Source: a virus. From it: a DNA stretch of 64,000 bases. The stretch covers positions 62,001 to 126,000 of IMG/VR virus record IMGVR_UViG_3300023223_001361, one strand, 5' to 3'. This document shows, one piece after another, positions 1-64,000 of this stretch. The notes beneath the pieces were generated by a model. It worked only from the letters and a program-made list of their open reading frames with translations, searched no databases and was not told the DNA's origin. Position numbers and translations under genes: made by a program. The stretch's first letter is position 1. Each line of letters opens with the position of its first letter.

Positions 1-2
1 GT

Positions 3-545
3 AAATTGATTTTAAGTAATCTTAATTTATTCAAATATGAATTAATTTGGAATAAACGAAAAGTTACTGGTTTCTTAAATGCTAAAAAGCGCCCTTTAGT
101 TCAACATGAAAATATTTTAGTATTTTATAAAAAATTTGGAACTTATAATCCAATAATGCATGATAATAAACTAAAAAGAGAATTTAAAGAAGTGAAAAAA
201 ATCGATAAGACAAAAGTTTATGGAAAACAAAAATCTCATATAAAAAATATCGAAGATAATATTTCTTATCCAAGAAGTATAATTGAAAAAGTGGGTGTTC
301 TTGGAAATAGTGATGAAAAGGTTAATCATCCAACACAGAAACCAATCGGTTTATTTGAATATTTAATTAAAACTTATAGTAATCCTAATGATTTGGTTCT
401 AGATAATTGTATGGGTTCAGGTACAACTGGCGTTGCTTGTAAAAGAAATAATCGCAATTTTATTGGTATAGAATTGGATAAAGGATATTTTGACATAGCT
501 AAAGATAGGATTGATGGTGAAAATAATTTGTTGGAATTTTTATAA
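3..545 (+). CDS. DNA methyltransferase, C-terminal part (5' truncated)
   Basis: C-terminal part of an N6-adenine/N4-cytosine DNA methyltransferase; the frame is open to the left edge, so the true start lies outside the window. Counting from the first TTG at 6, a HPTQKP motif sits near residues 108-113 and the SAM-binding DNCMGSGT motif near 133-140. This places the SAM site after the target-recognition region, as in beta-class enzymes. The catalytic (D/N/S)PP(Y/W) motif would be in the missing part. Its TAA shares a base with the next ATG. It probably protects or marks phage DNA together with the second methyltransferase at 954; specificity cannot be read from sequence. Confidence 0.85.
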   Translation, partial: KLILSNLNLFKYELIWNKRKVTGFLNAKKRPLVQHENILVFYKKFGTYNPIMHDNKLKREFKEVKKIDKTKVYGKQKSHIKNIEDNISYPRSIIEKVGVLGNSDEKVNHPTQKPIGLFEYLIKTYSNPNDLVLDNCMGSGTTGVACKRNNRNFIGIELDKGYFDIAKDRIDGENNLLEFL

Positions 546-970
546 TGGGAAACTATACTTATATGGAGCTTTGGGATATGCCTAATGTAGAAATGAGTAA
601 ATTAGTAGGTAAGGTTTTCACTTCTATAGATGTAGGAGATGATAGTATTACATTTAAAGCAAATGATGGTTCTGAGTATGTCATGTGGCACAATCAGGAT
701 TGTTGCGAAAATGTTTATGTTGAAAGCGTTGTTGGTGATATAATAGATTTAATAGGAAATCCTATTTTACTTGCAGAAGTAGTGAGCCAAAATGAGACAC
801 CAAAAGGAATTTCAGATGAGGAATTATCTACTGGAGAAAGTTTTACTTGGACTTTTTACAAATTAGCAACGATTAAGGGTCATGTTGATATTCGATGGTT
901 TGGCTCATCTAATGGTTATTATTCTGAAAGGGTTAATTTAGTCGAAACGAAAGATGCTAAAGTTGAATAA
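545..970 (+). CDS. conserved hypothetical protein (DUF7448-like)
   Basis: A 141-residue acidic soluble protein. The central HNQDCCENV stretch followed by VGDIIDLIG resembles a small family seen in phages and bacteria that I recall as DUF7448; no function is known to me. It lies between two methyltransferase genes with one-base and 17-base overlaps, so it is translationally coupled to them. It may be an accessory of that module, but only position suggests it. Confidence 0.65.
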   Translation: MGNYTYMELWDMPNVEMSKLVGKVFTSIDVGDDSITFKANDGSEYVMWHNQDCCENVYVESVVGDIIDLIGNPILLAEVVSQNETPKGISDEELSTGESFTWTFYKLATIKGHVDIRWFGSSNGYYSERVNLVETKDAKVE

Positions 971-1751
971 AATATATCATGGCAATTGTCTTGAGTTGAT
1001 GAATGAACTGGATGATGGTTGTATTGATTTAACTGTAACTTCTCCACCTTATGATAACTTAAGAGATTATAACGGATATGAATTTCGATTTGATGAAATC
1101 GCAACTGAGTTGTTTCGGATTACCAAACCTGGAGGTATTGTTGTTTGGGTTGTGGGTGATGCTGTTATAAAAGGAAGTGAAACTGGCACTTCATTTCAGC
1201 AAGCATTATATTTTAAAGATATTGGTTTTCGGTTACATGATACAATGATTTGGCAGAAAAGTAATTTTTCAAATCCTAGTAAAAATAGATATCATCAAAT
1301 TTTCGAATATATGTTTGTGTTTTCAAAAGGTAAACTAAAAACATTTAATCCTATTAAAGACAAGAAGAATAAGTATGTTGGTCAAGCTACAGTGGGAAAG
1401 AATACTAGAAGATTAGCTAATGGAGAAATGGTTGAGTCAAAAAAGAATATTATTAATGAATATGGTATGAGAACAAATATTTGGTTCATGAATACAGTAG
1501 GTCAGGAATACATGTGTAAAAAGTTGCCGCATCCAGCTATGTTTCCCGAAAAACTTGTAAAGGATCATATTATCTCGTGGTCAAATAAAGGTGATTTAGT
1601 TTTGGATCCCTTTATTGGGAGTGGGACAACTGCTAAAGTAGCTATGTTGAATAATCGAAACTATATTGGGATGGATATTTCAAAAGAATATTGCGAAATG
1701 GCAAGAGCAAGAATTGATGAGAGTCAAGGATTGCTATCAGTCATGAAATAG
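954..1751 (+). CDS. site-specific DNA methyltransferase (N6-A or N4-C)
   Basis: Complete 265-residue DNA methyltransferase. Motif IV, TSPPYD, is at residues 29-34 and the SAM motif DPFIGSGTT lies near the C-terminus, giving beta-class order. This transfers a methyl group from SAM to an exocyclic amine of adenine or cytosine. ATG at 954 lies inside the previous gene. No cognate restriction endonuclease is visible beside it, so an orphan phage methylase is the simplest reading. TSPPY fits both N4C and N6A enzymes. Confidence 0.88.
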   Translation: MLKLNKIYHGNCLELMNELDDGCIDLTVTSPPYDNLRDYNGYEFRFDEIATELFRITKPGGIVVWVVGDAVIKGSETGTSFQQALYFKDIGFRLHDTMIWQKSNFSNPSKNRYHQIFEYMFVFSKGKLKTFNPIKDKKNKYVGQATVGKNTRRLANGEMVESKKNIINEYGMRTNIWFMNTVGQEYMCKKLPHPAMFPEKLVKDHIISWSNKGDLVLDPFIGSGTTAKVAMLNNRNYIGMDISKEYCEMARARIDESQGLLSVMK

Positions 1752-1760
1752 GAAAAAATT

Positions 1761-2003
1761 ATGGAATGGAAATTAATTGAAACAGTAGAAGACTTTGGCA
1801 AAATTTTTGAGGTTGGTGGATTCAAAGTATGGGAAGCATCACCACTTGCTCTTTTACATGGCGCGCTTCCTTATCAAATGTTAATGGTGTTGGCTGCCGA
1901 CGAAACTAAAAAAGAATTGGCGAGTTTTTCTGATAGAGAAAATGTAGAATCTTTTATAGAAGAGGGAATGAAATTAGAAGGGATGAAATATGATGGCAAA
2001 TAG
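1761..2003 (+). CDS. small hypothetical protein
   Basis: 80 residues, soluble, no recognised motif. AGGAAAAAATT precedes the ATG and the end overlaps the recombinase gene by 14 bases, consistent with co-transcription. Function unknown. Confidence 0.6.
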   Translation: MEWKLIETVEDFGKIFEVGGFKVWEASPLALLHGALPYQMLMVLAADETKKELASFSDRENVESFIEEGMKLEGMKYDGK

Positions 2004-3039
2004 TTTTTTGAAAGATATGCTGAAAGTTGCTGGGAATGATTATGGTTCAATTGTGGAAGATGGTATCAAAGGTGCTGAAGTTAGAGGTTGGATTGATACG
2101 GGTTCATATATTCTAAATGCTCAGTTAAGTGGAAGTCTCCATAAAGGATTACCAAATAATAAAATAACAGCTCTCGCAGGCCCTGAAGGTACAGGTAAAA
2201 CATTTTTTATGTTTGGTATGCTTAAAAACTTTCTAGAGAATGATCCAAAAGCTGTTGGTGTTATATTTGAATCTGAATCAGCTATCACTAAAGACATGAT
2301 GAAAGCTCATAGTATTGATGTATTAAGAGTAATGGTTTTACCTTGTGTTACCGTAGAAGAGTTTCAATTCCAAGCTGTGAAAATGATAGACAACTATACA
2401 GCACAACCTGAGAAAAATAGAACACCTATGTTTTGGGCACTTGATTCTCTTGGGAATTTATCAACTATTCCTGAAATGGAGAAAGCTGGAAGTGGTGATA
2501 CCTATAATGATATGGGTCGGCGAGCGAAACTAATCAAAGGAACTTTTCGTGTTCTTGGTTTGAAATTGGGTCAAGCTGGAGTCCCCCTTGTTGTTACTAA
2601 CCATATTTATTTGCCGCCTGGAGTTATGTATCCAACTCCTACGATGTCTGGTGGAACTGGATTAAAATATCTTGCAAGTGCTATTCTATTTCTTTCAAAA
2701 AGAAAAGAGAAAGACGGAACCGAAGTCATTGGAAATATTATTCATTGTAAATTGGGGAAAGGTAGACTTTCAAAAGAAAATACTGTAGTTGATGTTAGAT
2801 TAAGCTATGATAAAGGACTTGATAGATATTACGGCTTGTTAGAATTAGCTGAGAAATATGGTATCTTCAAAAAGACATCAACTCGTTTTGAACTTCCTGA
2901 TGGCTCAAAGGTATTCGGTAAAGCCATATTAAAGGATCCACAGAAGTATTTTACAAATGAAGTAATGAATGAATTAGAAAAAGCTGCCCAGCGAGAGTTT
3001 TCTTATGGGAATATGATAGAGGAAAATGATGAAGAGTAA
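1990..3039 (+). CDS. uvsX: UvsX-like RecA-family recombinase
   Basis: A 349-residue RecA-type ATPase. Walker A GPEGTGKT is at residues 64-71, a FESE stretch containing the likely catalytic Glu near 93-96, and Walker B FWALDS at 148-153. It would form filaments on ssDNA and drive strand invasion, used in T4-like phages for recombination-dependent replication and repair. The length is near that of T4 UvsX (about 390), slightly shorter at the C-terminus. Two adjacent ATGs (1990, 1993) are possible starts. It is followed after two small genes by the replicative helicase. Confidence 0.92.
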   Translation: MMANSFLKDMLKVAGNDYGSIVEDGIKGAEVRGWIDTGSYILNAQLSGSLHKGLPNNKITALAGPEGTGKTFFMFGMLKNFLENDPKAVGVIFESESAITKDMMKAHSIDVLRVMVLPCVTVEEFQFQAVKMIDNYTAQPEKNRTPMFWALDSLGNLSTIPEMEKAGSGDTYNDMGRRAKLIKGTFRVLGLKLGQAGVPLVVTNHIYLPPGVMYPTPTMSGGTGLKYLASAILFLSKRKEKDGTEVIGNIIHCKLGKGRLSKENTVVDVRLSYDKGLDRYYGLLELAEKYGIFKKTSTRFELPDGSKVFGKAILKDPQKYFTNEVMNELEKAAQREFSYGNMIEENDEE

Positions 3040-3211
3040 ATCTTACACTAAAATCAAAACTGGTCAACCTAGTGATGGAGCTAAAATCACAGCAGTTAAA
3101 AGAAAAGGCATATATTACATTACTCATGCTGATGGATGTACAACATCACTCAGTGAAGGAAAATTTAATAAAAGGTATGTAGAAGATGGCACAGGACGAA
3201 AAACTACATAG
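3026..3211 (+). CDS. small basic hypothetical protein
   Basis: 61 residues, Lys-rich, with a short SH3-like beta pattern (KRKGIYYITHADG). It overlaps the recombinase end by 14 bases and the next gene by 26. Function unknown. Confidence 0.55.
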   Translation: MMKSKSYTKIKTGQPSDGAKITAVKRKGIYYITHADGCTTSLSEGKFNKRYVEDGTGRKTT

Positions 3212-3554
3212 TAAGTTCTATGAGCTTATTCCAGATCCAGAAGATGTAAAAAAATGGGTCATTAAAATTTTGATTGGTCCTTGTAAGGATACTATTGTTC
3301 GTTATGGGAGATTAAAATTGACTCCTGAAGAGGAAAAACAAGGCGGCGCCCCTTTTGTTTTCGAATGGACATTTGTTAAACCTATACCTGAACAATTAAA
3401 AGATATAGAATTATCAGATGCAGACTCAAAAGATTTTGAAGTTTTATTAGCGAATATTGCTTTAGAGTTGTTAGAAGATTGGTTTCTTTATGAGGAATCG
3501 ATGAAAGGGTTTAATGTAGCCTGCCAACAGTCTGAAACAGAAGAAAAAGAATAA
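3186..3554 (+). CDS. hypothetical protein between uvsX and helicase
   Basis: 122 residues, acidic and soluble, with a long amphipathic helix near the C-terminus. Its position between recombinase and helicase suggests a replication or recombination accessory. I do not see a specific T4 counterpart such as UvsY. Confidence 0.65.
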   Translation: MAQDEKLHSKFYELIPDPEDVKKWVIKILIGPCKDTIVRYGRLKLTPEEEKQGGAPFVFEWTFVKPIPEQLKDIELSDADSKDFEVLLANIALELLEDWFLYEESMKGFNVACQQSETEEKE

Positions 3555-3591
3555 TCGTTTTAATTATTCTTAAATTTGGTATTATAGTGGT

Positions 3592-4974
3592 ATGGTTGAT
3601 CGTATCGAAATCCTTATTCTCAGCTCATTATTTTTTAATGAAGACTATATCAGAAAAGTTTTACCTTTCATCAAACCGGAATATTTTTCTGAAAGAATAG
3701 AATCTCTAATTTTTGAAAAGTGTTTTAATTTCATTACAAAATATAATTCTCTTCCCACTAAAGAAGCTATTATCATTCAAATGACTTCAGGTGAAGATGA
3801 AATCAGCGATAAAGAATACCAAGCTGCTATTGATTTAATTTCTTCTCTCAAAAAGAATAAAGAAGTTACAATGGATTGGATGCTTGATCAAACAGAACAG
3901 TTTTGTCAAGATCAAGCATTGCATAATGCTGTAATGCAAACTATCAAGATTGCTGGTGGTAAGAGTAAAAACATATCCAAAGGTGCAATACCAGAATTAA
4001 TGAAAGAAGCTCTTTCGGTATCTTTTGATCCAAATATTGGTCATTCTTATCTAGCCGACTTTGAAAAAAGATTTGATTGGTATCATTCAGAAGAAAGAAA
4101 AATCCCATTTGATATAAAATTTCTCAATAAGATTACTGGTGGTGGACTCCCATTAAAGACTTTAACTGTTATTCTTGCTGGAACTGCTGTTGGTAAATCA
4201 TTAGCGATGTGTCATTTTGCAGCATCAAATTTAATGGCTGGGTATAACGTATTGTATATAACACTTGAAATGTCTGAAGAAAGGACAGGAGAAAGAATAG
4301 ACGCTAATCTTTTAAATTTACCGATAGAGAATTTGGATGAGGTTTCTAAAATAATTTTCGAAAGTAAAATAAATAAGCTAGTTAATAAAACAAATGGTGA
4401 ACTGATCATTAAAGAGTATCCTACTGCTATGGCATCAACGACACATTTCCGTCATTTATTGAGTGAACTGCATTTAAAGAAAAATTTTGTTCCCGATATC
4501 ATTTATATTGATTATTTGAATATTGCTTCTAGTGCTCGTTTGAAACCTGGTAGAGCAAGCAGTTATGAATATGTTAAAGCTATTGCTGAAGAGTTGAGAG
4601 GTTTGGCTGTAGAACAAAATTTACCTATAGTGACAGCTACACAAACTAATCGAGCTGGTTTCTCATCCAGCGACTTAGATGCAACAGATACTAGTGAAAG
4701 TTTTGGTGTGCCAATGACAGCAGATTTGATGTTTGCTCTTATTACTAACGAAAATCTTGAGAAAATGAATAAACTTCAGATACAACAGGTAAAAAACAGG
4801 TATAATGCTCTTACCAAGAATAAAAGATTCTTAATTGGAATAGATTTAGCAAAAATGAGATTATATGACTTAGAGGAGCAAGCTCAGGAGACTTTAAGTG
4901 AATCAGGTCAAGAACCAGAGACAACTACCAAAAGAAAAGACAAACGTGGTGTTTTTGACGACATAGAAATCTAA
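3592..4974 (+). CDS. replicative DNA helicase (gp41/DnaB-like)
   Basis: 460-residue RecA-fold hexameric helicase. An N-terminal alpha-helical domain occupies roughly residues 1-150. Walker A GTAVGKS is at 197-203, Walker B IIYIDY at 303-308, and a VTATQTNR segment near 350 matches the DnaB-family Gln motif. It unwinds DNA 5'-3' on the lagging strand and should work with the primase at 43339. The 37-bp upstream gap contains a TATAGT-like -10 but no good -35, so its promoter is uncertain. The C-terminal about 35 residues are charged and probably disordered. Confidence 0.92.
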   Translation: MVDRIEILILSSLFFNEDYIRKVLPFIKPEYFSERIESLIFEKCFNFITKYNSLPTKEAIIIQMTSGEDEISDKEYQAAIDLISSLKKNKEVTMDWMLDQTEQFCQDQALHNAVMQTIKIAGGKSKNISKGAIPELMKEALSVSFDPNIGHSYLADFEKRFDWYHSEERKIPFDIKFLNKITGGGLPLKTLTVILAGTAVGKSLAMCHFAASNLMAGYNVLYITLEMSEERTGERIDANLLNLPIENLDEVSKIIFESKINKLVNKTNGELIIKEYPTAMASTTHFRHLLSELHLKKNFVPDIIYIDYLNIASSARLKPGRASSYEYVKAIAEELRGLAVEQNLPIVTATQTNRAGFSSSDLDATDTSESFGVPMTADLMFALITNENLEKMNKLQIQQVKNRYNALTKNKRFLIGIDLAKMRLYDLEEQAQETLSESGQEPETTTKRKDKRGVFDDIEI

Positions 4975-5000
4975 CCCAAACTGAGGAAATCCTTCAGCTT

Positions 5001-5008
5001 TATAAATA
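5001..5008 (+). promoter_or_regulatory. T4-type late promoter box
   Basis: Perfect TATAAATA, the late-promoter consensus of T4-like phages. The expected transcription start is at about 5014, on the annotated ATG of the next gene. This would give a nearly leaderless mRNA unless translation starts at the ATG at 5053. Confidence 0.5.
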
Positions 5009-5013
5009 AGAAG

Positions 5014-6075
5014 ATGACATTGTATGTTGTCGATTGTTATTGTTTAAAAGAAATGGCAGATATTTCAGGTACAAGGACATCAGGCTTACCAGCCTGGGAT
5101 TATTACATAAAAAATAATCCTGATTGGAAAAAATTGGAACTACGGATAGAAAATAAGAAATCTACTTATATTTTCCAAATTAAAAATAAAGGGTTAATTC
5201 CAGGTAAAAAGCTCTATAAAGCAAAAACAAAACTTCAGCTCTTGGATAATAAAATCAAAAAAGTTGGAAGAATTTCAATGGCTAACGTTCAAATTGGGGA
5301 TGAAAAAGGTTTTATCTCCATTGCTACAATTCGTAAACCCTCTAAAGCTGGAGAAAGAGGAACTACATTTGATGAAAAAGTGGCTTTCAAAGATTTAAAA
5401 AAGCTTATTAAGAAATTTAAGACTCCTATGGTACCTATAAGTCTTGGTGTTAAGAAAGAAGGAAAAGTAATGTTTACCATTCATGATGCTATAGATGTCC
5501 AGACATTCAAGGGAAATCCGAAAGCTGATTTTGCTATTGTATCTAAAAGTAATAAAATGCCTTTATTCATTTCCCATAAAAAAGCTGGTGGTCCTAAAGC
5601 ATTTCAACAATTTTCAGGTGTAAGCTTGAAAGCTGGATTAAGAATTTCAGAGCATAAAGAAGTAAAGAGTTTTTTGAGGAAGTTAGTAAGTTTTATGGAT
5701 ATTGAAAAAAAGAGGTTAATAAAACCTGTATTTTCAATAATTAAAGATCCGAAGCTGAAAAATTTAGCTGTATTTGGATCGGAATATAAAAAAGGTTCCA
5801 AGGATTTTAGTGAAGAATATGTTCAGATCATTGGTCAGGGGAATCCGATTTTGACTTCAGGTAAGAAAAAGTCTTCTTTTACCTTAGAATGGTCGGAACA
5901 TTTTGCACCTGCCGGGGAAATAAAATCATTTAAGGGAGATTTAGAGATTGTTTTTCTTGCTACTTTTAGAGCAGGCAGAAAATTTCATATAGATGGGAAA
6001 ACATATACTGGAGCAAGAATAATGATTGCTCCATTGGCTCTCGCGAAAGGAAGATCTGATTTGACTGAGATATAA
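5014..6075 (+). CDS. putative PD-(D/E)XK-type nuclease
   Basis: 353 residues. Around residue 170 the segment KADFAIV, 14 residues later FISHKKAGGPKAFQQF, has the spacing and hydrophobic pattern of a restriction-endonuclease-fold active site (Asp on one strand, Ser/Glu-x-Lys on the next). This is weak motif evidence only. The rest is rich in beta strands and Lys. The first ATG lies only 5 bases after a late-promoter box; the second in-frame ATG (5053, MADISGTRTSG) may be the true start. It opens the cassette of tagged enzymes and ends one base before the next ATG. Alternative: a DNA-binding structural protein. Confidence 0.6.
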   Translation: MTLYVVDCYCLKEMADISGTRTSGLPAWDYYIKNNPDWKKLELRIENKKSTYIFQIKNKGLIPGKKLYKAKTKLQLLDNKIKKVGRISMANVQIGDEKGFISIATIRKPSKAGERGTTFDEKVAFKDLKKLIKKFKTPMVPISLGVKKEGKVMFTIHDAIDVQTFKGNPKADFAIVSKSNKMPLFISHKKAGGPKAFQQFSGVSLKAGLRISEHKEVKSFLRKLVSFMDIEKKRLIKPVFSIIKDPKLKNLAVFGSEYKKGSKDFSEEYVQIIGQGNPILTSGKKKSSFTLEWSEHFAPAGEIKSFKGDLEIVFLATFRAGRKFHIDGKTYTGARIMIAPLALAKGRSDLTEI

Positions 6076-6076
6076 A

Positions 6077-7243
6077 ATGAAAAGTTTTAAAATATTTTTT
6101 ACGGAAGTAAAAAAGAATACACATTTAGAGCATATCGAAGATTGGATATTGAATGACGGTGCCGTTGGTGGACGTGATGCTATTTTGATTCTCCAAGATA
6201 TTGTTGATGATATAGCTTCTGGAGAGAAATCTACTCAAATTACGGTAAAATGGGATGGTAGTCCAGCTATAATTTGTGGAACAGATCCCGAAACAAAAAA
6301 CTTTTTTGTTGGAACGAAATCTGTTTTTTCGAAGAAAAAACCAAAACTCAATTTCACTTCGGAAGATGTGAGAAGGAACTATTCCAATGAAAATCTACAA
6401 GAAATTTTAATATTATCTTTAGAGAATTTAAAAGACTTAAATATCAAAGGTGTGTTACAAGGGGATTTGATGTTCACAAAAGATATGTTAAGAACAACAA
6501 AAGTACATGGAGAAGAACTCCTTACTTTTAAACCAAATACGATAACTTATGGTGTGGCAACAAATCTCCCATTAGCAGTTCAAATGAAAGAAGCACAAAT
6601 AGGAATAATTTTCCATACAGCATATAGTGGTTCTGGTACTCTTTGTGATTTAAAAGCGAATTTTGAACCAAAAGTTTCTTCCCTCAAAAAAGTTCCAAAT
6701 GTTTGGTTCGATGATGCATCAATAACAAATATTGATAAGTCTTTGTTTTCTCTAGAAGAAAGAAAAAATATTCAATCAATATTGAGAAAAGCGGAAAATC
6801 AATTAGCATCTGCTTCTAAGTTTGCTAATGAGTTATCTATTAATGGTGGAATTCTGAATCACATTAAAAGATTTATAAATGAAAGAATTAGATCGGGGAA
6901 GTTAACAGAAACAAAAGATATTCCAGAAATAATTGATTTTATTGAAAATCAGTTTCGTTCTGAACTTGGAAAAATTAAGGCTACGACTTTTCTTAAAAAT
7001 GAACAAGAAGGTTTTGCAGCATTGATTGAATATCAAACAAGCATAATTCAAGCAAAATTAGAAATATTAAATAAGTTAAATGGTCTAGCAAACATTAATT
7101 CATTTAATGAAATATCATCAGGAGATTTACAAGTTACTCCACCAGAAGGTTTTGTTTCTATTTCATCTAAGTTGGGTAAAGTCGTTAAATTAGTTAATCG
7201 ATTGGAATTCAGTTTCAGAAATTTTTCAAAGGCTGAAGGATAA
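6077..7243 (+). CDS. tagged ligase-like nucleotidyltransferase (DUF6267-like)
   Basis: 388 residues. The N-terminus MKSFKIFFTE resembles the T4 capsid-targeting tag (MKTYQEFIAE in the T4 internal proteins). The body carries KWDGS at 58-62, like motif I (KxDG, the AMP-linked Lys) of ATP-dependent ligases and mRNA-capping enzymes, then VLQGDLMF at 126-133 like motif III, then FKPNTITYGV at 151-160. The C-terminal half is helical. I recall similar T4-like phage proteins under DUF6267. Predicted action: covalent nucleotidyl transfer, substrate unknown. It may be packaged in the head. The ligase motif V Lys is not obvious. Confidence 0.7.
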   Translation: MKSFKIFFTEVKKNTHLEHIEDWILNDGAVGGRDAILILQDIVDDIASGEKSTQITVKWDGSPAIICGTDPETKNFFVGTKSVFSKKKPKLNFTSEDVRRNYSNENLQEILILSLENLKDLNIKGVLQGDLMFTKDMLRTTKVHGEELLTFKPNTITYGVATNLPLAVQMKEAQIGIIFHTAYSGSGTLCDLKANFEPKVSSLKKVPNVWFDDASITNIDKSLFSLEERKNIQSILRKAENQLASASKFANELSINGGILNHIKRFINERIRSGKLTETKDIPEIIDFIENQFRSELGKIKATTFLKNEQEGFAALIEYQTSIIQAKLEILNKLNGLANINSFNEISSGDLQVTPPEGFVSISSKLGKVVKLVNRLEFSFRNFSKAEG

Positions 7244-7247
7244 TATA

Positions 7248-8108
7248 ATGAAATTCAAACAGCTAATAAAAGAAGGTGGAAATGCTGTTTCTAATACTTC
7301 TCGAATTAATAAAATAAATGTCAACCCTACTTTGGAATCTTTGTATCGAATTCTTTTGCCAAAAATGAATTTGACAAAGAAAGCTATTAGTATTTTAGGA
7401 ACCACTGGCAAAAGGAAAACTTCTGGAGATATTGATATAGCTGTAGATACTCAAGCTTTGATGAAAGGAAGTAAAATAAGTAATATAGATGATTTGTATG
7501 ATGTAATGGTTTCCGCTTCAAAATCTGTTAGTAAAGAAGTAAAAGATACAAGAAGTTTAGGAACTATTTCTTTTTCTTTTCCAATCACAAATACAGATGG
7601 AAAACAAGCTGGTAAGTTGGTACAAATAGATTTGTTTCTTGTTAGTAATTTATCTTGGGCTAATTGGATATACTTTGGACCAAGAGAAGAAGAGAGTAAG
7701 ATAAAGGGATTTTATAGGAATATTCTTCTTGGTCAAGTCGCTAAACATGTTTCTCTTAAGATTAGAAAAAAAGAAAATGGGGAAAATATAGAACAAGAAA
7801 GATTTTTGTTTATATTTTCTCAAGGATTAATGAAAGCGATTCAAAGTCGTAGAGGCAAAAAGAAGCTTTTGAAGAATTTTAAAAGCATAAACAGAGAATT
7901 AATATCAACGAATCCAAATAAAATTGTAAAACTGTTATTTGGTCCAAAAGCCAAACCAGACAATTTGTTAACATTCGAACAAATGTTTGCGGCTGTACAA
8001 TCGAATGGTTTTCCGAAGAAATCAAAACGAAATGTTATTTTTTCCGAAACCAAAAAAGTTTTACTAAAGTTGAATGTGCCTATTCCTAATGAATTGGAGC
8101 CATTCTAA
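7248..8108 (+). CDS. tagged pol-beta-superfamily nucleotidyltransferase 1
   Basis: 286 residues starting MKFKQLIKEG, a shortened form of the tag with an IKE|G end. A pol-beta nucleotidyltransferase signature follows: GTTGKRKTSGDIDIAV at residues 51-66 with metal ligands Asp61 and Asp63, and a third Asp at 128 in VQIDLFLV. Members transfer NMP to RNA, protein or small molecules. Four bases separate it from the preceding gene. A second, divergent nucleotidyltransferase follows at once. Confidence 0.75.
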   Translation: MKFKQLIKEGGNAVSNTSRINKINVNPTLESLYRILLPKMNLTKKAISILGTTGKRKTSGDIDIAVDTQALMKGSKISNIDDLYDVMVSASKSVSKEVKDTRSLGTISFSFPITNTDGKQAGKLVQIDLFLVSNLSWANWIYFGPREEESKIKGFYRNILLGQVAKHVSLKIRKKENGENIEQERFLFIFSQGLMKAIQSRRGKKKLLKNFKSINRELISTNPNKIVKLLFGPKAKPDNLLTFEQMFAAVQSNGFPKKSKRNVIFSETKKVLLKLNVPIPNELEPF

Positions 8109-9019
8109 TGAAGAGTTTTAAATTTTTTATGAAAGAATCTCTTATTGATCCTGTCCAGGACACCCTTTCGAAACAGATATTCGACAAGACAGATACTCCG
8201 AATCCCATAATGAAAAAGCGCGTTAAGGGTTTCATTATGCGTGGTATTGGAGATTTAGAAGATATCGCAAGAATACTTGATATTCAGATAGTAGGAAGTA
8301 TTCTCACTCGACAGTTTGCACTCAATGCCGATATAGATGTCAATATTTTATTTAAACCATTTGGTGATGCACAAACTGTGCTCAAAAGACTTAGAAAAAG
8401 AGCTGCTAAGATTAATGGTGCGAAAGTTACAGGAACCAAACATTCAGTGAATTATTTTAGTGTAGTGAGCCAAGAGGTTTTTGATAGAGCTAGTGAATTA
8501 ACCGATGCTGCTTATGATTTAAATACAGATAAATGGCTCAAGAAAGCGAAAGCTCAACCATTTGATCCAGATAAGTATATTGAGGAGTTTGATAAAGCTG
8601 CGTCTAAGCTTGATATTATGAAAGATGAACTAGTCAGAGACATTGCAGACTTTAAGCAATTACAGTCTTTAAAACCAATTGAATTATCCAAGCTTTCCCA
8701 AAAAGTTAACGGAAAAGTTCAAGAACTCGAAAAAGATATGAAAGACATCATCGACACTCATCAATTAGCAAAACAAGTTAGAAGAGATATTTTCTCTAAA
8801 CCCCTTTCACCAAAAGAAATAAAAGATTATGGCAGTAAGAACGCATTACCAGAGAATGTAATCTTTAAACTATTAGAGAGATTTTTATATTGGAATTTAG
8901 CATCCAAGCTAAAAGAAATAATTGGAGATGATAAGAAATTATCGAAGCCGGAAGCGAAGAAATTGAAGAACGTAAAGGTGCCGCCAGATGCGAAAGGAAG
9001 ACTTAAAAGCTCACGTTAA
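8108..9019 (+). CDS. tagged pol-beta-superfamily nucleotidyltransferase 2
   Basis: 303 residues with tag MKSFKFFMKE. GSILTRQFALNADIDVNI at 63-80 gives the GS...DxD nucleotidyltransferase signature (Asp75, Asp77). A long charged helical region occupies 170-250. The start overlaps the previous stop by one base. It ends inside the next open frame, which is offset by +1, so a frameshift or indel joining the two should be considered. Confidence 0.72.
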   Translation: MKSFKFFMKESLIDPVQDTLSKQIFDKTDTPNPIMKKRVKGFIMRGIGDLEDIARILDIQIVGSILTRQFALNADIDVNILFKPFGDAQTVLKRLRKRAAKINGAKVTGTKHSVNYFSVVSQEVFDRASELTDAAYDLNTDKWLKKAKAQPFDPDKYIEEFDKAASKLDIMKDELVRDIADFKQLQSLKPIELSKLSQKVNGKVQELEKDMKDIIDTHQLAKQVRRDIFSKPLSPKEIKDYGSKNALPENVIFKLLERFLYWNLASKLKEIIGDDKKLSKPEAKKLKNVKVPPDAKGRLKSSR

Positions 9020-9671
9020 GAGTAGTTATACAGTAACTTGGAAAGGTGATAGATTTGATTATTCTTATCCAGATGATAAAGGTAAATCTGTGCCTTGGTT
9101 TGCTGTGATCGAAGATGATAAGATTACATTTGGTAAAGGCACTGGGGATGAAATAGTCTACGAAATTGGAGACCTAGATATACTCGATAAAAGACTGAAA
9201 AATCATGATGTGCCAAAGAAGAAAAAGTTGGAATCATTTAAGAAATTTGTCGCAACAGAAGAAACGCTTGATAGTTTTGCTGCTAAAGCTTGGAAAGCTG
9301 GTGATCCCAAGCTGAAAAAAGATATTCAAAAGATTCTTTCGGAAAAGGAAGGGTATAAAGTAACAACTTCTATCTCTACTTTGGGCGGTGCTGATAGACC
9401 TTCTTTTAGTGTTAGTTATTGGAATATTAATGATGCTAAAGGAAATATTAAACAAAATTCAACAGCCCATACTATTTTGATTATGCACACTGATAAAAAT
9501 AACAAAGTCTGGAAGTGGGAGATGGCTACTGCCCACTTCAAACAAAAACAGAATGGTATTAAATTCCGTGCCCTTCGATCAACCAAGTCAATGGATGATG
9601 CTAATGCCAAACTGCTTGCATGGATTAAGAAAAATAAGCCTGATTTAGATGCTTTAAGGGATGGAAAATAA
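8988..9671 (+). CDS. hypothetical protein with an internal tag-like segment
   Basis: 227 residues, ATG at 8988 with AAAGGTG upstream. Residues 1-78 look like a compact beta domain, then LESFKKFVATE (about residues 81-91) closely matches the N-terminal tags of neighbouring proteins. A TTG at 9228 would start a protein as M-ESFKKFVATE. So this may be two fused modules separated by a protease site, or the real gene may start at 9228. The C-terminal part is a small mixed alpha/beta domain of unknown function. Confidence 0.6.
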   Translation: MRKEDLKAHVKSSYTVTWKGDRFDYSYPDDKGKSVPWFAVIEDDKITFGKGTGDEIVYEIGDLDILDKRLKNHDVPKKKKLESFKKFVATEETLDSFAAKAWKAGDPKLKKDIQKILSEKEGYKVTTSISTLGGADRPSFSVSYWNINDAKGNIKQNSTAHTILIMHTDKNNKVWKWEMATAHFKQKQNGIKFRALRSTKSMDDANAKLLAWIKKNKPDLDALRDGK

Positions 9672-10246
9672 TGAAATCTTTTAAGTATTTTGTGGAAAAA
9701 GTAATAGGAACTGGAAGTAAATCATTAGGTGTTGAGCGGGATGATATGCCCCAAATAAAAGATCCTGAAAAATTTGTTTCCTTCTTAAAAAGAAATGGTT
9801 TAAAGGTTTCTGAAGATCATATAAAGGCAAGTGATATTAAATTTACCCAAAAACACTTAAAGACAGAAAAAATAGATGATATCTTAAAACAGAAAGGAGA
9901 AATTAATTGTTCTGATTTTCTTGTTTCTTCAGATAATCATATATTGGATGGGCATCATAGATTAGCAGCTCAAAAGAGAAAAGATGAAAATAGGGTAATA
10001 TGTGTTCAGAAGGTAAATGCAAAAATGCCTGTTGTTTTAAAATTTGCAAATGACTTTTCTGGAGCAAAATTTGTTGGTGTTGATGAAGTCATCGATTTAA
10101 AGAAAGGTTCTGAACAGGATGCAATTAAGAGAGCTATTGATGATTTCAAAGATAGTGATGCTCCACAGTTCAAAGGTAAGAGTAAAGAGAAACGCATACA
10201 AATGGCAGTAGCCGCAGTTAAAGCAGTAAGAAGAAGAAATGGCTAG
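9671..10246 (+). CDS. tagged ParB/sulfiredoxin-like protein
   Basis: 191 residues with tag MKSFKYFVEK. The central segment ILDGHHRLAAQKR (residues 91-103, DGHHR at 93-97) matches the ParB/Srx fold, which binds nucleotides and in some members acts as a nuclease or CTPase. The C-terminus is basic (VKAVRRRNG). The start shares one base with the previous stop. It is an enzyme or DNA-binding factor in the tagged cassette; CTPase versus nuclease cannot be decided. Confidence 0.72.
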   Translation: MKSFKYFVEKVIGTGSKSLGVERDDMPQIKDPEKFVSFLKRNGLKVSEDHIKASDIKFTQKHLKTEKIDDILKQKGEINCSDFLVSSDNHILDGHHRLAAQKRKDENRVICVQKVNAKMPVVLKFANDFSGAKFVGVDEVIDLKKGSEQDAIKRAIDDFKDSDAPQFKGKSKEKRIQMAVAAVKAVRRRNG

Positions 10247-11255
10247 AAAAACTTTTCAAGATTTATTGGTAGAGCAGCAAGGTAAAACTGTTGTATTTGC
10301 ATTTGGTAGATTTAATCCACCAACAATAGGTCATGAAAAATTGTTGGATAAGGTAGTTCAGCTTGCTCAGCGAAATAGAGCTGAAGCTAGAATTTATCCT
10401 AGTTTATCTCAAGATAACAAAAAAAATCCATTATCTGTTAAAGATAGGGTTAAGTTCCTAAAAATGATGACTAAATTTCCTAAGATGATAGTCAATAATA
10501 AAGTATTGAAAACACCTGGAGCTGCTTTAGAAGCTCTTGCACAAGAGGGGTTTGAAACTGTTGTTATAGTAGTTGGTGGGGATAGAGTAAAAGATCTAAA
10601 TAGATCTTTAGGTCCATTTTCAGAAAAGTTAGGTATTAAAAACTTTCAAGTTATTAGTGCTGGGATAAGAGATTTAGATGTCGAAGGAGCTACAGGTATG
10701 AGTTCTTCAAAGATGAGAGCTGCTGCATCTGATGGTAATTTCACTTTATTCGAAAAAGGTATCTCTAAAAAGATTAATGTGAAGTTTAAGAAGCAAATAT
10801 TTCAAAAGGTGAGAAAAAGTTTAGGTTTAAAAAAGATTAATGAAGAAATTCAAAGACCAAATATAGTAAAACTGAATGAAGTTGATTTTTGTTACTTTAA
10901 TAAAGAAACGACTTTTAAATTTACTGACTCTTTGGGTTTTACTGTTTCAAACATGAAAATTTCTGAAGTGAAATTATGTGATCCAAATATAGATTATGAG
11001 AAAGCATCAAAAATAGCTCAAACAGCTAATAGAGCATGGCTTGGTAATATATTTCATATTAGCGAAGATAATTTTCTTTATGGAGATTTGGAAAGATTTG
11101 TTGCTTTATTAAGCAGAGATCCTAAAGCAATCATCAGAGTTAGAAGAATCAAAGGAACTATTCAAGAGATTTTTCAAAGTGCTAATAATTATTCAAACGA
11201 GGTATCAAGTAAATTAAACTGTCAATTTGAAGAGGTTATTAATGAAAACATTTAA
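10239..11255 (+). CDS. tagged NMNAT/cytidylyltransferase-like protein
   Basis: 338 residues starting MARKTFQDLLVEQ, a tag variant ending LVE. Then AFGRFNPPTIGH (21-32) is the HxGH-type nucleotide-binding motif of adenylyl/cytidylyltransferases, and GMSSSKMR (151-158) corresponds to the ISSTxxR motif. The N-terminal about 200 residues form the catalytic domain; residues 205-338 are an extra domain of unknown role. Likely reaction: NMP transfer from NTP to a phosphorylated small molecule, possibly NMN. NAD metabolism is plausible but unproven. It overlaps the previous gene by 8 bases. Confidence 0.78.
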   Translation: MARKTFQDLLVEQQGKTVVFAFGRFNPPTIGHEKLLDKVVQLAQRNRAEARIYPSLSQDNKKNPLSVKDRVKFLKMMTKFPKMIVNNKVLKTPGAALEALAQEGFETVVIVVGGDRVKDLNRSLGPFSEKLGIKNFQVISAGIRDLDVEGATGMSSSKMRAAASDGNFTLFEKGISKKINVKFKKQIFQKVRKSLGLKKINEEIQRPNIVKLNEVDFCYFNKETTFKFTDSLGFTVSNMKISEVKLCDPNIDYEKASKIAQTANRAWLGNIFHISEDNFLYGDLERFVALLSRDPKAIIRVRRIKGTIQEIFQSANNYSNEVSSKLNCQFEEVINENI

Positions 11256-11448
11256 GACTTTCGCTGAAGGCGAAAACACAGATCGAGTAAAAATCAAACA
11301 AGATAAAGAAAAAGGAGCTTTACAACGTCGTCAAGATGATGAAAAAGATAAAGCATCACAGGATGACTTTGATGTTGATCAAGCGAAAAAACAAAGAGAA
11401 AGAGAACAAAAGAAAAGAGAAAGTGATAGAGAAAAAGCTCTTAAATAG
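11242..11448 (+). CDS. small tagged charged protein
   Basis: 68 residues from ATG 11242, chosen because GAAGAGG lies 6 bases upstream; a TTG 15 bases earlier is possible. It begins MKTFKTFAEGEN, a good tag with FAE|G, and the rest is an extremely charged Lys/Glu/Asp/Gln helix. This composition is like that of T4 internal-head or core peptides. It overlaps the end of the adenylyltransferase gene. Confidence 0.65.
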   Translation: MKTFKTFAEGENTDRVKIKQDKEKGALQRRQDDEKDKASQDDFDVDQAKKQREREQKKRESDREKALK

Positions 11449-11555
11449 TAATTTTGGAGCCAGTATTTAGGCAAGAGTCAAAATTTGCTTGAAAAAGTGA
11501 ATTTTTTGATAGTCTTAAAGTTTTTTTGGACATTTGAGTTTTGAGGATATAAATA
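11449..11555 (+). other. 107-bp intergenic gap
   Basis: T-rich stretch between the tagged cassette and the FmdB-like gene. A TATAAATA string touches the next ATG (11548-11555), too close to act as that gene's late promoter. No terminator hairpin seen. Confidence 0.5.
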
Positions 11556-11750
11556 ATGCCTTTTTATGAATATAGACGCAAAGATGGAACAATTTTTGAG
11601 ATAGAACAGAAGATAACAGATGACAAATTAACTGTGTGCCCAGAGACAGGTCAGAAATGTAGAAAGGTTATTTCAAAAACCGGTGCTCCTATATTTAACA
11701 AGGGATGTGGTGGCTTTTATTCTTGCGATTATAAAAAGAAAGGCAAATAA
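11556..11750 (+). CDS. FmdB-like zinc-ribbon protein with altered first knuckle
   Basis: 64 residues with the FmdB-family start MPFYEYRRKDGT. In the family the segment after YEY normally carries the first CxxC, which is absent here. The distal part keeps Cys residues (CPETGQKC) and the usual ISKTGAP stretch, ending with GCGGFYSCDYKKK. So it is an FmdB relative that may bind zinc differently or not at all. SD TTGAGG precedes the ATG. Role unknown; FmdB proteins are called regulators on slim evidence. Confidence 0.72.
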   Translation: MPFYEYRRKDGTIFEIEQKITDDKLTVCPETGQKCRKVISKTGAPIFNKGCGGFYSCDYKKKGK

Positions 11751-12512
11751 ATGTGTTTAATTGCTGTTAAATATATTCCTGAGCAACAATCATGGGTTGG
11801 TGTCAAGAACAGAGATAGAGTTGCAAAGCCGGTAATACGAATTCGCAAAAGCTTTCGACGTGGTATGGAACGACTATATATGTGGGATGATAAGACAAAA
11901 TACACTGAAGGTATTAATGAATTTGGTGTTGCTATTTTGTCTGCTGGTATGGATTCAGAAAGAGATACAATTGATGGGCTTGCTATAAGAACAGCATTAT
12001 TTGAACAGACCGTAGAAGGTGCTGTTCAGAAAATTGTAGATTTAAAAGTAAGAGGAAGAACATTTGTTTTCTCAAAAGATATAGCATGGCAAGTTGGAAT
12101 AGAAAAAGGTAATGGTAAAGATTTTATGATTGCAGATGTAGAAATGAGTAGACAAGAACATCATGTTTTTATTTCAGTTGATGATGCTTTTCAAGAGCAC
12201 AAAAGATGGCGCACTGCAATGAAAGAAACACAATTGGCTAGAAGTGCAATGGAATTATTTGATGGTATGTCATCTACAGATGATGAGAATCCACAAGATA
12301 ATCCATTAATTGTTACCGATAAAAGAAAAGCAATGAAAACTACGGGTCAAGTTATGATTCTGCCTTCAGAGATGACTATGCATTATAGAGCTATGTGGGG
12401 TGATGTTCGTTTCAGCTTAGACAAATTAAATTCCCCGATTGAGAAAACATTTTTTGAAATTGTGTCGACTAGAAAATTAATAAGTTTCGGAGAAGAAAGT
12501 GCAAACTCTTAA
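11751..12512 (+). CDS. Ntn-hydrolase-like protein (NRDE/C45 type)
   Basis: 253 residues starting MCLIAVKY, with a G-x-K/x-NRD element (GVKNRDR) near residue 20. Cys at position 2 followed by a conserved NRD is typical of N-terminal-nucleophile amidohydrolases; Cys2 would become the nucleophile after Met removal. Known relatives cleave amide bonds in small molecules, but the substrate here is unknown. It starts right after the zinc-ribbon stop. Its 3' end overlaps the next tagged gene. Confidence 0.7.
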   Translation: MCLIAVKYIPEQQSWVGVKNRDRVAKPVIRIRKSFRRGMERLYMWDDKTKYTEGINEFGVAILSAGMDSERDTIDGLAIRTALFEQTVEGAVQKIVDLKVRGRTFVFSKDIAWQVGIEKGNGKDFMIADVEMSRQEHHVFISVDDAFQEHKRWRTAMKETQLARSAMELFDGMSSTDDENPQDNPLIVTDKRKAMKTTGQVMILPSEMTMHYRAMWGDVRFSLDKLNSPIEKTFFEIVSTRKLISFGEESANS

Positions 12513-12696
12513 ATATTTTTTGCGAGAAGCAAAAAACAAATCACAAGCTTTGAAAACACTTCAAGATAAAAAGAGCGATGCTCTTGCTAAATTGGGGGCT
12601 ATAGATACTCTGAAATCTCTCAAAGTATCAGATGGTGAAATAAATAGGGCCTTGAGAAAGGCTGGGATTAAAAACGCAGACGAGCTATTGAAATAG
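12499..12696 (+). CDS. small tagged helical protein
   Basis: 65 residues, GTG start preceded by CGGAGAAG. The start MQTLKYFLREAKN matches the tag with LRE|A, the best fit in the window to the L/I-x-E cleavage rule of T4 gp21. The rest is a helical domain with a KVSDGEINRALRKAGI end that looks like a small HTH or SAP-like fold. Likely an internal virion peptide. Confidence 0.65.
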   Translation: MQTLKYFLREAKNKSQALKTLQDKKSDALAKLGAIDTLKSLKVSDGEINRALRKAGIKNADELLK

Positions 12697-12706
12697 GAGA
12701 AAGAAA

Positions 12707-13207
12707 ATGATTCGTGACTTACCAAAAGGTTTGCTTGACACTGCCCAAAAGACTTTAGATAGAAATCGTCTTATGGAGAATAAAGCTGCCGAAGTTGTAA
12801 AACAAGAGTTGGGAAAGATGGGTAAAAGTCTTGAACAGCTTACACCAGAAGAGAAAAAGGCATTATTTGCTAAAGTCGATAGATTGGTCAAAGCTGATGA
12901 TGAAGTCAAGGAAGCTACAAAAGCACTTGGTTTTTCGAAAGACCTAAAAACTGCTCCACAAAAAGATACTGATGGTGCTCATGAGCATAATCCTGTTGAC
13001 TATCAATCTGGTAGTGAACAAGAACAGGATGAAGCTAAAAGAAAGAAGAGAGACATGAATGTCACTCATCATCCATTAGAAGATAGAGATATGTCTAAAG
13101 TTACAGCAACGGAAGCTGTTGCAGAAGCATGTGTCCATCATGCAGAAGAAAATTGTTCTAAGTGCCAGGATGAAGCTTATACGGCACCAAAGAAAAAGAA
13201 AAAATAG
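12707..13207 (+). CDS. charged hypothetical protein with Cys/His C-terminus
   Basis: 166 residues starting MIRDLPKGLLDTA. The first about 85 residues are helical and Lys/Glu rich; residues 90-135 are polar and low complexity. Near the end CVHHAEENCSKCQ could bind a metal, before a poly-Lys tail. Good SD (AGGAGAAAG). The composition resembles head core or scaffold peptides, but identity is unknown. Confidence 0.6.
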   Translation: MIRDLPKGLLDTAQKTLDRNRLMENKAAEVVKQELGKMGKSLEQLTPEEKKALFAKVDRLVKADDEVKEATKALGFSKDLKTAPQKDTDGAHEHNPVDYQSGSEQEQDEAKRKKRDMNVTHHPLEDRDMSKVTATEAVAEACVHHAEENCSKCQDEAYTAPKKKKK

Positions 13208-13218
13208 AGGAAATTATT

Positions 13219-13389
13219 ATGAAACATAAAAAAGTAAAATGGAAATGTGTGGTTAATTTACCAAAGGATAAATCTTATACTATCGAAGAATTTGTTGATT
13301 TGGTTAATAATCCTGAAAAAATGGAACAGGAAAAAAAAGAAACAACAAGAAAATTATCATTTTCTTTACAAACAATGGAGGAAAAATAA
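13219..13389 (+). CDS. small hypothetical protein
   Basis: 56 residues (MKHKKVKWKCVV...), TAGAGGAAAT SD just upstream and a TAA next to the following ATG. Contains a SYTIEEFVDLV helix. Not recognised. Confidence 0.6.
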   Translation: MKHKKVKWKCVVNLPKDKSYTIEEFVDLVNNPEKMEQEKKETTRKLSFSLQTMEEK

Positions 13390-13602
13390 ATGGCAAAGAA
13401 ACCGACTCTGCCTAGACACAAATATGGTGTCATGGCAACTAAAAGAGGTTGGGAATGTAAAAAAACTGGCGAACTTCTCAAGTGTGTGAAAGGTTTACTA
13501 GAATATTTTCCGCCAAAAGAAGCTCCAAAGCCTAAAAAGAAAAAAGCAAAAAAGGTAGAGGAACCCAAAGTTGAAGATGCTCTAACTGAAGATAGCGAAT
13601 AA
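13390..13602 (+). CDS. small basic hypothetical protein
   Basis: 70 residues: a short folded N-terminus with two Cys, then a PKPKKKKAKK tail. Strong SD ATGGAGGAAA. Possibly nucleic-acid binding from charge alone. Confidence 0.6.
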   Translation: MAKKPTLPRHKYGVMATKRGWECKKTGELLKCVKGLLEYFPPKEAPKPKKKKAKKVEEPKVEDALTEDSE

Positions 13603-13615
13603 TCTAACATTTATC

Positions 13616-14011
13616 ATGGATTTCGATGATATTCAGTTAAATGAATCTAATTTTGTTTTGTTTGCAATGAAATGTTATGATTGTAGTAATTGTTTAGATG
13701 CAAAAGAATTTTATGATGATATTAAAAAGATCAAATATCTCAAAAGACTTTTTAATCGTTATCTAAAAGAACAAGAATTGAAAGAAAGATTGATTGTCAA
13801 TCATTTAGTAGAGCTTTATAATATGTTTGGTAATGATGCAACCAAAATGCTTTTTTTTAAACTGGAAGATGAATTTCATCCACTACTAAAAACGTTTTTG
13901 GTGTATCTTAATCGTATGCCTTCGATTGTACGTGGTGCGAGAGAAGATGCAATTGAATCAATTAACATTTCAATAGATTTGGAAGTAGCTAATAAATTAC
14001 GAAAAATATGA
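13616..14011 (+). CDS. conserved T4-like phage protein (DUF7207-like)
   Basis: 131 residues, helical. The pattern ESNFVLFAMKCYD..C, then IKYLKRLFNRY and KERLIVNHLVELYNMFG, matches a conserved protein of T4-like cyanophages that I recall as DUF7207. Function unknown. It sits directly before another conserved phage protein with a 4-base overlap, an order I associate with T4-like marine phages. Confidence 0.72.
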   Translation: MDFDDIQLNESNFVLFAMKCYDCSNCLDAKEFYDDIKKIKYLKRLFNRYLKEQELKERLIVNHLVELYNMFGNDATKMLFFKLEDEFHPLLKTFLVYLNRMPSIVRGAREDAIESINISIDLEVANKLRKI

Positions 14012-14604
14012 ATAAAAATGGATATGAGATAATAATCCTGAATGAAGGAATTGTAATTGATACTTTTCTTTTATATCAATTTTTGAAACGGCTTGCAACA
14101 CCCTTTGATAATTGGAAAGCTTTTAAATTGGGCATAATTGATGAGCGCGGTAAAGTCCTTCGCAAAAGAAAAACACTTAAAACAAAAAACGAAAAAGATT
14201 CTTTTGGTTTGTTTGACATTTTGGTATTAAATCTTAAAAAAATAATGGAGAAATTACCTCTTGGTAAAACTCGATTAGGTTCTTTTGCTGCCGCTTTATT
14301 CCTTATTAAAGAACATCAGAATCCAAGAATTAGCGATTCTGAATTTTTTGTTGAAAGTTTTTTAGACTTTATTGATGATATTGAATTTTTGCCAGAGTAT
14401 GAACAACAAGTTCGTAAATTATATGAAGATATCGATAATGAAGTTTTTGGAATGCAGTTATCTGAAATGATGCACGAAGAACCAGCAAACACCATTGGTT
14501 CTGGAAAGATTAAGGGTGTCACAGATGAACCTGGACTTCAACAAACTCGAAAAAGAAAAAAGAAGAAAAAGAAAGAAAAGGATAAAATACTTCGTCGTAT
14601 GTAA
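14008..14604 (+). CDS. conserved T4-like phage protein
   Basis: 198 residues. FLLYQFLKRLATPFDNWKAF, GIIDERGKVL and GKTRLGSFAAALFLIKE are recognisable from T4-like cyanophage proteins of unknown function. The C-terminus has a Pro/Gly stretch (PANTIGSGKIKGV) followed by a Lys-rich tail, suggesting a virion or core protein. Coupled to the preceding gene by ATGA. Confidence 0.72.
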   Translation: MNKNGYEIIILNEGIVIDTFLLYQFLKRLATPFDNWKAFKLGIIDERGKVLRKRKTLKTKNEKDSFGLFDILVLNLKKIMEKLPLGKTRLGSFAAALFLIKEHQNPRISDSEFFVESFLDFIDDIEFLPEYEQQVRKLYEDIDNEVFGMQLSEMMHEEPANTIGSGKIKGVTDEPGLQQTRKRKKKKKKEKDKILRRM

Positions 14605-14619
14605 TATGAGAATTTTGTT

Positions 14620-15021
14620 ATGTCATTAGTTAAAGATCCTACAATAGTTTATATTTGCTATCCGACCACAACTGGAAATATAAACGAAAATATCAATACT
14701 ATTTTAAATTTGTGTTTAGATATTCAAACGCATTGTCCCAATACTATTCCTATAGCTCCATATCTTATGTTTATGAATTACCTAGATATAAGTGATCCTG
14801 CTCAAATGTCTATAGTAGTAAAAAATACTAGAGAATTTTTCAGAAGAAAATCATTTGATGAGATGTGGGTCGCTGGACAAATTATAACAGAAGAAATGAC
14901 ATTACAAATTGAATGGGCAATTGATTATGATATTCCCACAATAGCTTACACTCCACTTATTGTTAAAGATTTGGAAATTATGATGGAAGAGTATGAAAAT
15001 CTCCGAAAAGTTCTTCATTAG
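14620..15021 (+). CDS. nucleoside deoxyribosyltransferase-like protein
   Basis: 133 residues. The YICYPTTTGNINENI start, then PIAPYLMFMNYL and DEMWVAGQIITEEM, match the deoxyribosyltransferase-like (DUF4406/DUF7768-type) Rossmann fold. Members act on nucleotide glycosidic bonds or bind nucleotides; the actual reaction here is unknown. Confidence 0.65.
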   Translation: MSLVKDPTIVYICYPTTTGNINENINTILNLCLDIQTHCPNTIPIAPYLMFMNYLDISDPAQMSIVVKNTREFFRRKSFDEMWVAGQIITEEMTLQIEWAIDYDIPTIAYTPLIVKDLEIMMEEYENLRKVLH

Positions 15022-15064
15022 TGAATTTTCTGAGAAAAAATAGTTTGATATAAAGGAAAATGGT

Positions 15065-15469
15065 ATGAATAATGATAATGTAGTTAAGCCACCTTCAACA
15101 GAACAAATTGGTGATCCAGAAGACAATATGAAAAAATATGTTGAGGATTTGAAAAAATATAACAAAGAACAAATTAGATTAAATATTGAACATCAGGAGC
15201 AACAACAGAAAAATTATCTTGAGCATCAAGAAAAATGTGCTCGGGAAGAAGAAGAAGCTCACAAGCGGGCTAGTGTTGAATATATTCCAACAGAAATAAT
15301 AATTAATAAAGCTGAAAATGGTTGGGTTCTTCATCATGTTAGAAATGTTCAAAATGAACTTTCTTTGGGTCAATTTCATGAAGTATACTATACTGCTCAA
15401 GAGTTGTTAGACCGCCTTTCTTTGGTTTTAATAAATCAAATAAATATTGATAAGAAACAAAATGAATAA
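15065..15469 (+). CDS. coiled-coil hypothetical protein
   Basis: 134 residues. Residues 20-75 form a Glu/Gln/Lys-rich coiled coil with several His; residues 78-125 are a small beta/alpha unit (EIIINKAENGWVLHHV). Not recognised. Confidence 0.6.
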   Translation: MNNDNVVKPPSTEQIGDPEDNMKKYVEDLKKYNKEQIRLNIEHQEQQQKNYLEHQEKCAREEEEAHKRASVEYIPTEIIINKAENGWVLHHVRNVQNELSLGQFHEVYYTAQELLDRLSLVLINQINIDKKQNE

Positions 15470-15701
15470 TGATGAAATAACTCTTGATCCTGAAAAGATG
15501 TATGAAACGTCTTTAAAAGCTAAACTAATATATGAAAGGGCTGTTCAAAATCTTAAAGATACAAGAGAAGATGAAAGAAAACAAATAATGAAAATAGTTC
15601 AACAGAGAAATTCAGCTCGTGATCTTTTATTGCAGATTCGTAAAGATACAAAGAGTAAAAAAATAATTAGTAAAATTAACAAATTTTTTGGAGACAAGTA
15701 A
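15462..15701 (+). CDS. helical hypothetical protein
   Basis: 79 residues from ATG 15462, overlapping the previous gene by 8 bases; an upstream in-frame alternative is less likely. Almost wholly charged alpha helix. Not recognised. Confidence 0.6.
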   Translation: MNNDEITLDPEKMYETSLKAKLIYERAVQNLKDTREDERKQIMKIVQQRNSARDLLLQIRKDTKSKKIISKINKFFGDK

Positions 15702-16027
15702 TGACTAAGAACCCTATCGGTGACCCATTCGATTTCCCACCAAAAAAGATCGATGATGAATTAATTATGCCAAATGAACCAAAGCTTTACCCCAATTCCT
15801 TCGAGGATCTATCGGCCATCGAAACTCTCTTCACCACTCAACTTGATGGTAGTTACAAATGGAATGAAAAAATAATCAAAAGTTTGACCGATGAAATTGT
15901 AAAAGAATTACAAAAAAGAGGATATGACAAAGAAAAAGGTGCTGGATCGACGATACAGCAATGCTGGATCGTAGTATTAACCATTACTGCTTTATTCACG
16001 ATCCGACTATTGAGTAACACCCTGTAA
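15701..16027 (+). CDS. C-terminally anchored membrane protein
   Basis: 108 residues, mostly polar, ending with one hydrophobic segment (WIVVLTITALFTIRLL, about residues 88-103). Tail-anchored topology. Last gene before an independently controlled transcription unit. Confidence 0.6.
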   Translation: MTKNPIGDPFDFPPKKIDDELIMPNEPKLYPNSFEDLSAIETLFTTQLDGSYKWNEKIIKSLTDEIVKELQKRGYDKEKGAGSTIQQCWIVVLTITALFTIRLLSNTL

Positions 16028-16045
16028 TCATTGAATATTTAAAGG

Positions 16046-16074
16046 TTGACAAAAGGATTCATATTTGATATACT
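16046..16074 (+). promoter_or_regulatory. sigma70 consensus promoter
   Basis: TTGACA at 16046-16051, exactly 17 bp, TATACT at 16069-16074. The predicted start near 16081 gives a leader of about 42 nt before the ATG at 16123, with GGGG at 16112-16115 as SD. A host-type promoter reserved for one gene. Confidence 0.85.
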
Positions 16075-16122
16075 CACAACAAGTATTTGTTAATGTATTA
16101 ACTCCAATAATGGGGAATTGAA

Positions 16123-18780
16123 ATGAAACATATATTATGCTGTTTTTTACTATATTGTTGTTGTTTTTCTCATGATGTTTCCGCAATGTGTGAGCCGGAG
16201 ACTTCAGCAAACTTCATTTCTGCTACAGAAGTTGTAGCAATTTCAGATAAAGATTTATCAAATGTTGTTTTAAAGTTCTGTGATGATACTATCCAGAAGT
16301 TTGATGATTTAAGTGGTTTATTTGGAACTTTTTCTGGTACAGGCGATAATTCTGGAAAGAAACTTGTAGGTATTTACATCAAATCAGGTTGTAACCAAAG
16401 TGATGAAGGACTGGGTTTTGGTGAATTTCATGTTAATCTCGATGATGATGTTTGTGGTAATCATAACTGTAATAATGACGATGATGACGATGACGATGAT
16501 TGTTGTGAAGATGATGACGACGATGATAGCAATGCTTGTGAACCAGTTTGCCCGCAAGGTTATGATGAATGTGGTGTTTGTGGTGGAGAAGGTTCGGGTG
16601 AATGTGGGTGTAATAGTTCAGTTGTAAAAGATCGGTGTGATGTATGTGGTGGTGACAACACATCTTGTCAAATTGAAGTTTGTCAAGTTCTTGATAATGA
16701 CTATGATAATGCGAAAGTTGTTGTTATCCTTGAAAGCGAACTTGATGAAACAAAACACTTTGATGTTGCTGAATGTAAACCAACTGTTATTTGTATTAGA
16801 TCTGGATGGGGACCAACTGTCACAGTTCCTTGGATTGCTTTCTACAATAAATATCTGAATGAAGGATCCGGGCTTGGTGAATGTCGATTCACAGTTTGTG
16901 TGAAATCTGAAGATGGTCGATTTGCTATTGCTGGGTTTGTTCTTGAATCAGAATTTGCTGTTCTTATCGAAGAAGGACGTGCTACGGGAGATTTGTCTGA
17001 GTGTGATAATGTAAAAGTCTGTATTAATCCCAATACTACTCCGCCTACAACAAAATTAATTCCAAAATTTGTCTTAGATTGGTATTTGAGTAATGGATTT
17101 AAAGAAGGTGAATGTCCGATTAAGGTATGTAGACCTGGAATTGAAAATGAAGCTGATGCAACTGTAATAGAGATTGATCTAAGTGAAAAATTAGAAACGG
17201 ATAGATTCGTTGAAGATTGTGAACCAATGACAATCTGTTTAGATGGTCAAACTTTAACGTTACCAAAATTTGTTGCAATCCCTATAATTGTAAATGATGG
17301 TGCAAATCAAGGTGAATGTAATGGTGAATGTCCAACACATAATGAATGTGTAACTGAGTGTTCTGAATCATACGATCCTCTTTGGGTTCCGCAATGTGTG
17401 GCATTTTGTGTTGAAAATTGTGGCATTTATTGTGATAAACCAAAAGATTGTATATTTACCGATCTTGAGCCAGAAACTTGTGCAAACGCTAATGGTTTTC
17501 TTGGTCAGGTCAATATTGCGACTGTAGTTAATACTTCACAAAAACCTCTCAGAGTTCAAGTTCAATATAGAGATTTGTTTGGTGTTGTCCAAGGCCAAAT
17601 TGCTAATACAGTTGAAACCAAATGGGATGTTATTGTGAATGACATCGGTTTATTGCCAGATACTTATGGAACAGTTTGTGTTCAAACTGATGCTGAAGAA
17701 GCAGGAAAGTGGATTGGTGGTGTTACACTTTATAAAGGCATAGATGATAATGCTTGGGGCGGACCTTATGAGTTTGCATTATACTATCCATTTGAAAACT
17801 TCAAAATTGGATTTCAGGCAACCGCACTAAACACTCATGATTTAGGTGGTAGCGCTACTGCTAATTGGATTAGGATAACTGATGGTGAAATTGATAATCA
17901 TCCTCTTGGTGGCTCATTGTTTATTTACGGTGGAGATGGTACATTAGAACAGTTACACGATGTTCATATCCCTGATGGTGGTAGGTTTGATTTTAGTGCT
18001 CATGATGCTCTAGGTCATAATAAACTAGGAACAGCTATATTTGCTCCACACCTAGTTAATGGGAAATCACCAAATTATTATTTCTCATCTGCGAGATATA
18101 CATATAATTGTGTTGATAATCCAAATGGATTTGCTTGCAACGATTTCTTAACAGCGTTTGTGACACCAAATAGAACGCCTATTAAAGGAATTACTTATAA
18201 TCAGGTTTCGAGCGTAGGTGAGTTGACCTATCTCGAACTTCATAATCCAGTTGAAAAAACAACATCAATTCGATTGTCTGTATTTTCGGAAGATGGAATT
18301 AAAGTGCATAATGAAACAATTCAACTCACACCATATCAAGTAAGACATCTAGCAATATACAATGTATTGGATGGTGTAGGTCATGCTAAGTTAAATTCAG
18401 AGAATTATTATATTGCAGGTCGATCTTCCTATAAGCTGGAAAGTTCTATTGTGGAGTTTGGTTATTCAACAGCATTTACTAGGCTAACTCCAAATAGTAA
18501 ACAAATGACTGAATATAATAGTTTCTTAAACCAATCCAATACTGTTGAAGTGACTAACACACTTGAGAGAACGAGTAATGGAACTATTAAAGTGATTGAC
18601 TATTTGGGGAATGTAGTATTTGATGCTTTTATTTCAGCAGCTCCAAATACAACTACTAGATACAAGTTGAATATACCTGTTGATAGTTATGGGGTAATAA
18701 TCGTGGATGCGCCAGGTGTATTCATTCGAAACTATGTGGTTAATGATAACCAATATACTTTGCCTTTTATAGGCAAATAA
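16123..18780 (+). CDS. exported Cys/Asp-rich 885-residue protein
   Basis: 885 residues. Residues 1-21 are a signal peptide (KHILCCFLLYCCCFSHDVSA). Residues 119-134 are an almost pure Asp cluster, probably calcium-binding. Two CxVCGG modules (149-154 and 171-176) recall the thrombospondin/ADAMTS-type D-x-CGVCGGD motif also found in bacterial surface proteins. Residues 185-400 hold three related Cys modules, each ending GECxxxVC-like. From about 455 onward come several beta-sandwich-like modules with recurring G-x-V-x-x-x-x-x-L-x-P patterns. No catalytic motif is visible. Likely exported to the host surface or medium, or a virion adhesin. It has its own promoter and terminator inside a forward-strand gene array. 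Confidence 0.75.
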   Translation: MKHILCCFLLYCCCFSHDVSAMCEPETSANFISATEVVAISDKDLSNVVLKFCDDTIQKFDDLSGLFGTFSGTGDNSGKKLVGIYIKSGCNQSDEGLGFGEFHVNLDDDVCGNHNCNNDDDDDDDDCCEDDDDDDSNACEPVCPQGYDECGVCGGEGSGECGCNSSVVKDRCDVCGGDNTSCQIEVCQVLDNDYDNAKVVVILESELDETKHFDVAECKPTVICIRSGWGPTVTVPWIAFYNKYLNEGSGLGECRFTVCVKSEDGRFAIAGFVLESEFAVLIEEGRATGDLSECDNVKVCINPNTTPPTTKLIPKFVLDWYLSNGFKEGECPIKVCRPGIENEADATVIEIDLSEKLETDRFVEDCEPMTICLDGQTLTLPKFVAIPIIVNDGANQGECNGECPTHNECVTECSESYDPLWVPQCVAFCVENCGIYCDKPKDCIFTDLEPETCANANGFLGQVNIATVVNTSQKPLRVQVQYRDLFGVVQGQIANTVETKWDVIVNDIGLLPDTYGTVCVQTDAEEAGKWIGGVTLYKGIDDNAWGGPYEFALYYPFENFKIGFQATALNTHDLGGSATANWIRITDGEIDNHPLGGSLFIYGGDGTLEQLHDVHIPDGGRFDFSAHDALGHNKLGTAIFAPHLVNGKSPNYYFSSARYTYNCVDNPNGFACNDFLTAFVTPNRTPIKGITYNQVSSVGELTYLELHNPVEKTTSIRLSVFSEDGIKVHNETIQLTPYQVRHLAIYNVLDGVGHAKLNSENYYIAGRSSYKLESSIVEFGYSTAFTRLTPNSKQMTEYNSFLNQSNTVEVTNTLERTSNGTIKVIDYLGNVVFDAFISAAPNTTTRYKLNIPVDSYGVIIVDAPGVFIRNYVVNDNQYTLPFIGK

Positions 18781-18785
18781 TTACA

Positions 18786-18830
18786 GGCTGGCAAGGGATT
18801 TCCCCATGCTCTTGCCAGCCCCTTTATTCG
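18786..18830 (+). terminator. intrinsic terminator
   Basis: A 10-bp perfect stem, GGCTGGCAAG (18786-18795) with CTTGCCAGCC (18811-18820), 15-nt loop, then CCTTTATT. The stem is strong and the U-tract modest. It closes the unit begun at 16046. Confidence 0.75.
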
Positions 18831-18840
18831 AGATTTAATT

Positions 18841-19056
18841 ATGAGTGATGAAAAATCCAATATGGTAGGTAAAAAACCTATTAGAGTTTCTGGAGATGGT
18901 ATAGTTGAAGAAAGTGAAATAACAGAAGAAATTTGGTATTGGGTAAGAACATTACATTTCAATGGTGCTCAACCTAAAGAAATACCAATATTAATAGAGG
19001 AAAAGGTTCCAGGAACTTTCATAACAGTTGCTACAATATTGGATATTCTAAGATGA
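18841..19056 (+). CDS. small hypothetical protein
   Basis: 71 residues, acidic N-terminus, then a helical EEIWYWVRTLHFNGAQPKEI segment suggestive of a small winged-helix/HTH (IPILIEEKV, VATILDIL). Possible DNA-binding protein; not recognised. Confidence 0.55.
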   Translation: MSDEKSNMVGKKPIRVSGDGIVEESEITEEIWYWVRTLHFNGAQPKEIPILIEEKVPGTFITVATILDILR

Positions 19057-19325
19057 GGATTTTTAGTAAAAATGATGCAGATTCTTGCAAACGTATTCGT
19101 AATTCAGTCGTAAATGGTTATGACATTAGTCCTAGGGACACCCATTTTTTATTAGGATGTATTAAGAGATTAACTACTAAAATCAGTTCGGATAAAATAA
19201 CAATAGAAGATTTGAATAAGAAAATATCAGCAATGCAATGTGCTGATAAACTAAGGAAAAGTGGATTCGGCATTTCGGACCAAATGTTTATAAATGATTT
19301 GTTTAAAGGCTTAAACAAAAAATGA
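19053..19325 (+). CDS. small hypothetical protein
   Basis: 90 residues, helical, basic N-terminus; 4-base overlap with its neighbours on both sides. Not recognised. Confidence 0.55.
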   Translation: MRIFSKNDADSCKRIRNSVVNGYDISPRDTHFLLGCIKRLTTKISSDKITIEDLNKKISAMQCADKLRKSGFGISDQMFINDLFKGLNKK

Positions 19326-19531
19326 GCGAACATGGGCAAATAGAAAATAAATGTGGTGAATGTGGTGCTATCGCAAAGCTCAATGTATATCATCAAGATA
19401 ACAAAATAATGTTTGAGATTGCTTGCTCAAGTGGTTGTTATTCTTCTGGATTCAAAAATTCATTTGAAGAAAGTTTAGAGAGATGGGATAAAATATACAA
19501 TTATCTTAAGGAACAAAACAACAATAAATGA
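19322..19531 (+). CDS. Lar-like small zinc-finger protein
   Basis: 69 residues. CGECGA near the start and CSSGC with SGF later form a treble-clef-like zinc site. The layout (CxxC, beta hairpin, C, aromatic, helix with W) resembles Lar-type restriction-alleviation proteins. Lar-like function would fit a phage, but similarity is only at pattern level. Confidence 0.55.
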   Translation: MSEHGQIENKCGECGAIAKLNVYHQDNKIMFEIACSSGCYSSGFKNSFEESLERWDKIYNYLKEQNNNK

Positions 19532-19770
19532 TACTAAAATATATGAAATCTTGGCTCAATAAAAAACAAGGTAAGAGAATATCTATTCAGGAGGCACATA
19601 AGTTAGCTTCTAAAGTTGCCTCTGAGACTTCGACCCGAATAGCCAAGGAACGTAAACAAGAAGCTGAATTCCTCCAACAGTATTGGGATGGTGAGGAAAT
19701 CACCGAAGAAGAAAGTGATTTGAGAATGGCACAAATCGAAGCACTACAGAATAAAACAAAATGGCACTAA
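19528..19770 (+). CDS. small helical hypothetical protein
   Basis: 80 residues, charged, EAHKLASKVASETSTRIAKE helix. SD CAGGAGG is inside the gene, not at its start; the start is coupled to the previous stop by ATGA. Not recognised. Confidence 0.5.
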   Translation: MILKYMKSWLNKKQGKRISIQEAHKLASKVASETSTRIAKERKQEAEFLQQYWDGEEITEEESDLRMAQIEALQNKTKWH

Positions 19771-20015
19771 CGTTAGAACAAATTGAATCTGATATTGCAG
19801 AAATAGATGTTCAGCTGGCAGAATTGGATGCTCAGGAAGCTGCTTATGTTGATGGAACTATAGATGATGGGAATTCTGGTGGACCACCTACTTCTCCAAC
19901 ATTAGAAGAATTTTTAATCAGGACTTCCATAGCTAGAACAGATTTAGAAACAGCAAGAGAAGATTTAGTAACTATAAGAGATACACAGGATTTTAGTATT
20001 TTAACTGGGGAATAA
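19761..20015 (+). CDS. acidic coiled-coil protein
   Basis: 84 residues. Two Leu/Ala/Glu heptad helices (LEQIESDIAEIDVQLAELDA and the C-terminal 30 residues) flank a Gly/Pro/Ser linker, so it should form a helical hairpin. Similar small coiled-coil proteins occur in phage tail or lysis regions. Identity unknown. Confidence 0.6.
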   Translation: MALTLEQIESDIAEIDVQLAELDAQEAAYVDGTIDDGNSGGPPTSPTLEEFLIRTSIARTDLETAREDLVTIRDTQDFSILTGE

Positions 20016-20026
20016 AGGTGATGATA

Positions 20027-20305
20027 ATGAAGATTAAATTGATGATATTAATTTTAATATTTTATACAGGTTGCTCTACAATGGTAAAAAGGACTATAGA
20101 ACCCAGTCTTGATACCGAAAACCAAAAGCTTAAAGCCAGAGTTCAAGAGTGCGAGACAACAGTTAATCAACTGGCAGGAGATTTGGAGAAGTGTTTTCGA
20201 GAGTATAAAGAATTATTAAACTTTGTCGTACTATGTTCTCAAATGGGAGAAAAGATGATAGCAAATTCGAAAACCCAAACTTTAACTTGTGGAGAACCAG
20301 AGTAA
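20027..20305 (+). CDS. small lipoprotein
   Basis: 92 residues from ATG 20027 (AAAGGTG 6 bases upstream). Signal peptide ends in a lipobox, FYTGCS, so the Cys would be lipidated; a coiled-coil tail with two more Cys follows. Could be an Rz1-like outer-membrane spanin or a superinfection-exclusion lipoprotein; a stronger spanin candidate lies at 41117. Confidence 0.65.
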   Translation: MKIKLMILILIFYTGCSTMVKRTIEPSLDTENQKLKARVQECETTVNQLAGDLEKCFREYKELLNFVVLCSQMGEKMIANSKTQTLTCGEPE

Positions 20306-20324
20306 ATTAAATATGGGGTAAGAA

Positions 20325-20660
20325 ATGTCTGAAAATATCAAGATAGAGCTTAATAGTCTACAAAGAACAAATTTTGCTTTTCCGGGCCTTTGGGAGGCAA
20401 GTGGAACAAATGGAGAAATTATTTTACTGCATTTTAGATATGGTGATTTAAGTGTATACATTTGTGACAATGAAAAAATTCGAGGAGAGTTGGCATATCA
20501 ATTATTTGTTAATGTGTCTAGTGAATCAAAAATAGAAGGAATAAAACTTTTATTAAAAGAACCGAAAGATGAGTTTTGTTTAGATGGATTTATTACTGAT
20601 GAGGAACTATTTATTATGCTTGAAAAGGAAGAATTGATATATTATGAAAAAGAAAATTAA
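20325..20660 (+). CDS. hypothetical protein
   Basis: 111 residues, acidic mixed alpha/beta, GGGGT-type SD upstream. Not recognised. Confidence 0.55.
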   Translation: MSENIKIELNSLQRTNFAFPGLWEASGTNGEIILLHFRYGDLSVYICDNEKIRGELAYQLFVNVSSESKIEGIKLLLKEPKDEFCLDGFITDEELFIMLEKEELIYYEKEN

Positions 20661-20928
20661 ATTACAACTATGGTCTGCTTTTGTTGGTTTCTCGGTGTTT
20701 ATGGCTTTCTTTGCTTTAACTAATATTGTTTTATTAGTCTCTATTCCAAACACAAAATTAACAAATGCTGAACTTTATGGGAACCAAGTACAAATTAACA
20801 AAAATGATTTAGGAACTTTAATTTGTGATAAACCAGAACCAAGTGTATGTGTCCAATTAGATCCGAATGGAGAATTTATTCATTTTATTTACAAAGAAAA
20901 GGTGATACATGGAGGAGAAAAATTTTGA
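20644..20928 (+). CDS. membrane-anchored small protein
   Basis: 94 residues with one N-terminal transmembrane helix (about 9-33) and a polar outer domain with two Cys (LICDKPEPSVCVQLD), suggesting a periplasmic disulfide. Overlaps both neighbours, so co-translated. Confidence 0.6.
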   Translation: MKKKIKLQLWSAFVGFSVFMAFFALTNIVLLVSIPNTKLTNAELYGNQVQINKNDLGTLICDKPEPSVCVQLDPNGEFIHFIYKEKVIHGGEKF

Positions 20929-21241
20929 TATTAACATCGATAAGGTATTTTCTATAGAAATACCTGAAGATGGTGGGCTGGTCGTTTATATTCCGACGAT
21001 GTATTTTAATGCGAAATATGAGATGATGCATAAACAATTAAAGAACCAACTCCATAAAGCTTTAAACAAATTGGGTCGTACAGATATACCTGTAGTTATC
21101 TTACCAGATCAGTTTACATTAGAGCGTATCAGTGAGGGCCAGTATAAAGCTAAAAAGAATAATTGGTTATTACGAACCATATTGTTAAGTTTATTCAACA
21201 TTATGACGACTATACTAGTAGTAAAGTTTTTATGTAGTTAA
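20909..21241 (+). CDS. tail-anchored small protein
   Basis: 110 residues: soluble N-terminal domain and one C-terminal transmembrane segment (LLRTILLSLFNIMTTILVV). Opposite topology to the preceding gene product, so the two could pair in the inner membrane. Function unknown. Confidence 0.6.
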   Translation: MEEKNFDINIDKVFSIEIPEDGGLVVYIPTMYFNAKYEMMHKQLKNQLHKALNKLGRTDIPVVILPDQFTLERISEGQYKAKKNNWLLRTILLSLFNIMTTILVVKFLCS

Positions 21242-21242
21242 A

Positions 21243-21437
21243 ATGCAAAATTTTACTGATCTAATTAATAACAAAACAGTTACGGTTTGTGTCAATAATG
21301 GAATCGTAAAACTTGTTCATGTTCCTACTGGAATAACGATATCTAAAGCAATTGGAATTGAAGGCAGATTTGTGACTATACACAAATTACGATTTGAACT
21401 TTATGAACAAGTCAAATCCAAAAAAAATTCTGATTAA
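21243..21437 (+). CDS. small hypothetical protein
   Basis: 64 residues, beta-rich, one base after the previous stop. Not recognised. Confidence 0.55.
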   Translation: MQNFTDLINNKTVTVCVNNGIVKLVHVPTGITISKAIGIEGRFVTIHKLRFELYEQVKSKKNSD

Positions 21438-21441
21438 TATA

Positions 21442-21678
21442 ATGCAAGAAAAAATTTTAAATAAAACTATGGATGAAATCGCCGAATGTATGATGTCTCT
21501 TACTTCAGTTTTACGTACACAAAGTATGAAAGAAGTATATAGAATTCTTGATGAAGTTGACGAAAAGAGAAACTTCATAAACAGTCAAGAACACCCAGAA
21601 GAAATATTAGAAGCTTTAAATCTATTGAATGAACAGTTTGAACATATGAGAAAATTATTAGGATGGGGGTTAAATTAA
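21442..21678 (+). CDS. small helical hypothetical protein
   Basis: 78 residues from ATG 21442; earlier in-frame starts (21394, 21403) would overlap the preceding gene, and no SD decides between them. All helical, acidic. Not recognised. Confidence 0.5.
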   Translation: MQEKILNKTMDEIAECMMSLTSVLRTQSMKEVYRILDEVDEKRNFINSQEHPEEILEALNLLNEQFEHMRKLLGWGLN

Positions 21679-22184
21679 TGACTAAAATCGTTCATATTCA
21701 TGAAGCACATATTAGCCGGATTAAAAAGCAAATTCGAAATGGAACATATGAAATAGATTCCATTGCTGTGGCTCAAGCTACTTTGCGCTGGCTTGAAAAT
21801 GAAATGGAATCGCTCAAGTCATTAAAGAATTTATACGATTTGGAACAATCGAAACTTCCGGGTTTTCGTAAAGGAACTGGAATAGGTCAGAGATTCACTC
21901 AGGCTATAGACATTTTAGATCCTTCTTTTTGGAATAAAATGTCAAAATGGGATTTTGGTGTGATAGCTGGAAATTCAACTCAAGGTCGTGATATTAAAGG
22001 TTCATTTAATACAATTGTTCTGGAAAAGGGTAAGAAAACAATAAGAATTTCTACCCCAAGAAACGGAAAGGATTCTTCTTTACCTTGGAAAGCGGTTTTG
22101 AGTAATGCTAAAAATGGTATAGAAAAGGAAACGAAAGAATTACCTTTTAGAAAATTATTAAAACAATTGAAGAAAATGCTATAA
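21678..22184 (+). CDS. hypothetical protein
   Basis: 168 residues from ATG 21678, with GGGGG upstream. N-terminal helical part, then a basic beta domain (VLEKGKKTIRISTPRNGKDS). Not recognised. Confidence 0.6.
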   Translation: MTKIVHIHEAHISRIKKQIRNGTYEIDSIAVAQATLRWLENEMESLKSLKNLYDLEQSKLPGFRKGTGIGQRFTQAIDILDPSFWNKMSKWDFGVIAGNSTQGRDIKGSFNTIVLEKGKKTIRISTPRNGKDSSLPWKAVLSNAKNGIEKETKELPFRKLLKQLKKML

Positions 22185-22214
22185 TAGAATCATTTAAGTA
22201 TAGAGAAAAAGAAA

Positions 22215-22535
22215 ATGATTGAAAAAATTTTTGGTGATACGTTTTTTACTGATATGCTTGGTCAGAAAGTTCGAATTGGTGATTATATCGTATATCCAGG
22301 TCGTCGAGGCTCTTCTTGTTGGCAAAATATAGGTCGAGTTTTGAGAATGAAGAATCAAGCTCATCGTTGGAGAGACAACCACTTTACTGCTACTGTTAAA
22401 GTTCTTTCTGCTAATCAGAACTGGAGAACTCAACAATGGGAAGCAAACGATAAAGCTGGATATATTACAAGATTGGATAGAGTTGTAAAAATTGATAGTA
22501 TTGGAGAAGAACTCAGAGCGATACTTGCAAAATGA
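22215..22535 (+). CDS. hypothetical SH3-like protein
   Basis: 106 residues. VRIGDYIVYPGRRGSSCWQN and RVLRMKNQAH give an SH3/KOW-like barrel often used for nucleic acid or protein binding. Overlaps the deaminase start by 4 bases. Function unknown. Confidence 0.6.
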   Translation: MIEKIFGDTFFTDMLGQKVRIGDYIVYPGRRGSSCWQNIGRVLRMKNQAHRWRDNHFTATVKVLSANQNWRTQQWEANDKAGYITRLDRVVKIDSIGEELRAILAK

Positions 22536-22975
22536 GTAGGCCTAATTGGGATCAATTCTTTCTTGGCATAGCAAAGCAGACTGCCAAAAGAGCTACGTGT
22601 AATCGAGCAAAACATGGTTGTGTATTAGTAAAAGATAATGGTGTAATATCTACTGGTTATAATGGCGCTCCACCAAAAATTAGTCATTGTGATGAGGGTG
22701 GCTGTTTTGTAATTAATGACCATTGTGAAAGATGTAATCATGCTGAAGTAAATGCAATATGTCAAGCAGCGATTCGAGGTCATAATACAAGGGGTGCGAC
22801 TGCTTATGTGACTGGTGAGTCTTGTTTAGAATGTTTAAGAACTTTGTTATGTGCTGGTATCGAGAAAATTGTTTACATTAAAGATGGCCATTATACTTTT
22901 CCTAAAGAAGAGGAAAAACTCCGACATTTGTTTATGACTCAACTTGAAATAAAGGCTATGGAATATGATCAGTAA
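22532..22975 (+). CDS. dCMP deaminase-like zinc enzyme
   Basis: 147 residues of the cytidine/deoxycytidylate deaminase fold. His70-Ala-Glu72 (HAEVNA) and Cys98-x-x-Cys101 (SCLEC) are the zinc ligands and proton shuttle. An extra Cys/His-rich insert (residues 53-70) is typical of phage dCMP deaminases with a second zinc. It converts dCMP to dUMP, the substrate of the ThyX at 44698. The usual Pro before the first Cys is Ser here. Confidence 0.85.
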   Translation: MSRPNWDQFFLGIAKQTAKRATCNRAKHGCVLVKDNGVISTGYNGAPPKISHCDEGGCFVINDHCERCNHAEVNAICQAAIRGHNTRGATAYVTGESCLECLRTLLCAGIEKIVYIKDGHYTFPKEEEKLRHLFMTQLEIKAMEYDQ

Positions 22976-23234
22976 AGAAACATTGTTTTTGACCATTTTA
23001 CCAGGTATAGCAGTATTAGCAGCATTCGTGGGATTCATTTGGTGGCTAGGAAGCGGCTCATGGGCAACTTTAAGCACAGAACATAGTTGTTTAAGGGCAT
23101 GGCACACATACACCATAAGTGAGGAAATTGGAGATGTTGACCAGTGGCTAGGACTTGAAAACTGTATAAAACAACATCCAAAATATCAAGAGCTTTATAA
23201 AAAATATGCATTACCCAAACTAAAAAAATCATGA
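22965..23234 (+). CDS. small membrane protein
   Basis: 89 residues, one N-terminal transmembrane helix (about 8-29), then a small domain with two Cys (SCLRAW and LENC). Overlaps the deaminase gene end. Unknown. Confidence 0.55.
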   Translation: MISKETLFLTILPGIAVLAAFVGFIWWLGSGSWATLSTEHSCLRAWHTYTISEEIGDVDQWLGLENCIKQHPKYQELYKKYALPKLKKS

Positions 23235-23452
23235 AACTTAGTGATTTGGAAATTGGTGATAAAGTAGAGGATATTACAGTTGTATTAGATAAACCGAAAT
23301 ATGGATACATTTCACAAATTAACAAAAATAATATTTCTGTTATTGATAATGTCTCAAAAACGATAATTATAAATTTGGGAACAAAAGAAAAACCAATTGA
23401 ATGGTGGACAGATATTAATCACTATGAAAAAACTTGGATATTAGTAAAATGA
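23231..23452 (+). CDS. small beta-rich hypothetical protein
   Basis: 73 residues starting MKLSDLEIGDKVEDI, SH3-like. ATGA coupling with its neighbour. Unknown. Confidence 0.55.
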   Translation: MKLSDLEIGDKVEDITVVLDKPKYGYISQINKNNISVIDNVSKTIIINLGTKEKPIEWWTDINHYEKTWILVK

Positions 23453-23640
23453 GCGAAATATTTCAGAGACTATTAGAAAAAGCAAAAGAAGAATTTAATA
23501 AAATAATGGCTGCCCCTTGGACCAAGGGGAAAACACTTTTAAAAAATGAGAATATTACATTTAGTGGAATAATGTCTATAACACCAACAAGAGCAAAAGA
23601 ACTCGCATATCGAGCTGGGTATTGGGTCCCAATATTATGA
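23449..23640 (+). CDS. small hypothetical protein
   Basis: 63 residues from ATG 23449 at an ATGA junction. Helical start, Trp/Pro-containing middle. Unknown. Confidence 0.5.
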   Translation: MSEIFQRLLEKAKEEFNKIMAAPWTKGKTLLKNENITFSGIMSITPTRAKELAYRAGYWVPIL

Positions 23641-23939
23641 TATTTGCATTTGATATGGATGATACTGTTACAGCAATGCCAGAGTTTTTTGCAGTGCTAG
23701 CAAAGGCTTTAAGAGCTGATGGACATAAAATCTATATTATCACTGCAAGAGATGAAATATTAACAACCCAAACTGAACAATTTTTAAGTGATCAAGGAAT
23801 AGAATATGATGGTGTGTATTTCACCTATGATAAGCAAGTTGTAGCGCGGAACCTTGGTGTAGATTTTGCATTCGATGATATGCCTTTATTTTATCAAGGC
23901 TTGACGTTGCCATTTCGTATCATAAAGGTATCAAAATGA
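23637..23939 (+). CDS. HAD-like phosphatase
   Basis: 100 residues. FAFDMDDTVT (residues 4-13) is the HAD nucleophile/acid motif DxDxT, IITAR is motif II-like and FAFDDMP is the late Asp motif. Small HAD proteins of this type are often 5'(3')-deoxyribonucleotidases or polynucleotide phosphatases. No cap domain is present, so a macromolecular or accessible substrate is possible. ATGA coupled on both sides. Confidence 0.75.
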   Translation: MIFAFDMDDTVTAMPEFFAVLAKALRADGHKIYIITARDEILTTQTEQFLSDQGIEYDGVYFTYDKQVVARNLGVDFAFDDMPLFYQGLTLPFRIIKVSK

Positions 23940-24493
23940 GCATCGAGTCATTAAAGAAAAATGCTTATAAAAAAGGTTATATTAAAAAAGAAACGAAACC
24001 GACTAAAAAAGAATTAACGGTCATCCAAACTATAGAAAATGAAGAACAAAGAAAACGTGAATTAATTGGTAGTATTGAAAATCTAAAAAAAGCTGAAACA
24101 AATGTCGACTGTTTGATTAAAATAGGAATGTCTGAAATCTTTGAAATATTTGATGAATATATTTCTAGTTTATCTGAAATAAAATGGAAAGTCAAGAAAC
24201 CTCTATTTGAAAAAAGATATGTTTTTTATCAAATTAATGAAAATATTGAAATCCAATGTGAATCTTTTCTAGAAAACACAGAAGCTCATTTGGTTATAAA
24301 AGATGATTGTCAGGTATATTATATACAGACACATACAAATTTTTACAAAAAACTAGCAAAACATTATATTTTATCATTGAAAATAAATGAATTGGAGAAA
24401 ATAAACAAAAATAGAAATAGAATTGAAAAAGCGTTAAAATCTAATACTTTTCAAAGAAAAAAATGGTTCAAATTTGGTCGAAAAAATGATTGA
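23936..24493 (+). CDS. N-terminal-KGYI-tag protein, divergent
   Basis: 185 residues starting MSIESLKKNAYKKGYI, a looser form of the MIDELIKKAREKGYI start shared by the following genes. The body is helical and Lys/Glu-rich without a recognisable domain. First member of the tandem paralogue cluster. Confidence 0.6.
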   Translation: MSIESLKKNAYKKGYIKKETKPTKKELTVIQTIENEEQRKRELIGSIENLKKAETNVDCLIKIGMSEIFEIFDEYISSLSEIKWKVKKPLFEKRYVFYQINENIEIQCESFLENTEAHLVIKDDCQVYYIQTHTNFYKKLAKHYILSLKINELEKINKNRNRIEKALKSNTFQRKKWFKFGRKND

Positions 24494-25316
24494 AGAATTA
24501 TTAAAACATGCTCAAGCAAAAGGTTATATTTCAGAACGAAAAAAAATAGTGCCTGGACGTATGAAATGGTCTTATAGAGCCAGAGATATCCATAAACAAG
24601 ACTATGATTTTTCAGATCCAGGAACATATGTTTTTAGCTTTGATAATATTTCTCATATGTTTCAAATACACGCTACCTTTTCATCTACCGTTGTTCGAGA
24701 CGAAAACAATTCTTTGCTATATGACCATACTATAAAAAATAATTCTACTTTTCTAGAAATAAAAGATCATTTATCTCCTCAGGCGGAGGAAAAATATAAA
24801 AACATTAACCAGGAAAAATTAATCAAAAGATTTTCTGAAATGGTCGAAATAGTAGATGAACAAGGAAAGAGAGGTAGAACACTCAAAAAGAGTCAAAATT
24901 ATCATTATAGTTACATCTATAACTATAATAATCCAGGCAAACCTTATTGGTCGATCTCCCATAAAAATTATCCGAATTTCAATTTTGCAGTATATCCAGG
25001 AGAAGGATTTAATACAATATATAAAAAATATGTTAGAGCTGACGCTTATATTGCATACCGAAATATTGCATACCAACGTGGTGAAGATTACATGGAAACC
25101 AAACAAAGACTCGGAATATTTCTGCATCAAACAGTAAATAATGACAAAATATTGGAATACATAAGTTTGTGTCAAGAAATGTTAGCAATAGCTGAGAAAG
25201 AAGAAAAAGACAGAACAAAAAAGTGCAAAGTATCCGAATGCACAAATCGGAAACACCAGGGAAATTTTATAGATAGTTATTGTGCTCCTTGTTATAGTGA
25301 CAAAATAAGATCATGA
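24486..25316 (+). CDS. KGYI-tag family protein with C-terminal zinc finger
   Basis: 276 residues from ATG 24486. Start MIEELLKHAQAKGYI. Two copies of a beta-rich module that includes a S-x-x-N/K-x-x-F-x-F/I-pattern (one near residue 45, one near 145). The second is followed by a helix ISLCQEMLAIAE like those of the genes at 25675 and 30703. The C-terminus carries CKVSECTNR...CAPCYSDK, a treble-clef-like zinc site. Function unknown. Confidence 0.65.
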   Translation: MIEELLKHAQAKGYISERKKIVPGRMKWSYRARDIHKQDYDFSDPGTYVFSFDNISHMFQIHATFSSTVVRDENNSLLYDHTIKNNSTFLEIKDHLSPQAEEKYKNINQEKLIKRFSEMVEIVDEQGKRGRTLKKSQNYHYSYIYNYNNPGKPYWSISHKNYPNFNFAVYPGEGFNTIYKKYVRADAYIAYRNIAYQRGEDYMETKQRLGIFLHQTVNNDKILEYISLCQEMLAIAEKEEKDRTKKCKVSECTNRKHQGNFIDSYCAPCYSDKIRS

Positions 25317-25678
25317 TAGACGAATTAATAAAGAAAGCAAGAGAGAAAGGATATATTACTGAAGAAAAGATTCTACCAACAGAAGTAGTACCTCTTAATA
25401 CAAATTATTGGCCTGTTGACGTTTTAGAGGCAAGTAATACTATATCTCATTTACGAAATGAAATATTAGAAATAATCAGTCCTTGTCATCTTGATAAAAT
25501 AGAAGCTCTGATCTGGAATTCGAACATTGAGTATATACGTGAATTATTAAATGAATTAGAAAAATGTAAGCAACGACAAAAAACCCCTTCTTTATTTGGA
25601 GACAAAATTCAAGATGTCGGTGCATTTATAGATTTAATATGCAAATATAGATATCCTAAATGTGACAGTGATAAATGA
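25313..25678 (+). CDS. KGYI-tag family protein, short type
   Basis: 121 residues. Start MIDELIKKAREKGYI, then a linker and a helical domain (EILEIISPCHLDKIEALIWN..IRELLNELEKC) that is paralogous to the gene at 26160. ATGA coupled. Unknown function. Confidence 0.65.
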   Translation: MIDELIKKAREKGYITEEKILPTEVVPLNTNYWPVDVLEASNTISHLRNEILEIISPCHLDKIEALIWNSNIEYIRELLNELEKCKQRQKTPSLFGDKIQDVGAFIDLICKYRYPKCDSDK

Positions 25679-26163
25679 TAGACGAATTAATAAAGAAAGC
25701 AAGAGAGAAAGGATATATTGCATCAGTGCCGTCGAAATTGATGTCATCAGTGCCGAAAGACACGGTGAAGTGGGATGTTCGAGAATTAACATGTGAACGG
25801 ACTACTGCGCCTTTAGGGGTACTTCGTCTCGTCTTCACTCATCGAGGATTTAAAAATTATAAATTTCTAATCCATCCAGCTCTAGGGTGCAAAAGACTTT
25901 ACAAATTATGTAATGCCGGTTTTAAATATAAAGACATAGAAGCGTATGATTCTTCTATTGATACGATTGAAACTATTAAAGCTCGATTAGAAACAGATGA
26001 TGATTCTATAGCTGAAAGTTACATAAAAATGTGTAAAAGGATACTTTCATATGTAAAAAATACATATAATACTCCGAAGAAAGATTCATCCAGTCTCTTT
26101 TCGGAACATAATTTAACTCCAAAGGATTTTTGGGAAGAAATATTTTCGGTAACAAATAAATGA
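25675..26163 (+). CDS. KGYI-tag family protein, long type
   Basis: 162 residues. The first 45 nt are identical to those of the gene at 25313. The body (VKWDVRELT, FTHRGFKNYKFLIHP, IKMCKRILSYVK) is clearly paralogous to the gene at 30703. Unknown function. Confidence 0.65.
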   Translation: MIDELIKKAREKGYIASVPSKLMSSVPKDTVKWDVRELTCERTTAPLGVLRLVFTHRGFKNYKFLIHPALGCKRLYKLCNAGFKYKDIEAYDSSIDTIETIKARLETDDDSIAESYIKMCKRILSYVKNTYNTPKKDSSSLFSEHNLTPKDFWEEIFSVTNK

Positions 26164-26501
26164 TAGATGAACTGATAAAGAGAGCTCAAGAAAAGGGATA
26201 CATTCCTGAAGCAAAATCACCACAGGCAAAAACGGAACTTCCCATACTCGAAATGCCCATCCCTCAAGATCCAACGCTCGCCACATCTGATTTACAGAAA
26301 CGTATATTAAAAATAGTAGACACGAAACGACCAGGTAAAATAGAAGACGTGATTATTAATTCATCTGTTAAAATGATTCTTGGAATGATAAATGAACTAA
26401 GGAAATTTCAAGAAAATTATGGAGCTGTTTGTTTCGATGGAGAAGAAATCAAAAATATTGATGCATTTATCCATTTAATACTTGAATATAGAGATATTTA
26501 A
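26160..26501 (+). CDS. KGYI-tag family protein, short type
   Basis: 113 residues. MIDELIKRAQEKGYI start, Pro-rich linker, then the same helical domain as 25313 (RILKIVDTKRPGKIEDVI..INELRKF). Last forward gene before the reverse-strand virion cassette, whose stop it meets end to end. Confidence 0.65.
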   Translation: MIDELIKRAQEKGYIPEAKSPQAKTELPILEMPIPQDPTLATSDLQKRILKIVDTKRPGKIEDVIINSSVKMILGMINELRKFQENYGAVCFDGEEIKNIDAFIHLILEYRDI

Positions 26502-26758
26502 GAATCGTCAATAACTACCTTGATTTTCTCTCCAGCAGCAATTTGCCCTGGATTCAAATAGACTCGGATACGAGTTTTATCAACGATAGAATTTTCGACA
26601 CGGACAGTTTGTGGAACAATATCTTCAATATAGACATCTGAAGATGAATATCTAGAAACGGTGACTTTTATTAGATGATCAATAGCTAATTCTGCTGTAT
26701 CGAAATCAACTAAATCCGCAACGGGTTCAACCAAGCCGCTTGTATATAAATTTGCCAT
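26498..26758 (-). CDS. small beta-rich virion-like protein
   Basis: 86 residues starting MANLYTSGLVEPVADLV; ATG 26758 chosen because AGGAG lies 9-13 bases upstream on the reverse strand. Beta-rich, low Lys, like the virion genes at 50-58 kb. Follows the late-promoter gene at 27407, probably in one transcript. Confidence 0.65.
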   Translation of the reverse strand: MANLYTSGLVEPVADLVDFDTAELAIDHLIKVTVSRYSSSDVYIEDIVPQTVRVENSIVDKTRIRVYLNPGQIAAGEKIKVVIDDS

Positions 26759-26768
26759 AATATATCTC

Positions 26769-27407
26769 CTATGGTTTAATGTAAAAGAATTGAATTTTAC
26801 CTGATGATGCTGAATCATCAAAAGTAGTTGTAAGACGAATAACGGTACCTGTAAGAAAATAAAATCTATTTGTTGAAAAGTTCCACTGTGCTGCTGCTGC
26901 TGTGTCGGCTGCTATAACTTTCATCTCATATGCATCAGTTTCTATAAGTCCAGCAACGCCATGAGCTGTGTCCACATTACCATTGTTTGGAAAGGATGCA
27001 ATATTAAATTGTTTACAGAATATGGTTTCTCCAGCATCAGTTACTTCATAGGGCCATATTTGTTCTGATGTAGACCATTGGAAAGCAGTGCTGCTAGAGG
27101 TAGTAACACCAAAGACATAATCGACTACAATAACTGAGCCTCCTGTAGGAGCAACAATAAAAGTTATAGTATCCCCAGAAACGCTATAATCTGTAGTTCG
27201 TTCTTGTTCAACCCCATCTAACGTGACTTCTTCTGTATCAGTATTAGGTGTATTAGTAAGAGTAAAGGTTACATTGACCCCATTGATAGTTCCAGAAGGA
27301 AGCTCCCCACGTATAAATCCAGAAAGAGTAATTTTTTCATCTAATTGATCTTGAAGTGGGTCAGTAACGCCACTAATTTGAGATGAACGAACTTTAGTTT
27401 CAGCCAT
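26769..27407 (-). CDS. virion/fibre-type structural protein
   Basis: 212 residues. Residues 33-100 contain a module (LPSGTINGVNVTFTLTNTPN, then TITFIVAPTGGSVIVVDYVF) that recurs in the protein at 57035. The remainder is Thr/Ala/Ser-rich beta. This composition is typical of tail-fibre or decoration proteins. It is preceded on its strand by TATAAATA at 27439-27446, so late expression is expected although the surrounding genes face the other way. Confidence 0.72.
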   Translation of the reverse strand: MAETKVRSSQISGVTDPLQDQLDEKITLSGFIRGELPSGTINGVNVTFTLTNTPNTDTEEVTLDGVEQERTTDYSVSGDTITFIVAPTGGSVIVVDYVFGVTTSSSTAFQWSTSEQIWPYEVTDAGETIFCKQFNIASFPNNGNVDTAHGVAGLIETDAYEMKVIAADTAAAAQWNFSTNRFYFLTGTVIRLTTTFDDSASSGKIQFFYIKP

Positions 27408-27438
27408 ATAATTTATAATCCAATTGAATATCTACTTG

Positions 27439-27446
27439 TATTTATA
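27439..27446 (-). promoter_or_regulatory. T4-type late promoter box
   Basis: TATAAATA on the reverse strand, 32 bases upstream of the ATG at 27407; predicted start near 27433. Placement ahead of a virion-type gene supports the call. Confidence 0.65.
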
Positions 27447-27607
27447 ATCTTGGAAAATGTGCCGACCCTTTATAGGCTGTAATCGGTAGAAATATTGAAG
27501 ATAAAGGCAATAATTGGTAAAGTCTCCTATTTCTAATAAATGCGTTTTTCGACGTTTATCGCGGTGTTGTTCGTTGTGTATACTTGGTATCTGGAGGATT
27601 GATCGTA

Positions 27608-27670
27608 CTCTTTGATGCCTACACTTTGCTCTTTGATGCCTACACTTTACTCTTTGATGCCTACACTGTG
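27608..27670 (+). repeat. 21-bp direct repeat, three copies
   Basis: Units 27608-27628, 27629-27649 and 27650-27670, each CTCTTTGATGCCTACACTTT plus one base; the third copy has one additional change. Perfectly tandem, in multiples of three. Could be an iteron-like binding array or a recent duplication. Confidence 0.9.
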
Positions 27671-27720
27671 CCAGCTAAGCGTGCGACGGAAGGCGGCTCC
27701 AATTTTTTCCCGCAGGATTC

Positions 27721-27736
27721 GAACGAGTATTCGTTT
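27721..27736. repeat. GAATATTC-type palindrome, copy 1 (degenerate)
   Basis: GAACGAGTATTCGTTT, one mismatch inside and one at the end relative to the ideal palindrome GAACGAATATTCGTTC. Confidence 0.6.
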
Positions 27737-27765
27737 CATTACTTGGACTGTCCAGGTTGCAACAT

Positions 27766-27778
27766 CGAATATTCGTTC
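27766..27778. repeat. GAATATTC-type palindrome, copy 2
   Basis: CGAATATTCGTTC, matching the right 13 bases of the ideal 16-bp palindrome; the left three are CAT. Confidence 0.65.
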
Positions 27779-27920
27779 TATAGGCTCCAGAAATTACTTG
27801 ACAAAACTCCCAAACTATGATTCCAAAATACATGAGAAAAACTTAGCATGCCCTTTGCATTAGCAATTTTCGTACCAACTATATATTTGGAATGAATCTT
27901 GCAATTGCAAGAACTGTTCA

Positions 27921-27936
27921 GAACGAATATTCATTC
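27921..27936. repeat. GAATATTC-type palindrome, copy 3
   Basis: GAACGAATATTCATTC, one mismatch to the ideal palindrome, 22 bases upstream of the ATG at 27958, an operator-like position. Confidence 0.7.
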
Positions 27937-27957
27937 CACCTAAAGGCACAAAATATT

Positions 27958-28182
27958 ATGAATGTCAAGTTTGATCCAAAAATGTTGAAAGGACATTATG
28001 ATCCGAATGACAAAATTCTTCGGATCCTTAGAGATTCGGAACTCACAGATGATGAAATAGAATTACTCTTAGCTGCTTACTTTCTAGCCTTTTCTACTAC
28101 ATATCCAAAGAAGTACAAAAAACTGGCACGCGAATGTGCCAAGAAGTCAATGAAAACTTTGTTGCCAGGTGTCATAAAATGA
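27958..28182 (+). CDS. hypothetical helical protein
   Basis: 74 residues from ATG 27958 (AAGG upstream); a longer frame from 27892 would run through the palindrome and is less likely. DDEIELLLAAYFLAFSTT helix and a basic tail. Converges with the reverse gene at 28199. Unknown. Confidence 0.55.
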   Translation: MNVKFDPKMLKGHYDPNDKILRILRDSELTDDEIELLLAAYFLAFSTTYPKKYKKLARECAKKSMKTLLPGVIK

Positions 28183-28198
28183 TTGGAGAAATTTTAGA

Positions 28199-28471
28199 TT
28201 AGATAAGATTTTCAAATTCTTTTATGATTTCCTCAAACTTCGAAAAGTCGTATATATCACGAAACTTATACCTGCCTCTATATCCACTATTACGCATTGA
28301 TTGCGAACGAGCTTTATAGCGTTTCATATCAGAGATGATGCCCTGGATATCTTCTTTGTTAAGTTTGTCTATATATTGTAACCATTCATCAAGGGCAAGC
28401 CCAGTTATACAGAACGCTTCACCATATAGCTTCTTAATATTATCCATTTCTTTTTGTTCCGTGTCATTCAT
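28199..28471 (-). CDS. small hypothetical protein
   Basis: 90 residues, helical, starts MNDTEQKEMDNIKKLYGEAF with GGAG upstream on the reverse strand, one base after the stop of the membrane protein gene upstream. Second gene of a reverse two-gene operon. Unknown. Confidence 0.65.
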   Translation of the reverse strand: MNDTEQKEMDNIKKLYGEAFCITGLALDEWLQYIDKLNKEDIQGIISDMKRYKARSQSMRNSGYRGRYKFRDIYDFSKFEEIIKEFENLI

Positions 28472-28472
28472 T

Positions 28473-28685
28473 TTAACGATCTCCAGAGCCTTTCAAATAA
28501 TCCTCAAGCGATGAATCAGAATCAAAAAACTTTTTTGAATCAAGAAAACCTTCCATATACCGAAAACGTCCATGTTCTTCAATCTTTGTTTTTCTTCCGA
28601 ATTCATCGAATGGATAAAAACCAAAAAACAACATACCCAGTATGCCACAAATAACTGCTAGTGAAGAGAGTATTCCAAATAACAT
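28473..28685 (-). CDS. small membrane protein
   Basis: 70 residues with one N-terminal transmembrane helix (LFGILSSLAVICGILGMLFF) and a charged C-terminal tail. AAAGGAG precedes ATG 28685. First gene of the reverse operon, preceded by the CTAAAG-type promoter at 28723-28752. Confidence 0.7.
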   Translation of the reverse strand: MLFGILSSLAVICGILGMLFFGFYPFDEFGRKTKIEEHGRFRYMEGFLDSKKFFDSDSSLEDYLKGSGDR

Positions 28686-28722
28686 ATTGATTCTCCTTTA
28701 ATATCTTAATACATACAATTAC

Positions 28723-28752
28723 TATATCGTCAGAAACCCTATATAACTTTAG
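28723..28752 (-). promoter_or_regulatory. CTAAAG/GATA phage promoter motif, reverse copy
   Basis: On the reverse strand CTAAAG, 18 bp, GATATA, with GACGATA as in the forward copies at 35.7-37.5 kb. Lies 38 bases before the ATG at 28685 and just after the terminator at 28765. Confidence 0.6.
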
Positions 28753-28764
28753 AATTCTAGGCAC

Positions 28765-28793
28765 AAAAAAAGACTGCTCCAGAACGGAGCAGC
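28765..28793 (-). terminator. intrinsic terminator of small RNA 2
   Basis: Reverse strand: GCTGCTCC, GTTCT loop, GGAGCAGT (8-bp stem with one G-U) followed by CTTTTTTT. Confidence 0.82.
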
Positions 28794-28861
28794 CTAGAAG
28801 GAGGTTCACGACAAACATAGGATAAATCATAATGAAGGATTCTATATATTTCCTTCTTATA
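28765..28861 (-). ncRNA. candidate small RNA 2
   Basis: A reverse-strand unit of about 97 nt from the predicted start near 28861 to the U-run. It contains no gene with a ribosome site. A 5' AGAAGG can pair with CCTTCT just before the terminator hairpin, enclosing an unpaired middle. Promoter and terminator both lie within this short span, which argues for a transcript that acts as RNA. Confidence 0.6.
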
Positions 28862-28867
28862 CTTTAT

Positions 28868-28896
28868 ATTCTATCAGTCTTCATACTCTTTGTCAA
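28868..28896 (-). promoter_or_regulatory. sigma70 promoter for small RNA 2
   Basis: Reverse strand TTGACA (28896-28891), 17 bp, TAGAAT (28873-28868). Confidence 0.78.
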
Positions 28897-28941
28897 GACA
28901 TTTTTCGTTTCTATGCCTCCATAATCATTAAAGATTTTAAG

Positions 28942-28980
28942 AAAAAAAGCCTCGTCGTGACTGTACACACAACGAGGCTT
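28942..28980 (-). terminator. intrinsic terminator of small RNA 1
   Basis: Reverse strand AAGCCTCGT...ACGAGGCTT, a 9-bp perfect stem followed by a run of T. One of the clearest terminators in the window. Confidence 0.88.
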
Positions 28981-29050
28981 CCTAAGAGACTTGCTTAACG
29001 GATCGTCTTACCGCACACGGTTTGCCAAACCGTGCGGCGTTCAAGTCTTT
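28942..29050 (-). ncRNA. candidate small RNA 1
   Basis: Reverse-strand unit of about 109 nt from the predicted start near 29050 to the U-run at 28942-28948. It has an upstream hairpin (29011-29037; 8-bp core ACGGTTTG/CAAACCGT extended by CCGC/GCGG), a single-stranded linker of about 30 nt, and a terminator hairpin. No ribosome site or gene. Architecture is that of a trans-acting bacterial sRNA, but I recognise no family. Confidence 0.65.
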
Positions 29051-29056
29051 AGACTC

Positions 29057-29085
29057 ATTCTATCAATATTTGTTCCATCTGTCAA
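29057..29085 (-). promoter_or_regulatory. sigma70 promoter for small RNA 1
   Basis: Reverse strand TTGACA (29085-29080), 17 bp, TAGAAT (29062-29057); same -10 hexamer as the promoter of small RNA 2. Confidence 0.82.
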
Positions 29086-29152
29086 CTCTTTTCTCAACTA
29101 TAGCGATTTTTTGTTACGTTATGCAACTTTGGTACCATAGGTGTCATCAGAA

Positions 29153-29208
29153 CGAATATTCAGTCATTAATTTAATGACTGAATATTCGTCGAATATTCA
29201 GTCATTAA
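29153..29208. repeat. triple alternating inverted repeat
   Basis: An 18-bp element CGAATATTCAGTCATTAA occurs at 29153-29170 (forward), 29172-29189 (inverted) and 29191-29208 (forward), separated by single T residues. Each neighbouring pair is a perfect palindrome (37 bp in total). The array lies between the reverse promoter at 29057 and the forward promoter at 29305, a position expected of a shared operator. Related degenerate sites lie at 27721-27936 and 29220-29235. Confidence 0.9.
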
Positions 29209-29286
29209 TGAAAGCACTAGAACGATCATTCGATCTGTGAAATTTTTAGAGATTTTTGGCGAAGTTGGCTCTTTTCTGGGGAATTT

Positions 29287-29333
29287 AGAATTGTCGAATT
29301 CTCCTTGACAAGGTGTCGCCTGCATGAGATAAT
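29287..29333 (+). promoter_or_regulatory. sigma70 promoter with adjacent inverted repeat
   Basis: TTGACA at 29305-29310, 17 bp, GATAAT at 29328-29333. Immediately upstream AGAATT-GTCG-AATTCT (29287-29302) is a small inverted repeat that could bind a regulator. Same ATGAGATAAT -10 context as the promoter at 38299. Confidence 0.8.
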
Positions 29334-29355
29334 ATAAGAGTAGGAGATATATGAC

Positions 29356-29514
29356 ATGAAAACGAAAAATCCAAAAACCCCAATGCAGTGTCTAGAGTGT
29401 AATAAGAAGTTTAATAAGGTTATCACGGATCGCACGTATGAAGTTCGATGCCCACGTTGTAAAGGGTACGATACTGAGGTTGCTTGTAATCTCTTATCAT
29501 ATGAGGGTAAATAA
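29356..29514 (+). CDS. small zinc-ribbon protein
   Basis: 52 residues with CLEC and CPRC knuckles around a beta hairpin. Clear paralogue of the protein at 35781 (shared CxEC-x-x-KF, then TYE-x-x-CP-x-CK-x-YD). SD TAGGAGAT. First gene after the promoter at 29305. Possibly a transcription or translation modulator. Confidence 0.7.
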   Translation: MKTKNPKTPMQCLECNKKFNKVITDRTYEVRCPRCKGYDTEVACNLLSYEGK

Positions 29515-29516
29515 CG

Positions 29517-29756
29517 ATGAAAAAAGAAATTAAAGAATTCAAATATCAACATCCTGCTTCTTTTAGTGGACACACGATCCGATTAATCCAGAATGGTAAC
29601 AGATACTTAGTAGCACATTATCTGCCCGGCGGTGAGGATCTTTATCCTCATGGATATAGATACAGCAATCTAGCTGCCGCTGAAGCTCAGATAGAAGATA
29701 TTGAAGCTCACTTAATCGAGCAAGGTTATGAGGTGTCAGCACGATACTATTTCTAA
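29517..29756 (+). CDS. small hypothetical protein
   Basis: 79 residues: beta-hairpin start (HTIRLIQNGNRYLVAHY) then an acidic helix. Two bases after the zinc-ribbon gene. Unknown. Confidence 0.6.
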   Translation: MKKEIKEFKYQHPASFSGHTIRLIQNGNRYLVAHYLPGGEDLYPHGYRYSNLAAAEAQIEDIEAHLIEQGYEVSARYYF

Positions 29757-29772
29757 CAGAGGAATTAGCTTA

Positions 29773-29838
29773 ATGAATGAGAAGCAAAAGCTCGAAAAGC
29801 ACAGTGATGTATTATATAGATTAAAGATAAGGAGATAA
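29773..29838 (+). CDS. possible 21-residue peptide
   Basis: ATG with AGAGGAA upstream; encodes a basic peptide whose stop abuts the next gene. May instead be a leader whose translation feeds the next start. Confidence 0.35.
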   Translation: MNEKQKLEKHSDVLYRLKIRR

Positions 29839-29839
29839 T

Positions 29840-30145
29840 ATGACACCAAATTTTTGGAATGACTTTAATCAGTTTCTTGTTGCTGCTCAAGAAGTGATCG
29901 ATGAGTATTGGATTATGTCAAAATTCGATCCTGAGAGGAAACCGGATCTTGATTGGTCTGAAGGGAAGCGGTATGTCAAGGTATTTCGAGAAGGTTCGGT
30001 TCATTGTTTCGTGGATAAGACTAATGGAAATATCCTTAAAGCTGCCAGTTGGAAAGCTCCAGCGAAACATGCTAGAGGCAATATAGGAGATCCAGATAAC
30101 GGTCAGTCTGCTATGGGCCCGCATGGTGCTAATTATTTGAGGTAA
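29840..30145 (+). CDS. conserved small phage protein
   Basis: 101 residues. The segment RYVKVFREGSVHCFVDK and TNGNILKAASWKAPAKHARG is a pattern I recognise from many phages; function unknown. The WKAPA element recurs at the end of the gene at 35929. SD AAGGAGAT. Confidence 0.75.
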   Translation: MTPNFWNDFNQFLVAAQEVIDEYWIMSKFDPERKPDLDWSEGKRYVKVFREGSVHCFVDKTNGNILKAASWKAPAKHARGNIGDPDNGQSAMGPHGANYLR

Positions 30146-30155
30146 TACAAAAGTT

Positions 30156-30317
30156 ATGACCCAGATATCAATAATCGATGACATATATTTGGAAGGATAT
30201 ACTGCCTATGTTGCAGGCTTAGATATTCATGATAATCCTTATAACAGTGGTGATGAACTTAGTTCATGGGATGATGGATGGTATCAAGCAAGACAAGATA
30301 TATTAGATGAGATGTAA
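30156..30317 (+). CDS. RMF-like small protein
   Basis: 53 residues. GYTAYVAG..NPY.......SWDDGWYQAR follows the pattern of ribosome-modulation-factor-like domains found in phages (G-x-x-A-x-x-x-G, NPY, W-x-x-GW). Might bind ribosomes or be structural only; function inferred weakly. Confidence 0.6.
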   Translation: MTQISIIDDIYLEGYTAYVAGLDIHDNPYNSGDELSSWDDGWYQARQDILDEM

Positions 30318-30519
30318 AATCTGCAAAGGAGAAGATTGCGAAGCAATCGAGTGTGAAGTTTGTCAAAAGCTATATTGTGTATGGCAGCTTAATGATCTCG
30401 GTTCTAAAGACTGTTGCGATGATTGCACGGAGATATGTTATTCTTGTGGTGGTTGTGGGATCGAATATGAAGAGACTTGTTTCACATGTGCCGGCCGCGG
30501 TAAAGTAGCTATAGAATAA
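30307..30519 (+). CDS. Cys-rich DnaJ-type zinc-finger protein
   Basis: 70 residues with many Cys in CxxC pairs, including CYSCGGCG and CFTCAGRG like the DnaJ CxxCxGxG repeats. Overlaps the previous gene by 11 bases. Probably binds two or more zinc ions; possible chaperone-like or nucleic-acid contact role. Confidence 0.65.
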   Translation: MRCKICKGEDCEAIECEVCQKLYCVWQLNDLGSKDCCDDCTEICYSCGGCGIEYEETCFTCAGRGKVAIE

Positions 30520-30541
30520 AGGAATCATATAAGGATCACCT

Positions 30542-30604
30542 ATGTTAACTGTAATACTTCTTCTGATAGTCCTTCTGGTTGTTGTCTCAGCTTTTTTGGA
30601 GTAA
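30542..30604 (+). CDS. possible 20-residue membrane peptide
   Basis: Start AGGATCACCT ATG; the peptide is a single hydrophobic helix (LTVILLLIVLLVVVSAF). Short membrane peptides occur in phage early regions, but coding status is unproven. Confidence 0.4.
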   Translation: MLTVILLLIVLLVVVSAFLE

Positions 30605-30605
30605 T

Positions 30606-30701
30606 ATGGAAATCGCAGCAGGCATTATTGGCTTTATTATTGGTGTGCTATTGACGAATATAGCATGGATAGTCTACTTCACTATAATTGTTGAAGATTG
30701 A
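30606..30701 (+). CDS. possible 31-residue membrane peptide
   Basis: One base after the previous stop; single hydrophobic helix (GIIGFIIGVLLTNIAWIVYF). The tandem placement of two membrane peptides supports translation. Confidence 0.45.
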   Translation: MEIAAGIIGFIIGVLLTNIAWIVYFTIIVED

Positions 30702-30702
30702 A

Positions 30703-31188
30703 ATGATTGAAGCACTAAAAGCAACAGCAATTAAGAAAGGATATATTCAGGGAAATATTGAAATGCCGTACGAAGCCACGGTGAGATGGCACATAGAAGA
30801 ATTGACATATGAATATAAGGAATACAGAGATTGTAAGGATGATCCTACAGCTTATATATTCACACATAAAACATTTAAAGATTATAAATTCGCAATATAT
30901 CCACATATAGGATTCGACCAAATAAGAAAATTGTATGATAACACAAAGAGAACACACATTGCATTTGATAATGTTAATGATATAATAGAAACTGTTATGT
31001 CGAGAATAGGCACAGATGATAAATCTACAGCCTTTATGTATATTGACATGTGTACGGAGATGTTGAAAATAGCAGCTGATACAGAAGATATAAGAATTAT
31101 ACAAGAAGAAGTTAATAATATTAAAAACAGAGCTGGAGCATTAAAATGGTTCAGGCAAAGTGGCTGGGCCGATGTGCCAGGAGAATGA
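30703..31188 (+). CDS. KGYI-tag family protein, long type
   Basis: 161 residues from ATG 30703. Start MIEALKATAIKKGYI; body paralogous to the gene at 25675 (VRWHIEELT, FTHKTFKDYKFAIYP, IDMCTEMLKIA). Lies 4.5 kb from the main cluster, so a dispersed copy. Confidence 0.65.
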   Translation: MIEALKATAIKKGYIQGNIEMPYEATVRWHIEELTYEYKEYRDCKDDPTAYIFTHKTFKDYKFAIYPHIGFDQIRKLYDNTKRTHIAFDNVNDIIETVMSRIGTDDKSTAFMYIDMCTEMLKIAADTEDIRIIQEEVNNIKNRAGALKWFRQSGWADVPGE

Positions 31189-31194
31189 GTTAAT

Positions 31195-31407
31195 ATGCCA
31201 AGATACTTAAAAGCAGAAGAGGAGAACCAAATTAGCAATCTCTTAGATAATGCTGAAGTAGTAGGGGACGGCCCTGTTATCAAAGATGCCTTTTATAGGA
31301 TATTCCGATTAGAAGAAAAACATTATGCCGTTCTTCTAACCAGTGTTGATTTTTGGACATGTGCCATCGAAGAGATAGAAGACTATGAAGTGGAGAATTA
31401 CATTTGA
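31195..31407 (+). CDS. small hypothetical protein
   Basis: 70 acidic residues, mixed alpha/beta; stop overlaps the next ATG. Unknown. Confidence 0.55.
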   Translation: MPRYLKAEEENQISNLLDNAEVVGDGPVIKDAFYRIFRLEEKHYAVLLTSVDFWTCAIEEIEDYEVENYI

Positions 31408-31577
31408 TGAATAATGCCGTTGAAAAGATTCTTGATCATTTAGATATTGTGATAAATGATTATTATCAAATTACTGAATCTACACGATGCTCAAGTCTCG
31501 TTACAAGAGAGTGTATATGTCGTGCTAGTGCTTTAGAAGATTTAATAGAATGGATTAAGAATACATTTGATGAGTAG
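31407..31577 (+). CDS. small helical hypothetical protein
   Basis: 56 residues, helical, three Cys (RCSSLVTRECICR). TGATG junction with the previous gene. Unknown. Confidence 0.5.
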   Translation: MNNAVEKILDHLDIVINDYYQITESTRCSSLVTRECICRASALEDLIEWIKNTFDE

Positions 31578-31743
31578 TAACCCAAGGAAAAGACTAAGAG
31601 AAAAAGGTTTTATAACGATATTAATGATATCTGATAAGGGCGAGCCTTCTGTTATACTTGTTCGTGCCGAAGAACCAAAGAAAACTAAAGATATTCAGCG
31701 TTGGGAAAAGAAAGGATATAAATTTGTTAAAGAGGTAATATGA
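31570..31743 (+). CDS. small hypothetical protein
   Basis: 57 residues, basic; ends WEKKGYKFVKEVI. Overlaps both neighbours by 4-8 bases. Unknown. Confidence 0.5.
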   Translation: MSSNPRKRLREKGFITILMISDKGEPSVILVRAEEPKKTKDIQRWEKKGYKFVKEVI

Positions 31744-31961
31744 CAGCTATCTTAGAAACCATTTCCGAAAAAATGAATCGTCTTGCTTATCAGTACTATG
31801 AAACAGATAGAACACAATATGCAAAAAGAATGATCAAAGTAAGATTTGGTGAATTGTTACATCTTGCTGATGATATTTTCCATTGTTCCAGAATGGAATG
31901 GATGAGTAAATTAGATGAGAATTCTAAAAATTTATATCATCATATTTTGGCATACGGATGA
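31740..31961 (+). CDS. small helical hypothetical protein
   Basis: 73 residues, helical, several His. ATGA coupled. Unknown. Confidence 0.55.
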   Translation: MTAILETISEKMNRLAYQYYETDRTQYAKRMIKVRFGELLHLADDIFHCSRMEWMSKLDENSKNLYHHILAYG

Positions 31962-31979
31962 ATACGAAAAAGGAATATT

Positions 31980-32180
31980 ATGAATGTATACGTTGTATAT
32001 ACATGGACAAGAGATTACTATATTGATGAGGATGCTGCCAATTGCGAGGTATATTCTACTCTAAAAGCGGCAAGAAAAAGAGTTAAAGAATTGAAATCCG
32101 AAGCCTCGAAAACGTATAATGCTGGTGATGATGAAGGAATTGAAATAATCCGAAAGGAGTTGAATCCGAAAAGAAAGTAA
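31980..32180 (+). CDS. small hypothetical protein
   Basis: 66 residues starting MNVYVVYTWTRDYYIDEDAA; a small beta-alpha unit. Unknown. Confidence 0.55.
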   Translation: MNVYVVYTWTRDYYIDEDAANCEVYSTLKAARKRVKELKSEASKTYNAGDDEGIEIIRKELNPKRK

Positions 32181-32197
32181 TGGATTAAAGGAGTATT

Positions 32198-32308
32198 ATG
32201 ACACACTTAGAACTTTTTATTCTTTATCTTCTTCTCGGTATTTTTGGTTTTATTCTTGGTTTTATTATTCAATGTTTACTAAATAAGATATCTCACCGGG
32301 TCAATTAG
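32198..32308 (+). CDS. small single-pass membrane protein
   Basis: 36 residues, strong SD (AAAGGAG), one transmembrane helix (LELFILYLLLGIFGFILGF) and a basic tail. Confidence 0.55.
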   Translation: MTHLELFILYLLLGIFGFILGFIIQCLLNKISHRVN

Positions 32309-32352
32309 ACACTGTATCGCCTTCGGGAGAAACAGACAATGATTGATTTACC

Positions 32353-32424
32353 CCCTGCTGAAAGACTCCCGCTTTGGGTTGATAGCCTGAAGGTCCTCGG
32401 GTTGGGTTAGTAAGCAGGGTTTTT
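32353..32424 (+). terminator. terminator-like structured RNA
   Basis: Outer stem CCCTGCT (32353-32359) with AGCAGGG (32413-32419), followed by TTTTT. The 53-nt interior is unusually G/C-rich for this genome and can form internal pairs (CCCG/CGGG). Could be a terminator with a large apical structure, a regulatory RNA end, or an attenuator. It lies in the gene-free span 32309-32517. Confidence 0.5.
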
Positions 32425-32433
32425 CATTGATCC

Positions 32434-32463
32434 CTAAAGTTTCTCAAAAGGTATACCGATACA
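32434..32463 (+). promoter_or_regulatory. CTAAAG/GATA phage promoter motif
   Basis: CTAAAG, 18 bp, GATACA, followed by TAATTT; same spacing as the copies at 35.7-37.5 kb and just after the terminator-like structure. Would serve the genes from 32518. Confidence 0.5.
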
Positions 32464-32517
32464 TAATTTACTAAATATTATATGCCACTTTAGGGAGATA
32501 GCTAAGCTATAGGCACA

Positions 32518-32688
32518 ATGAATAATCAAGGAAAACCACCAGATACGACTCTTGCGAGCGATCATATTCAACGGGTTGTTGACGAATATTTTAAGGATAA
32601 GGAAGATGAAAGGGAAAAGTCAAATTCAGGAAACGATGCAAGAAGTGCAATCGGCACTAGACAATCTTCCAAAGCCAAAAACAGCTAG
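32518..32688 (+). CDS. possible small polar protein
   Basis: 56 residues, charged and low in hydrophobics; only AGG near the start. Overlaps the next gene by 83 bases in another frame, so one of the two may be spurious. Confidence 0.4.
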   Translation: MNNQGKPPDTTLASDHIQRVVDEYFKDKEDEREKSNSGNDARSAIGTRQSSKAKNS

Positions 32689-32821
32689 TCAACAAATTGC
32701 GATTGGTTTAGTTATAGCATTATTGGGAGCCTTTTCGATCAGAATTACAAAACGTGTATTGGGACGTTTGAATATGCCTAAGAAGAAAAAGAGAAACAAA
32801 AACAAAACAAGATCTAAATAG
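32606..32821 (+). CDS. small membrane protein with basic tail
   Basis: 71 residues from ATG 32606 (AAGGA 8 bases upstream). Amphipathic N-terminal helix, transmembrane segment (QIAIGLVIALLGAFSI), then a strongly basic tail (KKKKRNKNKTR). Preferred over longer upstream starts. Confidence 0.55.
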   Translation: MKGKSQIQETMQEVQSALDNLPKPKTASQQIAIGLVIALLGAFSIRITKRVLGRLNMPKKKKRNKNKTRSK

Positions 32822-32822
32822 T

Positions 32823-32851
32823 TTGACACGATAAGTCAATGTATAGATATA
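32823..32851 (+). promoter_or_regulatory. sigma70-like promoter
   Basis: TTGACA at 32823-32828, 17 bp, GATATA at 32846-32851; about 85 bases before the next gene start. Confidence 0.6.
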
Positions 32852-32941
32852 TGCAATTGAGCAAGTGAAATCGATTTCGAAAATTTTTTGCCCAATATAA
32901 AATTTGATATAAGTCGTTTAATGGGAAAAGGAAATGAGGAA

Positions 32942-33241
32942 ATGAGTAAATCATTAGAACAAACGATTAGGGAACTCTCAGAAGCTTCTGCTAAAAGTTT
33001 CGAAAATAGGAGAACTTCTAAACAAACTTCGAAATCATTAAGAAAGAAAGTTGAGGTAGATGTATCAGATGCTCAGTTGACTCTTGTTAAATTAAGTAAA
33101 GAACTTAAAGATTCTCTTACTGGTGGAGATACAACACATGATAGAGCAGCAAAAGATATAATGAAATCAATAGAGCAAGCAGTCAAAGCCTTAGACGCTC
33201 GAAAACTTTCAAGTACTGCTAAGAAATTAGGAATTAAATAA
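32942..33241 (+). CDS. helical hypothetical protein
   Basis: 99 residues from ATG 32942 (MSKSLEQTIREL), with AAGG and AGGA upstream. Charged helices. The start region resembles that of the gene at 33511 in both DNA and protein (MSK-S/T-LEQ). Unknown. Confidence 0.6.
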   Translation: MSKSLEQTIRELSEASAKSFENRRTSKQTSKSLRKKVEVDVSDAQLTLVKLSKELKDSLTGGDTTHDRAAKDIMKSIEQAVKALDARKLSSTAKKLGIK

Positions 33242-33251
33242 AGCAGAAAAT

Positions 33252-33464
33252 ATGTATCAATCACTAATTGACACAATCAAAGAAAGAGCTATAGATGAAG
33301 CGACACCTGGTGCTGAAGGTGCTGCTGCTGTTGCAAGAGATGCTTATAAAGAGCAAGCAAGTAAACTTACAGCACGTTTGAAAAAGATTAATAGTTCCAA
33401 AGCAAGAGAGTTCCAATTACTTGCAGATAAAGCTGCCACTCTTGCAGATAAGATATTAGGGTAA
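33252..33464 (+). CDS. small helical Ala-rich protein
   Basis: 70 residues, Ala/Lys-rich helices (AAAVARDAYKEQASKLTARL). Possible virion-associated peptide. Unknown. Confidence 0.55.
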   Translation: MYQSLIDTIKERAIDEATPGAEGAAAVARDAYKEQASKLTARLKKINSSKAREFQLLADKAATLADKILG

Positions 33465-33510
33465 TGTGAAAACTTTTCAACAACTACAAATGAATTAAGA
33501 GGAAAATGAA

Positions 33511-33744
33511 ATGAGTAAAACATTAGAACAATTTTTAATGACAGATTTCATGAGATCTAATAAATCTGAAACATTGAAAGAACAATTCTCCCCTAGAGAG
33601 AAAATTTTTATAAGTAAAGCTCTCAGTCTTTTAAAAACTGCTCAAGCAGAAATTGACAAACTTGTTGCTAGACAACATGCAGAAGCAAAACCAATAGCAA
33701 GTAAATTGTCTGAATTATCTAAGGAAATTCAAAAGCTCAAATAA
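33511..33744 (+). CDS. helical hypothetical protein
   Basis: 77 residues, start MSKTLEQFLMTDFM with AGAGGAAAA upstream; N-terminus related to the gene at 32942. Stop overlaps the next ATG. Unknown. Confidence 0.6.
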   Translation: MSKTLEQFLMTDFMRSNKSETLKEQFSPREKIFISKALSLLKTAQAEIDKLVARQHAEAKPIASKLSELSKEIQKLK

Positions 33745-34382
33745 TGAAAACTTTCCAAGAAGCTACAAAGATATTAGCAAGAGGCACGAAAGTTCGGGTG
33801 CCTCATCAGGGTAAGCTAGTTACTGGCAAGATTGTAAGATTTGATAAGGGAGACAAACACGGATCTCCGTTCTATGTTGTTGATATAGGTAAGTTAAGAT
33901 CTGAAAAAATTCCGGTTCAGAAAATTCGAGAAGATTTAAAAACTCTTCAAGAACTACAGAATGAATTAAAAGAAGCTCTCAAAAAACTGGATCCAAGAAA
34001 ATTAAAGAAAGGTGATGTAGTAAGAGTAGTTTATCGTGGCGTTCCTAAAGGCGGCCCAGGTAAATTGATAACAGTACCAGATGCTAAGATTCTAAGTGCT
34101 AATACTAGCGGTAATTTATCTGTCGAATTTATCGATCCAAAAGAACCACGAAAGATTGTAAGAAGATCTGTTCAAGCTATTAAGGTTTTTGTAAAAGAAG
34201 GAAAATCTTTTGAAGAATCAAGAGCACAAGATGATGCTAAAAGAGAAAGGGAAACTCTTAAGTCAATAGAAAAAGGTTCTTTTAAAGGTGATGCTTCCGC
34301 TCGATTAAAAGCCATTCGCCAAACTGGCAGATCTACAGCAATTCGCAATCAGGCTGCAAAACTCTTAAATCAACAACGGTAG
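33744..34382 (+). CDS. KOW/SH3-like protein with tag-like start
   Basis: 212 residues. Begins MKTFQEATKI, close to the capsid-tag family with FQE|A. Two SH3-like barrels (about 12-55 and 88-150: TKVRVPHQGKLVTGKIVRF and GDVVRVVYRGVPKGG) and a basic C-terminus (RKAIRQTGRS-like). Probably DNA binding. Tagged internal protein is plausible but the tag match is weaker than at 6-12 kb. Confidence 0.6.
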   Translation: MKTFQEATKILARGTKVRVPHQGKLVTGKIVRFDKGDKHGSPFYVVDIGKLRSEKIPVQKIREDLKTLQELQNELKEALKKLDPRKLKKGDVVRVVYRGVPKGGPGKLITVPDAKILSANTSGNLSVEFIDPKEPRKIVRRSVQAIKVFVKEGKSFEESRAQDDAKRERETLKSIEKGSFKGDASARLKAIRQTGRSTAIRNQAAKLLNQQR

Positions 34383-34386
34383 TAAA

Positions 34387-34506
34387 GTGGATATTAATCT
34401 GACCGAAGAGCAAGAAGGCACTCTTGAAAGTGCTCTCATTATTTTAGCTGAACTGCAAAAATTTCTCATTACACAACTAAGTCTGCCTACTCCCAATAAG
34501 CAGTAA
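34387..34506 (+). CDS. possible 39-residue helical peptide
   Basis: GTG start, amphipathic helix (LESALIILAELQKFLITQ). Overlaps the 3' end of the reverse gene by 20 bases. Weak SD. Confidence 0.35.
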   Translation: MDINLTEEQEGTLESALIILAELQKFLITQLSLPTPNKQ

Positions 34507-34939
34507 CTTCCCTTTCATTGTAATTTCTAACCTTCATACTTTCTCTTATTCGATAATAAGCGGAATGTATTTTGTTTCCTAAACCTCTTTTTCCTACCAT
34601 TGTTTGGAACGCGATTTGCCATGCTTGTTCTAGCTTGTACTCGCTGTAGGTTAATTTGTATAATGCATATCTCCTGTTGACAGATACTATGCCGTTTGGG
34701 TAATGCTCATGGTCTTCGAATGAAAGGGAATCTGGATAGATTGTATGTCCTTCCGGCACCTCATTGGGATCCATCCAGCCTCCGAATTCCACTGTATCGA
34801 AATAGTAGAGATGTGAGAGGTACTTGCAGACGCCACTGAGCGGGCCATCATAACAATTATCAAACCACAACATCGTTACTTCTTTGTTTGATAGTATTTC
34901 CATGTTATTATATAGAGCCCCTAAATATTCTTTTAACAA
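34487..34939 (-). CDS. hypothetical protein on reverse strand
   Basis: 150 residues from TTG 34939 or 138 from ATG 34903. Contains WFDNCYDGPLSGVCKY and YYFDTVEFGGW, Trp/Tyr-rich, a pattern seen in small phage proteins of unknown role. Lone reverse gene among forward ones. No promoter identified. Confidence 0.6.
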   Translation of the reverse strand: MLKEYLGALYNNMEILSNKEVTMLWFDNCYDGPLSGVCKYLSHLYYFDTVEFGGWMDPNEVPEGHTIYPDSLSFEDHEHYPNGIVSVNRRYALYKLTYSEYKLEQAWQIAFQTMVGKRGLGNKIHSAYYRIRESMKVRNYNEREVTAYWE

Positions 34940-34958
34940 GAAGTTTTGAGGTTTCTAG

Positions 34959-35600
34959 GTGAAACAATTTCTGAGCACAATTCTAATTCCTTTCTTATTG
35001 ACTTTCACCCTTTGTTCTGTCACTGTTTTTGATCGTTTCTATACAGAATCTCCATTACCTGAAACTGTACATTACACCCTTCGATTGGGACATGGCACCT
35101 ATACACCAATTCCAAAAAATTATGAAATGGTTCGAAAAGCTCTCTCGGATATTGAAGAAGAACTTAATGTGAAAATTAAAATTGTTGATTCCTTTGTTTA
35201 TGAAGCTCCGAAGGAAACTTTAGGTTTGATGTGGACTGTACTTGAGTGCAAAGGTCAAGGGGACATCCATGCTCAGAACGAAAGTAAAATATTTGCCGAT
35301 TTGACGATTTGCTTAGATGGGAATATGATTAGTAATGGCACAGGCGGAGTTGCTGTACCCGCTCTTGGTTCGATGGTTGCCCACACTTGGGAAAAAAACC
35401 TTTTTGGGGAATTCTACAACAAAACACAATTAAAGACAATTAGCATAAATACTATCAAACATGAGATAGGTCATTTACTCGGTTGTGAGCATTCTCGATC
35501 TGGAATAATGTTCTGGAGAGCGAAATTGACAGATTACGAAAGTATTGGCAAATTTTCAAACGAATCAATTCGAGAAGTGAAAGAATATCACAATGGTTAA
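34959..35600 (+). CDS. secreted metzincin (matrixin-like) metalloprotease
   Basis: 213 residues, GTG start with GAGG upstream. Residues 1-24 form a signal peptide. HEIGHLLGCEH at 168-178 is the zinc-binding HExxHxxGxxH motif and SGIMF (Met184) gives the Met-turn, which define metzincins. No propeptide Cys switch is evident. The pre-catalytic part (residues 50-85, ALSDIEEELNVKIKIV) matches the M10-type N-terminal strand/helix. It would be exported and cleave surface or extracellular proteins. Sits beside the divergent reverse gene at 34939. Confidence 0.8.
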   Translation: MKQFLSTILIPFLLTFTLCSVTVFDRFYTESPLPETVHYTLRLGHGTYTPIPKNYEMVRKALSDIEEELNVKIKIVDSFVYEAPKETLGLMWTVLECKGQGDIHAQNESKIFADLTICLDGNMISNGTGGVAVPALGSMVAHTWEKNLFGEFYNKTQLKTISINTIKHEIGHLLGCEHSRSGIMFWRAKLTDYESIGKFSNESIREVKEYHNG

Positions 35601-35780
35601 TCCAAGTAAACTATTAAAATTCCTAATTTAGTATAATTCCTACAGATTCCGACACGTTACAAAGGTATATAAACCCTTGTGATCATTCAAGAAAAAATCC
35701 TTAAATTACGCAAAGGGGAGACAGAAGACTAAAGTTTTCTCTATTTTATGACGATACTTTATATAGAGGGAGGAAATAAT
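35601..35780. other. intergenic region with promoter
   Basis: 180 bp. Contains the first forward CTAAAG/GATA motif and the SD of the zinc-ribbon gene. An ACAAAGGTATATAAACCCTTGT inverted-repeat-like patch lies near 35656-35680. No gene seen. Confidence 0.5.
35729..35765 (+). promoter_or_regulatory. CTAAAG/GATA phage promoter motif
   Basis: CTAAAG, 19 bp, GATACT, then TTATATAGAGGGAGG running into the SD of the gene at 35781. The first 24 bases are nearly identical to the copy at 37469. -10 may be GATACT or TATATA. Confidence 0.6.
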
Positions 35781-35936
35781 ATGAAAACAAAACTCAAATG
35801 TCAAGAATGTGGAAACAAGTTTTCAAAGACTATCAAAGCTGGTACGTATGAGATCAAGTGTCCCAAATGTAAGAGCTATGATGTGGATGTTGCTGATTAT
35901 TATCAAGTCAAATATGGAGAGGTTAAAAATGGGTAA
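35781..35936 (+). CDS. small zinc-ribbon protein
   Basis: 51 residues from ATG 35781 (GAGGGAGG SD). CQEC and CPKC knuckles; paralogue of the protein at 29356. Each is the first gene after its promoter. Confidence 0.7.
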   Translation: MKTKLKCQECGNKFSKTIKAGTYEIKCPKCKSYDVDVADYYQVKYGEVKNG

Positions 35937-36210
35937 AACAGTTCGAGTCACAAATGTAGTGGTATTAGTCGAAAAGACACCACATGGTACAACCAAAGAA
36001 ACCATGTTAGCTTGGGAAGGTGCTGCTACTCAGAAGCGTCTGGAAGCTTATGTAATCAAATATATCGAATCTCTGAAACCTGGTGGTGTGAATGAGCACA
36101 TTTCCGAGAGCTTGGGATATGTACCGATTCCTACAGAAGCAGTCATCAAGAATCAGAATAGCTGGAATACTAAAGCACACTGGAAAGCTCCTGCTTTTCT
36201 AGTATTTTAA
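35929..36210 (+). CDS. conserved small phage protein
   Basis: 93 residues from ATG 35929 (GGAGAGG SD), overlapping the previous gene by 8 bases. VRVTNVVVLVEKTPHGTTKE start; C-terminal WNTKAHWKAPAF recalls the WKAPA element of the gene at 29840. Unknown. Confidence 0.6.
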   Translation: MGKTVRVTNVVVLVEKTPHGTTKETMLAWEGAATQKRLEAYVIKYIESLKPGGVNEHISESLGYVPIPTEAVIKNQNSWNTKAHWKAPAFLVF

Positions 36211-36220
36211 AGACCAGGAA

Positions 36221-36256
36221 CTAAAGTAAATCGGGGATTGAGACGATATTATATAT
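36221..36256 (+). promoter_or_regulatory. CTAAAG/GATA phage promoter motif
   Basis: CTAAAG, 18 bp, GATATT, then ATATATG; located 27 bases before the gene at 36283. Confidence 0.55.
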
Positions 36257-36282
36257 GTAACGAGAAATTAAGGAGAAACATC

Positions 36283-36633
36283 ATGACAGTAAAATTTGAA
36301 AATACGGATGGTTGTGGAAATGCCAAATATACCGTAACTGTACAAGTCGGAAAATCAGTCAACATCAAAGGTCATAGAACTAAGTGGAATCCTGAGACAA
36401 GAACATATGTTGAAGATGTTCCTTTCGAAAATCACTTTAATGTTGGTGATGAGTGTGAGCAAGGTTCATACAATTTAGTCTACATCGGAACTATACAGAA
36501 GATAACAAAGAAATGTATATTTGTTCTGAAACATGGTGACGTGACCAGATTCAAACACGAACAATTTGCTCGGAGAAATTACGATTTCGATGCTGATAAA
36601 GCTAGGAAAAGAAACTCTGAATGGATGGACTAA
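36283..36633 (+). CDS. hypothetical beta-rich protein
   Basis: 116 residues from ATG 36283 (AAGGAGAA SD). Beta barrel pattern (YTVTVQVGKSVNIKGHRTKW) and a basic C-terminus. Unknown. Confidence 0.6.
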   Translation: MTVKFENTDGCGNAKYTVTVQVGKSVNIKGHRTKWNPETRTYVEDVPFENHFNVGDECEQGSYNLVYIGTIQKITKKCIFVLKHGDVTRFKHEQFARRNYDFDADKARKRNSEWMD

Positions 36634-36636
36634 AAG

Positions 36637-36672
36637 CTAAAGTAAATCCAATATTGAGACGATACTTTATAT
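36637..36672 (+). promoter_or_regulatory. CTAAAG/GATA phage promoter motif
   Basis: CTAAAG, 18 bp, GATACT, then TTATATAGAGGGATG; just before the gene at 36689. Confidence 0.58.
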
Positions 36673-36688
36673 AGAGGGATGAAATACT

Positions 36689-36904
36689 ATGAAAACAATC
36701 TTTGGATACGAATTAGAGGAAACAGGAAATGAAAGAATCCCTTATCATGCAATCGGCAAACGTGGTGCGATTTATAGTCTTGTCAGAAGGGTCGGTAATG
36801 AAAGCAGCTTGTTTGTTATCAATCGTAATGGTAACATTTGCTCTCTCAAAGGGAACTATAATTTCACAGACAAGAATGGTGAAGTCGAAGTAGTCAACTT
36901 TTAG
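36689..36904 (+). CDS. small hypothetical protein
   Basis: 71 residues, beta-rich (GAIYSLVRRVGNESSLFVIN). Unknown. Confidence 0.55.
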   Translation: MKTIFGYELEETGNERIPYHAIGKRGAIYSLVRRVGNESSLFVINRNGNICSLKGNYNFTDKNGEVEVVNF

Positions 36905-36914
36905 GATAAACACC

Positions 36915-37091
36915 GTGAAAAATATTGACCATACTAACTACCCCAAAACACTAAAGAAAAAATCTACCTATGCAATCTGTGTCACAGATTGTGAGAAGAC
37001 TCTTGCGGTCTGGAGAGATCATCCAAATGGTGGATATTACCTTGATGAAATTCACTACTGTTTAGCTGAGTTGAAAAGGAGAAGCAAATAA
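36915..37091 (+). CDS. small hypothetical protein
   Basis: 58 residues, GTG start, three Cys. Stop shares a base with the next ATG. Unknown. Confidence 0.5.
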   Translation: MKNIDHTNYPKTLKKKSTYAICVTDCEKTLAVWRDHPNGGYYLDEIHYCLAELKRRSK

Positions 37092-37273
37092 TGTACAACT
37101 ATAAAGTTGAATATAACCGAAGGTTTATAAGAGGTAATCTAAAGGGATTAACTGTTCCAATGATTACCAGATTTGCAACACTACCATTTGCTGAGTATTT
37201 TGCTAATGTTATAGCGAGCAAAAAACCCAGTAAAGGTTACTTTGATTATGACGTTAGAGTTTCCCAGAACTAG
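37091..37273 (+). CDS. small basic hypothetical protein
   Basis: 60 residues, basic, beta start (YNYKVEYNRRFIRGN). Unknown. Confidence 0.55.
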   Translation: MYNYKVEYNRRFIRGNLKGLTVPMITRFATLPFAEYFANVIASKKPSKGYFDYDVRVSQN

Positions 37274-37281
37274 GTGATGAA

Positions 37282-37467
37282 ATGAAATATATTTTAAACA
37301 GTTATTATGACGATTATCGGAAAGAGCAAAGATGGGTATTACTTGACGCGAGAACCCGAAATAGATTGAATGATTGCGCTACCTTAGAGGAACTAATGGA
37401 AGACCTGAGAGTAGCTGATAATCGTAATAATATTCCGATAGAATTTGTTGTAGATTTGAGATCCTAA
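37282..37467 (+). CDS. small hypothetical protein
   Basis: 61 residues, MKYILNSYYDDYRKEQRWVL. Last gene before another promoter motif. Unknown. Confidence 0.55.
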   Translation: MKYILNSYYDDYRKEQRWVLLDARTRNRLNDCATLEELMEDLRVADNRNNIPIEFVVDLRS

Positions 37468-37468
37468 T

Positions 37469-37505
37469 CTAAAGTTTTCTCTATTTTATGACGATATATT
37501 ATATA
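37469..37505 (+). promoter_or_regulatory. CTAAAG/GATA phage promoter motif
   Basis: CTAAAG, 19 bp, GATATA, then TTATATAGAAGGAG reaching the SD of the gene at 37521. Confidence 0.6.
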
Positions 37506-37520
37506 GAAGGAGAAAAAATT

Positions 37521-37817
37521 ATGAATGCAGAAATCACAATACAACAACTTGGTGGATTTGGAAAACTTCAAGCAATGGTTGGAGCTAACAATTTTGTGCA
37601 ATCCAAAGAAGAAGCTTGGGTCAGTTTCAAGTTCAAAGGTTCTAAGGTAGCGAATTACATCAAGATTCACCTAAACGGTAACGATCTGTATGATATAGAA
37701 TTTGGGAAAATTTGGGGTCACAAATACAAGGTTGTTGAAAAACTTGATGATGTGTATTTTGATTCTCTGGTTGAGCTGTTTGAGAAAACCACTGGATTAT
37801 ATTTGAGGTTATTCTAA
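37521..37817 (+). CDS. conserved phage protein of the QLGG family
   Basis: 98 residues from ATG 37521. QQLGGFGKLQAMVGANNFV, then a beta sheet ending YDIEFGKIWGHKYKVV and VELFEKTTGLY. This pattern is shared by a widespread small phage family of unknown function. Confidence 0.72.
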   Translation: MNAEITIQQLGGFGKLQAMVGANNFVQSKEEAWVSFKFKGSKVANYIKIHLNGNDLYDIEFGKIWGHKYKVVEKLDDVYFDSLVELFEKTTGLYLRLF

Positions 37818-37818
37818 A

Positions 37819-38226
37819 ATGACATATTTTGAAGAAATTGCAAGCAAGATGGAAGTCGGGAAGAAGTATACAATTGCTTTCATGAACGATTTCGGGTATT
37901 GCTCATGTGTTCAGGTCAAGTTGACTGGTGTCGAAGCTAGGAGCTATGCTCAGTATAATGATGCTCTCCACCTGAAATTTCGGAAACCACGACAGAAGAA
38001 GGATCGTGGGGTGATCCTTTACAGTCGGAAAAGCTTTGTAATCTATGATGGTTGGGTTGACGTTGATCAAAATATGTGGGGTGAATCTCAGGTTTCCGAA
38101 AGTAGTCAATCTGTGGTCACTAGAGCGAAGTATATGTCTTGTGATATCAGGAACTTAACTGATATCATAGATTCTTCGGATGTTGAACCTTTAGCAAAAC
38201 ATTTAGGGGTGAGTAATAAAGGTTAA
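37819..38226 (+). CDS. hypothetical protein
   Basis: 135 residues. Beta-barrel-like N-terminus (VGKKYTIAFMNDFGYCSCVQ) and a C-terminal helix. Unknown. Confidence 0.6.
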   Translation: MTYFEEIASKMEVGKKYTIAFMNDFGYCSCVQVKLTGVEARSYAQYNDALHLKFRKPRQKKDRGVILYSRKSFVIYDGWVDVDQNMWGESQVSESSQSVVTRAKYMSCDIRNLTDIIDSSDVEPLAKHLGVSNKG

Positions 38227-38298
38227 AACGACTCTAACAATTATTTCAACTTTTACCTAACATATTGATATATTTGACATTTTTTGGAATTCTTGCTC

Positions 38299-38327
38299 TT
38301 GACAGATATTCTAATACATGAGATAAT
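38299..38327 (+). promoter_or_regulatory. sigma70 promoter
   Basis: TTGACA at 38299-38304, 17 bp, GATAAT at 38322-38327, with ATGAGATAAT as at 29305. It begins the transcription of the small-gene run from 38366. Confidence 0.85.
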
Positions 38328-38365
38328 GAACATATAGTAGGGAAACGACAAAAGGAGAAATGACA

Positions 38366-38821
38366 ATGAGAGGTTTAGAATTAAAGTCAATTAAACACTC
38401 AGCTTTAGCTTCACAAGAAACTTATTGTTATCAAGCTAATCTTTATCTTGATAAGAAAAAGATTGCTGAAGTTGGGAATAGTGGTTGTGGTGGTTGTGAT
38501 TTCCAATATACAGTTAAGGATAATGAAAAAGACTTCAATCGAGTTTTAAAACATTTTGGGGATCGGAGTGAACTGGAATATTGGTGTTCTAAACAAGTTA
38601 CAGATTTCTTAATTTCAAAAGATCTGAAAAGACTTTTGAAAACGAGAATTCTTTTTATCAAAAATAAAAATCAATTGTATGAAGTAAAGCTCCCAAGAAA
38701 ATCACAAAATCCGCTTTCTTTTTTTATTGCTTTGGTAGAACAGAGAAATCCTGAAGCAAAAATCCTGAATAGTCTTCCTTTCTCTAAAGCTTTAGAAGCT
38801 TATAAAGGAATTACATTATAA
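38366..38821 (+). CDS. hypothetical protein
   Basis: 151 residues from ATG 38366 (AAGGAG 8 bases upstream; the ATG at 38360 is too close). Contains LDKKKIAEVGNSGCGGCDFQ, a Gly/Cys motif seen in small phage proteins. Unknown. Confidence 0.62.
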   Translation: MRGLELKSIKHSALASQETYCYQANLYLDKKKIAEVGNSGCGGCDFQYTVKDNEKDFNRVLKHFGDRSELEYWCSKQVTDFLISKDLKRLLKTRILFIKNKNQLYEVKLPRKSQNPLSFFIALVEQRNPEAKILNSLPFSKALEAYKGITL

Positions 38822-39006
38822 TGAGAAATCCAATTTGGAGCTTTCCTTGGAAGTTACAATTCCGTAATAGATACGGTCAATGGTTAACTCAGGAACACTA
38901 TCAGGAAAAACCACAAATCAAATGTAAACAATCTTTGCTCTTACTGAATGGTTGGGAGTTTTTTCTTGATGGGGAATATAAAGATTATAGATTGGTGAGA
39001 TTATAA
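38821..39006 (+). CDS. small Trp-rich hypothetical protein
   Basis: 61 residues, basic and aromatic. TAATG junction with both neighbours. Unknown. Confidence 0.55.
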   Translation: MRNPIWSFPWKLQFRNRYGQWLTQEHYQEKPQIKCKQSLLLLNGWEFFLDGEYKDYRLVRL

Positions 39007-39272
39007 TGGGTTGTGGTAGATGTATAGGAAGTCAATTGTTCCACAATGATGAAGGTCGATATCTCGTAGAAATCTTAGAACAGATTCTTGAACTACAAGA
39101 ATTAGTGAGTAAATCCATTTATCAGAAACAAGAAGAAAAAGGTGTTAATGTTGGAGTTTTGTTCGATGCTTTTGATACGACTGAATGTATTAGATTGGAT
39201 TTAAAAGGATTTTTGAAAGATAAAGGTATGGTTAGTAATTGCGATTATGCTAAGAAATTATATAGAGGATAG
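39006..39272 (+). CDS. small hypothetical protein
   Basis: 88 residues; MGCGRCIG start could bind metal, then a helix. Unknown. Confidence 0.55.
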   Translation: MGCGRCIGSQLFHNDEGRYLVEILEQILELQELVSKSIYQKQEEKGVNVGVLFDAFDTTECIRLDLKGFLKDKGMVSNCDYAKKLYRG

Positions 39273-39280
39273 AAAAGATA

Positions 39281-39517
39281 ATGGCAAGTTCAAAAGCACA
39301 CGAAAACCGTCGAAAAACAAGACAATCACTTATAGAATTTCAGCAAGTTCGAGAAATTATAAATCGAATTTCTGATGTGAAAGACTTTATTGCAATATGT
39401 GAAGGTCATATCCCTAATGTCAATACTCAATCTGAAGCTGATGATTTGGAAAATGATATTCGAAATATGGAACAAGAGGTTGATTCTTTACTTAATAAAC
39501 TATCAGTAAGGTATTAG
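39281..39517 (+). CDS. small coiled-coil protein
   Basis: 78 residues, basic N-terminus and acidic heptad helix. Unknown. Confidence 0.55.
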   Translation: MASSKAHENRRKTRQSLIEFQQVREIINRISDVKDFIAICEGHIPNVNTQSEADDLENDIRNMEQEVDSLLNKLSVRY

Positions 39518-39586
39518 ATATGAGAGTAATTGAAGAAAAAATTCTCTTCAAAAAATTTTGAAAAAACTTTTTGAGGGGAATTTGAG

Positions 39587-39793
39587 ATGAATAAAAATCA
39601 ATTAATAGGTCGTTTAGTTATAGCATCAAATAAAATTCGTAATCTTGGTTCTCTATTAAAATCTCAAGAAGATGCTATCCAACATGAGTATAAAGATGAG
39701 GCACAAGCAATGAATAGAGAATGTAAAAGATTGGTAAATGTTTTGCTGTCTTTAGTTTCTCAACTTCAAACGGATATTAGGAGATTGAATTGA
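39587..39793 (+). CDS. small helical protein
   Basis: 68 residues, helical; SD GAGGGGAAT. The 69-bp upstream gap has a TTGAAGA/TCTTCAA hairpin (about 39529-39550). Unknown. Confidence 0.55.
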   Translation: MNKNQLIGRLVIASNKIRNLGSLLKSQEDAIQHEYKDEAQAMNRECKRLVNVLLSLVSQLQTDIRRLN

Positions 39794-39794
39794 G

Positions 39795-39953
39795 ATGTTA
39801 GGTGAAGGAGATAAAATTATTCGTCTGGTGCATGAACATCCAAAAGCTGAAGCTAAAGCATTATTGAAAGCTTGGTGGGTTTGGTTGGGTTGGTTTATTG
39901 GTTTTGTGACTGGGATGATTGTTGTATTTTTATTTATTGGAGTTTTGATATGA
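39795..39953 (+). CDS. small membrane protein
   Basis: 52 residues: short polar N-terminus, then one transmembrane helix rich in Trp (WWVWLGWFIGFVTGMIVVFL). Sits a few hundred bases before the spanin-like genes, so a holin-like or envelope role is possible but unproven. Confidence 0.55.
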   Translation: MLGEGDKIIRLVHEHPKAEAKALLKAWWVWLGWFIGFVTGMIVVFLFIGVLI

Positions 39954-39972
39954 AAATTTTCGGGGATAAATA

Positions 39973-40191
39973 GTGGATGCTACTATAGAAATTCCAGATC
40001 CTCAGAATGATAAAAGAAAGATTATCTTTTTCATGAATGATAGAGGCATTCTCATCACTGTTCAGGAACTTATTAATGGGGTATCTTGGTTCACAGTTGG
40101 AGAGCATATAGAACTTACATCTAATCAACTATCAAAGTTATTAAGTGGGGAACTATATATTACATTGGAGAAAAAATGTTTAGATTTCTAA
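39973..40191 (+). CDS. small hypothetical protein
   Basis: 72 residues, GTG start with CGGGG upstream. Beta-rich. Unknown. Confidence 0.5.
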   Translation: MDATIEIPDPQNDKRKIIFFMNDRGILITVQELINGVSWFTVGEHIELTSNQLSKLLSGELYITLEKKCLDF

Positions 40192-40445
40192 AGAAAAATA
40201 AGACACCAGAAGAAGAAAATTTCGAAGATACTTTATCCGATGAAGAATTGGGAAATCTGAAAAATGAAGAAGCAAAACATTTGGCTCGTCTTTTCGAAAG
40301 CTTGGGTTCTATTGCTACTGTTATTGATGTTGATTCTACTGATGAACAAATAAGAGATACACTAAAGGAACATGCACAAAAGGTTGCAGAACGGGAACGA
40401 GAAAATCAAAAATTGGATGGAATTAAAAAGGAAGATTTAAACTAA
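40176..40445 (+). CDS. acidic helical protein
   Basis: 89 residues, highly charged. Stop overlaps the next start. Unknown. Confidence 0.55.
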   Translation: MFRFLKKNKTPEEENFEDTLSDEELGNLKNEEAKHLARLFESLGSIATVIDVDSTDEQIRDTLKEHAQKVAERERENQKLDGIKKEDLN

Positions 40446-40891
40446 TGGTACCACCTTTTGTATTATCAGCATTAACTAATAAATGGGTTATTGGTGCTTT
40501 ACTGATTGCAGCGATTTATGGTTATATCCAATATCAATCTTGGGAAATCAAATCTCTTCAGGAAGATGTTCAAATTTCTGAAGCAAATAATAAAAAACTT
40601 CGTGGTATTGTGGAAGACCAAACAGATCTTGTCGACTCTATTATGGAAGACTATGATAAAAAACAAGTATTATATGAGGAAAGAGAAAAACTTGTTCTGG
40701 ATTTAAAAGATGATAATCGAGAATTGAGAAAAAAACTCTATCGGGAACAGCAAGGTAAGAAATCTCTTGAAGAACTGGCAATCACAAAACCTGGTCTAGT
40801 CGAAAAAGCAGTTAATAGAGGCACACAAAAAGTTTTAGAATGTTTTGAAAAAATCAGCAAAGGTAAAGAAGAAGAATGTTTAAAAAATTAG
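40445..40891 (+). CDS. Rz-like inner-membrane spanin candidate
   Basis: 148 residues. N-terminal transmembrane helix (about 14-27), a long periplasmic coiled coil (32-108), then KPGLVEKAVNRGTQKVLECF. That end is like the C-terminal motif of Rz-type spanins in T4-like phages. N-in signal anchor topology fits an i-spanin. Works with an outer-membrane lipoprotein, best matched by the gene at 41117. Confidence 0.7.
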   Translation: MVPPFVLSALTNKWVIGALLIAAIYGYIQYQSWEIKSLQEDVQISEANNKKLRGIVEDQTDLVDSIMEDYDKKQVLYEEREKLVLDLKDDNRELRKKLYREQQGKKSLEELAITKPGLVEKAVNRGTQKVLECFEKISKGKEEECLKN

Positions 40892-41151
40892 GTTATTATT
40901 TCTTAGCATGTGTGATTGGAATATTTTCTTTGCCAGTTCTTTTGTTAGTAACTTCTTTAAAGTTTCTTCTTTCTCCTTTTAAAGAACAAGGTGATGAAGT
41001 AATTTGGTTTCTTATTTCCCAAATGAAGGAGAAAAAGAAAAAAAGAATTATAAAGAAAGCTAATGCAAAACTTGCAAAAGCTGCTAAATCTGGAAAATCG
41101 AGTGCGAAAGAAAACAATGAAAAGAATCCTCCCATTAATACTACTGATTAG
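40876..41151 (+). CDS. small membrane protein with basic tail
   Basis: 91 residues: one transmembrane helix (YYFLACVIGIFSLPVLLLVT) then a Lys-rich cytoplasmic-type tail. Lies between the two spanin-like genes, overlapping both. Could be a lysis regulator or unrelated. Confidence 0.6.
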   Translation: MFKKLGYYFLACVIGIFSLPVLLLVTSLKFLLSPFKEQGDEVIWFLISQMKEKKKKRIIKKANAKLAKAAKSGKSSAKENNEKNPPINTTD

Positions 41152-41464
41152 TTTATTATTTCTCGGTTCATGTTCAGCGGTGAAACCTTTAAATGTTATT
41201 TCTAAACCTGTAGATCGAGTACCACTTACAGTATATGATCCACAAAAAGTTGAACTTGAGAAAGTTGTATGGGTAGTTATCACTAAAGATAATTTTCAAG
41301 AAGTTTTAAATGAGTTAGAAGAGCGTGGTTTATATCCTGTTGTATTTGCTCTATCGGGAAAAGATTATAAAGCTCTAGCTGTTAACATGCAAGAAATTAA
41401 AAGGTTTATGTTATTACAGAAGCAAATTATTGATGCATATAGAAGTTACTATGAGAGAGAATAA
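41117..41464 (+). CDS. outer-membrane lipoprotein, o-spanin candidate
   Basis: 115 residues from ATG 41117. Signal peptide with lipobox LGSC (Cys near residue 17). The mature part VDRVPLTVYDP..KVVWVVITKDN and the helix end YRSYYERE match a lipoprotein of T4-like marine phages that I associate with Rz1-type spanins. Larger than classical Rz1, with a small folded domain. Confidence 0.7.
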   Translation: MKRILPLILLISLLFLGSCSAVKPLNVISKPVDRVPLTVYDPQKVELEKVVWVVITKDNFQEVLNELEERGLYPVVFALSGKDYKALAVNMQEIKRFMLLQKQIIDAYRSYYERE

Positions 41465-41874
41465 TGACTGATTTCATTTGGATATTTCGTGGTTTTGTTA
41501 AGCGTGTGATCGATGGTGATACTATTGTTGTTGATTTAGATCTCGGTTTAGATATTATTCTCAAAGATCAGTATATTCGTTTAGCTGGTTTGAATACTCC
41601 AGAAACAAGAGGAAGAGAAAAGGTACTGGGTAAAATAGCAAAGAATTTTGTCATTGATAAACTTCCAATAGGAAGAGAAATAGCTGTGCTCAGCGAAAAA
41701 TACGATCCTCGTGGCAAGTATGGGAGAATAGTCGGAACTGTTGGTTATTTGCAAGGAGGAATCTCCATAAACTCACAACTGATTAATGAAGGTTATGCTT
41801 TACCTTATGATGGAAAAGGACCAATTCCTAGATTTGATGTTAATGCAGAATACCCATTAAAGAAAAATGAGTAA
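41464..41874 (+). CDS. thermonuclease-like (SNase) protein
   Basis: 136 residues of the staphylococcal nuclease OB-fold. VIDGDTIVVD (16-24) holds the Ca-binding Asp, YIRLAGLNTPE (37-47) holds the catalytic Arg/Glu, and a later KYGRIVG gives the second Arg. No signal peptide, so it acts in the cytoplasm or virion. Role: DNA/RNA degradation. ATG shares bases with the previous stop. Confidence 0.82.
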   Translation: MTDFIWIFRGFVKRVIDGDTIVVDLDLGLDIILKDQYIRLAGLNTPETRGREKVLGKIAKNFVIDKLPIGREIAVLSEKYDPRGKYGRIVGTVGYLQGGISINSQLINEGYALPYDGKGPIPRFDVNAEYPLKKNE

Positions 41875-42043
41875 GAATAAAGAATTAAATGCTGAAGTTT
41901 ATCATAAGGTCAAAAAGTTGATTAAACTTACTCAAGAAGACGATAGGAAAATTATCCAGCTCAAAAAACGAATAGGAGAATTAGAAGAAAGATGTCATTA
42001 CTTAAGTAACATCCTTTATGAAAAAACTGGTGAGTTACATTAA
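41867..42043 (+). CDS. small coiled-coil protein
   Basis: 58 residues, charged leucine-heptad helix. Overlaps both neighbours. Unknown. Confidence 0.55.
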   Translation: MSKNKELNAEVYHKVKKLIKLTQEDDRKIIQLKKRIGELEERCHYLSNILYEKTGELH

Positions 42044-42345
42044 TGAATATTGACGAATTAATAAAAAATTTAAATGGTGATTCTGAGAAAACTACAGATA
42101 AAAGAAATGCATTAATTGATTCAGTTGCAAAATATCTTTATGAAGTTTGTGATAATCCAATAAACTCTTCGCAACAAGTTATAGAGTATATTCGAAATCA
42201 AATCATAAATGGTCATCATTATCAGGATCATGTAATGTTTGAAAAAGCTATTCGAGAATATCATCAGTCAAGAACGGATTTAGAAGCTAGTGCCGAAAAG
42301 TTGATTGATATAGTTGATGATTATGATAAATGGAGGATAGAGTGA
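42043..42345 (+). CDS. small hypothetical protein
   Basis: 100 residues, helical, His-containing (NGHHYQDHVMF). Unknown. Confidence 0.58.
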   Translation: MNIDELIKNLNGDSEKTTDKRNALIDSVAKYLYEVCDNPINSSQQVIEYIRNQIINGHHYQDHVMFEKAIREYHQSRTDLEASAEKLIDIVDDYDKWRIE

Positions 42346-42572
42346 AATTCTTTCAAGATGTAAATTTGACAATTAGCGAAGCTATGAAAATAAAGGCTAG
42401 TTTTATGTTTTACATAGTTGATCGTCATATCAATGAAGGTGGAATTTCTTGGGAAGAAAAAGATGATAGGATTAAAAGAGATTTAAAAGTATATGCACAT
42501 ATCGAATTAGATGACAGCGAATTTGATGAATTGAAAGAACTATATTCGGAAAATGGGAATTATAAATTATGA
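42342..42572 (+). CDS. small hypothetical protein
   Basis: 76 residues from GTG 42342, chosen because GGAGG is 5 bases upstream; ATG 42330 is possible. Helical acidic. Unknown. Confidence 0.55.
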   Translation: MKFFQDVNLTISEAMKIKASFMFYIVDRHINEGGISWEEKDDRIKRDLKVYAHIELDDSEFDELKELYSENGNYKL

Positions 42573-42844
42573 GAAAATTACTACTTATAAGTATTGTGAC
42601 ATTCTTCCTTAGTGGTTGTGCTGCTCAAGGATATGGAACTGGCGCCGCTGGAAGTGATTGGATTATCACAAATACTGCTGATGAAATTATTCGACAAGCT
42701 GGACAAGCAATTGGTGGATATGGAACTGGTGAATTTGAATGGTCAAGAGTTCAACAGAGAGGAGCTTGGGAAGCCCAACATGCAATTGGACGTATTCTCC
42801 AGTCTGAACGTAGACGGAGAGAAGTTGCAAGACGCCAACCGTAA
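42569..42844 (+). CDS. small Gly-rich lipoprotein
   Basis: 91 residues. Signal peptide with lipobox LSGC (Cys17). Mature part repeats GYGTG (twice) and ends with a basic helix (ERRRREVARRQP). Would be anchored in an envelope membrane. Confidence 0.65.
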   Translation: MRKLLLISIVTFFLSGCAAQGYGTGAAGSDWIITNTADEIIRQAGQAIGGYGTGEFEWSRVQQRGAWEAQHAIGRILQSERRRREVARRQP

Positions 42845-42907
42845 TGTAATCGCTGCGGACATCGTATTTGTGAAACAGATGACTTTATGCGTCCACTGCA
42901 TTAAATT

Positions 42908-43354
42908 ATGAATGATATATTTGACATTTTATTAGAAAAAGCTAGGAGCAAAGGTTATCTACCTGAACTTGAAAAAGAATCAGTTTCTTCAATTGCATCA
43001 GAATCAATATCATCAGTAGAAAAAATAGATGGTTTTACAATCACAATGAACTGTGTATCTGATTTTGGTGGTCTAAAAATCCTTAAAAATACGCCTTTAC
43101 TTGATGTTCAACTACCAGTATTAGGAGATGATTTTAGTTATTCAAACTTTAGTTTTTCTGTTTCTGGATTCATCATGATTCATGATGGAATTGATTGGGA
43201 TATTCTAAAAAAAAACAAAAGTTTGAATATTTGTCTTGAACATCCACAAGAAAAAGGTTTTGATATGAAAGGATATCTTGTTGGTATTTATAAAGATCTC
43301 CATACTAATAGAACCCATTTTAAACTTGAAATAACATCATGCATTATCATATAG
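42908..43354 (+). CDS. KGYI-tag family protein, beta-rich
   Basis: 148 residues starting MNDIFDILLEKARSKGYL, a distant form of the shared N-terminal tag. The rest is a different, beta-rich domain with no recognised motif. Overlaps the primase start by 16 bases. Confidence 0.6.
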   Translation: MNDIFDILLEKARSKGYLPELEKESVSSIASESISSVEKIDGFTITMNCVSDFGGLKILKNTPLLDVQLPVLGDDFSYSNFSFSVSGFIMIHDGIDWDILKKNKSLNICLEHPQEKGFDMKGYLVGIYKDLHTNRTHFKLEITSCIII

Positions 43355-44379
43355 ATGTAAAATATTTGAGTTTGATATCATCTCAACTTGATAAATTTAA
43401 AAAAACAAAAGATGATACGTGGAATTGTAGATGTCCTTTATGTGGAGATTCGAAAAAAAATCCTCATAAATGTAGAGGCTACTTTATAAAGTATAGAGAA
43501 CAACTTTTTTTTAAATGCCATAACTGTAGTCAGAGTTATCAATTTGGGAATCTTTTAAAAATTCTAAATCCAAGACTTTACGATGAATATGTTTATGAAC
43601 GTTATAAAAATGGTGCATCTGGTCGTGATTCTCATAAAATACCAAAGGAAGAAAAACTAAAATTAAAGACAATAAAAAGGCTTCAAACAATTAACTTACC
43701 ATCTATCAAAAGTTTATCAAATGATCATTTTGTAAAACAATATGTTCAGAAGAGACAAATCCCGGAAAAATATTGGGACCGTTTATTCTTCACTGATGAT
43801 TTTTCCGAATGGGTCAATAAAGTTGTTGGTGGTGATCAATACAAAGATTTGAAAAAAGATGACACTCGATTAGTATTTCCTTTTTTCGATATTGAAGGTA
43901 GACTGATAGGGGGTCAAGGTCGTTCAATGTCAAGTAATGATCGAGATATTCGCTACGTTACATTTAAATGCGATAATGTAGAGAAATTAGTATACGGCAT
44001 GGAAAGATGGAATAAAAATCAAAAGACATTCATTATGGAAGGTCCTATCGATTCTCTATTCCTTCCTAATTCTCTTGCTGCTGCTAATCCAGATCTTAAA
44101 TCCTTACTAGACTATATAAACTCTATAATAACAACAAAAGATGTTACATTAGTTTTTGATAACGAACCCAGAAATAAAGAAATTTTACACCTGATTGAAA
44201 AATCTATAAAAAGTGGAATGAATGTAGTTATATGGCCTCAAAGTATAAAACAAAAAGACTTAAATGATATGATTCTTATTGGGAAAATGAATCAAGAGGA
44301 ATTACTTCAAATAATAAATACTAATACGTTTTCTGGATTAGAAGCTCATGTTAAATTCAACAGTTGGAAAAAACGATAA
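43339..44379 (+). CDS. DNA primase (gp61-like)
   Basis: 346 residues. N-terminal zinc-binding domain, CRCPLCGDSKKNP and FFKCHNCSQS (about residues 30-68), then a Toprim-like region: FIMEGPIDSLFLPNS near 232 (Glu) and TLVFDNEPRNKE near 272 (Asp-containing). This is the layout of T4 gp61 (342 residues). It makes RNA primers for lagging-strand synthesis with the helicase at 3592. Confidence 0.88.
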   Translation: MHYHIDVKYLSLISSQLDKFKKTKDDTWNCRCPLCGDSKKNPHKCRGYFIKYREQLFFKCHNCSQSYQFGNLLKILNPRLYDEYVYERYKNGASGRDSHKIPKEEKLKLKTIKRLQTINLPSIKSLSNDHFVKQYVQKRQIPEKYWDRLFFTDDFSEWVNKVVGGDQYKDLKKDDTRLVFPFFDIEGRLIGGQGRSMSSNDRDIRYVTFKCDNVEKLVYGMERWNKNQKTFIMEGPIDSLFLPNSLAAANPDLKSLLDYINSIITTKDVTLVFDNEPRNKEILHLIEKSIKSGMNVVIWPQSIKQKDLNDMILIGKMNQEELLQIINTNTFSGLEAHVKFNSWKKR

Positions 44380-44689
44380 AGAATTGATAGTCAGAGAAAG
44401 TCTCAATCCTATGAGTTGTCAAAGCCAATGGGAAGGAGAAACTACAGATAGTAAAAGTGTCTTTATTGAGATATATTGTGGAAGTTTAAGAATTGGGTTT
44501 TCTGAAGTTGGAGAAAATGTTTTCATAGCAAGAGAAAATTCGAAATCAAATGAATTTGATCATGAAATTGTTTTACTACCAGAAAATAACACCCGTTTAT
44601 CTTTAAACCAGTTGATGAAGATATTAGATAATGCTTCATTATTGACAGAATCTAAAGAAACAGATGAAGATGATACTACAGTGGATTAA
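44348..44689 (+). CDS. small hypothetical protein
   Basis: 113 residues; starts inside the primase gene, weak SD, so ATG 44411 is an alternative. Beta-rich, acidic tail. Unknown. Confidence 0.5.
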   Translation: MLNSTVGKNDKELIVRESLNPMSCQSQWEGETTDSKSVFIEIYCGSLRIGFSEVGENVFIARENSKSNEFDHEIVLLPENNTRLSLNQLMKILDNASLLTESKETDEDDTTVD

Positions 44690-44697
44690 TTATAATT

Positions 44698-45624
44698 ATG
44701 TCAAAGGATATCGATATTAGATTGGAAGAAGGGAAAACAAAAGAAGTTTTAAACGAGTTCGTAGAAGAGAATAAAATAGAACTCTGGAATGATGGTTTTG
44801 TTGAACTACTTGAAGTCTCCGGTTCGGATCAAATTATAGATAATGATGCTACAATTTCTACTGGAAAAGCATACAATAAGGAATTACAAGATCAAAGAAC
44901 GGACAATCAAAGACGTAACCTACTCAGATATTTGTCTCGACATGAACATACTTCTCCCATCGAAATGGGAACGGTTAAGTTTTATGCTCGCATTCCTATT
45001 TTTGTTATGCGTCAATTTGTTCGTCATAGGACTGCTTCTTTAAATGAATATTCTGGTCGTTACTCAAAAATGATTGAATCGTTTTATGTTCCTACTCCAG
45101 AACGTGTTAAGAAACAATGTGGTTTGAATAAACAAGGCAGTGGTGAATCCTTTACAGAATATGAGCAAAAACAAATTTCTCTCCGTGTAGAAGCCATGAA
45201 CAATTACGCATGGAGTGTATATCAGGAACTTCTTGAACAGGGTGTTTCTAATGAATTAGCAAGAATTGTTTTGCCGGTAACTGTATATACAGAGGTCGTT
45301 TGGAAAATTAATCTCCATAATTTCTTTCATTTTGCAAAATTACGAACAGATTCACATGCCCAAGAGGAAATCCAAGATCTTTCAAATGCAATGGTTGATT
45401 TAACTAGATATTATTTTCCTCATTTATTCGAAGCTTGGGATGACTATTCTCGCTGTGCATATACACTTTCCCGAATGGAACAAAGAGCATTAGCTGACTT
45501 TATTCGTGATGGAATGTTATCAAAAGACCATAAAGTTTACGAAATGAGTAAAAGAGAATACAATGATTTCAAAAACTTCTTGGCAATGATTAGAGGTTTA
45601 GGAGAAAAGAGATGTATACGATGA
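44698..45624 (+). CDS. thyX: flavin-dependent thymidylate synthase
   Basis: 308 residues. The ThyX signature RHRTASLNEYSGRY is at 109-122, preceded by HEHTSPIEM. ThyX methylates dUMP to dTMP using methylenetetrahydrofolate and FADH2. The protein is longer than the usual 220-250, with an N-terminal extension of about 35 residues and longer C-terminal helices. Pairs with the dCMP deaminase at 22532 and the reductase at 47408. Confidence 0.93.
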   Translation: MSKDIDIRLEEGKTKEVLNEFVEENKIELWNDGFVELLEVSGSDQIIDNDATISTGKAYNKELQDQRTDNQRRNLLRYLSRHEHTSPIEMGTVKFYARIPIFVMRQFVRHRTASLNEYSGRYSKMIESFYVPTPERVKKQCGLNKQGSGESFTEYEQKQISLRVEAMNNYAWSVYQELLEQGVSNELARIVLPVTVYTEVVWKINLHNFFHFAKLRTDSHAQEEIQDLSNAMVDLTRYYFPHLFEAWDDYSRCAYTLSRMEQRALADFIRDGMLSKDHKVYEMSKREYNDFKNFLAMIRGLGEKRCIR

Positions 45625-46607
45625 AGAAAAAGTTTCTTCTCTTTACGGCAATCACATTTGCCATAATTACTATTGCTATTTCTTGTGGTGGAGGCGGCGA
45701 AGGAACTGATGGTTTTGATATGGGTTTATCACCAGAACCACCTAATCCAGAAGTAGAAACAATTGAACCGGCAGCAATTCATCCAAAGGTGGGATTTTCT
45801 GCCTTTGCTATTCAAAGTGCAACTTGGGATTGTGAAGGTTTTCTTGCTGCAATCGATAGAATCGAGGAATGGCACATAGCTATGCTTTGGAGAACTTTCG
45901 GAACAAATAACTCTTGTCTCGATCAAGTTCTTGCATCACCTAAACTCAAATCCATAGAAATTCATCTAGTTAACGAAGCTTGTCACCGTAGACCACCTGG
46001 AACACCTGGAGCTTGTAACTCACATGAGTTCCTTGGTAATATTTCGCCTGGTGATTGGGAGTGGAGATTGAAGCAAAACGATCCCAATATAATCAATGAG
46101 TTTCAAGATTATGCTTTTGAAGTAGCCGGTTATCTTGACGAACATTTAAGAAATGGAGCTGAGTGTTTTATCAGCCCTGGGTTAGAAAGTAATCTTGATG
46201 ATTCAACTGCTATTCGAAATCTAATTGAAGCAACTCGTATGGTATTTCCCAATTGTAAGATTGTTTGGAATGCTTTAGGGAGTATAGATATAGAAAATGC
46301 AGACTATAGGGAATCTCATGGAGAAGCCGGACCAATTCCTTCACCATGTATTAAAAATCTTGACGGTCAAGATATAGATTTTATTGAACGACCATCTTTA
46401 AATCAAAATAGTATAAGTGATATTAATGGTTATTTCGAAAGAACAAGAAATTGCGAATTTTCATTACTTTGGACTGTAGAAAGTAATTGTCAACCACCTC
46501 AAGGAGGAATCTCCATAAACCCGAAAGATAGAGATTGTTCGGATAAACGAATGATTTATGACTTGCAAGCTGATTATATTGTCGATTGGCAGCATGCTAA
46601 CCGATAA
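45612..46607 (+). CDS. exported lipoprotein with TIM-barrel-like domain
   Basis: 331 residues; ATG 45612 is 7 bases after AGGAGA. Signal peptide and lipobox IAISCGGGG (Cys near 25), a Pro/Glu linker (35-55), then a domain that looks like an alpha/beta barrel: GFSAFAIQSA, IAMLWRTF, LKSIEIHLVNEAC, CFISPGLESN, CKIVWNALG, FSLLWTVESN. The order of beta strands with acidic residues at strand ends (HLVNE, SPGLESN, TVESN) resembles glycoside hydrolases. Eight or so Cys suggest disulfides outside the cytoplasm. Enzymatic role is inferred. Confidence 0.65.
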   Translation: MYTMKKKFLLFTAITFAIITIAISCGGGGEGTDGFDMGLSPEPPNPEVETIEPAAIHPKVGFSAFAIQSATWDCEGFLAAIDRIEEWHIAMLWRTFGTNNSCLDQVLASPKLKSIEIHLVNEACHRRPPGTPGACNSHEFLGNISPGDWEWRLKQNDPNIINEFQDYAFEVAGYLDEHLRNGAECFISPGLESNLDDSTAIRNLIEATRMVFPNCKIVWNALGSIDIENADYRESHGEAGPIPSPCIKNLDGQDIDFIERPSLNQNSISDINGYFERTRNCEFSLLWTVESNCQPPQGGISINPKDRDCSDKRMIYDLQADYIVDWQHANR

Positions 46608-46615
46608 ATATATGC

Positions 46616-47290
46616 ATGAAAAAGTTCCAAGAATTCATTTCCTTAGATGAAGGTGTTAATGATCCAGGTATATTCAAAGCAATATTTCTTGCTGGTGGAC
46701 CTGGATCTGGTAAATCCTTTGTAACATCTAAGGCGTTGCCAAATGCTGCTTTAGGTTTGAGAATCATTAACTCTGACCAAGCTTTAGAATTCCTTTTAAA
46801 GAAAACCGGCTTATCTAGCGATATGCTCAAGATGACGCCTAATGAATTAGAAAAATTTTCAGAAACAAGAAGAAAAGCAAAGATATTAGTTGCGAAACAA
46901 AGATCAAATCTTATTCGAGGGAGAATTGGTTTAATCCTTGATGGTACTGGTAGAGATTTTAAAAGAATCCAGGCTGAAAGAGATGACTTAAAAGGTTGGG
47001 GATATGATACGTTTATGGTTTTCGTAAACACTTCTCTTGATGTGGCTTTAGAAAGAAACAGACAAAGAGCAAGAAAGGTTGATGAAAAGGTTGTGAGGAA
47101 ATCTTGGCAAGATGTTCAGAAAAATCTTGGTCAGTTTCAAAATTTGTTTGGTCAAAGAAATTTCATTATTGTTGATAATAACAATGTAGATGAGGATGTC
47201 TTAAATAAGACATTTAAACAAGCTCGTAAATTTGTAAAACGCCCGGTAGATAATCCATTTGCAAAAAAGTGGATTGCATCACAAAAATAA
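46616..47290 (+). CDS. tagged P-loop kinase (zeta-toxin/PNK-like)
   Basis: 224 residues. Start MKKFQEFISLDEGVN matches the capsid-targeting tag with LDE|G. Walker A AGGPGSGKS at 26-34, an INSD segment after it, LILDGTGRD near 115 and R-rich lid (ERNRQRARK) near 145. This order fits zeta-toxin or polynucleotide-kinase-type P-loop kinases. Substrate unknown (nucleic acid end, or UDP-sugar as in zeta). Separated from the main tagged cassette by 35 kb. Confidence 0.78.
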   Translation: MKKFQEFISLDEGVNDPGIFKAIFLAGGPGSGKSFVTSKALPNAALGLRIINSDQALEFLLKKTGLSSDMLKMTPNELEKFSETRRKAKILVAKQRSNLIRGRIGLILDGTGRDFKRIQAERDDLKGWGYDTFMVFVNTSLDVALERNRQRARKVDEKVVRKSWQDVQKNLGQFQNLFGQRNFIIVDNNNVDEDVLNKTFKQARKFVKRPVDNPFAKKWIASQK

Positions 47291-47312
47291 TTTCGGACTA
47301 CTACATTTTTTC

Positions 47313-47346
47313 TTGACTTTAGACTTAAAAAATTATAAATTATAGT
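47313..47346 (+). promoter_or_regulatory. possible promoter of ribonucleotide reductase
   Basis: TTGACT at 47313-47318 with AT-rich -10 options (TAAATT at 17 bp, TATAAA at 15 bp). A TATAGTAGGG string downstream also occurs after the promoter at 38299. Confidence 0.45.
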
Positions 47347-47407
47347 AGGGAACAATTTCTTTGTTTCTTTTTCTTTTGAATAGTATGTTTACAGGAGCCC
47401 ATTATCG

Positions 47408-49327
47408 ATGTGTGAATTTCTTCCAAGTCAATATCAGCAATTTATCCATCTTAGCAGATATTCACGTTGGCTAAATGATAAAAAAAGGAGAGAAACTTGG
47501 AAAGAAACCGTGAAAAGATACTTTGATTTCTTCGAAAAACATCTATTAGAAGAAACTGATTATATTCTCAAACCAAGAGAAAGAGAAGAATTAGAAAGAG
47601 CAATTCTTCAATTAGATGTGATGCCTTCAATGAGAGCTTTAATGACTGCTGGTGAAGCTCTGAAAAAAGAAAATATTTCTGGTTATAATTGTGCATATAT
47701 CGCCATTGATTCCCAAAGAGCATTTGATGAGATTCTTTACATTTTGATGAATGGAACGGGTGTTGGCTTTTCTGTAGAGAGACAGTATGTTTCAAACCTT
47801 CCTATGGTTGCTGATGAAATGTATGATACCGAAACCACAATAGTTATCGCAGATAGTAAACTTGGTTGGGCAAAAGCATTTAAGGAACTTATCAGTTTAT
47901 TGTACACAGGTCAAATACCTCAATTCGATTTTAGCAAAGTTAGACCTGCTGGGACACCATTAAAAACTTTTGGGGGAAGAGCGAGTGGACCAGAACCCCT
48001 TAAAGAACTTTTTGAATTTTGTATTTCAACTTTCCGTTCGTCCTCTGGAAGAAAACTACAATCTATTGAATGTCACGATATTGTATGTAAGGTAGCTGAA
48101 ATTGTCGTTGTTGGCGGTGTTCGACGATCAGCGCTTCTTTCTTTATCAAATGTATCTGATGATAGAATGCGTTCCGCTAAAACTGGACAATTTGGTGTAA
48201 CTGATCCCCAAAGATATCTTGCTAATAACTCTGCTTGCTATACAGAAAGACCGGACGTTGGGGTGTTTATGGATGAATGGAAATCTCTCTATGATTCTAA
48301 ATCGGGGGAACGAGGATTTTTCAGTAGAATAGCTGCTATGACAAAAGCAGAAGAGATAGGAAGAAGAGAACCTTCGGACTTTGGGACTAATCCTTGCTCG
48401 GAGATTATTTTACGCTCAAGACAATTTTGTAATCTCACCGAAAGTATTATTCGTTCTGATGATACTATAGAAATCCTCAAAGAAAAAGTTAGAATCGCGA
48501 CTATACTAGGAACTTTTCAATCCACATTAACCAATTTCAAATATCTTACAAAGAAGTGGAGAGAGAACTGTGACGAAGAAAGACTTCTTGGTGTTTCCTT
48601 GAGTGGTATCATGGACAATAAAATCATGAGTATTAATAACCAAACCCTAAAAGAAGTTTTAAAAGAACTGAGAATTGTTGCAATAGAAACAAATAAGGTT
48701 TGGTCTAAGAAACTAAAAATTAATCCTTCTGTTTCTATTACTTGTGTGAAACCATCGGGAACGGTTTCTCAATTAGTAGATTGTGCATCTGGAATTCATG
48801 ATCGTTTTGCCCATTACTATTTGAGAACAGTTCGAGCCGATATAAAAGATCCACTTTGTCAAATGATGATGGATATGGGATTTCCTTATGAACCTGATGT
48901 TACTAAACCAGAAACAACTATGGTATTTTCTTTTCCTATTAAAGCGCCCAAAAAATCAGTATTCAGAAATGAAAGAAGTGCTATCGAACAATTAGAACTT
49001 TGGAAAATATATCAGGATTACTGGTGCGAACATAAACCAAGTATAACAGTTTATATTAAAGAAGATGAATGGCTTGAAGTTGCTGCCTGGGTTTGGAAAA
49101 ATTTTAATTCAGTATCAGGTGTTTCGTTTCTCCCACATAGTGATCACATATATAAGCAAGCCCCATACCAAGATCTAACAAGAGAAGAATATGAGAAATG
49201 GATCAAAAAAATGCCCAAAGAAGTTGACTGGTCCGTATTGAAAGATTATGAAGAAAAAGATCACACAGTTGGCGCACAAACTTATTCTTGTACGGGTACC
49301 AATTGTGAAATAGTAGACCTAGTATAA
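47408..49327 (+). CDS. nrdJ: adenosylcobalamin-dependent ribonucleotide reductase
   Basis: 639-residue class II reductase. Cys95 in GYNCAYIAID and Cys341 match the redox pair region, NPCSE at 328-332 carries the radical Cys330 and general acid/base residues, and CVKPSGTV is the phosphate-binding loop. The C-terminus ends CTGTNCEIVDLV, a mobile Cys pair. ATP-cone is absent and the size fits the monomeric RTPR type (about 740 in Lactobacillus) shortened. Converts NTPs to dNTPs and needs host B12. Confidence 0.92.
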   Translation: MCEFLPSQYQQFIHLSRYSRWLNDKKRRETWKETVKRYFDFFEKHLLEETDYILKPREREELERAILQLDVMPSMRALMTAGEALKKENISGYNCAYIAIDSQRAFDEILYILMNGTGVGFSVERQYVSNLPMVADEMYDTETTIVIADSKLGWAKAFKELISLLYTGQIPQFDFSKVRPAGTPLKTFGGRASGPEPLKELFEFCISTFRSSSGRKLQSIECHDIVCKVAEIVVVGGVRRSALLSLSNVSDDRMRSAKTGQFGVTDPQRYLANNSACYTERPDVGVFMDEWKSLYDSKSGERGFFSRIAAMTKAEEIGRREPSDFGTNPCSEIILRSRQFCNLTESIIRSDDTIEILKEKVRIATILGTFQSTLTNFKYLTKKWRENCDEERLLGVSLSGIMDNKIMSINNQTLKEVLKELRIVAIETNKVWSKKLKINPSVSITCVKPSGTVSQLVDCASGIHDRFAHYYLRTVRADIKDPLCQMMMDMGFPYEPDVTKPETTMVFSFPIKAPKKSVFRNERSAIEQLELWKIYQDYWCEHKPSITVYIKEDEWLEVAAWVWKNFNSVSGVSFLPHSDHIYKQAPYQDLTREEYEKWIKKMPKEVDWSVLKDYEEKDHTVGAQTYSCTGTNCEIVDLV

Positions 49328-49330
49328 CAT

Positions 49331-49501
49331 ATGAATGATCCGAAAAAATTACAATGTGATGCATGCACCAACGAATGTAATATAGAGAACCTAAGTAAAG
49401 AAGCAATATCTTTTTGTCCGTTTTGCGGAGAAGAAACTTTTATTCTTGAAGAAGTTCCTCTATTAACTACATTTGATGATTATGATAAAGAAAACAACTA
49501 G
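49331..49501 (+). CDS. small zinc-ribbon protein
   Basis: 56 residues with CDACTNEC and CPFCGEE; rubredoxin-like or zinc-ribbon knuckles, acidic tail. Next to the reductase; could be a redox partner, but C-P-F-C-G is more typical of structural zinc. Confidence 0.6.
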   Translation: MNDPKKLQCDACTNECNIENLSKEAISFCPFCGEETFILEEVPLLTTFDDYDKENN

Positions 49502-50054
49502 ACCATTTTATGTTGGCATCGATTACTCGATGACTTCTCCTGCCATTTGTGTTTGTTACTCAGAAATATTTAATTTTGATCAATGTAAATTCTTTTTCTT
49601 AACAAAAGAAAAATCCAAATTAAAGAATGAAGTACAGTTTTTTTCTCCTGATTTGTTGAATGATGATTTTTCTTCTAATGAAGAAAGATTCCTTAGAATA
49701 GCATGTTGGGCTACGACCTGTATTGTACCTCCATCAATACCTAAAGTGTTTATTGAGGGATATGCTTATGCTGCTAAAGGTCGAGTATTCAATATTGGAG
49801 AGAATACGGGAGTTCTAAAAAGTAGATTATATCAAGCGAATCTTAGATATGAGGTATTAGCTCCGGGTTCAGTAAAGAAATTTGCTACAGATAAAGGAAA
49901 TGCTAAGAAACCAGAAATGCTTGAAGCTTTCCTTAAAGACACAGGATTTGATTTAGAGCAATATTTCGATGTTGCGAAGAGAAAGAATAAATCCCCTGCT
50001 TCTGACATTGCCGATTCTTACTTCATTTGCAAGCTTGGAGCATCACAGAGCTAA
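49482..50054 (+). CDS. RuvC-like nuclease
   Basis: 190 residues from ATG 49482 (in-frame ATG 49476 also possible). FYVGIDYSMTSPAICV gives the first catalytic Asp, VFIEGYAY the second acidic residue, and ASDIADSYFI the C-terminal Asp pair of the RuvC/RNase H-fold. Probably a Holliday-junction or branched-DNA nuclease that resolves intermediates before packaging. Confidence 0.82.
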   Translation: MIKKTTRPFYVGIDYSMTSPAICVCYSEIFNFDQCKFFFLTKEKSKLKNEVQFFSPDLLNDDFSSNEERFLRIACWATTCIVPPSIPKVFIEGYAYAAKGRVFNIGENTGVLKSRLYQANLRYEVLAPGSVKKFATDKGNAKKPEMLEAFLKDTGFDLEQYFDVAKRKNKSPASDIADSYFICKLGASQS

Positions 50055-50420
50055 AATTCCATTTTTATTTCCTAGTTTTTTCAACCACTTATAACCCACT
50101 AATTTAACGAAAATAGCTATTTCTGACTTTATGTGTATCAGTCTATATGATACTATATGTTTCATTAAATTGAGTAGTTAAGAGGATAGGATCATTAGGC
50201 ATTTCATAAATCTGAAAATAGTTCTTGACATATCTTTTAAAAATCATTATAATAAGGGTGTCCCGTTTTAAGGTTTTATTAGATTATAGGCTGTTAAAAG
50301 TTTTCATATTCTTTGGATCCCTTGGCTAACTCTTTGTATTCTTTCCTTTTTACCTTTCCATTCATATCCTAAATATAAACGTAAATAATCGTTTTATTCC
50401 AACTGAAGGATCAAGAATTC
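50055..50420. other. 366-bp intergenic region
   Basis: AT-rich, no gene. Holds the consensus promoter at 50225-50253; no clear terminator after the nuclease gene. A leader of about 160 nt lies between predicted start and the GTG at 50421. Confidence 0.6.
50225..50253 (+). promoter_or_regulatory. perfect sigma70 consensus promoter
   Basis: TTGACA at 50225-50230, 17 bp, TATAAT at 50248-50253, the only fully consensus promoter in the window. Confidence 0.9.
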
Positions 50421-50768
50421 GTGACCGTATTACGAGGCACAGTACCAGTTAATGTACCAAATGAAGTATTGGTGACAAGTGTTCTTAACAGTTTAGGGTT
50501 TGATACAGTAGGTACTATTGCTACTTTTACAAACTCTTCTGGTGGCAAAAAAAGAATTCATAACATCATTGCTTCGGGAACTGGGTATGCTCTTTATACT
50601 GTAGTTTTAAATACAGTTATTATAGCAAGCCTACGAACAGGACCATCTAGAAATGTTGACTTTTTCCTAAATATTGATATTAATGATGGGGATATTATTG
50701 ATATCAAAGCCCATCATTTTACAGATGGCGATACGCAAAATTATGAAGCGACGATTTTTGGATTTTAA
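50421..50768 (+). CDS. beta-rich virion-type protein
   Basis: 115 residues, GTG start with GAAGGA upstream. Jelly-roll-like beta pattern (HNIIASGTGYALYTVVLN, GDIIDIKAHHF). Related in layout to the genes at 51995 and 53544. Probably a small decoration or fibre-associated protein. Confidence 0.6.
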   Translation: MTVLRGTVPVNVPNEVLVTSVLNSLGFDTVGTIATFTNSSGGKKRIHNIIASGTGYALYTVVLNTVIIASLRTGPSRNVDFFLNIDINDGDIIDIKAHHFTDGDTQNYEATIFGF

Positions 50769-50781
50769 ATAAAGGAAACAT

Positions 50782-51024
50782 ATGGCAGATCTACCAGCAC
50801 ATAGAGGATGGGAAGGCATGGATATGCCTGAAGATGTCTCTAAGATGTATATCGATGTTAAGATCCAGGAAATAAGAAGTAGAATTTCTCGAATCTCCCA
50901 AGATATTGAAGATCTTGAAAGGGGAAAGATCACAGAACTCAAAGCTAATAAACGTATGCTTGAAATTTCATTAGATGAATGGGAAGGAAAAAGAGATGCT
51001 ATTGTAGTAGAATCTAAGAAATAG
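50782..51024 (+). CDS. coiled-coil protein
   Basis: 80 residues; heptad helix (VKIQEIRSRISRISQDIEDL). First of the MAD-start proteins (MADLPAHRG). Unknown. Confidence 0.6.
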   Translation: MADLPAHRGWEGMDMPEDVSKMYIDVKIQEIRSRISRISQDIEDLERGKITELKANKRMLEISLDEWEGKRDAIVVESKK

Positions 51025-51036
51025 GTTTCAAGTTTT

Positions 51037-51044
51037 ATAAATAT
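51037..51044 (+). promoter_or_regulatory. T4-type late promoter box
   Basis: TATAAATA, 36 bases before ATG 51081 which has its own SD AAGGAGAG. Good spacing for a late mRNA of the virion gene run. Confidence 0.7.
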
Positions 51045-51080
51045 AATTGATAATTCATCATTTTTAAGGAGAGTTAATAC

Positions 51081-51659
51081 ATGGCAGATGGACATTTTCC
51101 TACTTTAATTTCTAAGGATATAAGTGCTAACTTAATAGGAAATCCAATTTTTGTTCAGATTTCCGATGGAGTTGAGATTGCTCAAATTGATCCTGCCGGC
51201 AATCTAGCAATTGATATTTCAGTTCAAACTCTCGAAGCTGTTGCTGTCAGTAAAAATCAACTTACCAATACTGAGCTTAATCCAATTTTCGTTGAGATTG
51301 TTGAATCTTCTCTTTCAACAATTGAAGTTCATGATTACGATACTGCCGTTTCTGTTGTTGGCGATGGTTCTAGTGATCATGATTATACAGTAGTGGGTAC
51401 AACCTTTTTGCTACAAAAAATTGTTATGTCTTCATCTGGAGCTGCTAAGTTTGAAGTTCAAACTGGACCTATTGCATCATTAGTAACTGTAGCTGTTGTT
51501 TTTATTCCAAAGCGTGGTGGTACAGAATGTTTAGATATTACAAAGGTGCCTCGTGAAGTTCCCGATACTTTAACTGGAACAGTTCGTGTTATAAGAACAA
51601 ATCGTGAAGGTTCTTCTCAAGATATTTATACTACGATTATTGGGAATGATATTCCATAA
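51081..51659 (+). CDS. virion-type beta protein
   Basis: 192 residues starting MADGHFPTLISKDI. Beta-rich with low Lys. Central YDTAVSVVGDGSSDHDYTVV like fibre or decoration domains. Late promoter upstream. Confidence 0.68.
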   Translation: MADGHFPTLISKDISANLIGNPIFVQISDGVEIAQIDPAGNLAIDISVQTLEAVAVSKNQLTNTELNPIFVEIVESSLSTIEVHDYDTAVSVVGDGSSDHDYTVVGTTFLLQKIVMSSSGAAKFEVQTGPIASLVTVAVVFIPKRGGTECLDITKVPREVPDTLTGTVRVIRTNREGSSQDIYTTIIGNDIP

Positions 51660-51691
51660 TATTAAGTAACTAAATAATAATGATGATTTTC

Positions 51692-51708
51692 GGGGTCGGA
51701 TCGACCCC
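51692..51708 (+). other. hairpin in intergenic region
   Basis: GGGGTCG-GAT-CGACCCC, a perfect 7-bp GC stem with a 3-nt loop and no U-run, so a terminator is unlikely; possible mRNA stabiliser or processing site between two virion genes. Confidence 0.55.
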
Positions 51709-51740
51709 AATATGAATTTTGAAATGATTGGAGTAATACT

Positions 51741-51989
51741 ATGTCTGACCTTAAAACACCTGAACGCCGAGCCACTGAAAAAAAAGTCCATCAACCAGAG
51801 CCGGTTGCAGAAAAATCCAAAACACCATCTCAAGAAGTTCAACCACCGCCTGGTCATTTAACACTTGAACAAGGTAATATTGATATAATAACTGCGAAAC
51901 TTCTTGAATCTATGAATAGGAAATTAATGACTCTCTTGGAAATGCTTGATTCTAGATTACCCAAAAAGGAAGAATCTAAAAAAGAGTAA
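51741..51989 (+). CDS. small Pro-rich virion-region protein
   Basis: 82 residues, Pro/Glu/Lys-rich N-terminus and a C-terminal helix (LESMNRKLMTLLEMLDSRL) that could oligomerise. Unknown. Confidence 0.58.
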   Translation: MSDLKTPERRATEKKVHQPEPVAEKSKTPSQEVQPPPGHLTLEQGNIDIITAKLLESMNRKLMTLLEMLDSRLPKKEESKKE

Positions 51990-51994
51990 TTAGT

Positions 51995-52348
51995 ATGGCA
52001 GATCTTGGTGTTGAAGAAACTTTATATAGGCAAGAATTTACTGATAGTCTTGATGCTTCGGATTTAACTTTTATAACTTCTTTTGGTCGTGAGGTTAAAA
52101 TAAGTTTTCTTGCGGTTCATGTTGATACCACTTATTCAGTTAAAAGAGATTTGAAAGTTTTTTTTGATTCTATTACTGGACCAAATTATGATTTTCTTTT
52201 AATATTAGAAGATATGAAAAATGCAAGTGATTTTCTTTGGTATCCAGATCAAGAGTTATTTTTGAAAGCCGGTGATGAACTTAGAGTTGTTGTTCCCCAA
52301 TTAACTGGTGCAACTGCATATATAACATCAATAGCGAGGCAAGCATAA
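51995..52348 (+). CDS. beta-rich virion-type protein
   Basis: 117 residues. FITSFGREVKISFLAVHVD and FLKAGDELRVVV match the C-terminal domain of the protein at 53544 (FTTSFIENVKINSVLMHFS, LEEGDEIIVTC), so the two are paralogous. Likely adhesion or decoration domain. Confidence 0.66.
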   Translation: MADLGVEETLYRQEFTDSLDASDLTFITSFGREVKISFLAVHVDTTYSVKRDLKVFFDSITGPNYDFLLILEDMKNASDFLWYPDQELFLKAGDELRVVVPQLTGATAYITSIARQA

Positions 52349-53544
52349 TGACAACTAGAATAAATGGAAAAGAAGTTATTTCATTTAAGACAGATGATGT
52401 TTTAACAATTGCAACAATTTTCGAACATAAACAAATTTATGATAATAATTTATTATATTGGGATAATCAAGAATTAAGTGGATCAGGAACTAATTCTGTT
52501 TATAATCAAAATGAATCATCAACGATACTTTCTGTATCAGGTAGTGTTGCAGGAACAAGAGTAAGACAAACATTTAGAAGGATGAATTATCAATCTGGTT
52601 CAAGAAAATTATCATCACAAATTTCTGCTGTATTGGGTAATGGGCAAGCAGGAATTACTAGAAGTTTAGGATTATTTGAAGATAATGATGGTTTATTTTT
52701 TAGTCAACAGGATTTAAATATATCAGTAGTAATTAGAAGTTCTGTAACTGGTACTCCTGTTGACACAATAATTAATCAAATCGATTGGAATATTGATACA
52801 TTTGATGGAAATGGACCTTCTGGATTGAATTTAGATTTTAGTAAAATTCAGGATTTTTTTATAGAGTTTCGTTGGCTTGGCGCTGGAATAGCTCGTTTTG
52901 GATTTATTATTGATGGTCAGAAATTTCTTTGTCACGAAGAGCAATTTGCAAATTTAGATAATAGAGTTTTTATAAGAACACCAAATTTACCAATTCGTTT
53001 CGAAATAGAAAATGATGGCACAGGTGTCGCTAGTGAAATAGAATGCGGAGCTGTCTCTGTATCAAATGAAGGGGTGCCATTAAGTTTTGGTATACAGAGA
53101 ACTATTTCAACCGAAGGTGTACATTTAAATGCTAATTCAGCAAATACCATATATACATTATTTGTTATTCGTACACAATTAGCAGCTCCACTAGCAGAGA
53201 TATTAGTTTCTGGCGGTTCTTTTATAGCAGAAACAAATGACAATTTTGAAGTGATGTTAATACTGAATCCAACTATTAATGGAATTCTTACTTACAATCC
53301 TATTCCAGGTAGTGGGTTTGAGTTTGCTCTGGGTGATACGACTAATACAATTGTACCAAGTACAGGTATTGTTGAAGCCAGAGGATTTTTTCAATCGGCT
53401 GGTTCTGGTCAGATTAATTTAACAACTCAAATTAATCCAGGCATTGCCCTTGATGGAACTAGAGATATTTTAGGACTTGCGATACGTCCTCTTTCATCAA
53501 ATGCTGATTTCCAAGGAACTCTTACTTTTAAGGAACTTTTATAA
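52348..53544 (+). CDS. conserved virion structural protein
   Basis: 398 residues. The region 100-235 (ITRSLGLFEDNDGLFF, WNIDTFDGNGPSGLNLDFSK, FIEFRWLGAGIARFGFIIDG, TPNLPIRFEIENDGTG) belongs to a virion-protein family I recognise from large phages. Residues 290-398 look like a second beta domain. Probably a large fibre or baseplate-proximal appendage. Confidence 0.78.
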   Translation: MTTRINGKEVISFKTDDVLTIATIFEHKQIYDNNLLYWDNQELSGSGTNSVYNQNESSTILSVSGSVAGTRVRQTFRRMNYQSGSRKLSSQISAVLGNGQAGITRSLGLFEDNDGLFFSQQDLNISVVIRSSVTGTPVDTIINQIDWNIDTFDGNGPSGLNLDFSKIQDFFIEFRWLGAGIARFGFIIDGQKFLCHEEQFANLDNRVFIRTPNLPIRFEIENDGTGVASEIECGAVSVSNEGVPLSFGIQRTISTEGVHLNANSANTIYTLFVIRTQLAAPLAEILVSGGSFIAETNDNFEVMLILNPTINGILTYNPIPGSGFEFALGDTTNTIVPSTGIVEARGFFQSAGSGQINLTTQINPGIALDGTRDILGLAIRPLSSNADFQGTLTFKELL

Positions 53545-54101
53545 TGGAATTTTCAATATCATGGGATGAATTAAAACAATTAATTTCTGATAAGAATTTG
53601 CCAATTCAATTTGTCGACAAAGGAAATTTATATACTATTTTTACTCAAGAAGGTTCTGCATTTTATACAACTAGAATCAGAAAAGAAACTCCGAAATCAG
53701 TAGATCAACAGGATTTTGAAGATAACCATCAATCATCTGCAAATGAAAGAATTTTAATTGATCGATCAAAAATATTAAGACAAACAACCTCACAGGATTT
53801 GAGTATCGGACCCTTAAATTTCACAACATCTTTTATTGAGAATGTCAAAATCAATTCAGTTTTGATGCATTTTTCCGCAGATCCAAAAAATAATGATGTA
53901 GAAGTTAGTTTTGGTTCTAAAGATGGATCAAACTTTGATACTCTTTTACGTTTTGTTAATGTTAATGGTAAATCAGATGTCTTTTTAGATTTTTTTGGAA
54001 ATTTTCTTTTAGAAGAAGGGGATGAAATAATAGTTACTTGTAGTAATACAACTCTTCCAAGTTCAACTGTTTTTGTGACCGTTATAGGAGAAAAAGGATA
54101 A
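53544..54101 (+). CDS. virion-type protein, paralogue of 51995
   Basis: 185 residues. N-terminal 65 residues are a separate polar domain; residues 70-185 match the protein at 51995. TAATG coupling with the previous gene. Confidence 0.66.
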   Translation: MEFSISWDELKQLISDKNLPIQFVDKGNLYTIFTQEGSAFYTTRIRKETPKSVDQQDFEDNHQSSANERILIDRSKILRQTTSQDLSIGPLNFTTSFIENVKINSVLMHFSADPKNNDVEVSFGSKDGSNFDTLLRFVNVNGKSDVFLDFFGNFLLEEGDEIIVTCSNTTLPSSTVFVTVIGEKG

Positions 54102-54910
54102 TGGCTGATCTTTATTTAGATGGCACACTTATTTTCGGAGCTGGTCTTTCTGCCGAAGTTATAGCAGCAGCCGCTTTAAATGATCTTCCAACAGGTTTTA
54201 TTTCTGGTTTTCAATTAACATGGATAGATGCTGATACTATTGAAATATCATCGGGTCTTGCTAGAGATTTTTTGGATGTTGCTAATATAATTGATGAATT
54301 ATCTACTGCACAAGTTCAATTATCTGTAGATTTGGACACAGGAAGTGAGGCTGCTGATACTTGGTATGCTATTCATGTGATTGGTGATAGTGATGGAGTT
54401 AATCCTGTAGATTTTCTTTTTTCTTTGAGTGAAGATAATCCAACTTTGCCTGTTGGATATGATTCGTTCCGAAGAATTGGTTGGGTTAGGAATGATCCTA
54501 GTTCAGATATTCTTTCCTTTGAAGAAATTGGCACTGATAAGGATCGAACAGTTTGGTGGAACCAAGAAAATACACTTACTAGAATTTTAACAAATGGTTC
54601 TGATTTGACATTTACCGAGATCGATGCGAGTAATTATGCTCCTCCAACATCAAATGAAATTATAGGTCTTTGTTCCTTTTTAACCGGCTCTGGTGGTGGC
54701 TCTCAAATGGATAATAAATTACATATTAGAGGAAAATTATCTACTATTACAGATTCATTAACTCTTCTGAACGTTGGGTCTAAAATAACAGATTTTATGA
54801 ATGATCATTTGGTAATTCGTATTAATGGAAATCAATTATTTGAATATAGAGTTGATTCTGCTCAAAACCAAGCTACGATTGCCGTTGCTGCTTATTTGGA
54901 TGATTTATAA
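54101..54910 (+). CDS. tail-fibre-like protein
   Basis: 269 residues. LPTGFISGFQLTWIDADTIEISSGLARD is the kind of repeat-start used by fibre proteins (I-x-I-x-x-G-x-x-R-D), followed by beta-sandwich modules. Probably a receptor-facing or connector part. Confidence 0.7.
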   Translation: MADLYLDGTLIFGAGLSAEVIAAAALNDLPTGFISGFQLTWIDADTIEISSGLARDFLDVANIIDELSTAQVQLSVDLDTGSEAADTWYAIHVIGDSDGVNPVDFLFSLSEDNPTLPVGYDSFRRIGWVRNDPSSDILSFEEIGTDKDRTVWWNQENTLTRILTNGSDLTFTEIDASNYAPPTSNEIIGLCSFLTGSGGGSQMDNKLHIRGKLSTITDSLTLLNVGSKITDFMNDHLVIRINGNQLFEYRVDSAQNQATIAVAAYLDDL

Positions 54911-55509
54911 TGGCAACTCATAACGGTATAATTGAAGATGCAACTGGAGATTTATTACGAGCTGGTTATGTAAGTTTTGTTCCTGGAGTTGGAGAAAGTT
55001 TACGTACAGATGTCCCAATTCCAGCAAAACTAAAAGACAATCTTGATTTTGATAAATTTCATCGTTGGAATGGATCTTCTTGGATTGAGATAGATAATAA
55101 CCCAGAAATTGTTTTGGATCCAGGAAGTGAGGGTAGAGGAATTGTCATGGCTTTAACTGGAAATGTTGCTGGTGGACAATCCCAACCTTATATTCAAGTG
55201 AAATCTAATGACTATGTAGTAGCTTCAAGATTTATATTTGCAGGAACAGATTTAGTAGGTAAACCTGCAAAATTAACAATTTTATACTTGGTGGAAGATT
55301 CTCTACAAACTGGAAGTATTAGATTATATGATTTAACTAATGGAAATATTATAGCTGAAAAAACAGGTATAGATGATGAAGATTTTACAATTTTAGATAT
55401 GGGATTACTTTCAAGTTTACCACAAGGAAATTCAGTATTGGAAATTCAAGCTAAGACAATTAGTAATGGTCATTATATAAGAGTATCCAGTTTAACAATG
55501 GAATTTTAA
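54910..55509 (+). CDS. virion-type beta protein
   Basis: 199 residues. Short N-terminal region (GVGESLRTDVPIPAKL, FHRWNGSSWIEID) like fibre-tip linkers, then a jelly-roll or carbohydrate-binding-like domain. Role in adsorption plausible. Confidence 0.66.
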   Translation: MATHNGIIEDATGDLLRAGYVSFVPGVGESLRTDVPIPAKLKDNLDFDKFHRWNGSSWIEIDNNPEIVLDPGSEGRGIVMALTGNVAGGQSQPYIQVKSNDYVVASRFIFAGTDLVGKPAKLTILYLVEDSLQTGSIRLYDLTNGNIIAEKTGIDDEDFTILDMGLLSSLPQGNSVLEIQAKTISNGHYIRVSSLTMEF

Positions 55510-55511
55510 AA

Positions 55512-56273
55512 ATGTCACTAACAGTAAAAAAATATAGATATAAATGCACAACAGAATCTAAGAATATTCATGAATGGCGTGATGAGTCTGAAGGTGCGCC
55601 GAACCAATGTAAAAATGATCCTGCTCATAGTATCGATACTTCTAGTATAAGTGTTATCGAAACTAAAGAAGACAATGTTGTTATTATTCAAGAGGAAGAG
55701 ATTAAAACTGGTGGTCATTTCCAAACTCGACAATTACATATGAGTTGTGCAGCAAATAGTTGGACAGAACTAGATGTTACTTGGGAATATCCAGTATCTA
55801 TTCTTGATGCTGAATTTAAATCAGTTTCAAATATGAAAGAAGATAAATTAGAAGTTGTTATTTCTCCAGATGCTATAGTTGGTGCAATTACTTCTGATGT
55901 TTCTGATATGGATACAGTAATTAATGTTGATCAATCTGTTATTGATAATATTGCTATTGGTTATAAAATTCAATTAGATGATTTAACAAATAAAGATATG
56001 ATTGGTTATATAACTGCTGTAGATTATACTAATAATCAAATTGTAGTAACAGGAGGTGCTAGTCAAGCTTTTACTGCTACTCCAACCTACGTTAGGATGT
56101 CTATTATGATGGCTAGAAAATTTATAATAGGTCATTCTGGAAGAAATACAATAGGCGGAAATAAAATTGGGGGTAGTCATATTCCTGCTGGAACAATAGT
56201 TCGTATTAGATATAAGAATAAACATCTAACAGATGTTAAAGATTTCTTTGCAAAACTTGATATTCTTTATTAA
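55512..56273 (+). CDS. virion protein with Cys-containing N-terminal motif
   Basis: 253 residues. KKYRYKCTTESKNIHEWRDE and PNQCKNDPAHSIDTSS at residues 5-45 is a Cys/Trp/His motif found at the start of phage neck/tail appendage proteins, and could bind zinc. The rest is beta-rich. Three Ile/Asp runs (about 120-180). Confidence 0.7.
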   Translation: MSLTVKKYRYKCTTESKNIHEWRDESEGAPNQCKNDPAHSIDTSSISVIETKEDNVVIIQEEEIKTGGHFQTRQLHMSCAANSWTELDVTWEYPVSILDAEFKSVSNMKEDKLEVVISPDAIVGAITSDVSDMDTVINVDQSVIDNIAIGYKIQLDDLTNKDMIGYITAVDYTNNQIVVTGGASQAFTATPTYVRMSIMMARKFIIGHSGRNTIGGNKIGGSHIPAGTIVRIRYKNKHLTDVKDFFAKLDILY

Positions 56274-56284
56274 TAAATAGGAAT

Positions 56285-56755
56285 ATGTCTGCAAGTAATA
56301 TTATTCGTAATGGAGGTTGTGATCGCATAACACTTTTAGCTCTTGATGTTCGGAAAGATCCAGTCATTGGGGCTACAGTTACTCTAGCTTTAAGAGATAT
56401 TAAAACTGGAGAGTTCTGGGATGGCGTTGACTTTGTTCCTGGCTTTGCAAGTGTTACAATGGTAGAAACAAATGTAACCAATTGCCCTGGAGAATATCAT
56501 TATGATTTGGTAACTTCAGATAGAGAGATTTTATATAAAGCTGATGGAGTTGGAATAGCAAATGCCCCATTTCGAGGTTCTGCACAATTTGTCGATTGGA
56601 TTGGAGACATCATAATTACTAGAAAATACTCTCGGAACAGAGTTGTTTGCGATGGAGGAAGATATACTGTATTTGATGATGATGGAAATATTTTAGAAAC
56701 TGGTGATGCAACCATAATGGAAAGAAAACCAGATGGATTTCCAGATATTCCTTAA
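56285..56755 (+). CDS. virion-type protein
   Basis: 156 residues. IIRNGGCDRITLLALDVRKD and TVTLALRDIKTGEFWD recall Ig-like or carboxypeptidase-like beta domains. Likely structural. Confidence 0.63.
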   Translation: MSASNIIRNGGCDRITLLALDVRKDPVIGATVTLALRDIKTGEFWDGVDFVPGFASVTMVETNVTNCPGEYHYDLVTSDREILYKADGVGIANAPFRGSAQFVDWIGDIIITRKYSRNRVVCDGGRYTVFDDDGNILETGDATIMERKPDGFPDIP

Positions 56756-56767
56756 AGAGGATTAGTA

Positions 56768-57031
56768 ATGCAAAATAAACATAAGATTTTTTTTGAAAAA
56801 CTTGCTGCTTTATGTGCTGAGTTTGAAGTTTCTCATCTAGGTTCTGAGAGCAGTGGAACAACTTTTGATATGCGTTTTCGAGATTATGATGAATATTATA
56901 ATATTGACTATGTAGATAATTGGGTTGGGAACGAAGAAGGTTTAACAGTATCTTGTTGGAATCGAGAGCAAGAAGATTTTGGCATGAAAAAGGTTGTTAG
57001 AAAGAAAAAAATCAAAACCTCCAAGGAGTAA
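56768..57031 (+). CDS. small hypothetical protein
   Basis: 87 residues, aromatic/acidic centre (RFRDYDEYYNIDYVDNW) and basic tail. Unknown; expressed with virion genes. Confidence 0.55.
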   Translation: MQNKHKIFFEKLAALCAEFEVSHLGSESSGTTFDMRFRDYDEYYNIDYVDNWVGNEEGLTVSCWNREQEDFGMKKVVRKKKIKTSKE

Positions 57032-57034
57032 TAA

Positions 57035-57508
57035 ATGTCTTGTTCGTGGTTTTTGCTTAAACCTAGACATGAAATAGTTAAAGAGATTCAAGTTGTTGGG
57101 AATATTATTGTAGAAATTGAGCAAGAAGATTTTGTAGCTAGTGGCACCCAAACTGAAGAAATTGATGTAACTGTTGAGTCAGAAGAGTTTACAGCCACAG
57201 TAGATACAGATAAAAAAGATGTTATATTAGACACAGAGGAATTTTTTGTAACCATAGATGGTAGGGTAATATTTAAGGTGGCACAACCTGCAAGTTTTAT
57301 TTTTCGAGAAATCCCTTCTGGTATTATTAATGATGTTAATACTGTATTTACTTTAGCAAATATTCCTCAAACAAATACCGAAATTATAGTTTTGAATGGA
57401 TTAGTGATGAAAGATGTCAATGACTATACAATTTTCAACGATACAATAACTTTTGTCGTTCCTCCAAGTTCAGGAGACAGCTTATTCGTAAATTATATAA
57501 AGGCATAA
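57035..57508 (+). CDS. virion-type protein, shares module with reverse-strand gene
   Basis: 157 residues. Residues 1-80: three short FVASGT/FTATVD/FFVTID strands in a repetitive pattern. Residues 85-157: IPSGIINDVNTVFTLANIPQ then TITFVVPPSSGDSLFVNY, the same module as residues 33-100 of the protein at 26769. The N-terminal EEF-x-(A/V)-T repeat suggests a fibrous stalk. Confidence 0.7.
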   Translation: MSCSWFLLKPRHEIVKEIQVVGNIIVEIEQEDFVASGTQTEEIDVTVESEEFTATVDTDKKDVILDTEEFFVTIDGRVIFKVAQPASFIFREIPSGIINDVNTVFTLANIPQTNTEIIVLNGLVMKDVNDYTIFNDTITFVVPPSSGDSLFVNYIKA

Positions 57509-57509
57509 A

Positions 57510-57881
57510 ATGGCTCGAAAGAAAATTGACTTAAAAATTTATCGTGGTGATGATCAATGTTTTACTTTTCGTATGAAAAATGATATTGGTGCCCCATTAG
57601 ATTTATCTCAATATACAGCTTTTGCTGCTCATATCAAAAAAGACAAAAACCAAACGGTTGTTATTGCTGAGTTCACATTTGATGCAGCGAATTCAGATCT
57701 AGACAATGGGATTATAATCCTCACAATGGATGCTGACGATACTTTGTTACTTCCTAGAGTTTCCTGGTATGATTTTCAATTTCAAAATGCAGATGGCAAA
57801 ATAACAACTCCTTTCTTTGGGAATGTTCTAGTGGAACGTGATGTATCCCAACCTCCCCCATTTGCACCTGGAACACCCTAA
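57510..57881 (+). CDS. baseplate/fibre-associated protein
   Basis: 123 residues. KIYRGDDQCFTFRMKNDIG, a run of beta strands and VSWYDFQFQNADGKI resemble the N-terminal domain of phage baseplate-upper or fibre-attachment proteins. Ends with a Pro-rich tail. Confidence 0.66.
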   Translation: MARKKIDLKIYRGDDQCFTFRMKNDIGAPLDLSQYTAFAAHIKKDKNQTVVIAEFTFDAANSDLDNGIIILTMDADDTLLLPRVSWYDFQFQNADGKITTPFFGNVLVERDVSQPPPFAPGTP

Positions 57882-57912
57882 TATCACTAATAAATATAGT
57901 CATTTAGATAAC

Positions 57913-57941
57913 TTGACATAATGTATTGTTTATGGTATGAT
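57913..57941 (+). promoter_or_regulatory. sigma70 consensus promoter
   Basis: TTGACA at 57913-57918, 17 bp, TATGAT at 57936-57941. Transcript start near 57948, immediately upstream of an inverted-repeat-rich leader. Confidence 0.85.
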
Positions 57942-57950
57942 AATAATCAT

Positions 57951-58022
57951 GGACTAGATTGTGGCCGTGGTGTGGAACCGCATTAAAATATCAAGACACA
58001 GCACCACATTGATTGTCTAGCC
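57951..58022 (+). ncRNA. structured leader or small RNA candidate
   Basis: About 72 nt that begins GGACTAGA and ends TCTAGCC, which pair end to end with one bulge. Interior GTGGTG can pair with CACCAC. Followed by CCTTTCTTTATT and the gene at 58051. Could be an attenuator-type leader or a small RNA. No tRNA T-loop or anticodon arm is seen. Confidence 0.4.
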
Positions 58023-58050
58023 TTTCTTTATTCGAATTATTGGGAATATT

Positions 58051-59169
58051 ATGAAAAGAAAACGTAGGAAACGTTTTTCATTTGAATCTATTGAACCCGC
58101 CTGGGACTCTTCTGTTGATGAAGAGAAAAAACAAATTCAATTAACTAATATTTTAAATTGGTATAATACAAATTATGATAGAAAGAAAAGTATGAAGTGG
58201 TTTCTGGATTGTATGGAAAAGAGAGCCATTCCCAAAGAAACAATTAAACATGTTAGATGTGTTCCTGATACCTATATTCCCGGCACTTTAGGTGCTGTTT
58301 CTCGTCTTATATTAAATGAATCTGAAAATTTACCCAAAGCTTGTGAAGTTTATCTTGATAAGACGATAAAAAAACTTGCTGAAAAAGGCAAAGTTGTTTA
58401 TCTCGAAAAGAAACAGAAAGCGAAGATTCCTAAAAAATCTGTTCAAGATATGATGCAGGAGAAGCTTATTAAATATCTTGGGCATGTTGATGAGAATATT
58501 GATAAGTTTGTAGAAAATGAGTGCCGTTCGAATTTCTCTTTAGATGAATGGTTAAAGAGTCATGATATTAAACCAATTCATGCAAAAAAGATCGGAGAAT
58601 ACTTTAAACCTTTACAAGAAGAATTGGAACTTGCTTTATCTGGCAAAGATGAACAGTTGACAGAAGGATATTCTCATTTCAAAAAAGTTGAATTAAAAAG
58701 ATTGAAAGCTTTTATGGATAATATCGTAAAAGTTAGTTCTGAATATCATCAAGATAAGTTATCTAAAAAGCGCCGAGTTCGAGTTCATAAAACTAAAATT
58801 CCTTCACAGCTTATTACAAAACTTCAGTATTTGGATAGGAGTGAGGAAGTTGGTGGTTTGACTAGTGAGAGTCCTCGGAAGATTATTGGTGCCAACCAGA
58901 TGTGGGTTTACAATACAAAATATAAAATTTTGGGTGTCTATTATTCAGCCGATGAAGATGGATTTTCTGTAAAGGGGACAACACTTCAGAATTTCGATGA
59001 AGAAAAGTCTAAAGGAAAAAGACTTCGAAAACCGAATGATATTGTTCCCCAGATTAAAAATATGGGGAAGGTTTCTTTACGAAATATTTTATCGCAATTA
59101 CAAACGAAAGAAATTAATTTGACAGGAAGGATCAATAAAGATATAATTCTTTTAAGAATATTAAAGTAA
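58051..59169 (+). CDS. conserved T4-like phage protein
   Basis: 372 residues, basic start MKRKRRKRFSFES. The segment IGANQMWVYNTKYKILGVYY and FSVKGTTLQNFDEEKS near 285-325 is recognisable from T4-like cyanophages; function unknown. Highly helical middle. Own promoter at 57913. Confidence 0.72.
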   Translation: MKRKRRKRFSFESIEPAWDSSVDEEKKQIQLTNILNWYNTNYDRKKSMKWFLDCMEKRAIPKETIKHVRCVPDTYIPGTLGAVSRLILNESENLPKACEVYLDKTIKKLAEKGKVVYLEKKQKAKIPKKSVQDMMQEKLIKYLGHVDENIDKFVENECRSNFSLDEWLKSHDIKPIHAKKIGEYFKPLQEELELALSGKDEQLTEGYSHFKKVELKRLKAFMDNIVKVSSEYHQDKLSKKRRVRVHKTKIPSQLITKLQYLDRSEEVGGLTSESPRKIIGANQMWVYNTKYKILGVYYSADEDGFSVKGTTLQNFDEEKSKGKRLRKPNDIVPQIKNMGKVSLRNILSQLQTKEINLTGRINKDIILLRILK

Positions 59170-59185
59170 ATAATGGGAAAATGTG

Positions 59186-59791
59186 ATGAAATATGAACTT
59201 TTGTCAAATGATACAATCCGAGAGTCTGGTAAAACTTTATATAGGATTCGCTGCATAAAAAGTTTTTATTATGTTCTGGGTGGAATAAGTCTATTGAGGC
59301 GTTCTGGAGATTTAGGAGGCTACATAGAAAAAGAATACAATCTATCTCAACTTGGAAATTGTTGGATTTTTCAAAATGCTAAGGTTTTTGATGATGCTGG
59401 GGTTCGGGGTAATGCTCTGATTTGCCACTGTGCTAAGGTTTTTAATGATGCTTGGGTTCGGGATAATGCTATAGTAGAACGTAATGCTCAGATTTGTGGT
59501 AGTGCTTTGATATGTCTAGATTGTCGAATATCCAACTCTATGAAAATAGATTCAGGATGTTGGGATGGTACATCCGAATCAACACCTAAAGAAGACTCTA
59601 TCACAGAAACTAATCACCTAATAGATATTAAACCTGCTTTAAAAGTATTGAATAATCCAGATTTAGAACTAATGATTTTCGAGGAGTATAATAAAACTGC
59701 TCCCGAAGATTTATCTCCGTGGATAAAAGGATTAATTAGCCCGGAATCAGCAAAGAAAGTTTTACAATTTATAAAGATTTATCATTTATGA
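59186..59791 (+). CDS. beta-helix (hexapeptide-type) protein with C-terminal extension
   Basis: 202 residues from ATG 59186. LRRSGDLGGYIEKEYNLSQLG then repeats with NA-x-V/I-x-x-x-A pattern (FQNAKVFDDAGVRGNALICH), a left-handed beta helix found in many phage proteins. Residues 135-202 are an unrelated helical extension. A 45-nt DNA duplication (GCTAAGGTTTTTGATGATGC type) is visible at 59382 and 59433. Role unknown. Confidence 0.65.
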   Translation: MKYELLSNDTIRESGKTLYRIRCIKSFYYVLGGISLLRRSGDLGGYIEKEYNLSQLGNCWIFQNAKVFDDAGVRGNALICHCAKVFNDAWVRDNAIVERNAQICGSALICLDCRISNSMKIDSGCWDGTSESTPKEDSITETNHLIDIKPALKVLNNPDLELMIFEEYNKTAPEDLSPWIKGLISPESAKKVLQFIKIYHL

Positions 59792-59809
59792 AGTTATAGG
59801 AAATTAATT

Positions 59810-60106
59810 ATGCCTTATATTAAACAAGAAACAAGATATTTATTTGATGAAATGGTTGATGGTTTAGCTAAGGTTATATTTACTGAATCTGATAGAGAGC
59901 TAGGCTCACCTGCTGGCAATTTAAATTATATAATTACAACTTTACTTGATAAAACTTATTCCCAGTGGAACGATAATTATACATACTTTAATGAGAAGGT
60001 TGGTATTTTGGAATGTGCGAAACTTGAGCTTTATCGTCGTCGCATTGCTCCTTATGAAGATGAAAAAATTGAATTGAATGGTGATGTCTTTCCAGAGAAG
60101 AAATAA
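59810..60106 (+). CDS. conserved small phage protein (DUF6899-like)
   Basis: 98 residues. MPYIKQETRYLFDEM start, GNLNYIITTLL, then NEKVGILECAKLELYRRRIA and PYEDEKIELNGDV match a conserved phage family I recall as DUF6899; function unknown. Confidence 0.75.
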   Translation: MPYIKQETRYLFDEMVDGLAKVIFTESDRELGSPAGNLNYIITTLLDKTYSQWNDNYTYFNEKVGILECAKLELYRRRIAPYEDEKIELNGDVFPEKK

Positions 60107-61596
60107 TGAAATCTATATTCTTTGATCTTGAAACTACTGATCTCAATCCTTGTGGTCAGATTATAAACTTTTCCTTTATGACTGTTGATGAAAACTGGAA
60201 TGTTGAGAGTGAACATAATGGTTCAATTCATATTTCACGTTTGCAGTTACCTAATCCTTATGCTATCTTAGCAAATCGAGTTAATGTTGTTGAGCACCAA
60301 AGAGCTGGCTATTCCTCAGAAGCGGAAGCTATGCCTGGAATTCGTAAGTATATTCAAAGTGTGATTGATACTTCCAGAGAATCTGTGAATTTAATTGGAT
60401 TTAACTCAAATCGTTTTGATGTTCCTTTTCTTAGAACGAGCATGATACGAAATGGTGTCAATCCTTATTTTGGTCGATCTCTTATCTATAAAGATGTTCT
60501 TCATGTTGCACAAAAACTTGCTCTCATTGATTCTAATTTTCTGGATATGGTTGCTACTGGAGAAGTTACTACTGAAGGTAATCGTGAATTTAGTTTACGA
60601 CTTTTTCATCTTAGTAAAATTTTCTTTGGCGAAACTCAAATTCATGAATCTTCTGATGATGTTCGTTTGACGATTATGCTTGCTCAACTTTTCGCAGAAG
60701 AGTATGATCTCGATATAAGAATTTGGGATTCATATGAAGCATCAAATTTTAATTCTGCGTTAATTAAAGAGTTTCCGGCATTTGATGCTAAACATCATAG
60801 AGATAGTACTGATAAATTTGCTAGAGAAACATTGATACATTATCAAAGTGATAAGAAGTATTCTTTATGGATTAGTTTAGAAAGATTAAAAGAATTGAAG
60901 AATAGACAGGATGAACTTAAAGAAGAGCTCGGGGAAAAACTTTTTTTGGATTCTATTGATACTATTACTAGGGATGATGTGAAAAATTGTGTCTTATGGT
61001 TTAACAAAAATTCAAGTTCTTTTTATGTAAGTTCGGATATTCCGCTTCAGTATATCAGTGAAGAGGATGAAAATTTAGTAAAAAATGCCAAAAGTATCGT
61101 TGATGATTGGGATATAACAGTTAAGAATTATTGGCCCAATAGGAATTGTGATATAGAATGTTTTATTTATAATCTTTCTTTTAATGGTATGGATGCATTA
61201 GCTGAAGCTATACATGATAATGATTTAGGATATCTTGAAAGATTAGATGAAGATTATGCTAATATTCTTTATAAAAGACATGTTATGAATAGTTTTTCAA
61301 ATCCAAATCATGATTCAGTCAAAAAGGCATTGAATGGATATGCATTATATCGTTATGGTGGAAGGATGAAAACTTCTAAGATTGATACTGAGAGTGTATT
61401 TGATGAAGGTATATATAATCCAAGTTTTCATGCAACATATAATGAATTGGTTGATATTATAGATGGGAAACTTTCTACTCCTGGTGTTACCATTGAAGAT
61501 GCTCTTTTATTGGAATCTCTCAAGAAATTTTATGATGAAAGTCCAATGTCTGCCGGTGGAGTTGATAAAGTTCATCAAATTAAAAAGGATGTCTGA
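60106..61596 (+). CDS. DnaQ/ExoI-like 3'-5' exonuclease
   Basis: 496 residues. FFDLETTDLNP (catalytic Asp7, Glu9), a IGFNSNRFDVPFLR segment near 97-110 (motif ExoII), and a later SSDDVRLTIML near 180 (Exo III Asp). The order and the long C-terminal region resemble exodeoxyribonuclease I. Likely degrades ssDNA 3'-5' in recombination or host DNA breakdown. C-terminal half unlike known domains to my eye. Confidence 0.82.
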   Translation: MKSIFFDLETTDLNPCGQIINFSFMTVDENWNVESEHNGSIHISRLQLPNPYAILANRVNVVEHQRAGYSSEAEAMPGIRKYIQSVIDTSRESVNLIGFNSNRFDVPFLRTSMIRNGVNPYFGRSLIYKDVLHVAQKLALIDSNFLDMVATGEVTTEGNREFSLRLFHLSKIFFGETQIHESSDDVRLTIMLAQLFAEEYDLDIRIWDSYEASNFNSALIKEFPAFDAKHHRDSTDKFARETLIHYQSDKKYSLWISLERLKELKNRQDELKEELGEKLFLDSIDTITRDDVKNCVLWFNKNSSSFYVSSDIPLQYISEEDENLVKNAKSIVDDWDITVKNYWPNRNCDIECFIYNLSFNGMDALAEAIHDNDLGYLERLDEDYANILYKRHVMNSFSNPNHDSVKKALNGYALYRYGGRMKTSKIDTESVFDEGIYNPSFHATYNELVDIIDGKLSTPGVTIEDALLLESLKKFYDESPMSAGGVDKVHQIKKDV

Positions 61597-61703
61597 TGAT
61601 AAAGGCTGAATTACATACTCCAGAAATTTTAGAAAAGTTTGGAAGATTAGAAGATAAAAAGTATCTTGTTATCTTGGATTTGTTTAATAGAATATCGAAA
61701 TGA
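61596..61703 (+). CDS. possible 35-residue peptide
   Basis: ATG within the previous stop (TGATG), stop overlaps the next start by 4 bases; helical peptide. The tight packing supports coding. Confidence 0.45.
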   Translation: MIKAELHTPEILEKFGRLEDKKYLVILDLFNRISK

Positions 61704-62308
61704 ACATTTGGTTTACAGGGGATACACACTTCTCACATGGGAACGTGATAAAGTATTGTGGTAGACCATTCGATGATGCTCATCATATGAATAAGGTTAT
61801 GATTGAAAATTGGAACGCAGTTGTTAGACCTGAAGATCACATTTATCATTTGGGAGATGTTGGTTTTTGCGGACCAGAGAAACTTAATACAATTCTTGAT
61901 AGGTTGAATGGTAAAAAGTTTTTGATTATTGGAAACCATGATAATCGTTCTTTGAAGTCTGAACAATTTAGAAACCATTTTGAATGGATAAAAGAAGTTG
62001 CTCATATAACTTTACAGGATAAGGTCGATACTTTTAGAATGACTTTGTGCCATTATGCTATGAGAACTTGGTATAGGTCCTGTCGAGGAAGTTGGATGCT
62101 TTATGGTCATTCGCATAATAAGTTACCAGATGATCCAAATCTTTTATCAATAGATGTTGGAGTAGATTGCCATAATTTCACTCCTATCTCTATTCAGAAA
62201 GTGAAGAAAATTATGGAAAAGAAAAAAGGTTGTGGGGAAACCGAAGACTGCCGCGCTCGTAGACTACGAGAGGGAAGAGTTTTTCCTTTGAGAGAGAAAA
62301 GAAATTGA
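61700..62308 (+). CDS. metallophosphoesterase
   Basis: 202 residues. GDTHFSH (7-13), HLGDVGF, IIGNHDN, LCHYAMRTW and LYGHSHN are the five calcineurin-type metal-binding motifs. Small single-domain phage members of this family are known; the exact substrate (nucleotide or nucleic acid phosphate) cannot be stated. Cys/Arg-rich C-terminal tail (KKGCGETEDCRARRLR). Confidence 0.85.
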   Translation: MNIWFTGDTHFSHGNVIKYCGRPFDDAHHMNKVMIENWNAVVRPEDHIYHLGDVGFCGPEKLNTILDRLNGKKFLIIGNHDNRSLKSEQFRNHFEWIKEVAHITLQDKVDTFRMTLCHYAMRTWYRSCRGSWMLYGHSHNKLPDDPNLLSIDVGVDCHNFTPISIQKVKKIMEKKKGCGETEDCRARRLREGRVFPLREKRN

Positions 62309-63186
62309 TATTTGTAGATTATAATCAGGTACTCATTAGTAGTATTATGAGTCAGATAAATTCAAATCCCAATGCTGAATTGAACGAGGATTTGATTCGC
62401 CATATGGTTTTGTCTAGTATATTATTTTATAAAAAACGTTTCGGTAAATTATATGGTGAAATGATATTTTGTGCTGATAGTAAAAAGTATTGGCGAAAAG
62501 ATGTTTTTAAATACTATAAAGCTTCTCGTAAAAAGAATCGAGAAAGATCTGGTTTTGATTGGGTGACTATATTTGATACTTTAGATAAGATGAAGTTAGA
62601 GTTGAGAAAAAACTTTCCTTATAAGATGATTGAGGTTGAAGGTGCTGAAGCAGATGACATCATAGGAGTTTTGGTGAAAGCTTCTCAGTCAGAAATACCA
62701 AGAACTAAAGTTTTAATACTTTCTTCTGATAGAGATTTTATGCAATTGCAAAGATTTGATAATGTTTTTCAGTATTCTCCAATTGCTAAAAAAATGCTTC
62801 ACACTAGCGACCCAATTGGGTATTGTTACAGTCATATAATGAGCGGGGATGCAGGAGATGGAGTACCAAATATTCTTTCTCCTGATGATGTCTTTATTGT
62901 GGATGGTGAAAGACAAAAACAATGTGGACCTAAGAAGGTCGAAAAGTGGATGAAAATTATTAATGAAGATGGAGTTGAAGATTTTTTGAAAACGCAAAGT
63001 GAAGCGTTTCGAAAAAACTGGTTTCGTAATAAACAGCTTGTTGATTTGAAACATACTCCAGAACATATAGAAATTTCTATTCTTGAAGAATATGATAAGG
63101 AACCAGAAGGCGCAAGACGTAAATTGTTAAACTACTTCATCAAGAACAAGTTACGAAATTTGATGGAGTCTATGAGCGAGTTCTAA
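62305..63186 (+). CDS. rnh: T4-type RNase H (5'-3' exonuclease)
   Basis: 293 residues, TTG start at a TTGA junction. FEN/5'-nuclease motifs: FVDYNQ with the first Asp, EGAEADDIIGVL, LSSDRDFMQL and SGDAGDGVPNI, all metal-binding. Close in length to T4 RNase H (305). It removes RNA primers and processes Okazaki fragments with the helicase-primase set. Confidence 0.9.
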   Translation: MIFVDYNQVLISSIMSQINSNPNAELNEDLIRHMVLSSILFYKKRFGKLYGEMIFCADSKKYWRKDVFKYYKASRKKNRERSGFDWVTIFDTLDKMKLELRKNFPYKMIEVEGAEADDIIGVLVKASQSEIPRTKVLILSSDRDFMQLQRFDNVFQYSPIAKKMLHTSDPIGYCYSHIMSGDAGDGVPNILSPDDVFIVDGERQKQCGPKKVEKWMKIINEDGVEDFLKTQSEAFRKNWFRNKQLVDLKHTPEHIEISILEEYDKEPEGARRKLLNYFIKNKLRNLMESMSEF

Positions 63187-63513
63187 ATGTCTATAGATTA
63201 CGAGAAGATTATTTTTGAATATGAAAAACAAACAGATGATTTTGGTTTCACGGAAGTTTCAGAGGATACTTTTGAAGAAGCTGTTGATGAAGCTGTTGAT
63301 GAAGCTGTGATGCAAACACAACAAGTATCTTTGGAACATGCACAAGAGCAACTTGTTGCTGTTGAAAAATTGATTTTACCTTTCTTAATAAAGCTTATGA
63401 ACGCAAAAGAAGTTTATATCAAATGGCCCCACGAAGTTCGGGAGCCTGTTATCCGAGCACAGATAGAAAAGATATTAGCTATAACTAGGCACGGGCATGG
63501 TACTAATGAATAA
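63187..63513 (+). CDS. conserved T4-like phage protein
   Basis: 108 residues. The C-terminal half LEHAQEQLVAVEKLILPFLI..YIKWPHEVREPVIRAQIEKILAITR matches a small conserved phage family of unknown function. The N-terminal part holds an acidic AVDE repeat from a 12-bp tandem duplication (63278-63312). Confidence 0.7.
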   Translation: MSIDYEKIIFEYEKQTDDFGFTEVSEDTFEEAVDEAVDEAVMQTQQVSLEHAQEQLVAVEKLILPFLIKLMNAKEVYIKWPHEVREPVIRAQIEKILAITRHGHGTNE

Positions 63514-64000
63514 GATAGTTGGGAAGGGTTATACTTTTGATGATTTGACACTTGTGCCTTGCCTTACTAATGTGGGTAGTAGACTTGAAACAGATTTTTC
63601 AACTCAGTTAACGAAAGATACTGTTTTGAGTATCCCTATTATCAACTCTCCAATGGATAGTGTTATCTCTTTTGAATTAGCTGATATTCTTGATGGATAT
63701 GGAACATACCCAATTTTCAGTCGAGGGTTGGATATAGAACATTACAAGAAGATTAGGGACAATACTTCTCATTATCGTGGAGTTGTTGTTTCTCTTGGCA
63801 TCAATAATATGGATTTTGTTAAAGAGGTAGTTGATTTAGGATTTGATCGGATTTTATTTGATGTTGCAAATGGTCATACTAAAATGATGGAAAAAGCAAT
63901 TGCCAAAACTAAAAAATACAATGATAAAGTTGAAATCATTGCTGGAAATGTATGTACTGGTCTAGGTTATTATGATTTAGCTAACTGGGGTGCTGATTGT
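63506..64000 (+). CDS. IMP dehydrogenase/GMP reductase family protein (3' truncated)
   Basis: First 165 residues of a TIM-barrel purine oxidoreductase, cut by the right edge. TFDDLTLVP, INSPMDSV, FDVANGHT and IIAGNVCTG match the family's FDDVLLVP, AAMDTV, D-x-A-x-GH and GNV elements. The catalytic Cys loop and the flap that separate IMPDH from GMP reductase lie beyond the window; DVANGH is slightly more GMPR-like. Either would alter the guanine nucleotide pool. Confidence 0.85.
   Translation, partial: MNKIVGKGYTFDDLTLVPCLTNVGSRLETDFSTQLTKDTVLSIPIINSPMDSVISFELADILDGYGTYPIFSRGLDIEHYKKIRDNTSHYRGVVVSLGINNMDFVKEVVDLGFDRILFDVANGHTKMMEKAIAKTKKYNDKVEIIAGNVCTGLGYYDLANWGADC

Follow-up and report, generated by a model that had tools for sequence, protein, structure and literature searches.

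Unrelated enzymes encoded in a predicted late operon of a distant T4-like phage share an N-terminus resembling the T4 capsid-targeting sequence

Results

The window analyzed here is a stretch of 64,000 nucleotides of a virus contig (IMG/VR record IMGVR_UViG_3300023223_001361, positions 62,001 to 126,000). Seven gene starts in one 6.6-kb predicted late operon, and one kinase gene at 46616, encode a common N-terminal tag of about 10 residues, with the general form M-K-[ST]-[FY]-x-x-[FY]-[LI]-x-E, which resembles the capsid-targeting sequence (CTS) of phage T4. The features are as follows:

5001..5008 (+): T4-type late promoter TATAAATA, head of the cassette operon
5014..6075 (+): first operon gene, phrog_13937, untagged here; true start probably the ATG at ~5053
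6077..6106 (+): CTS-like tag MKSFKIFFTE (pattern match; disordered in the model)
6077..7243 (+): DUF6267 (PF19782)/phrog_455 protein, putative divergent ligase-like nucleotidyltransferase (Pfam 4.5e-93)
7248..7274 (+): CTS-like tag MKFKQLIKE (pattern match)
7248..8108 (+): putative nucleotidyltransferase, SGDIDIAVD motif (by eye)
8108..8137 (+): CTS-like tag MKSFKFFMKE (pattern match)
8108..9019 (+): putative nucleotidyltransferase, GS..NADIDVNI motif (weak NTP_transf_2 match)
8988..9671 (+): untagged cassette gene; internal tag-like LESFKKFVATEE at TTG 9228
9671..9697 (+): CTS-like tag MKSFKYFVE (E at position 9; N-terminus MKSFKYFVEK; pattern match)
9671..10246 (+): ParB/Srx-like protein, phrog_2859 (2.9e-21; ILDGHHRLAA motif by eye)
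10239..10274 (+): CTS-like tag MARKTFQDLLVE, starting at residue 4
10239..11255 (+): NMNAT/cytidylyltransferase-like protein, T4-GC190 orthologue (PF01467 1e-9; phrog_3041 1.7e-45)
11242..11268 (+): CTS-like tag MKTFKTFAE (ATG inside an ORF listed from TTG 11227)
11242..11448 (+): small charged tagged protein, 68 aa (from sequence)
11556 and 11751: cassette genes without an N-terminal tag
12499..12528 (+): CTS-like tag MQTLKYFLRE (GTG start)
12499..12696 (+): small tagged protein, 65 aa (from sequence)
46616..46651 (+): CTS-like tag MKKFQEFISLDE (E at position 12; pattern match)
46616..47290 (+): zeta/polynucleotide-kinase-like P-loop kinase (AAA_33 1.2e-10)

These eight N-termini, listed in an earlier note on this DNA, were verified at their positions. 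Within 6077-12696 the tag is present at seven cassette starts and absent from the N-termini of the genes at 8988, 11556 and 11751. A further proposed bearer, 33744 (MKTFQEATK), lacks the FxxE half of the pattern and was discarded. Aromatic or large hydrophobic residues occupy positions 4 and 7 of the leader directly in 6077, 8108, 9671, 11242, 12499 and 46616, and the same pattern recurs one residue shorter in 7248 and two residues longer in 10239. Positions 4, 7, 8 and 10, which are conserved in the tags, are the key positions in T4, the first two directing targeting and the last two processing (PMC9026906). The suggested prohead protease site is strict (I/L-x-E) in 7248, 10239, 12499 and 46616, but takes the form F-x-E or M-x-E in 6077, 8108, 9671 and 11242. 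Given these departures from the T4 rule (P3 is F or M in 6077 and 8108; E falls at position 9 in 9671 and 11242 and at 12 in 46616), processing may be partial, or the protease of this phage may be looser. In the structural model of the 6077 product, residues 1-14 have pLDDT < 50, and the tag is predicted to be disordered, with the folded DUF6267 domain following it.

Across the 239 ORFs of the 160-kb contig, with shuffled N-termini as the null model, the strict T4 pattern had 2 matches (0.01 in shuffles), the T4-key-position pattern 4 (0.36 in shuffles; p 0.0015), and a relaxed pattern 9 (shuffle mean 0.96, maximum 6 in 2000). A still wider pattern was discarded as too loose because it also matched the UvsX start, MSDFLKDIIKET. 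The CTS was reportedly described by Mullaney and Black in 1996 for the T4 internal proteins IPI, IPII, IPIII and Alt. Run on T4, the pattern matched gene starts of only IPII, IPIII and gp61.1, plus one spurious ORF; gp61.1 lies in the gp41-gp61 interval, the same location as the cassette. The assertion that T4 internal proteins begin with MKTYQEFIAE is accurate for IPII and IPIII but not for IPI, which begins MKTFKEFTSTTTPVSTITE.

The bodies behind the tag are characterized to different degrees. The 6077 product matches DUF6267 with 313 bits (Pfam gathering cut-off, 27), and in an alignment of 46 sequences K58-x-D60-G61 (KxDG motif I), E357-G358 and K371 are invariant. A fold search placed DNA/RNA ligases on top, but the best E-value of 0.18 is not significant, so that the ligase-like label is a suggestion only; the DUF6267 profile gave only weak, apparently chance matches against PDB sequences, mostly to coiled coils. 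For 7248, profile searches, including the Polbeta-type nucleotidyltransferase profile, found no family match, and a single-sequence search for relatives found none; 8108 matches the latter profile weakly (E 0.12). A homologue of 8108 is part of a 999-aa fusion adjoining a tagged DUF6267 protein, and a relative with a tag-like leader (L035) combines NTP_transf_2 (7e-4) with CTP_transf_like. The 10239 product scores 39.2 bits against PF01467 (cut-off, 21), and its tagged orthologues have been detected in virions of relatives. The 11242 protein had no family match in the profile search. The kinase at 46616 has a homologue in Pelagibacter phage HTVC008M located within the cassette block. HTVC008M and Methylophilales phage Melnitz are close cultured relatives, and both share the operon, as do S-CREM2 and S-SCSM1. 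Among the functional labels proposed earlier, the NMNAT/cytidylyltransferase-like and P-loop kinase assignments are well supported and the others are weaker: the ligase-like label is plausible, given the KxDG motif but weak fold matches, and those of the two nucleotidyltransferases and the ParB-like protein are based on motifs. A nucleotide search with the cassette among phages gave no match. A relative of the untagged 5014 gene does carry the tag (L096, MDSFKTFLSEAK).

The phage encodes gp20, the gp21 protease, the gp22 scaffold and gp23, the latter three with profile matches of 8e-75 (phrog_207), 1.5e-67 (phrog_237) and 9e-146 (phrog_138), respectively. Its gp23 contains a cleavage-type site, GTLTE/APANQ, the counterpart of FLTE/AE in T4 gp23. 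The promoter motif TATAAATA occurs in 9 copies genome-wide, 7 of them no more than 80 nt upstream of + strand genes (binomial p 4.5e-6), and in relatives it precedes 34 of 181 cassette genes versus 24 of 883 others (p 1.5e-13), suggesting that the cassette is expressed late, like the head genes.

A search of T4-like genomes for the tag upstream of unrelated domains, which the earlier note had proposed, covered 81 related IMG/VR loci and recovered 71 tags, compared to 1.5 expected from shuffles keeping N-terminal composition. The bodies behind these tags belong to ~15-20 unrelated families, among them adenylate kinase (PF00406, 5e-43), so that the tag is portable across unrelated proteins. No tag was found on the replication genes in the survey, gp41 (0/44) and UvsX (0/23). 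The tag logo, [FY][LI]TE followed by A/S/D, with L/I at position 8 in most tags, mirrors the predicted cleavage site of gp23. Some DUF6267 homologues have K instead of E10, and several cyanophage DUF6267 proteins are devoid of any tag, as is the cytidylyltransferase homologue of jumbo phage SP27; accordingly, the tag is not intrinsic to the cytidylyltransferase. The tagged cargo differs greatly from phage to phage.

In the published virion proteome of cyanophage S-CREM2, tagged proteins account for 5 of the 28 detected non-structural proteins versus 1 of the 165 undetected ones (p 2.5e-4; tag patterns were set before the comparison). The tagged virion proteins, encoded in a genome of much higher GC content (47.9%), include a SAM lyase, a kinase and a cytidylyltransferase. 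S-CREM2 ORF13 is a small, highly charged tagged protein. Because most of the detected non-structural proteins are untagged, the tag is not the sole route into the virion, and a passage of the S-CREM2 report points out that abundant proteins might co-purify with virions. The S-CREM2 protein labeled 'Cas9' has an HNH-like stretch by eye without Pfam support for the label; its motif LRFASFMAE is internal (residues 17-25) and was therefore not counted as a tag. The cytidylyltransferase is tagged in 4 of 4 phages in which it was reported from virions (S-CREM2, S-SZBM1, S-SCSM1 and S-SM1), and so is the virion-reported kinase of S-CRM01 (PMC10665884). The DUF6267 protein of S-SZBM1, which adjoins the cytidylyltransferase, is untagged and absent from the table of detected proteins.

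Discussion

Here, we identified a common leader on unrelated enzymes of a T4-like phage which very likely represents a T4-type CTS, such that the tagged enzymes would be packaged, cut and injected as a kit together with the DNA. The CTS interpretation advanced in the earlier note agrees with all tests run. The tag excess, the partner genes and the tagged proteins in virion proteomes of relatives make packaging well supported by homology. We propose that late transcription of the 5014-12696 operon starts at a gp55-type late promoter; that the tagged enzymes attach to the gp22 prohead core via aromatic residues 4 and 7 and become enclosed in the head; that gp21 cuts after a (hydrophobic)-x-E site; and that the freed enzymes remain associated with the DNA and accompany it into the next host. 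The cargo would comprise the ligase-like protein, two putative nucleotidyltransferases, the ParB-like protein, the NMNAT/cytidylyltransferase and the kinase, and would most likely act in the first minutes, as a counter-defense, nucleic-acid-repair or NAD kit; we infer packaging, cleavage, injection and the function of the enzymes in this phage.

The most credible alternative, although an improbable one, is that the tag is indeed a CTS but that its cargo has a role in head morphogenesis, as a scaffold filler of the kind suggested for T4 IPIII, and not as an injected enzyme arsenal. T4 IPIII mutants show defective head assembly (PMC9026906), and several of the tagged proteins (11242, 12499 and S-CREM2 ORF13) combine small size with high charge. 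However, many of the bodies are recognizable enzymes with conserved motifs (cytidylyltransferase, adenylate kinase, SAM lyase, protein kinase, P-loop kinase), the cargo is highly variable among phages, and T4 IPIII without the CTS is active in the host cytoplasm (PMC9391042). Still less probable is docking elsewhere, for instance on a tail part or on the machinery of late transcription or of replication, with incidental recovery of tagged relatives in virions: short amphipathic N-terminal peptides can be generic docking motifs, but the conserved positions are those of T4 targeting (4, 7) and processing (8, 10) (PMC9026906), the terminal [LI]-x-E is a prohead protease site matching that of gp23, tagged proteins are enriched among S-CREM2 virion proteins, and replication genes are never tagged. 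Chance, AT-rich start-codon bias or common descent of N-termini without function, for which one could invoke the AT-rich codons of K, S and F and the commonness of MK-rich starts in such genomes, is already contradicted by the survey shuffles, the unrelatedness of the bodies, the presence of the tag on virion proteins of S-CREM2 with its 47.9% GC genome, and the T4 calibration, with only 3 gene-start matches, two of them known CTS proteins.

As a capsid-targeting sequence, the tag resembles that of the T4 internal proteins in its position, key residues, putative gp21 site, gp22/gp21/gp23 partners, late expression and varied bodies behind a common leader, which T4 gp61.1 bears too. Unlike in T4, where the cargo consists of small basic proteins and an ADP-ribosyltransferase, the cargo here is encoded in a syntenic operon downstream of gp41 and consists of nucleotide-handling enzymes; the phage is a distant T4-like one for which no CTS has been described. 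Among the cyanophage virion enzymes (T4-GC190 of S-SM1; the SAM hydrolase, APH-like kinase and cytidylyltransferase of S-CREM2; and those of S-SCSM1, S-SZBM1 and S-CRM01), the cytidylyltransferase is orthologous and occupies the same genomic block, and the named detected enzymes carry the tag. By contrast, the accessible parts of those reports describe no targeting sequence, and that on S-CREM2 leaves open whether the proteins are inside the virion or co-purify. Dar of P1 and the ejection proteins of phiKZ-like phages and SPN3US are likewise co-packaged and injected, with propeptides cut by the prohead protease, but according to literature descriptions they have other leader sequences and belong to other capsid families.

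The novelty first claimed for such an arsenal was too strong, the T4 CTS itself being textbook knowledge. A 2022 review (PMC9026906) suggested the CTS as a general loading route for varied proteins. Cyanophage virions had already been reported to contain cytidylyltransferases, kinases and a SAM hydrolase (PMC3037559, PMC10665884, PMC9602691, PMC9146016), in accounts whose accessible parts make no mention of the targeting tag, which would account for the presence of these enzymes. What appears to be new is the link between the two; in open-access literature on capsid targeting and phages, we did not find the tag described for any marine or cyanobacterial T4-like phage.

We lean, by a small measure, towards a broader proposal: throughout the T4 superfamily, the CTS would serve universally as a portable address for cargo. 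Marine and freshwater T4-like phages would keep a dedicated late operon between gp41 and gp61, through which dozens of enzyme families with no relation to one another are loaded (RNA/DNA-ligase-like, nucleotidyltransferase, NMNAT, adenylate kinase, polynucleotide-type kinase, protein kinase, SAM lyase, HNH nuclease, ADP-ribosyltransferase), to act in the host before any phage transcription. Injected effectors could then be listed from genomes by the tag alone, and T4 gp61.1 would be an internal head protein that has been overlooked and a trace of the operon. Two predictions are that gp61.1 is found inside the T4 head and that DUF6267 proteins occur in virions only where tagged.

The unexplained list of enzymes in cyanophage virions would become a predicted delivery system whose address can be read from sequence, and a T4-calibrated sequence rule would be at hand for proteins co-injected with DNA in T4-like phages, which are very abundant; proteins of this kind are leading candidates for first-response counter-defense. 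Given that unrelated enzymes share the T4 address and that tagged enzymes of relatives were found in purified virus particles, this virus probably injects a kit of ready-made enzymes along with its DNA.

Leader, predicted cargo and genomic setting

Very probably, the N-terminal tag shared by enzymes of this window is a real, portable leader of the capsid-targeting type, and packaging of the proteins that bear it is well supported through relatives; in this phage itself, cleavage and injection, like the role of the enzymes, are inferred. The earlier note listed the tagged N-termini, and the starts read as it gave them, except that the protein at 33744 does not fit, the tag at 10239 does not begin until residue 4 and, within the interval, three genes carry no tag. 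A relaxed motif was observed 9 times among 239 ORFs versus a mean of 0.96 (maximum 6 in 2000 shuffles) when N-terminal residues were permuted within each ORF, and a pattern limited to the positions mutagenized in T4 4 times versus 0.36. The positions conserved in the window tags, 4, 7, 8 and 10, are those of T4 internal protein IPIII at which, as reviewed, mutagenesis assigns residues 4 and 7 to targeting and residues 8 and 10 to processing (PMC9026906).

Predicted tagged cargo (window starts)
6077: DUF6267 (4.5e-93)
7248 and 8108: nucleotidyltransferase motifs, by eye
9671: ParB-like DGHHRL motif, by eye
10239: NMNAT/cytidylyltransferase-like (1e-9)
46616: zeta/polynucleotide-kinase-like P-loop kinase (1.2e-10)

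An AlphaFold model of the DUF6267 protein shows disorder over residues 1-14 (pLDDT < 50), ahead of where the fold begins. The invariant DUF6267 residues (K-x-D-G, E-G and a K further downstream) recall covalent nucleotidyltransferases; a fold search placed ligases on top, without significance. Separately, an internal TTG at 9228 in ORF 8988 would yield the tag-like MESFKKFVATEE, a possible second start or misplaced gene start. Seven other proteins (23936, 24474, 25313, 25675, 26160, 30688 and 42908) have a different N-terminus in common: each starts with a variant of MIDELIKKAREKGYI, whereafter the bodies differ. This may be a further address tag, or the proteins may form a repeat family.

The window spans bases 62001-126000 of a 160,399-base record, and the T4-type head genes lie in the same contig beyond it.

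Head genes outside the window (contig coordinates, PHROG profiles)
24386-25987: portal
26808-27464: prohead protease gp21
27537-28907: scaffold gp22
28948-30324: major capsid protein

Within the window, where uvsX, gp41 and primase were identified by sequence and position, the order is uvsX (1990), gp41 (3592), 5014, DUF6267 (6077) and onward, and the gp61-like primase does not appear until 43339. Of the 9 contig copies of the T4 late promoter core TATAAATA, 7 lie no more than 80 nt upstream of a gene (p 4.5e-6), and one of these 7, at window 5001, heads the cassette; in related loci it precedes 34/181 cassette genes versus 24/883 others (p 1.5e-13).

The leader in T4 and related phages

Scanning every ATG/GTG of ORFs of at least 35 codons on both strands of the whole T4 genome, we found that the key pattern (positions 4, 7, 8 and 10) matches IPII, IPIII, gp61.1 and one spurious alternative-frame ORF, and is therefore specific; IPI escapes the pattern, as its leader is cut at a more internal site. 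Gp61.1 (NC_000866 18966-19130, locus L112), annotated as hypothetical, has 54 aa, begins MKTFKEFIKEDMVAGDSG and carries a perfect CTS-like leader, and its gene lies between those of gp41 and gp61, the interval that the cassette occupies in relatives. We predict that gp61.1 is an internal head protein that has so far gone unrecognised.

In 81 loci with 1215 called genes, the key pattern occurred 71 times versus 1.5 after shuffling, and the strict T4 pattern 13 times versus 0.0 (a profile search yielded 80 further IMG/VR loci). Coverage-rule clustering gave 24 tagged clusters, or ~15-20 families after reduction by eye, including DUF6267 (38/78), cytidylyltransferases, HAD-like proteins, zeta-like and adenylate kinases and several unknown families; in the surveyed loci, UvsX (0/23) and gp41 (0/44) never carry it. 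The near-identical leader MKSFKYFIEA precedes a clear adenylate kinase in locus L085 (PF00406 5e-43), whose L093 homologue fits the key pattern (MKSFKDYIFE). Outside that pattern, the tag-like MKSFSEFKES precedes a fusion of NTP_transf_2 and CTP_transf_like, which unites functions that separate window genes encode (7248/8108 and 10239). The survey logo, M-K-[ST]-F-K-[QE]-[YF]-[LI]-T-E with A, S or D usually coming next, ends like the gp23 cleavage contexts FLTE/AE (T4), TLTE/AP (this phage) and LLTE/AP (S-CREM2).

DUF6267 and cytidylyltransferase genes follow shortly after gp41 in Pelagibacter phage HTVC008M, Methylophilales phage Melnitz and cyanophages S-PM2, S-CAM9, S-SM1 and S-SZBM1, and are close neighbours in phage C48C1 as well. 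DUF6267 has the leader in some phages and lacks it in others, and the leader is therefore a separable module.

DUF6267 N-termini
C48C1: MLDFKNFITEQKNTHMTHIED
Melnitz: MINFSKYITED...LHLEHIED
Stenotrophomonas phage DLP6: MKFTQFLAES
Several cyanophages, without leader: MAKNTHLEHLED

A DUF6267 subgroup (loci L054, L056, L062, L063, L078, L080 and L085) starts MFSFKGF[IFV]TK, keeping the targeting residues with the cleavage E replaced by K, which suggests packaging without processing. In Caulobacter phage Cr30 (L108:10335-10655), MKTFKQFFNES is the leader of a small protein whose PARP/KptA/ART-like match is weak and which recalls T4 Alt. In Agrobacterium phage Atu_ph07 (L105:2208-7608), four neighbouring proteins start with MRWEQL/MKWNDL-type sequences and have, by eye, ART-like YRGM motifs; one of the four carries a fused zeta-type kinase that is related to 46616.

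Tagged proteins in virions

The patterns were set before S-CREM2 (genome OR473000; proteome from Table 3 of PMC10665884) was read. There, of the detected proteins that are not on the named structural list, 5/28 have the key pattern, versus 1/165 undetected proteins (Fisher p 2.5e-4). The CsCl-purified preparations may, according to their authors, contain abundant contaminants, and the majority of detected non-structural proteins are untagged.

Tagged, virion-detected S-CREM2 proteins
SAM hydrolase (PF23780 2.3e-19): MKDFDSFLEE
ORF13: MKDLHSFLTE
APH-like kinase: MKRFDAFLTE
ORF136: MQTFSMFFSE
Cytidylyltransferase: MKNFSSFLTE

The cytidylyltransferase is also reported in virions of S-SM1 (PMC3037559), S-SCSM1 (PMC9602691) and S-SZBM1 (PMC9146016), and all three are tagged (MKKFSAFLNE, MKSFLQFLKE and MRFRQFIIE). 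The neighbouring S-SZBM1 DUF6267 protein has no tag and is absent from the table of detected proteins (PMC9146016). The S-CRM01 kinase, cited as detected in virions in PMC10665884, starts MISFDQFLSE; a homologous cytidylyltransferase of jumbo phage SP27 has no tag. Virion-detected S-CREM2 ORF12 (L017:7704-10313, minus strand), listed there as 'Cas9-like', has an HNH-like stretch by eye and a tag-like LRFASFMAEA at residues 17-26, an arrangement that recurs in S-CRM01 gp128 and an S-N03 protein.

Implications

T4 IPI and IPIII work against host defences (PMC9391042). By analogy, the kit would most likely serve as a first-response counter-defence, or else in end repair or the supply of NAD. A system of this kind is already known in T4. 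Within the open literature searched, two points appear new: in distant T4-like phages the system extends to a conserved operon of enzymes, and the tag is linked to enzymes previously detected in cyanophage virions.
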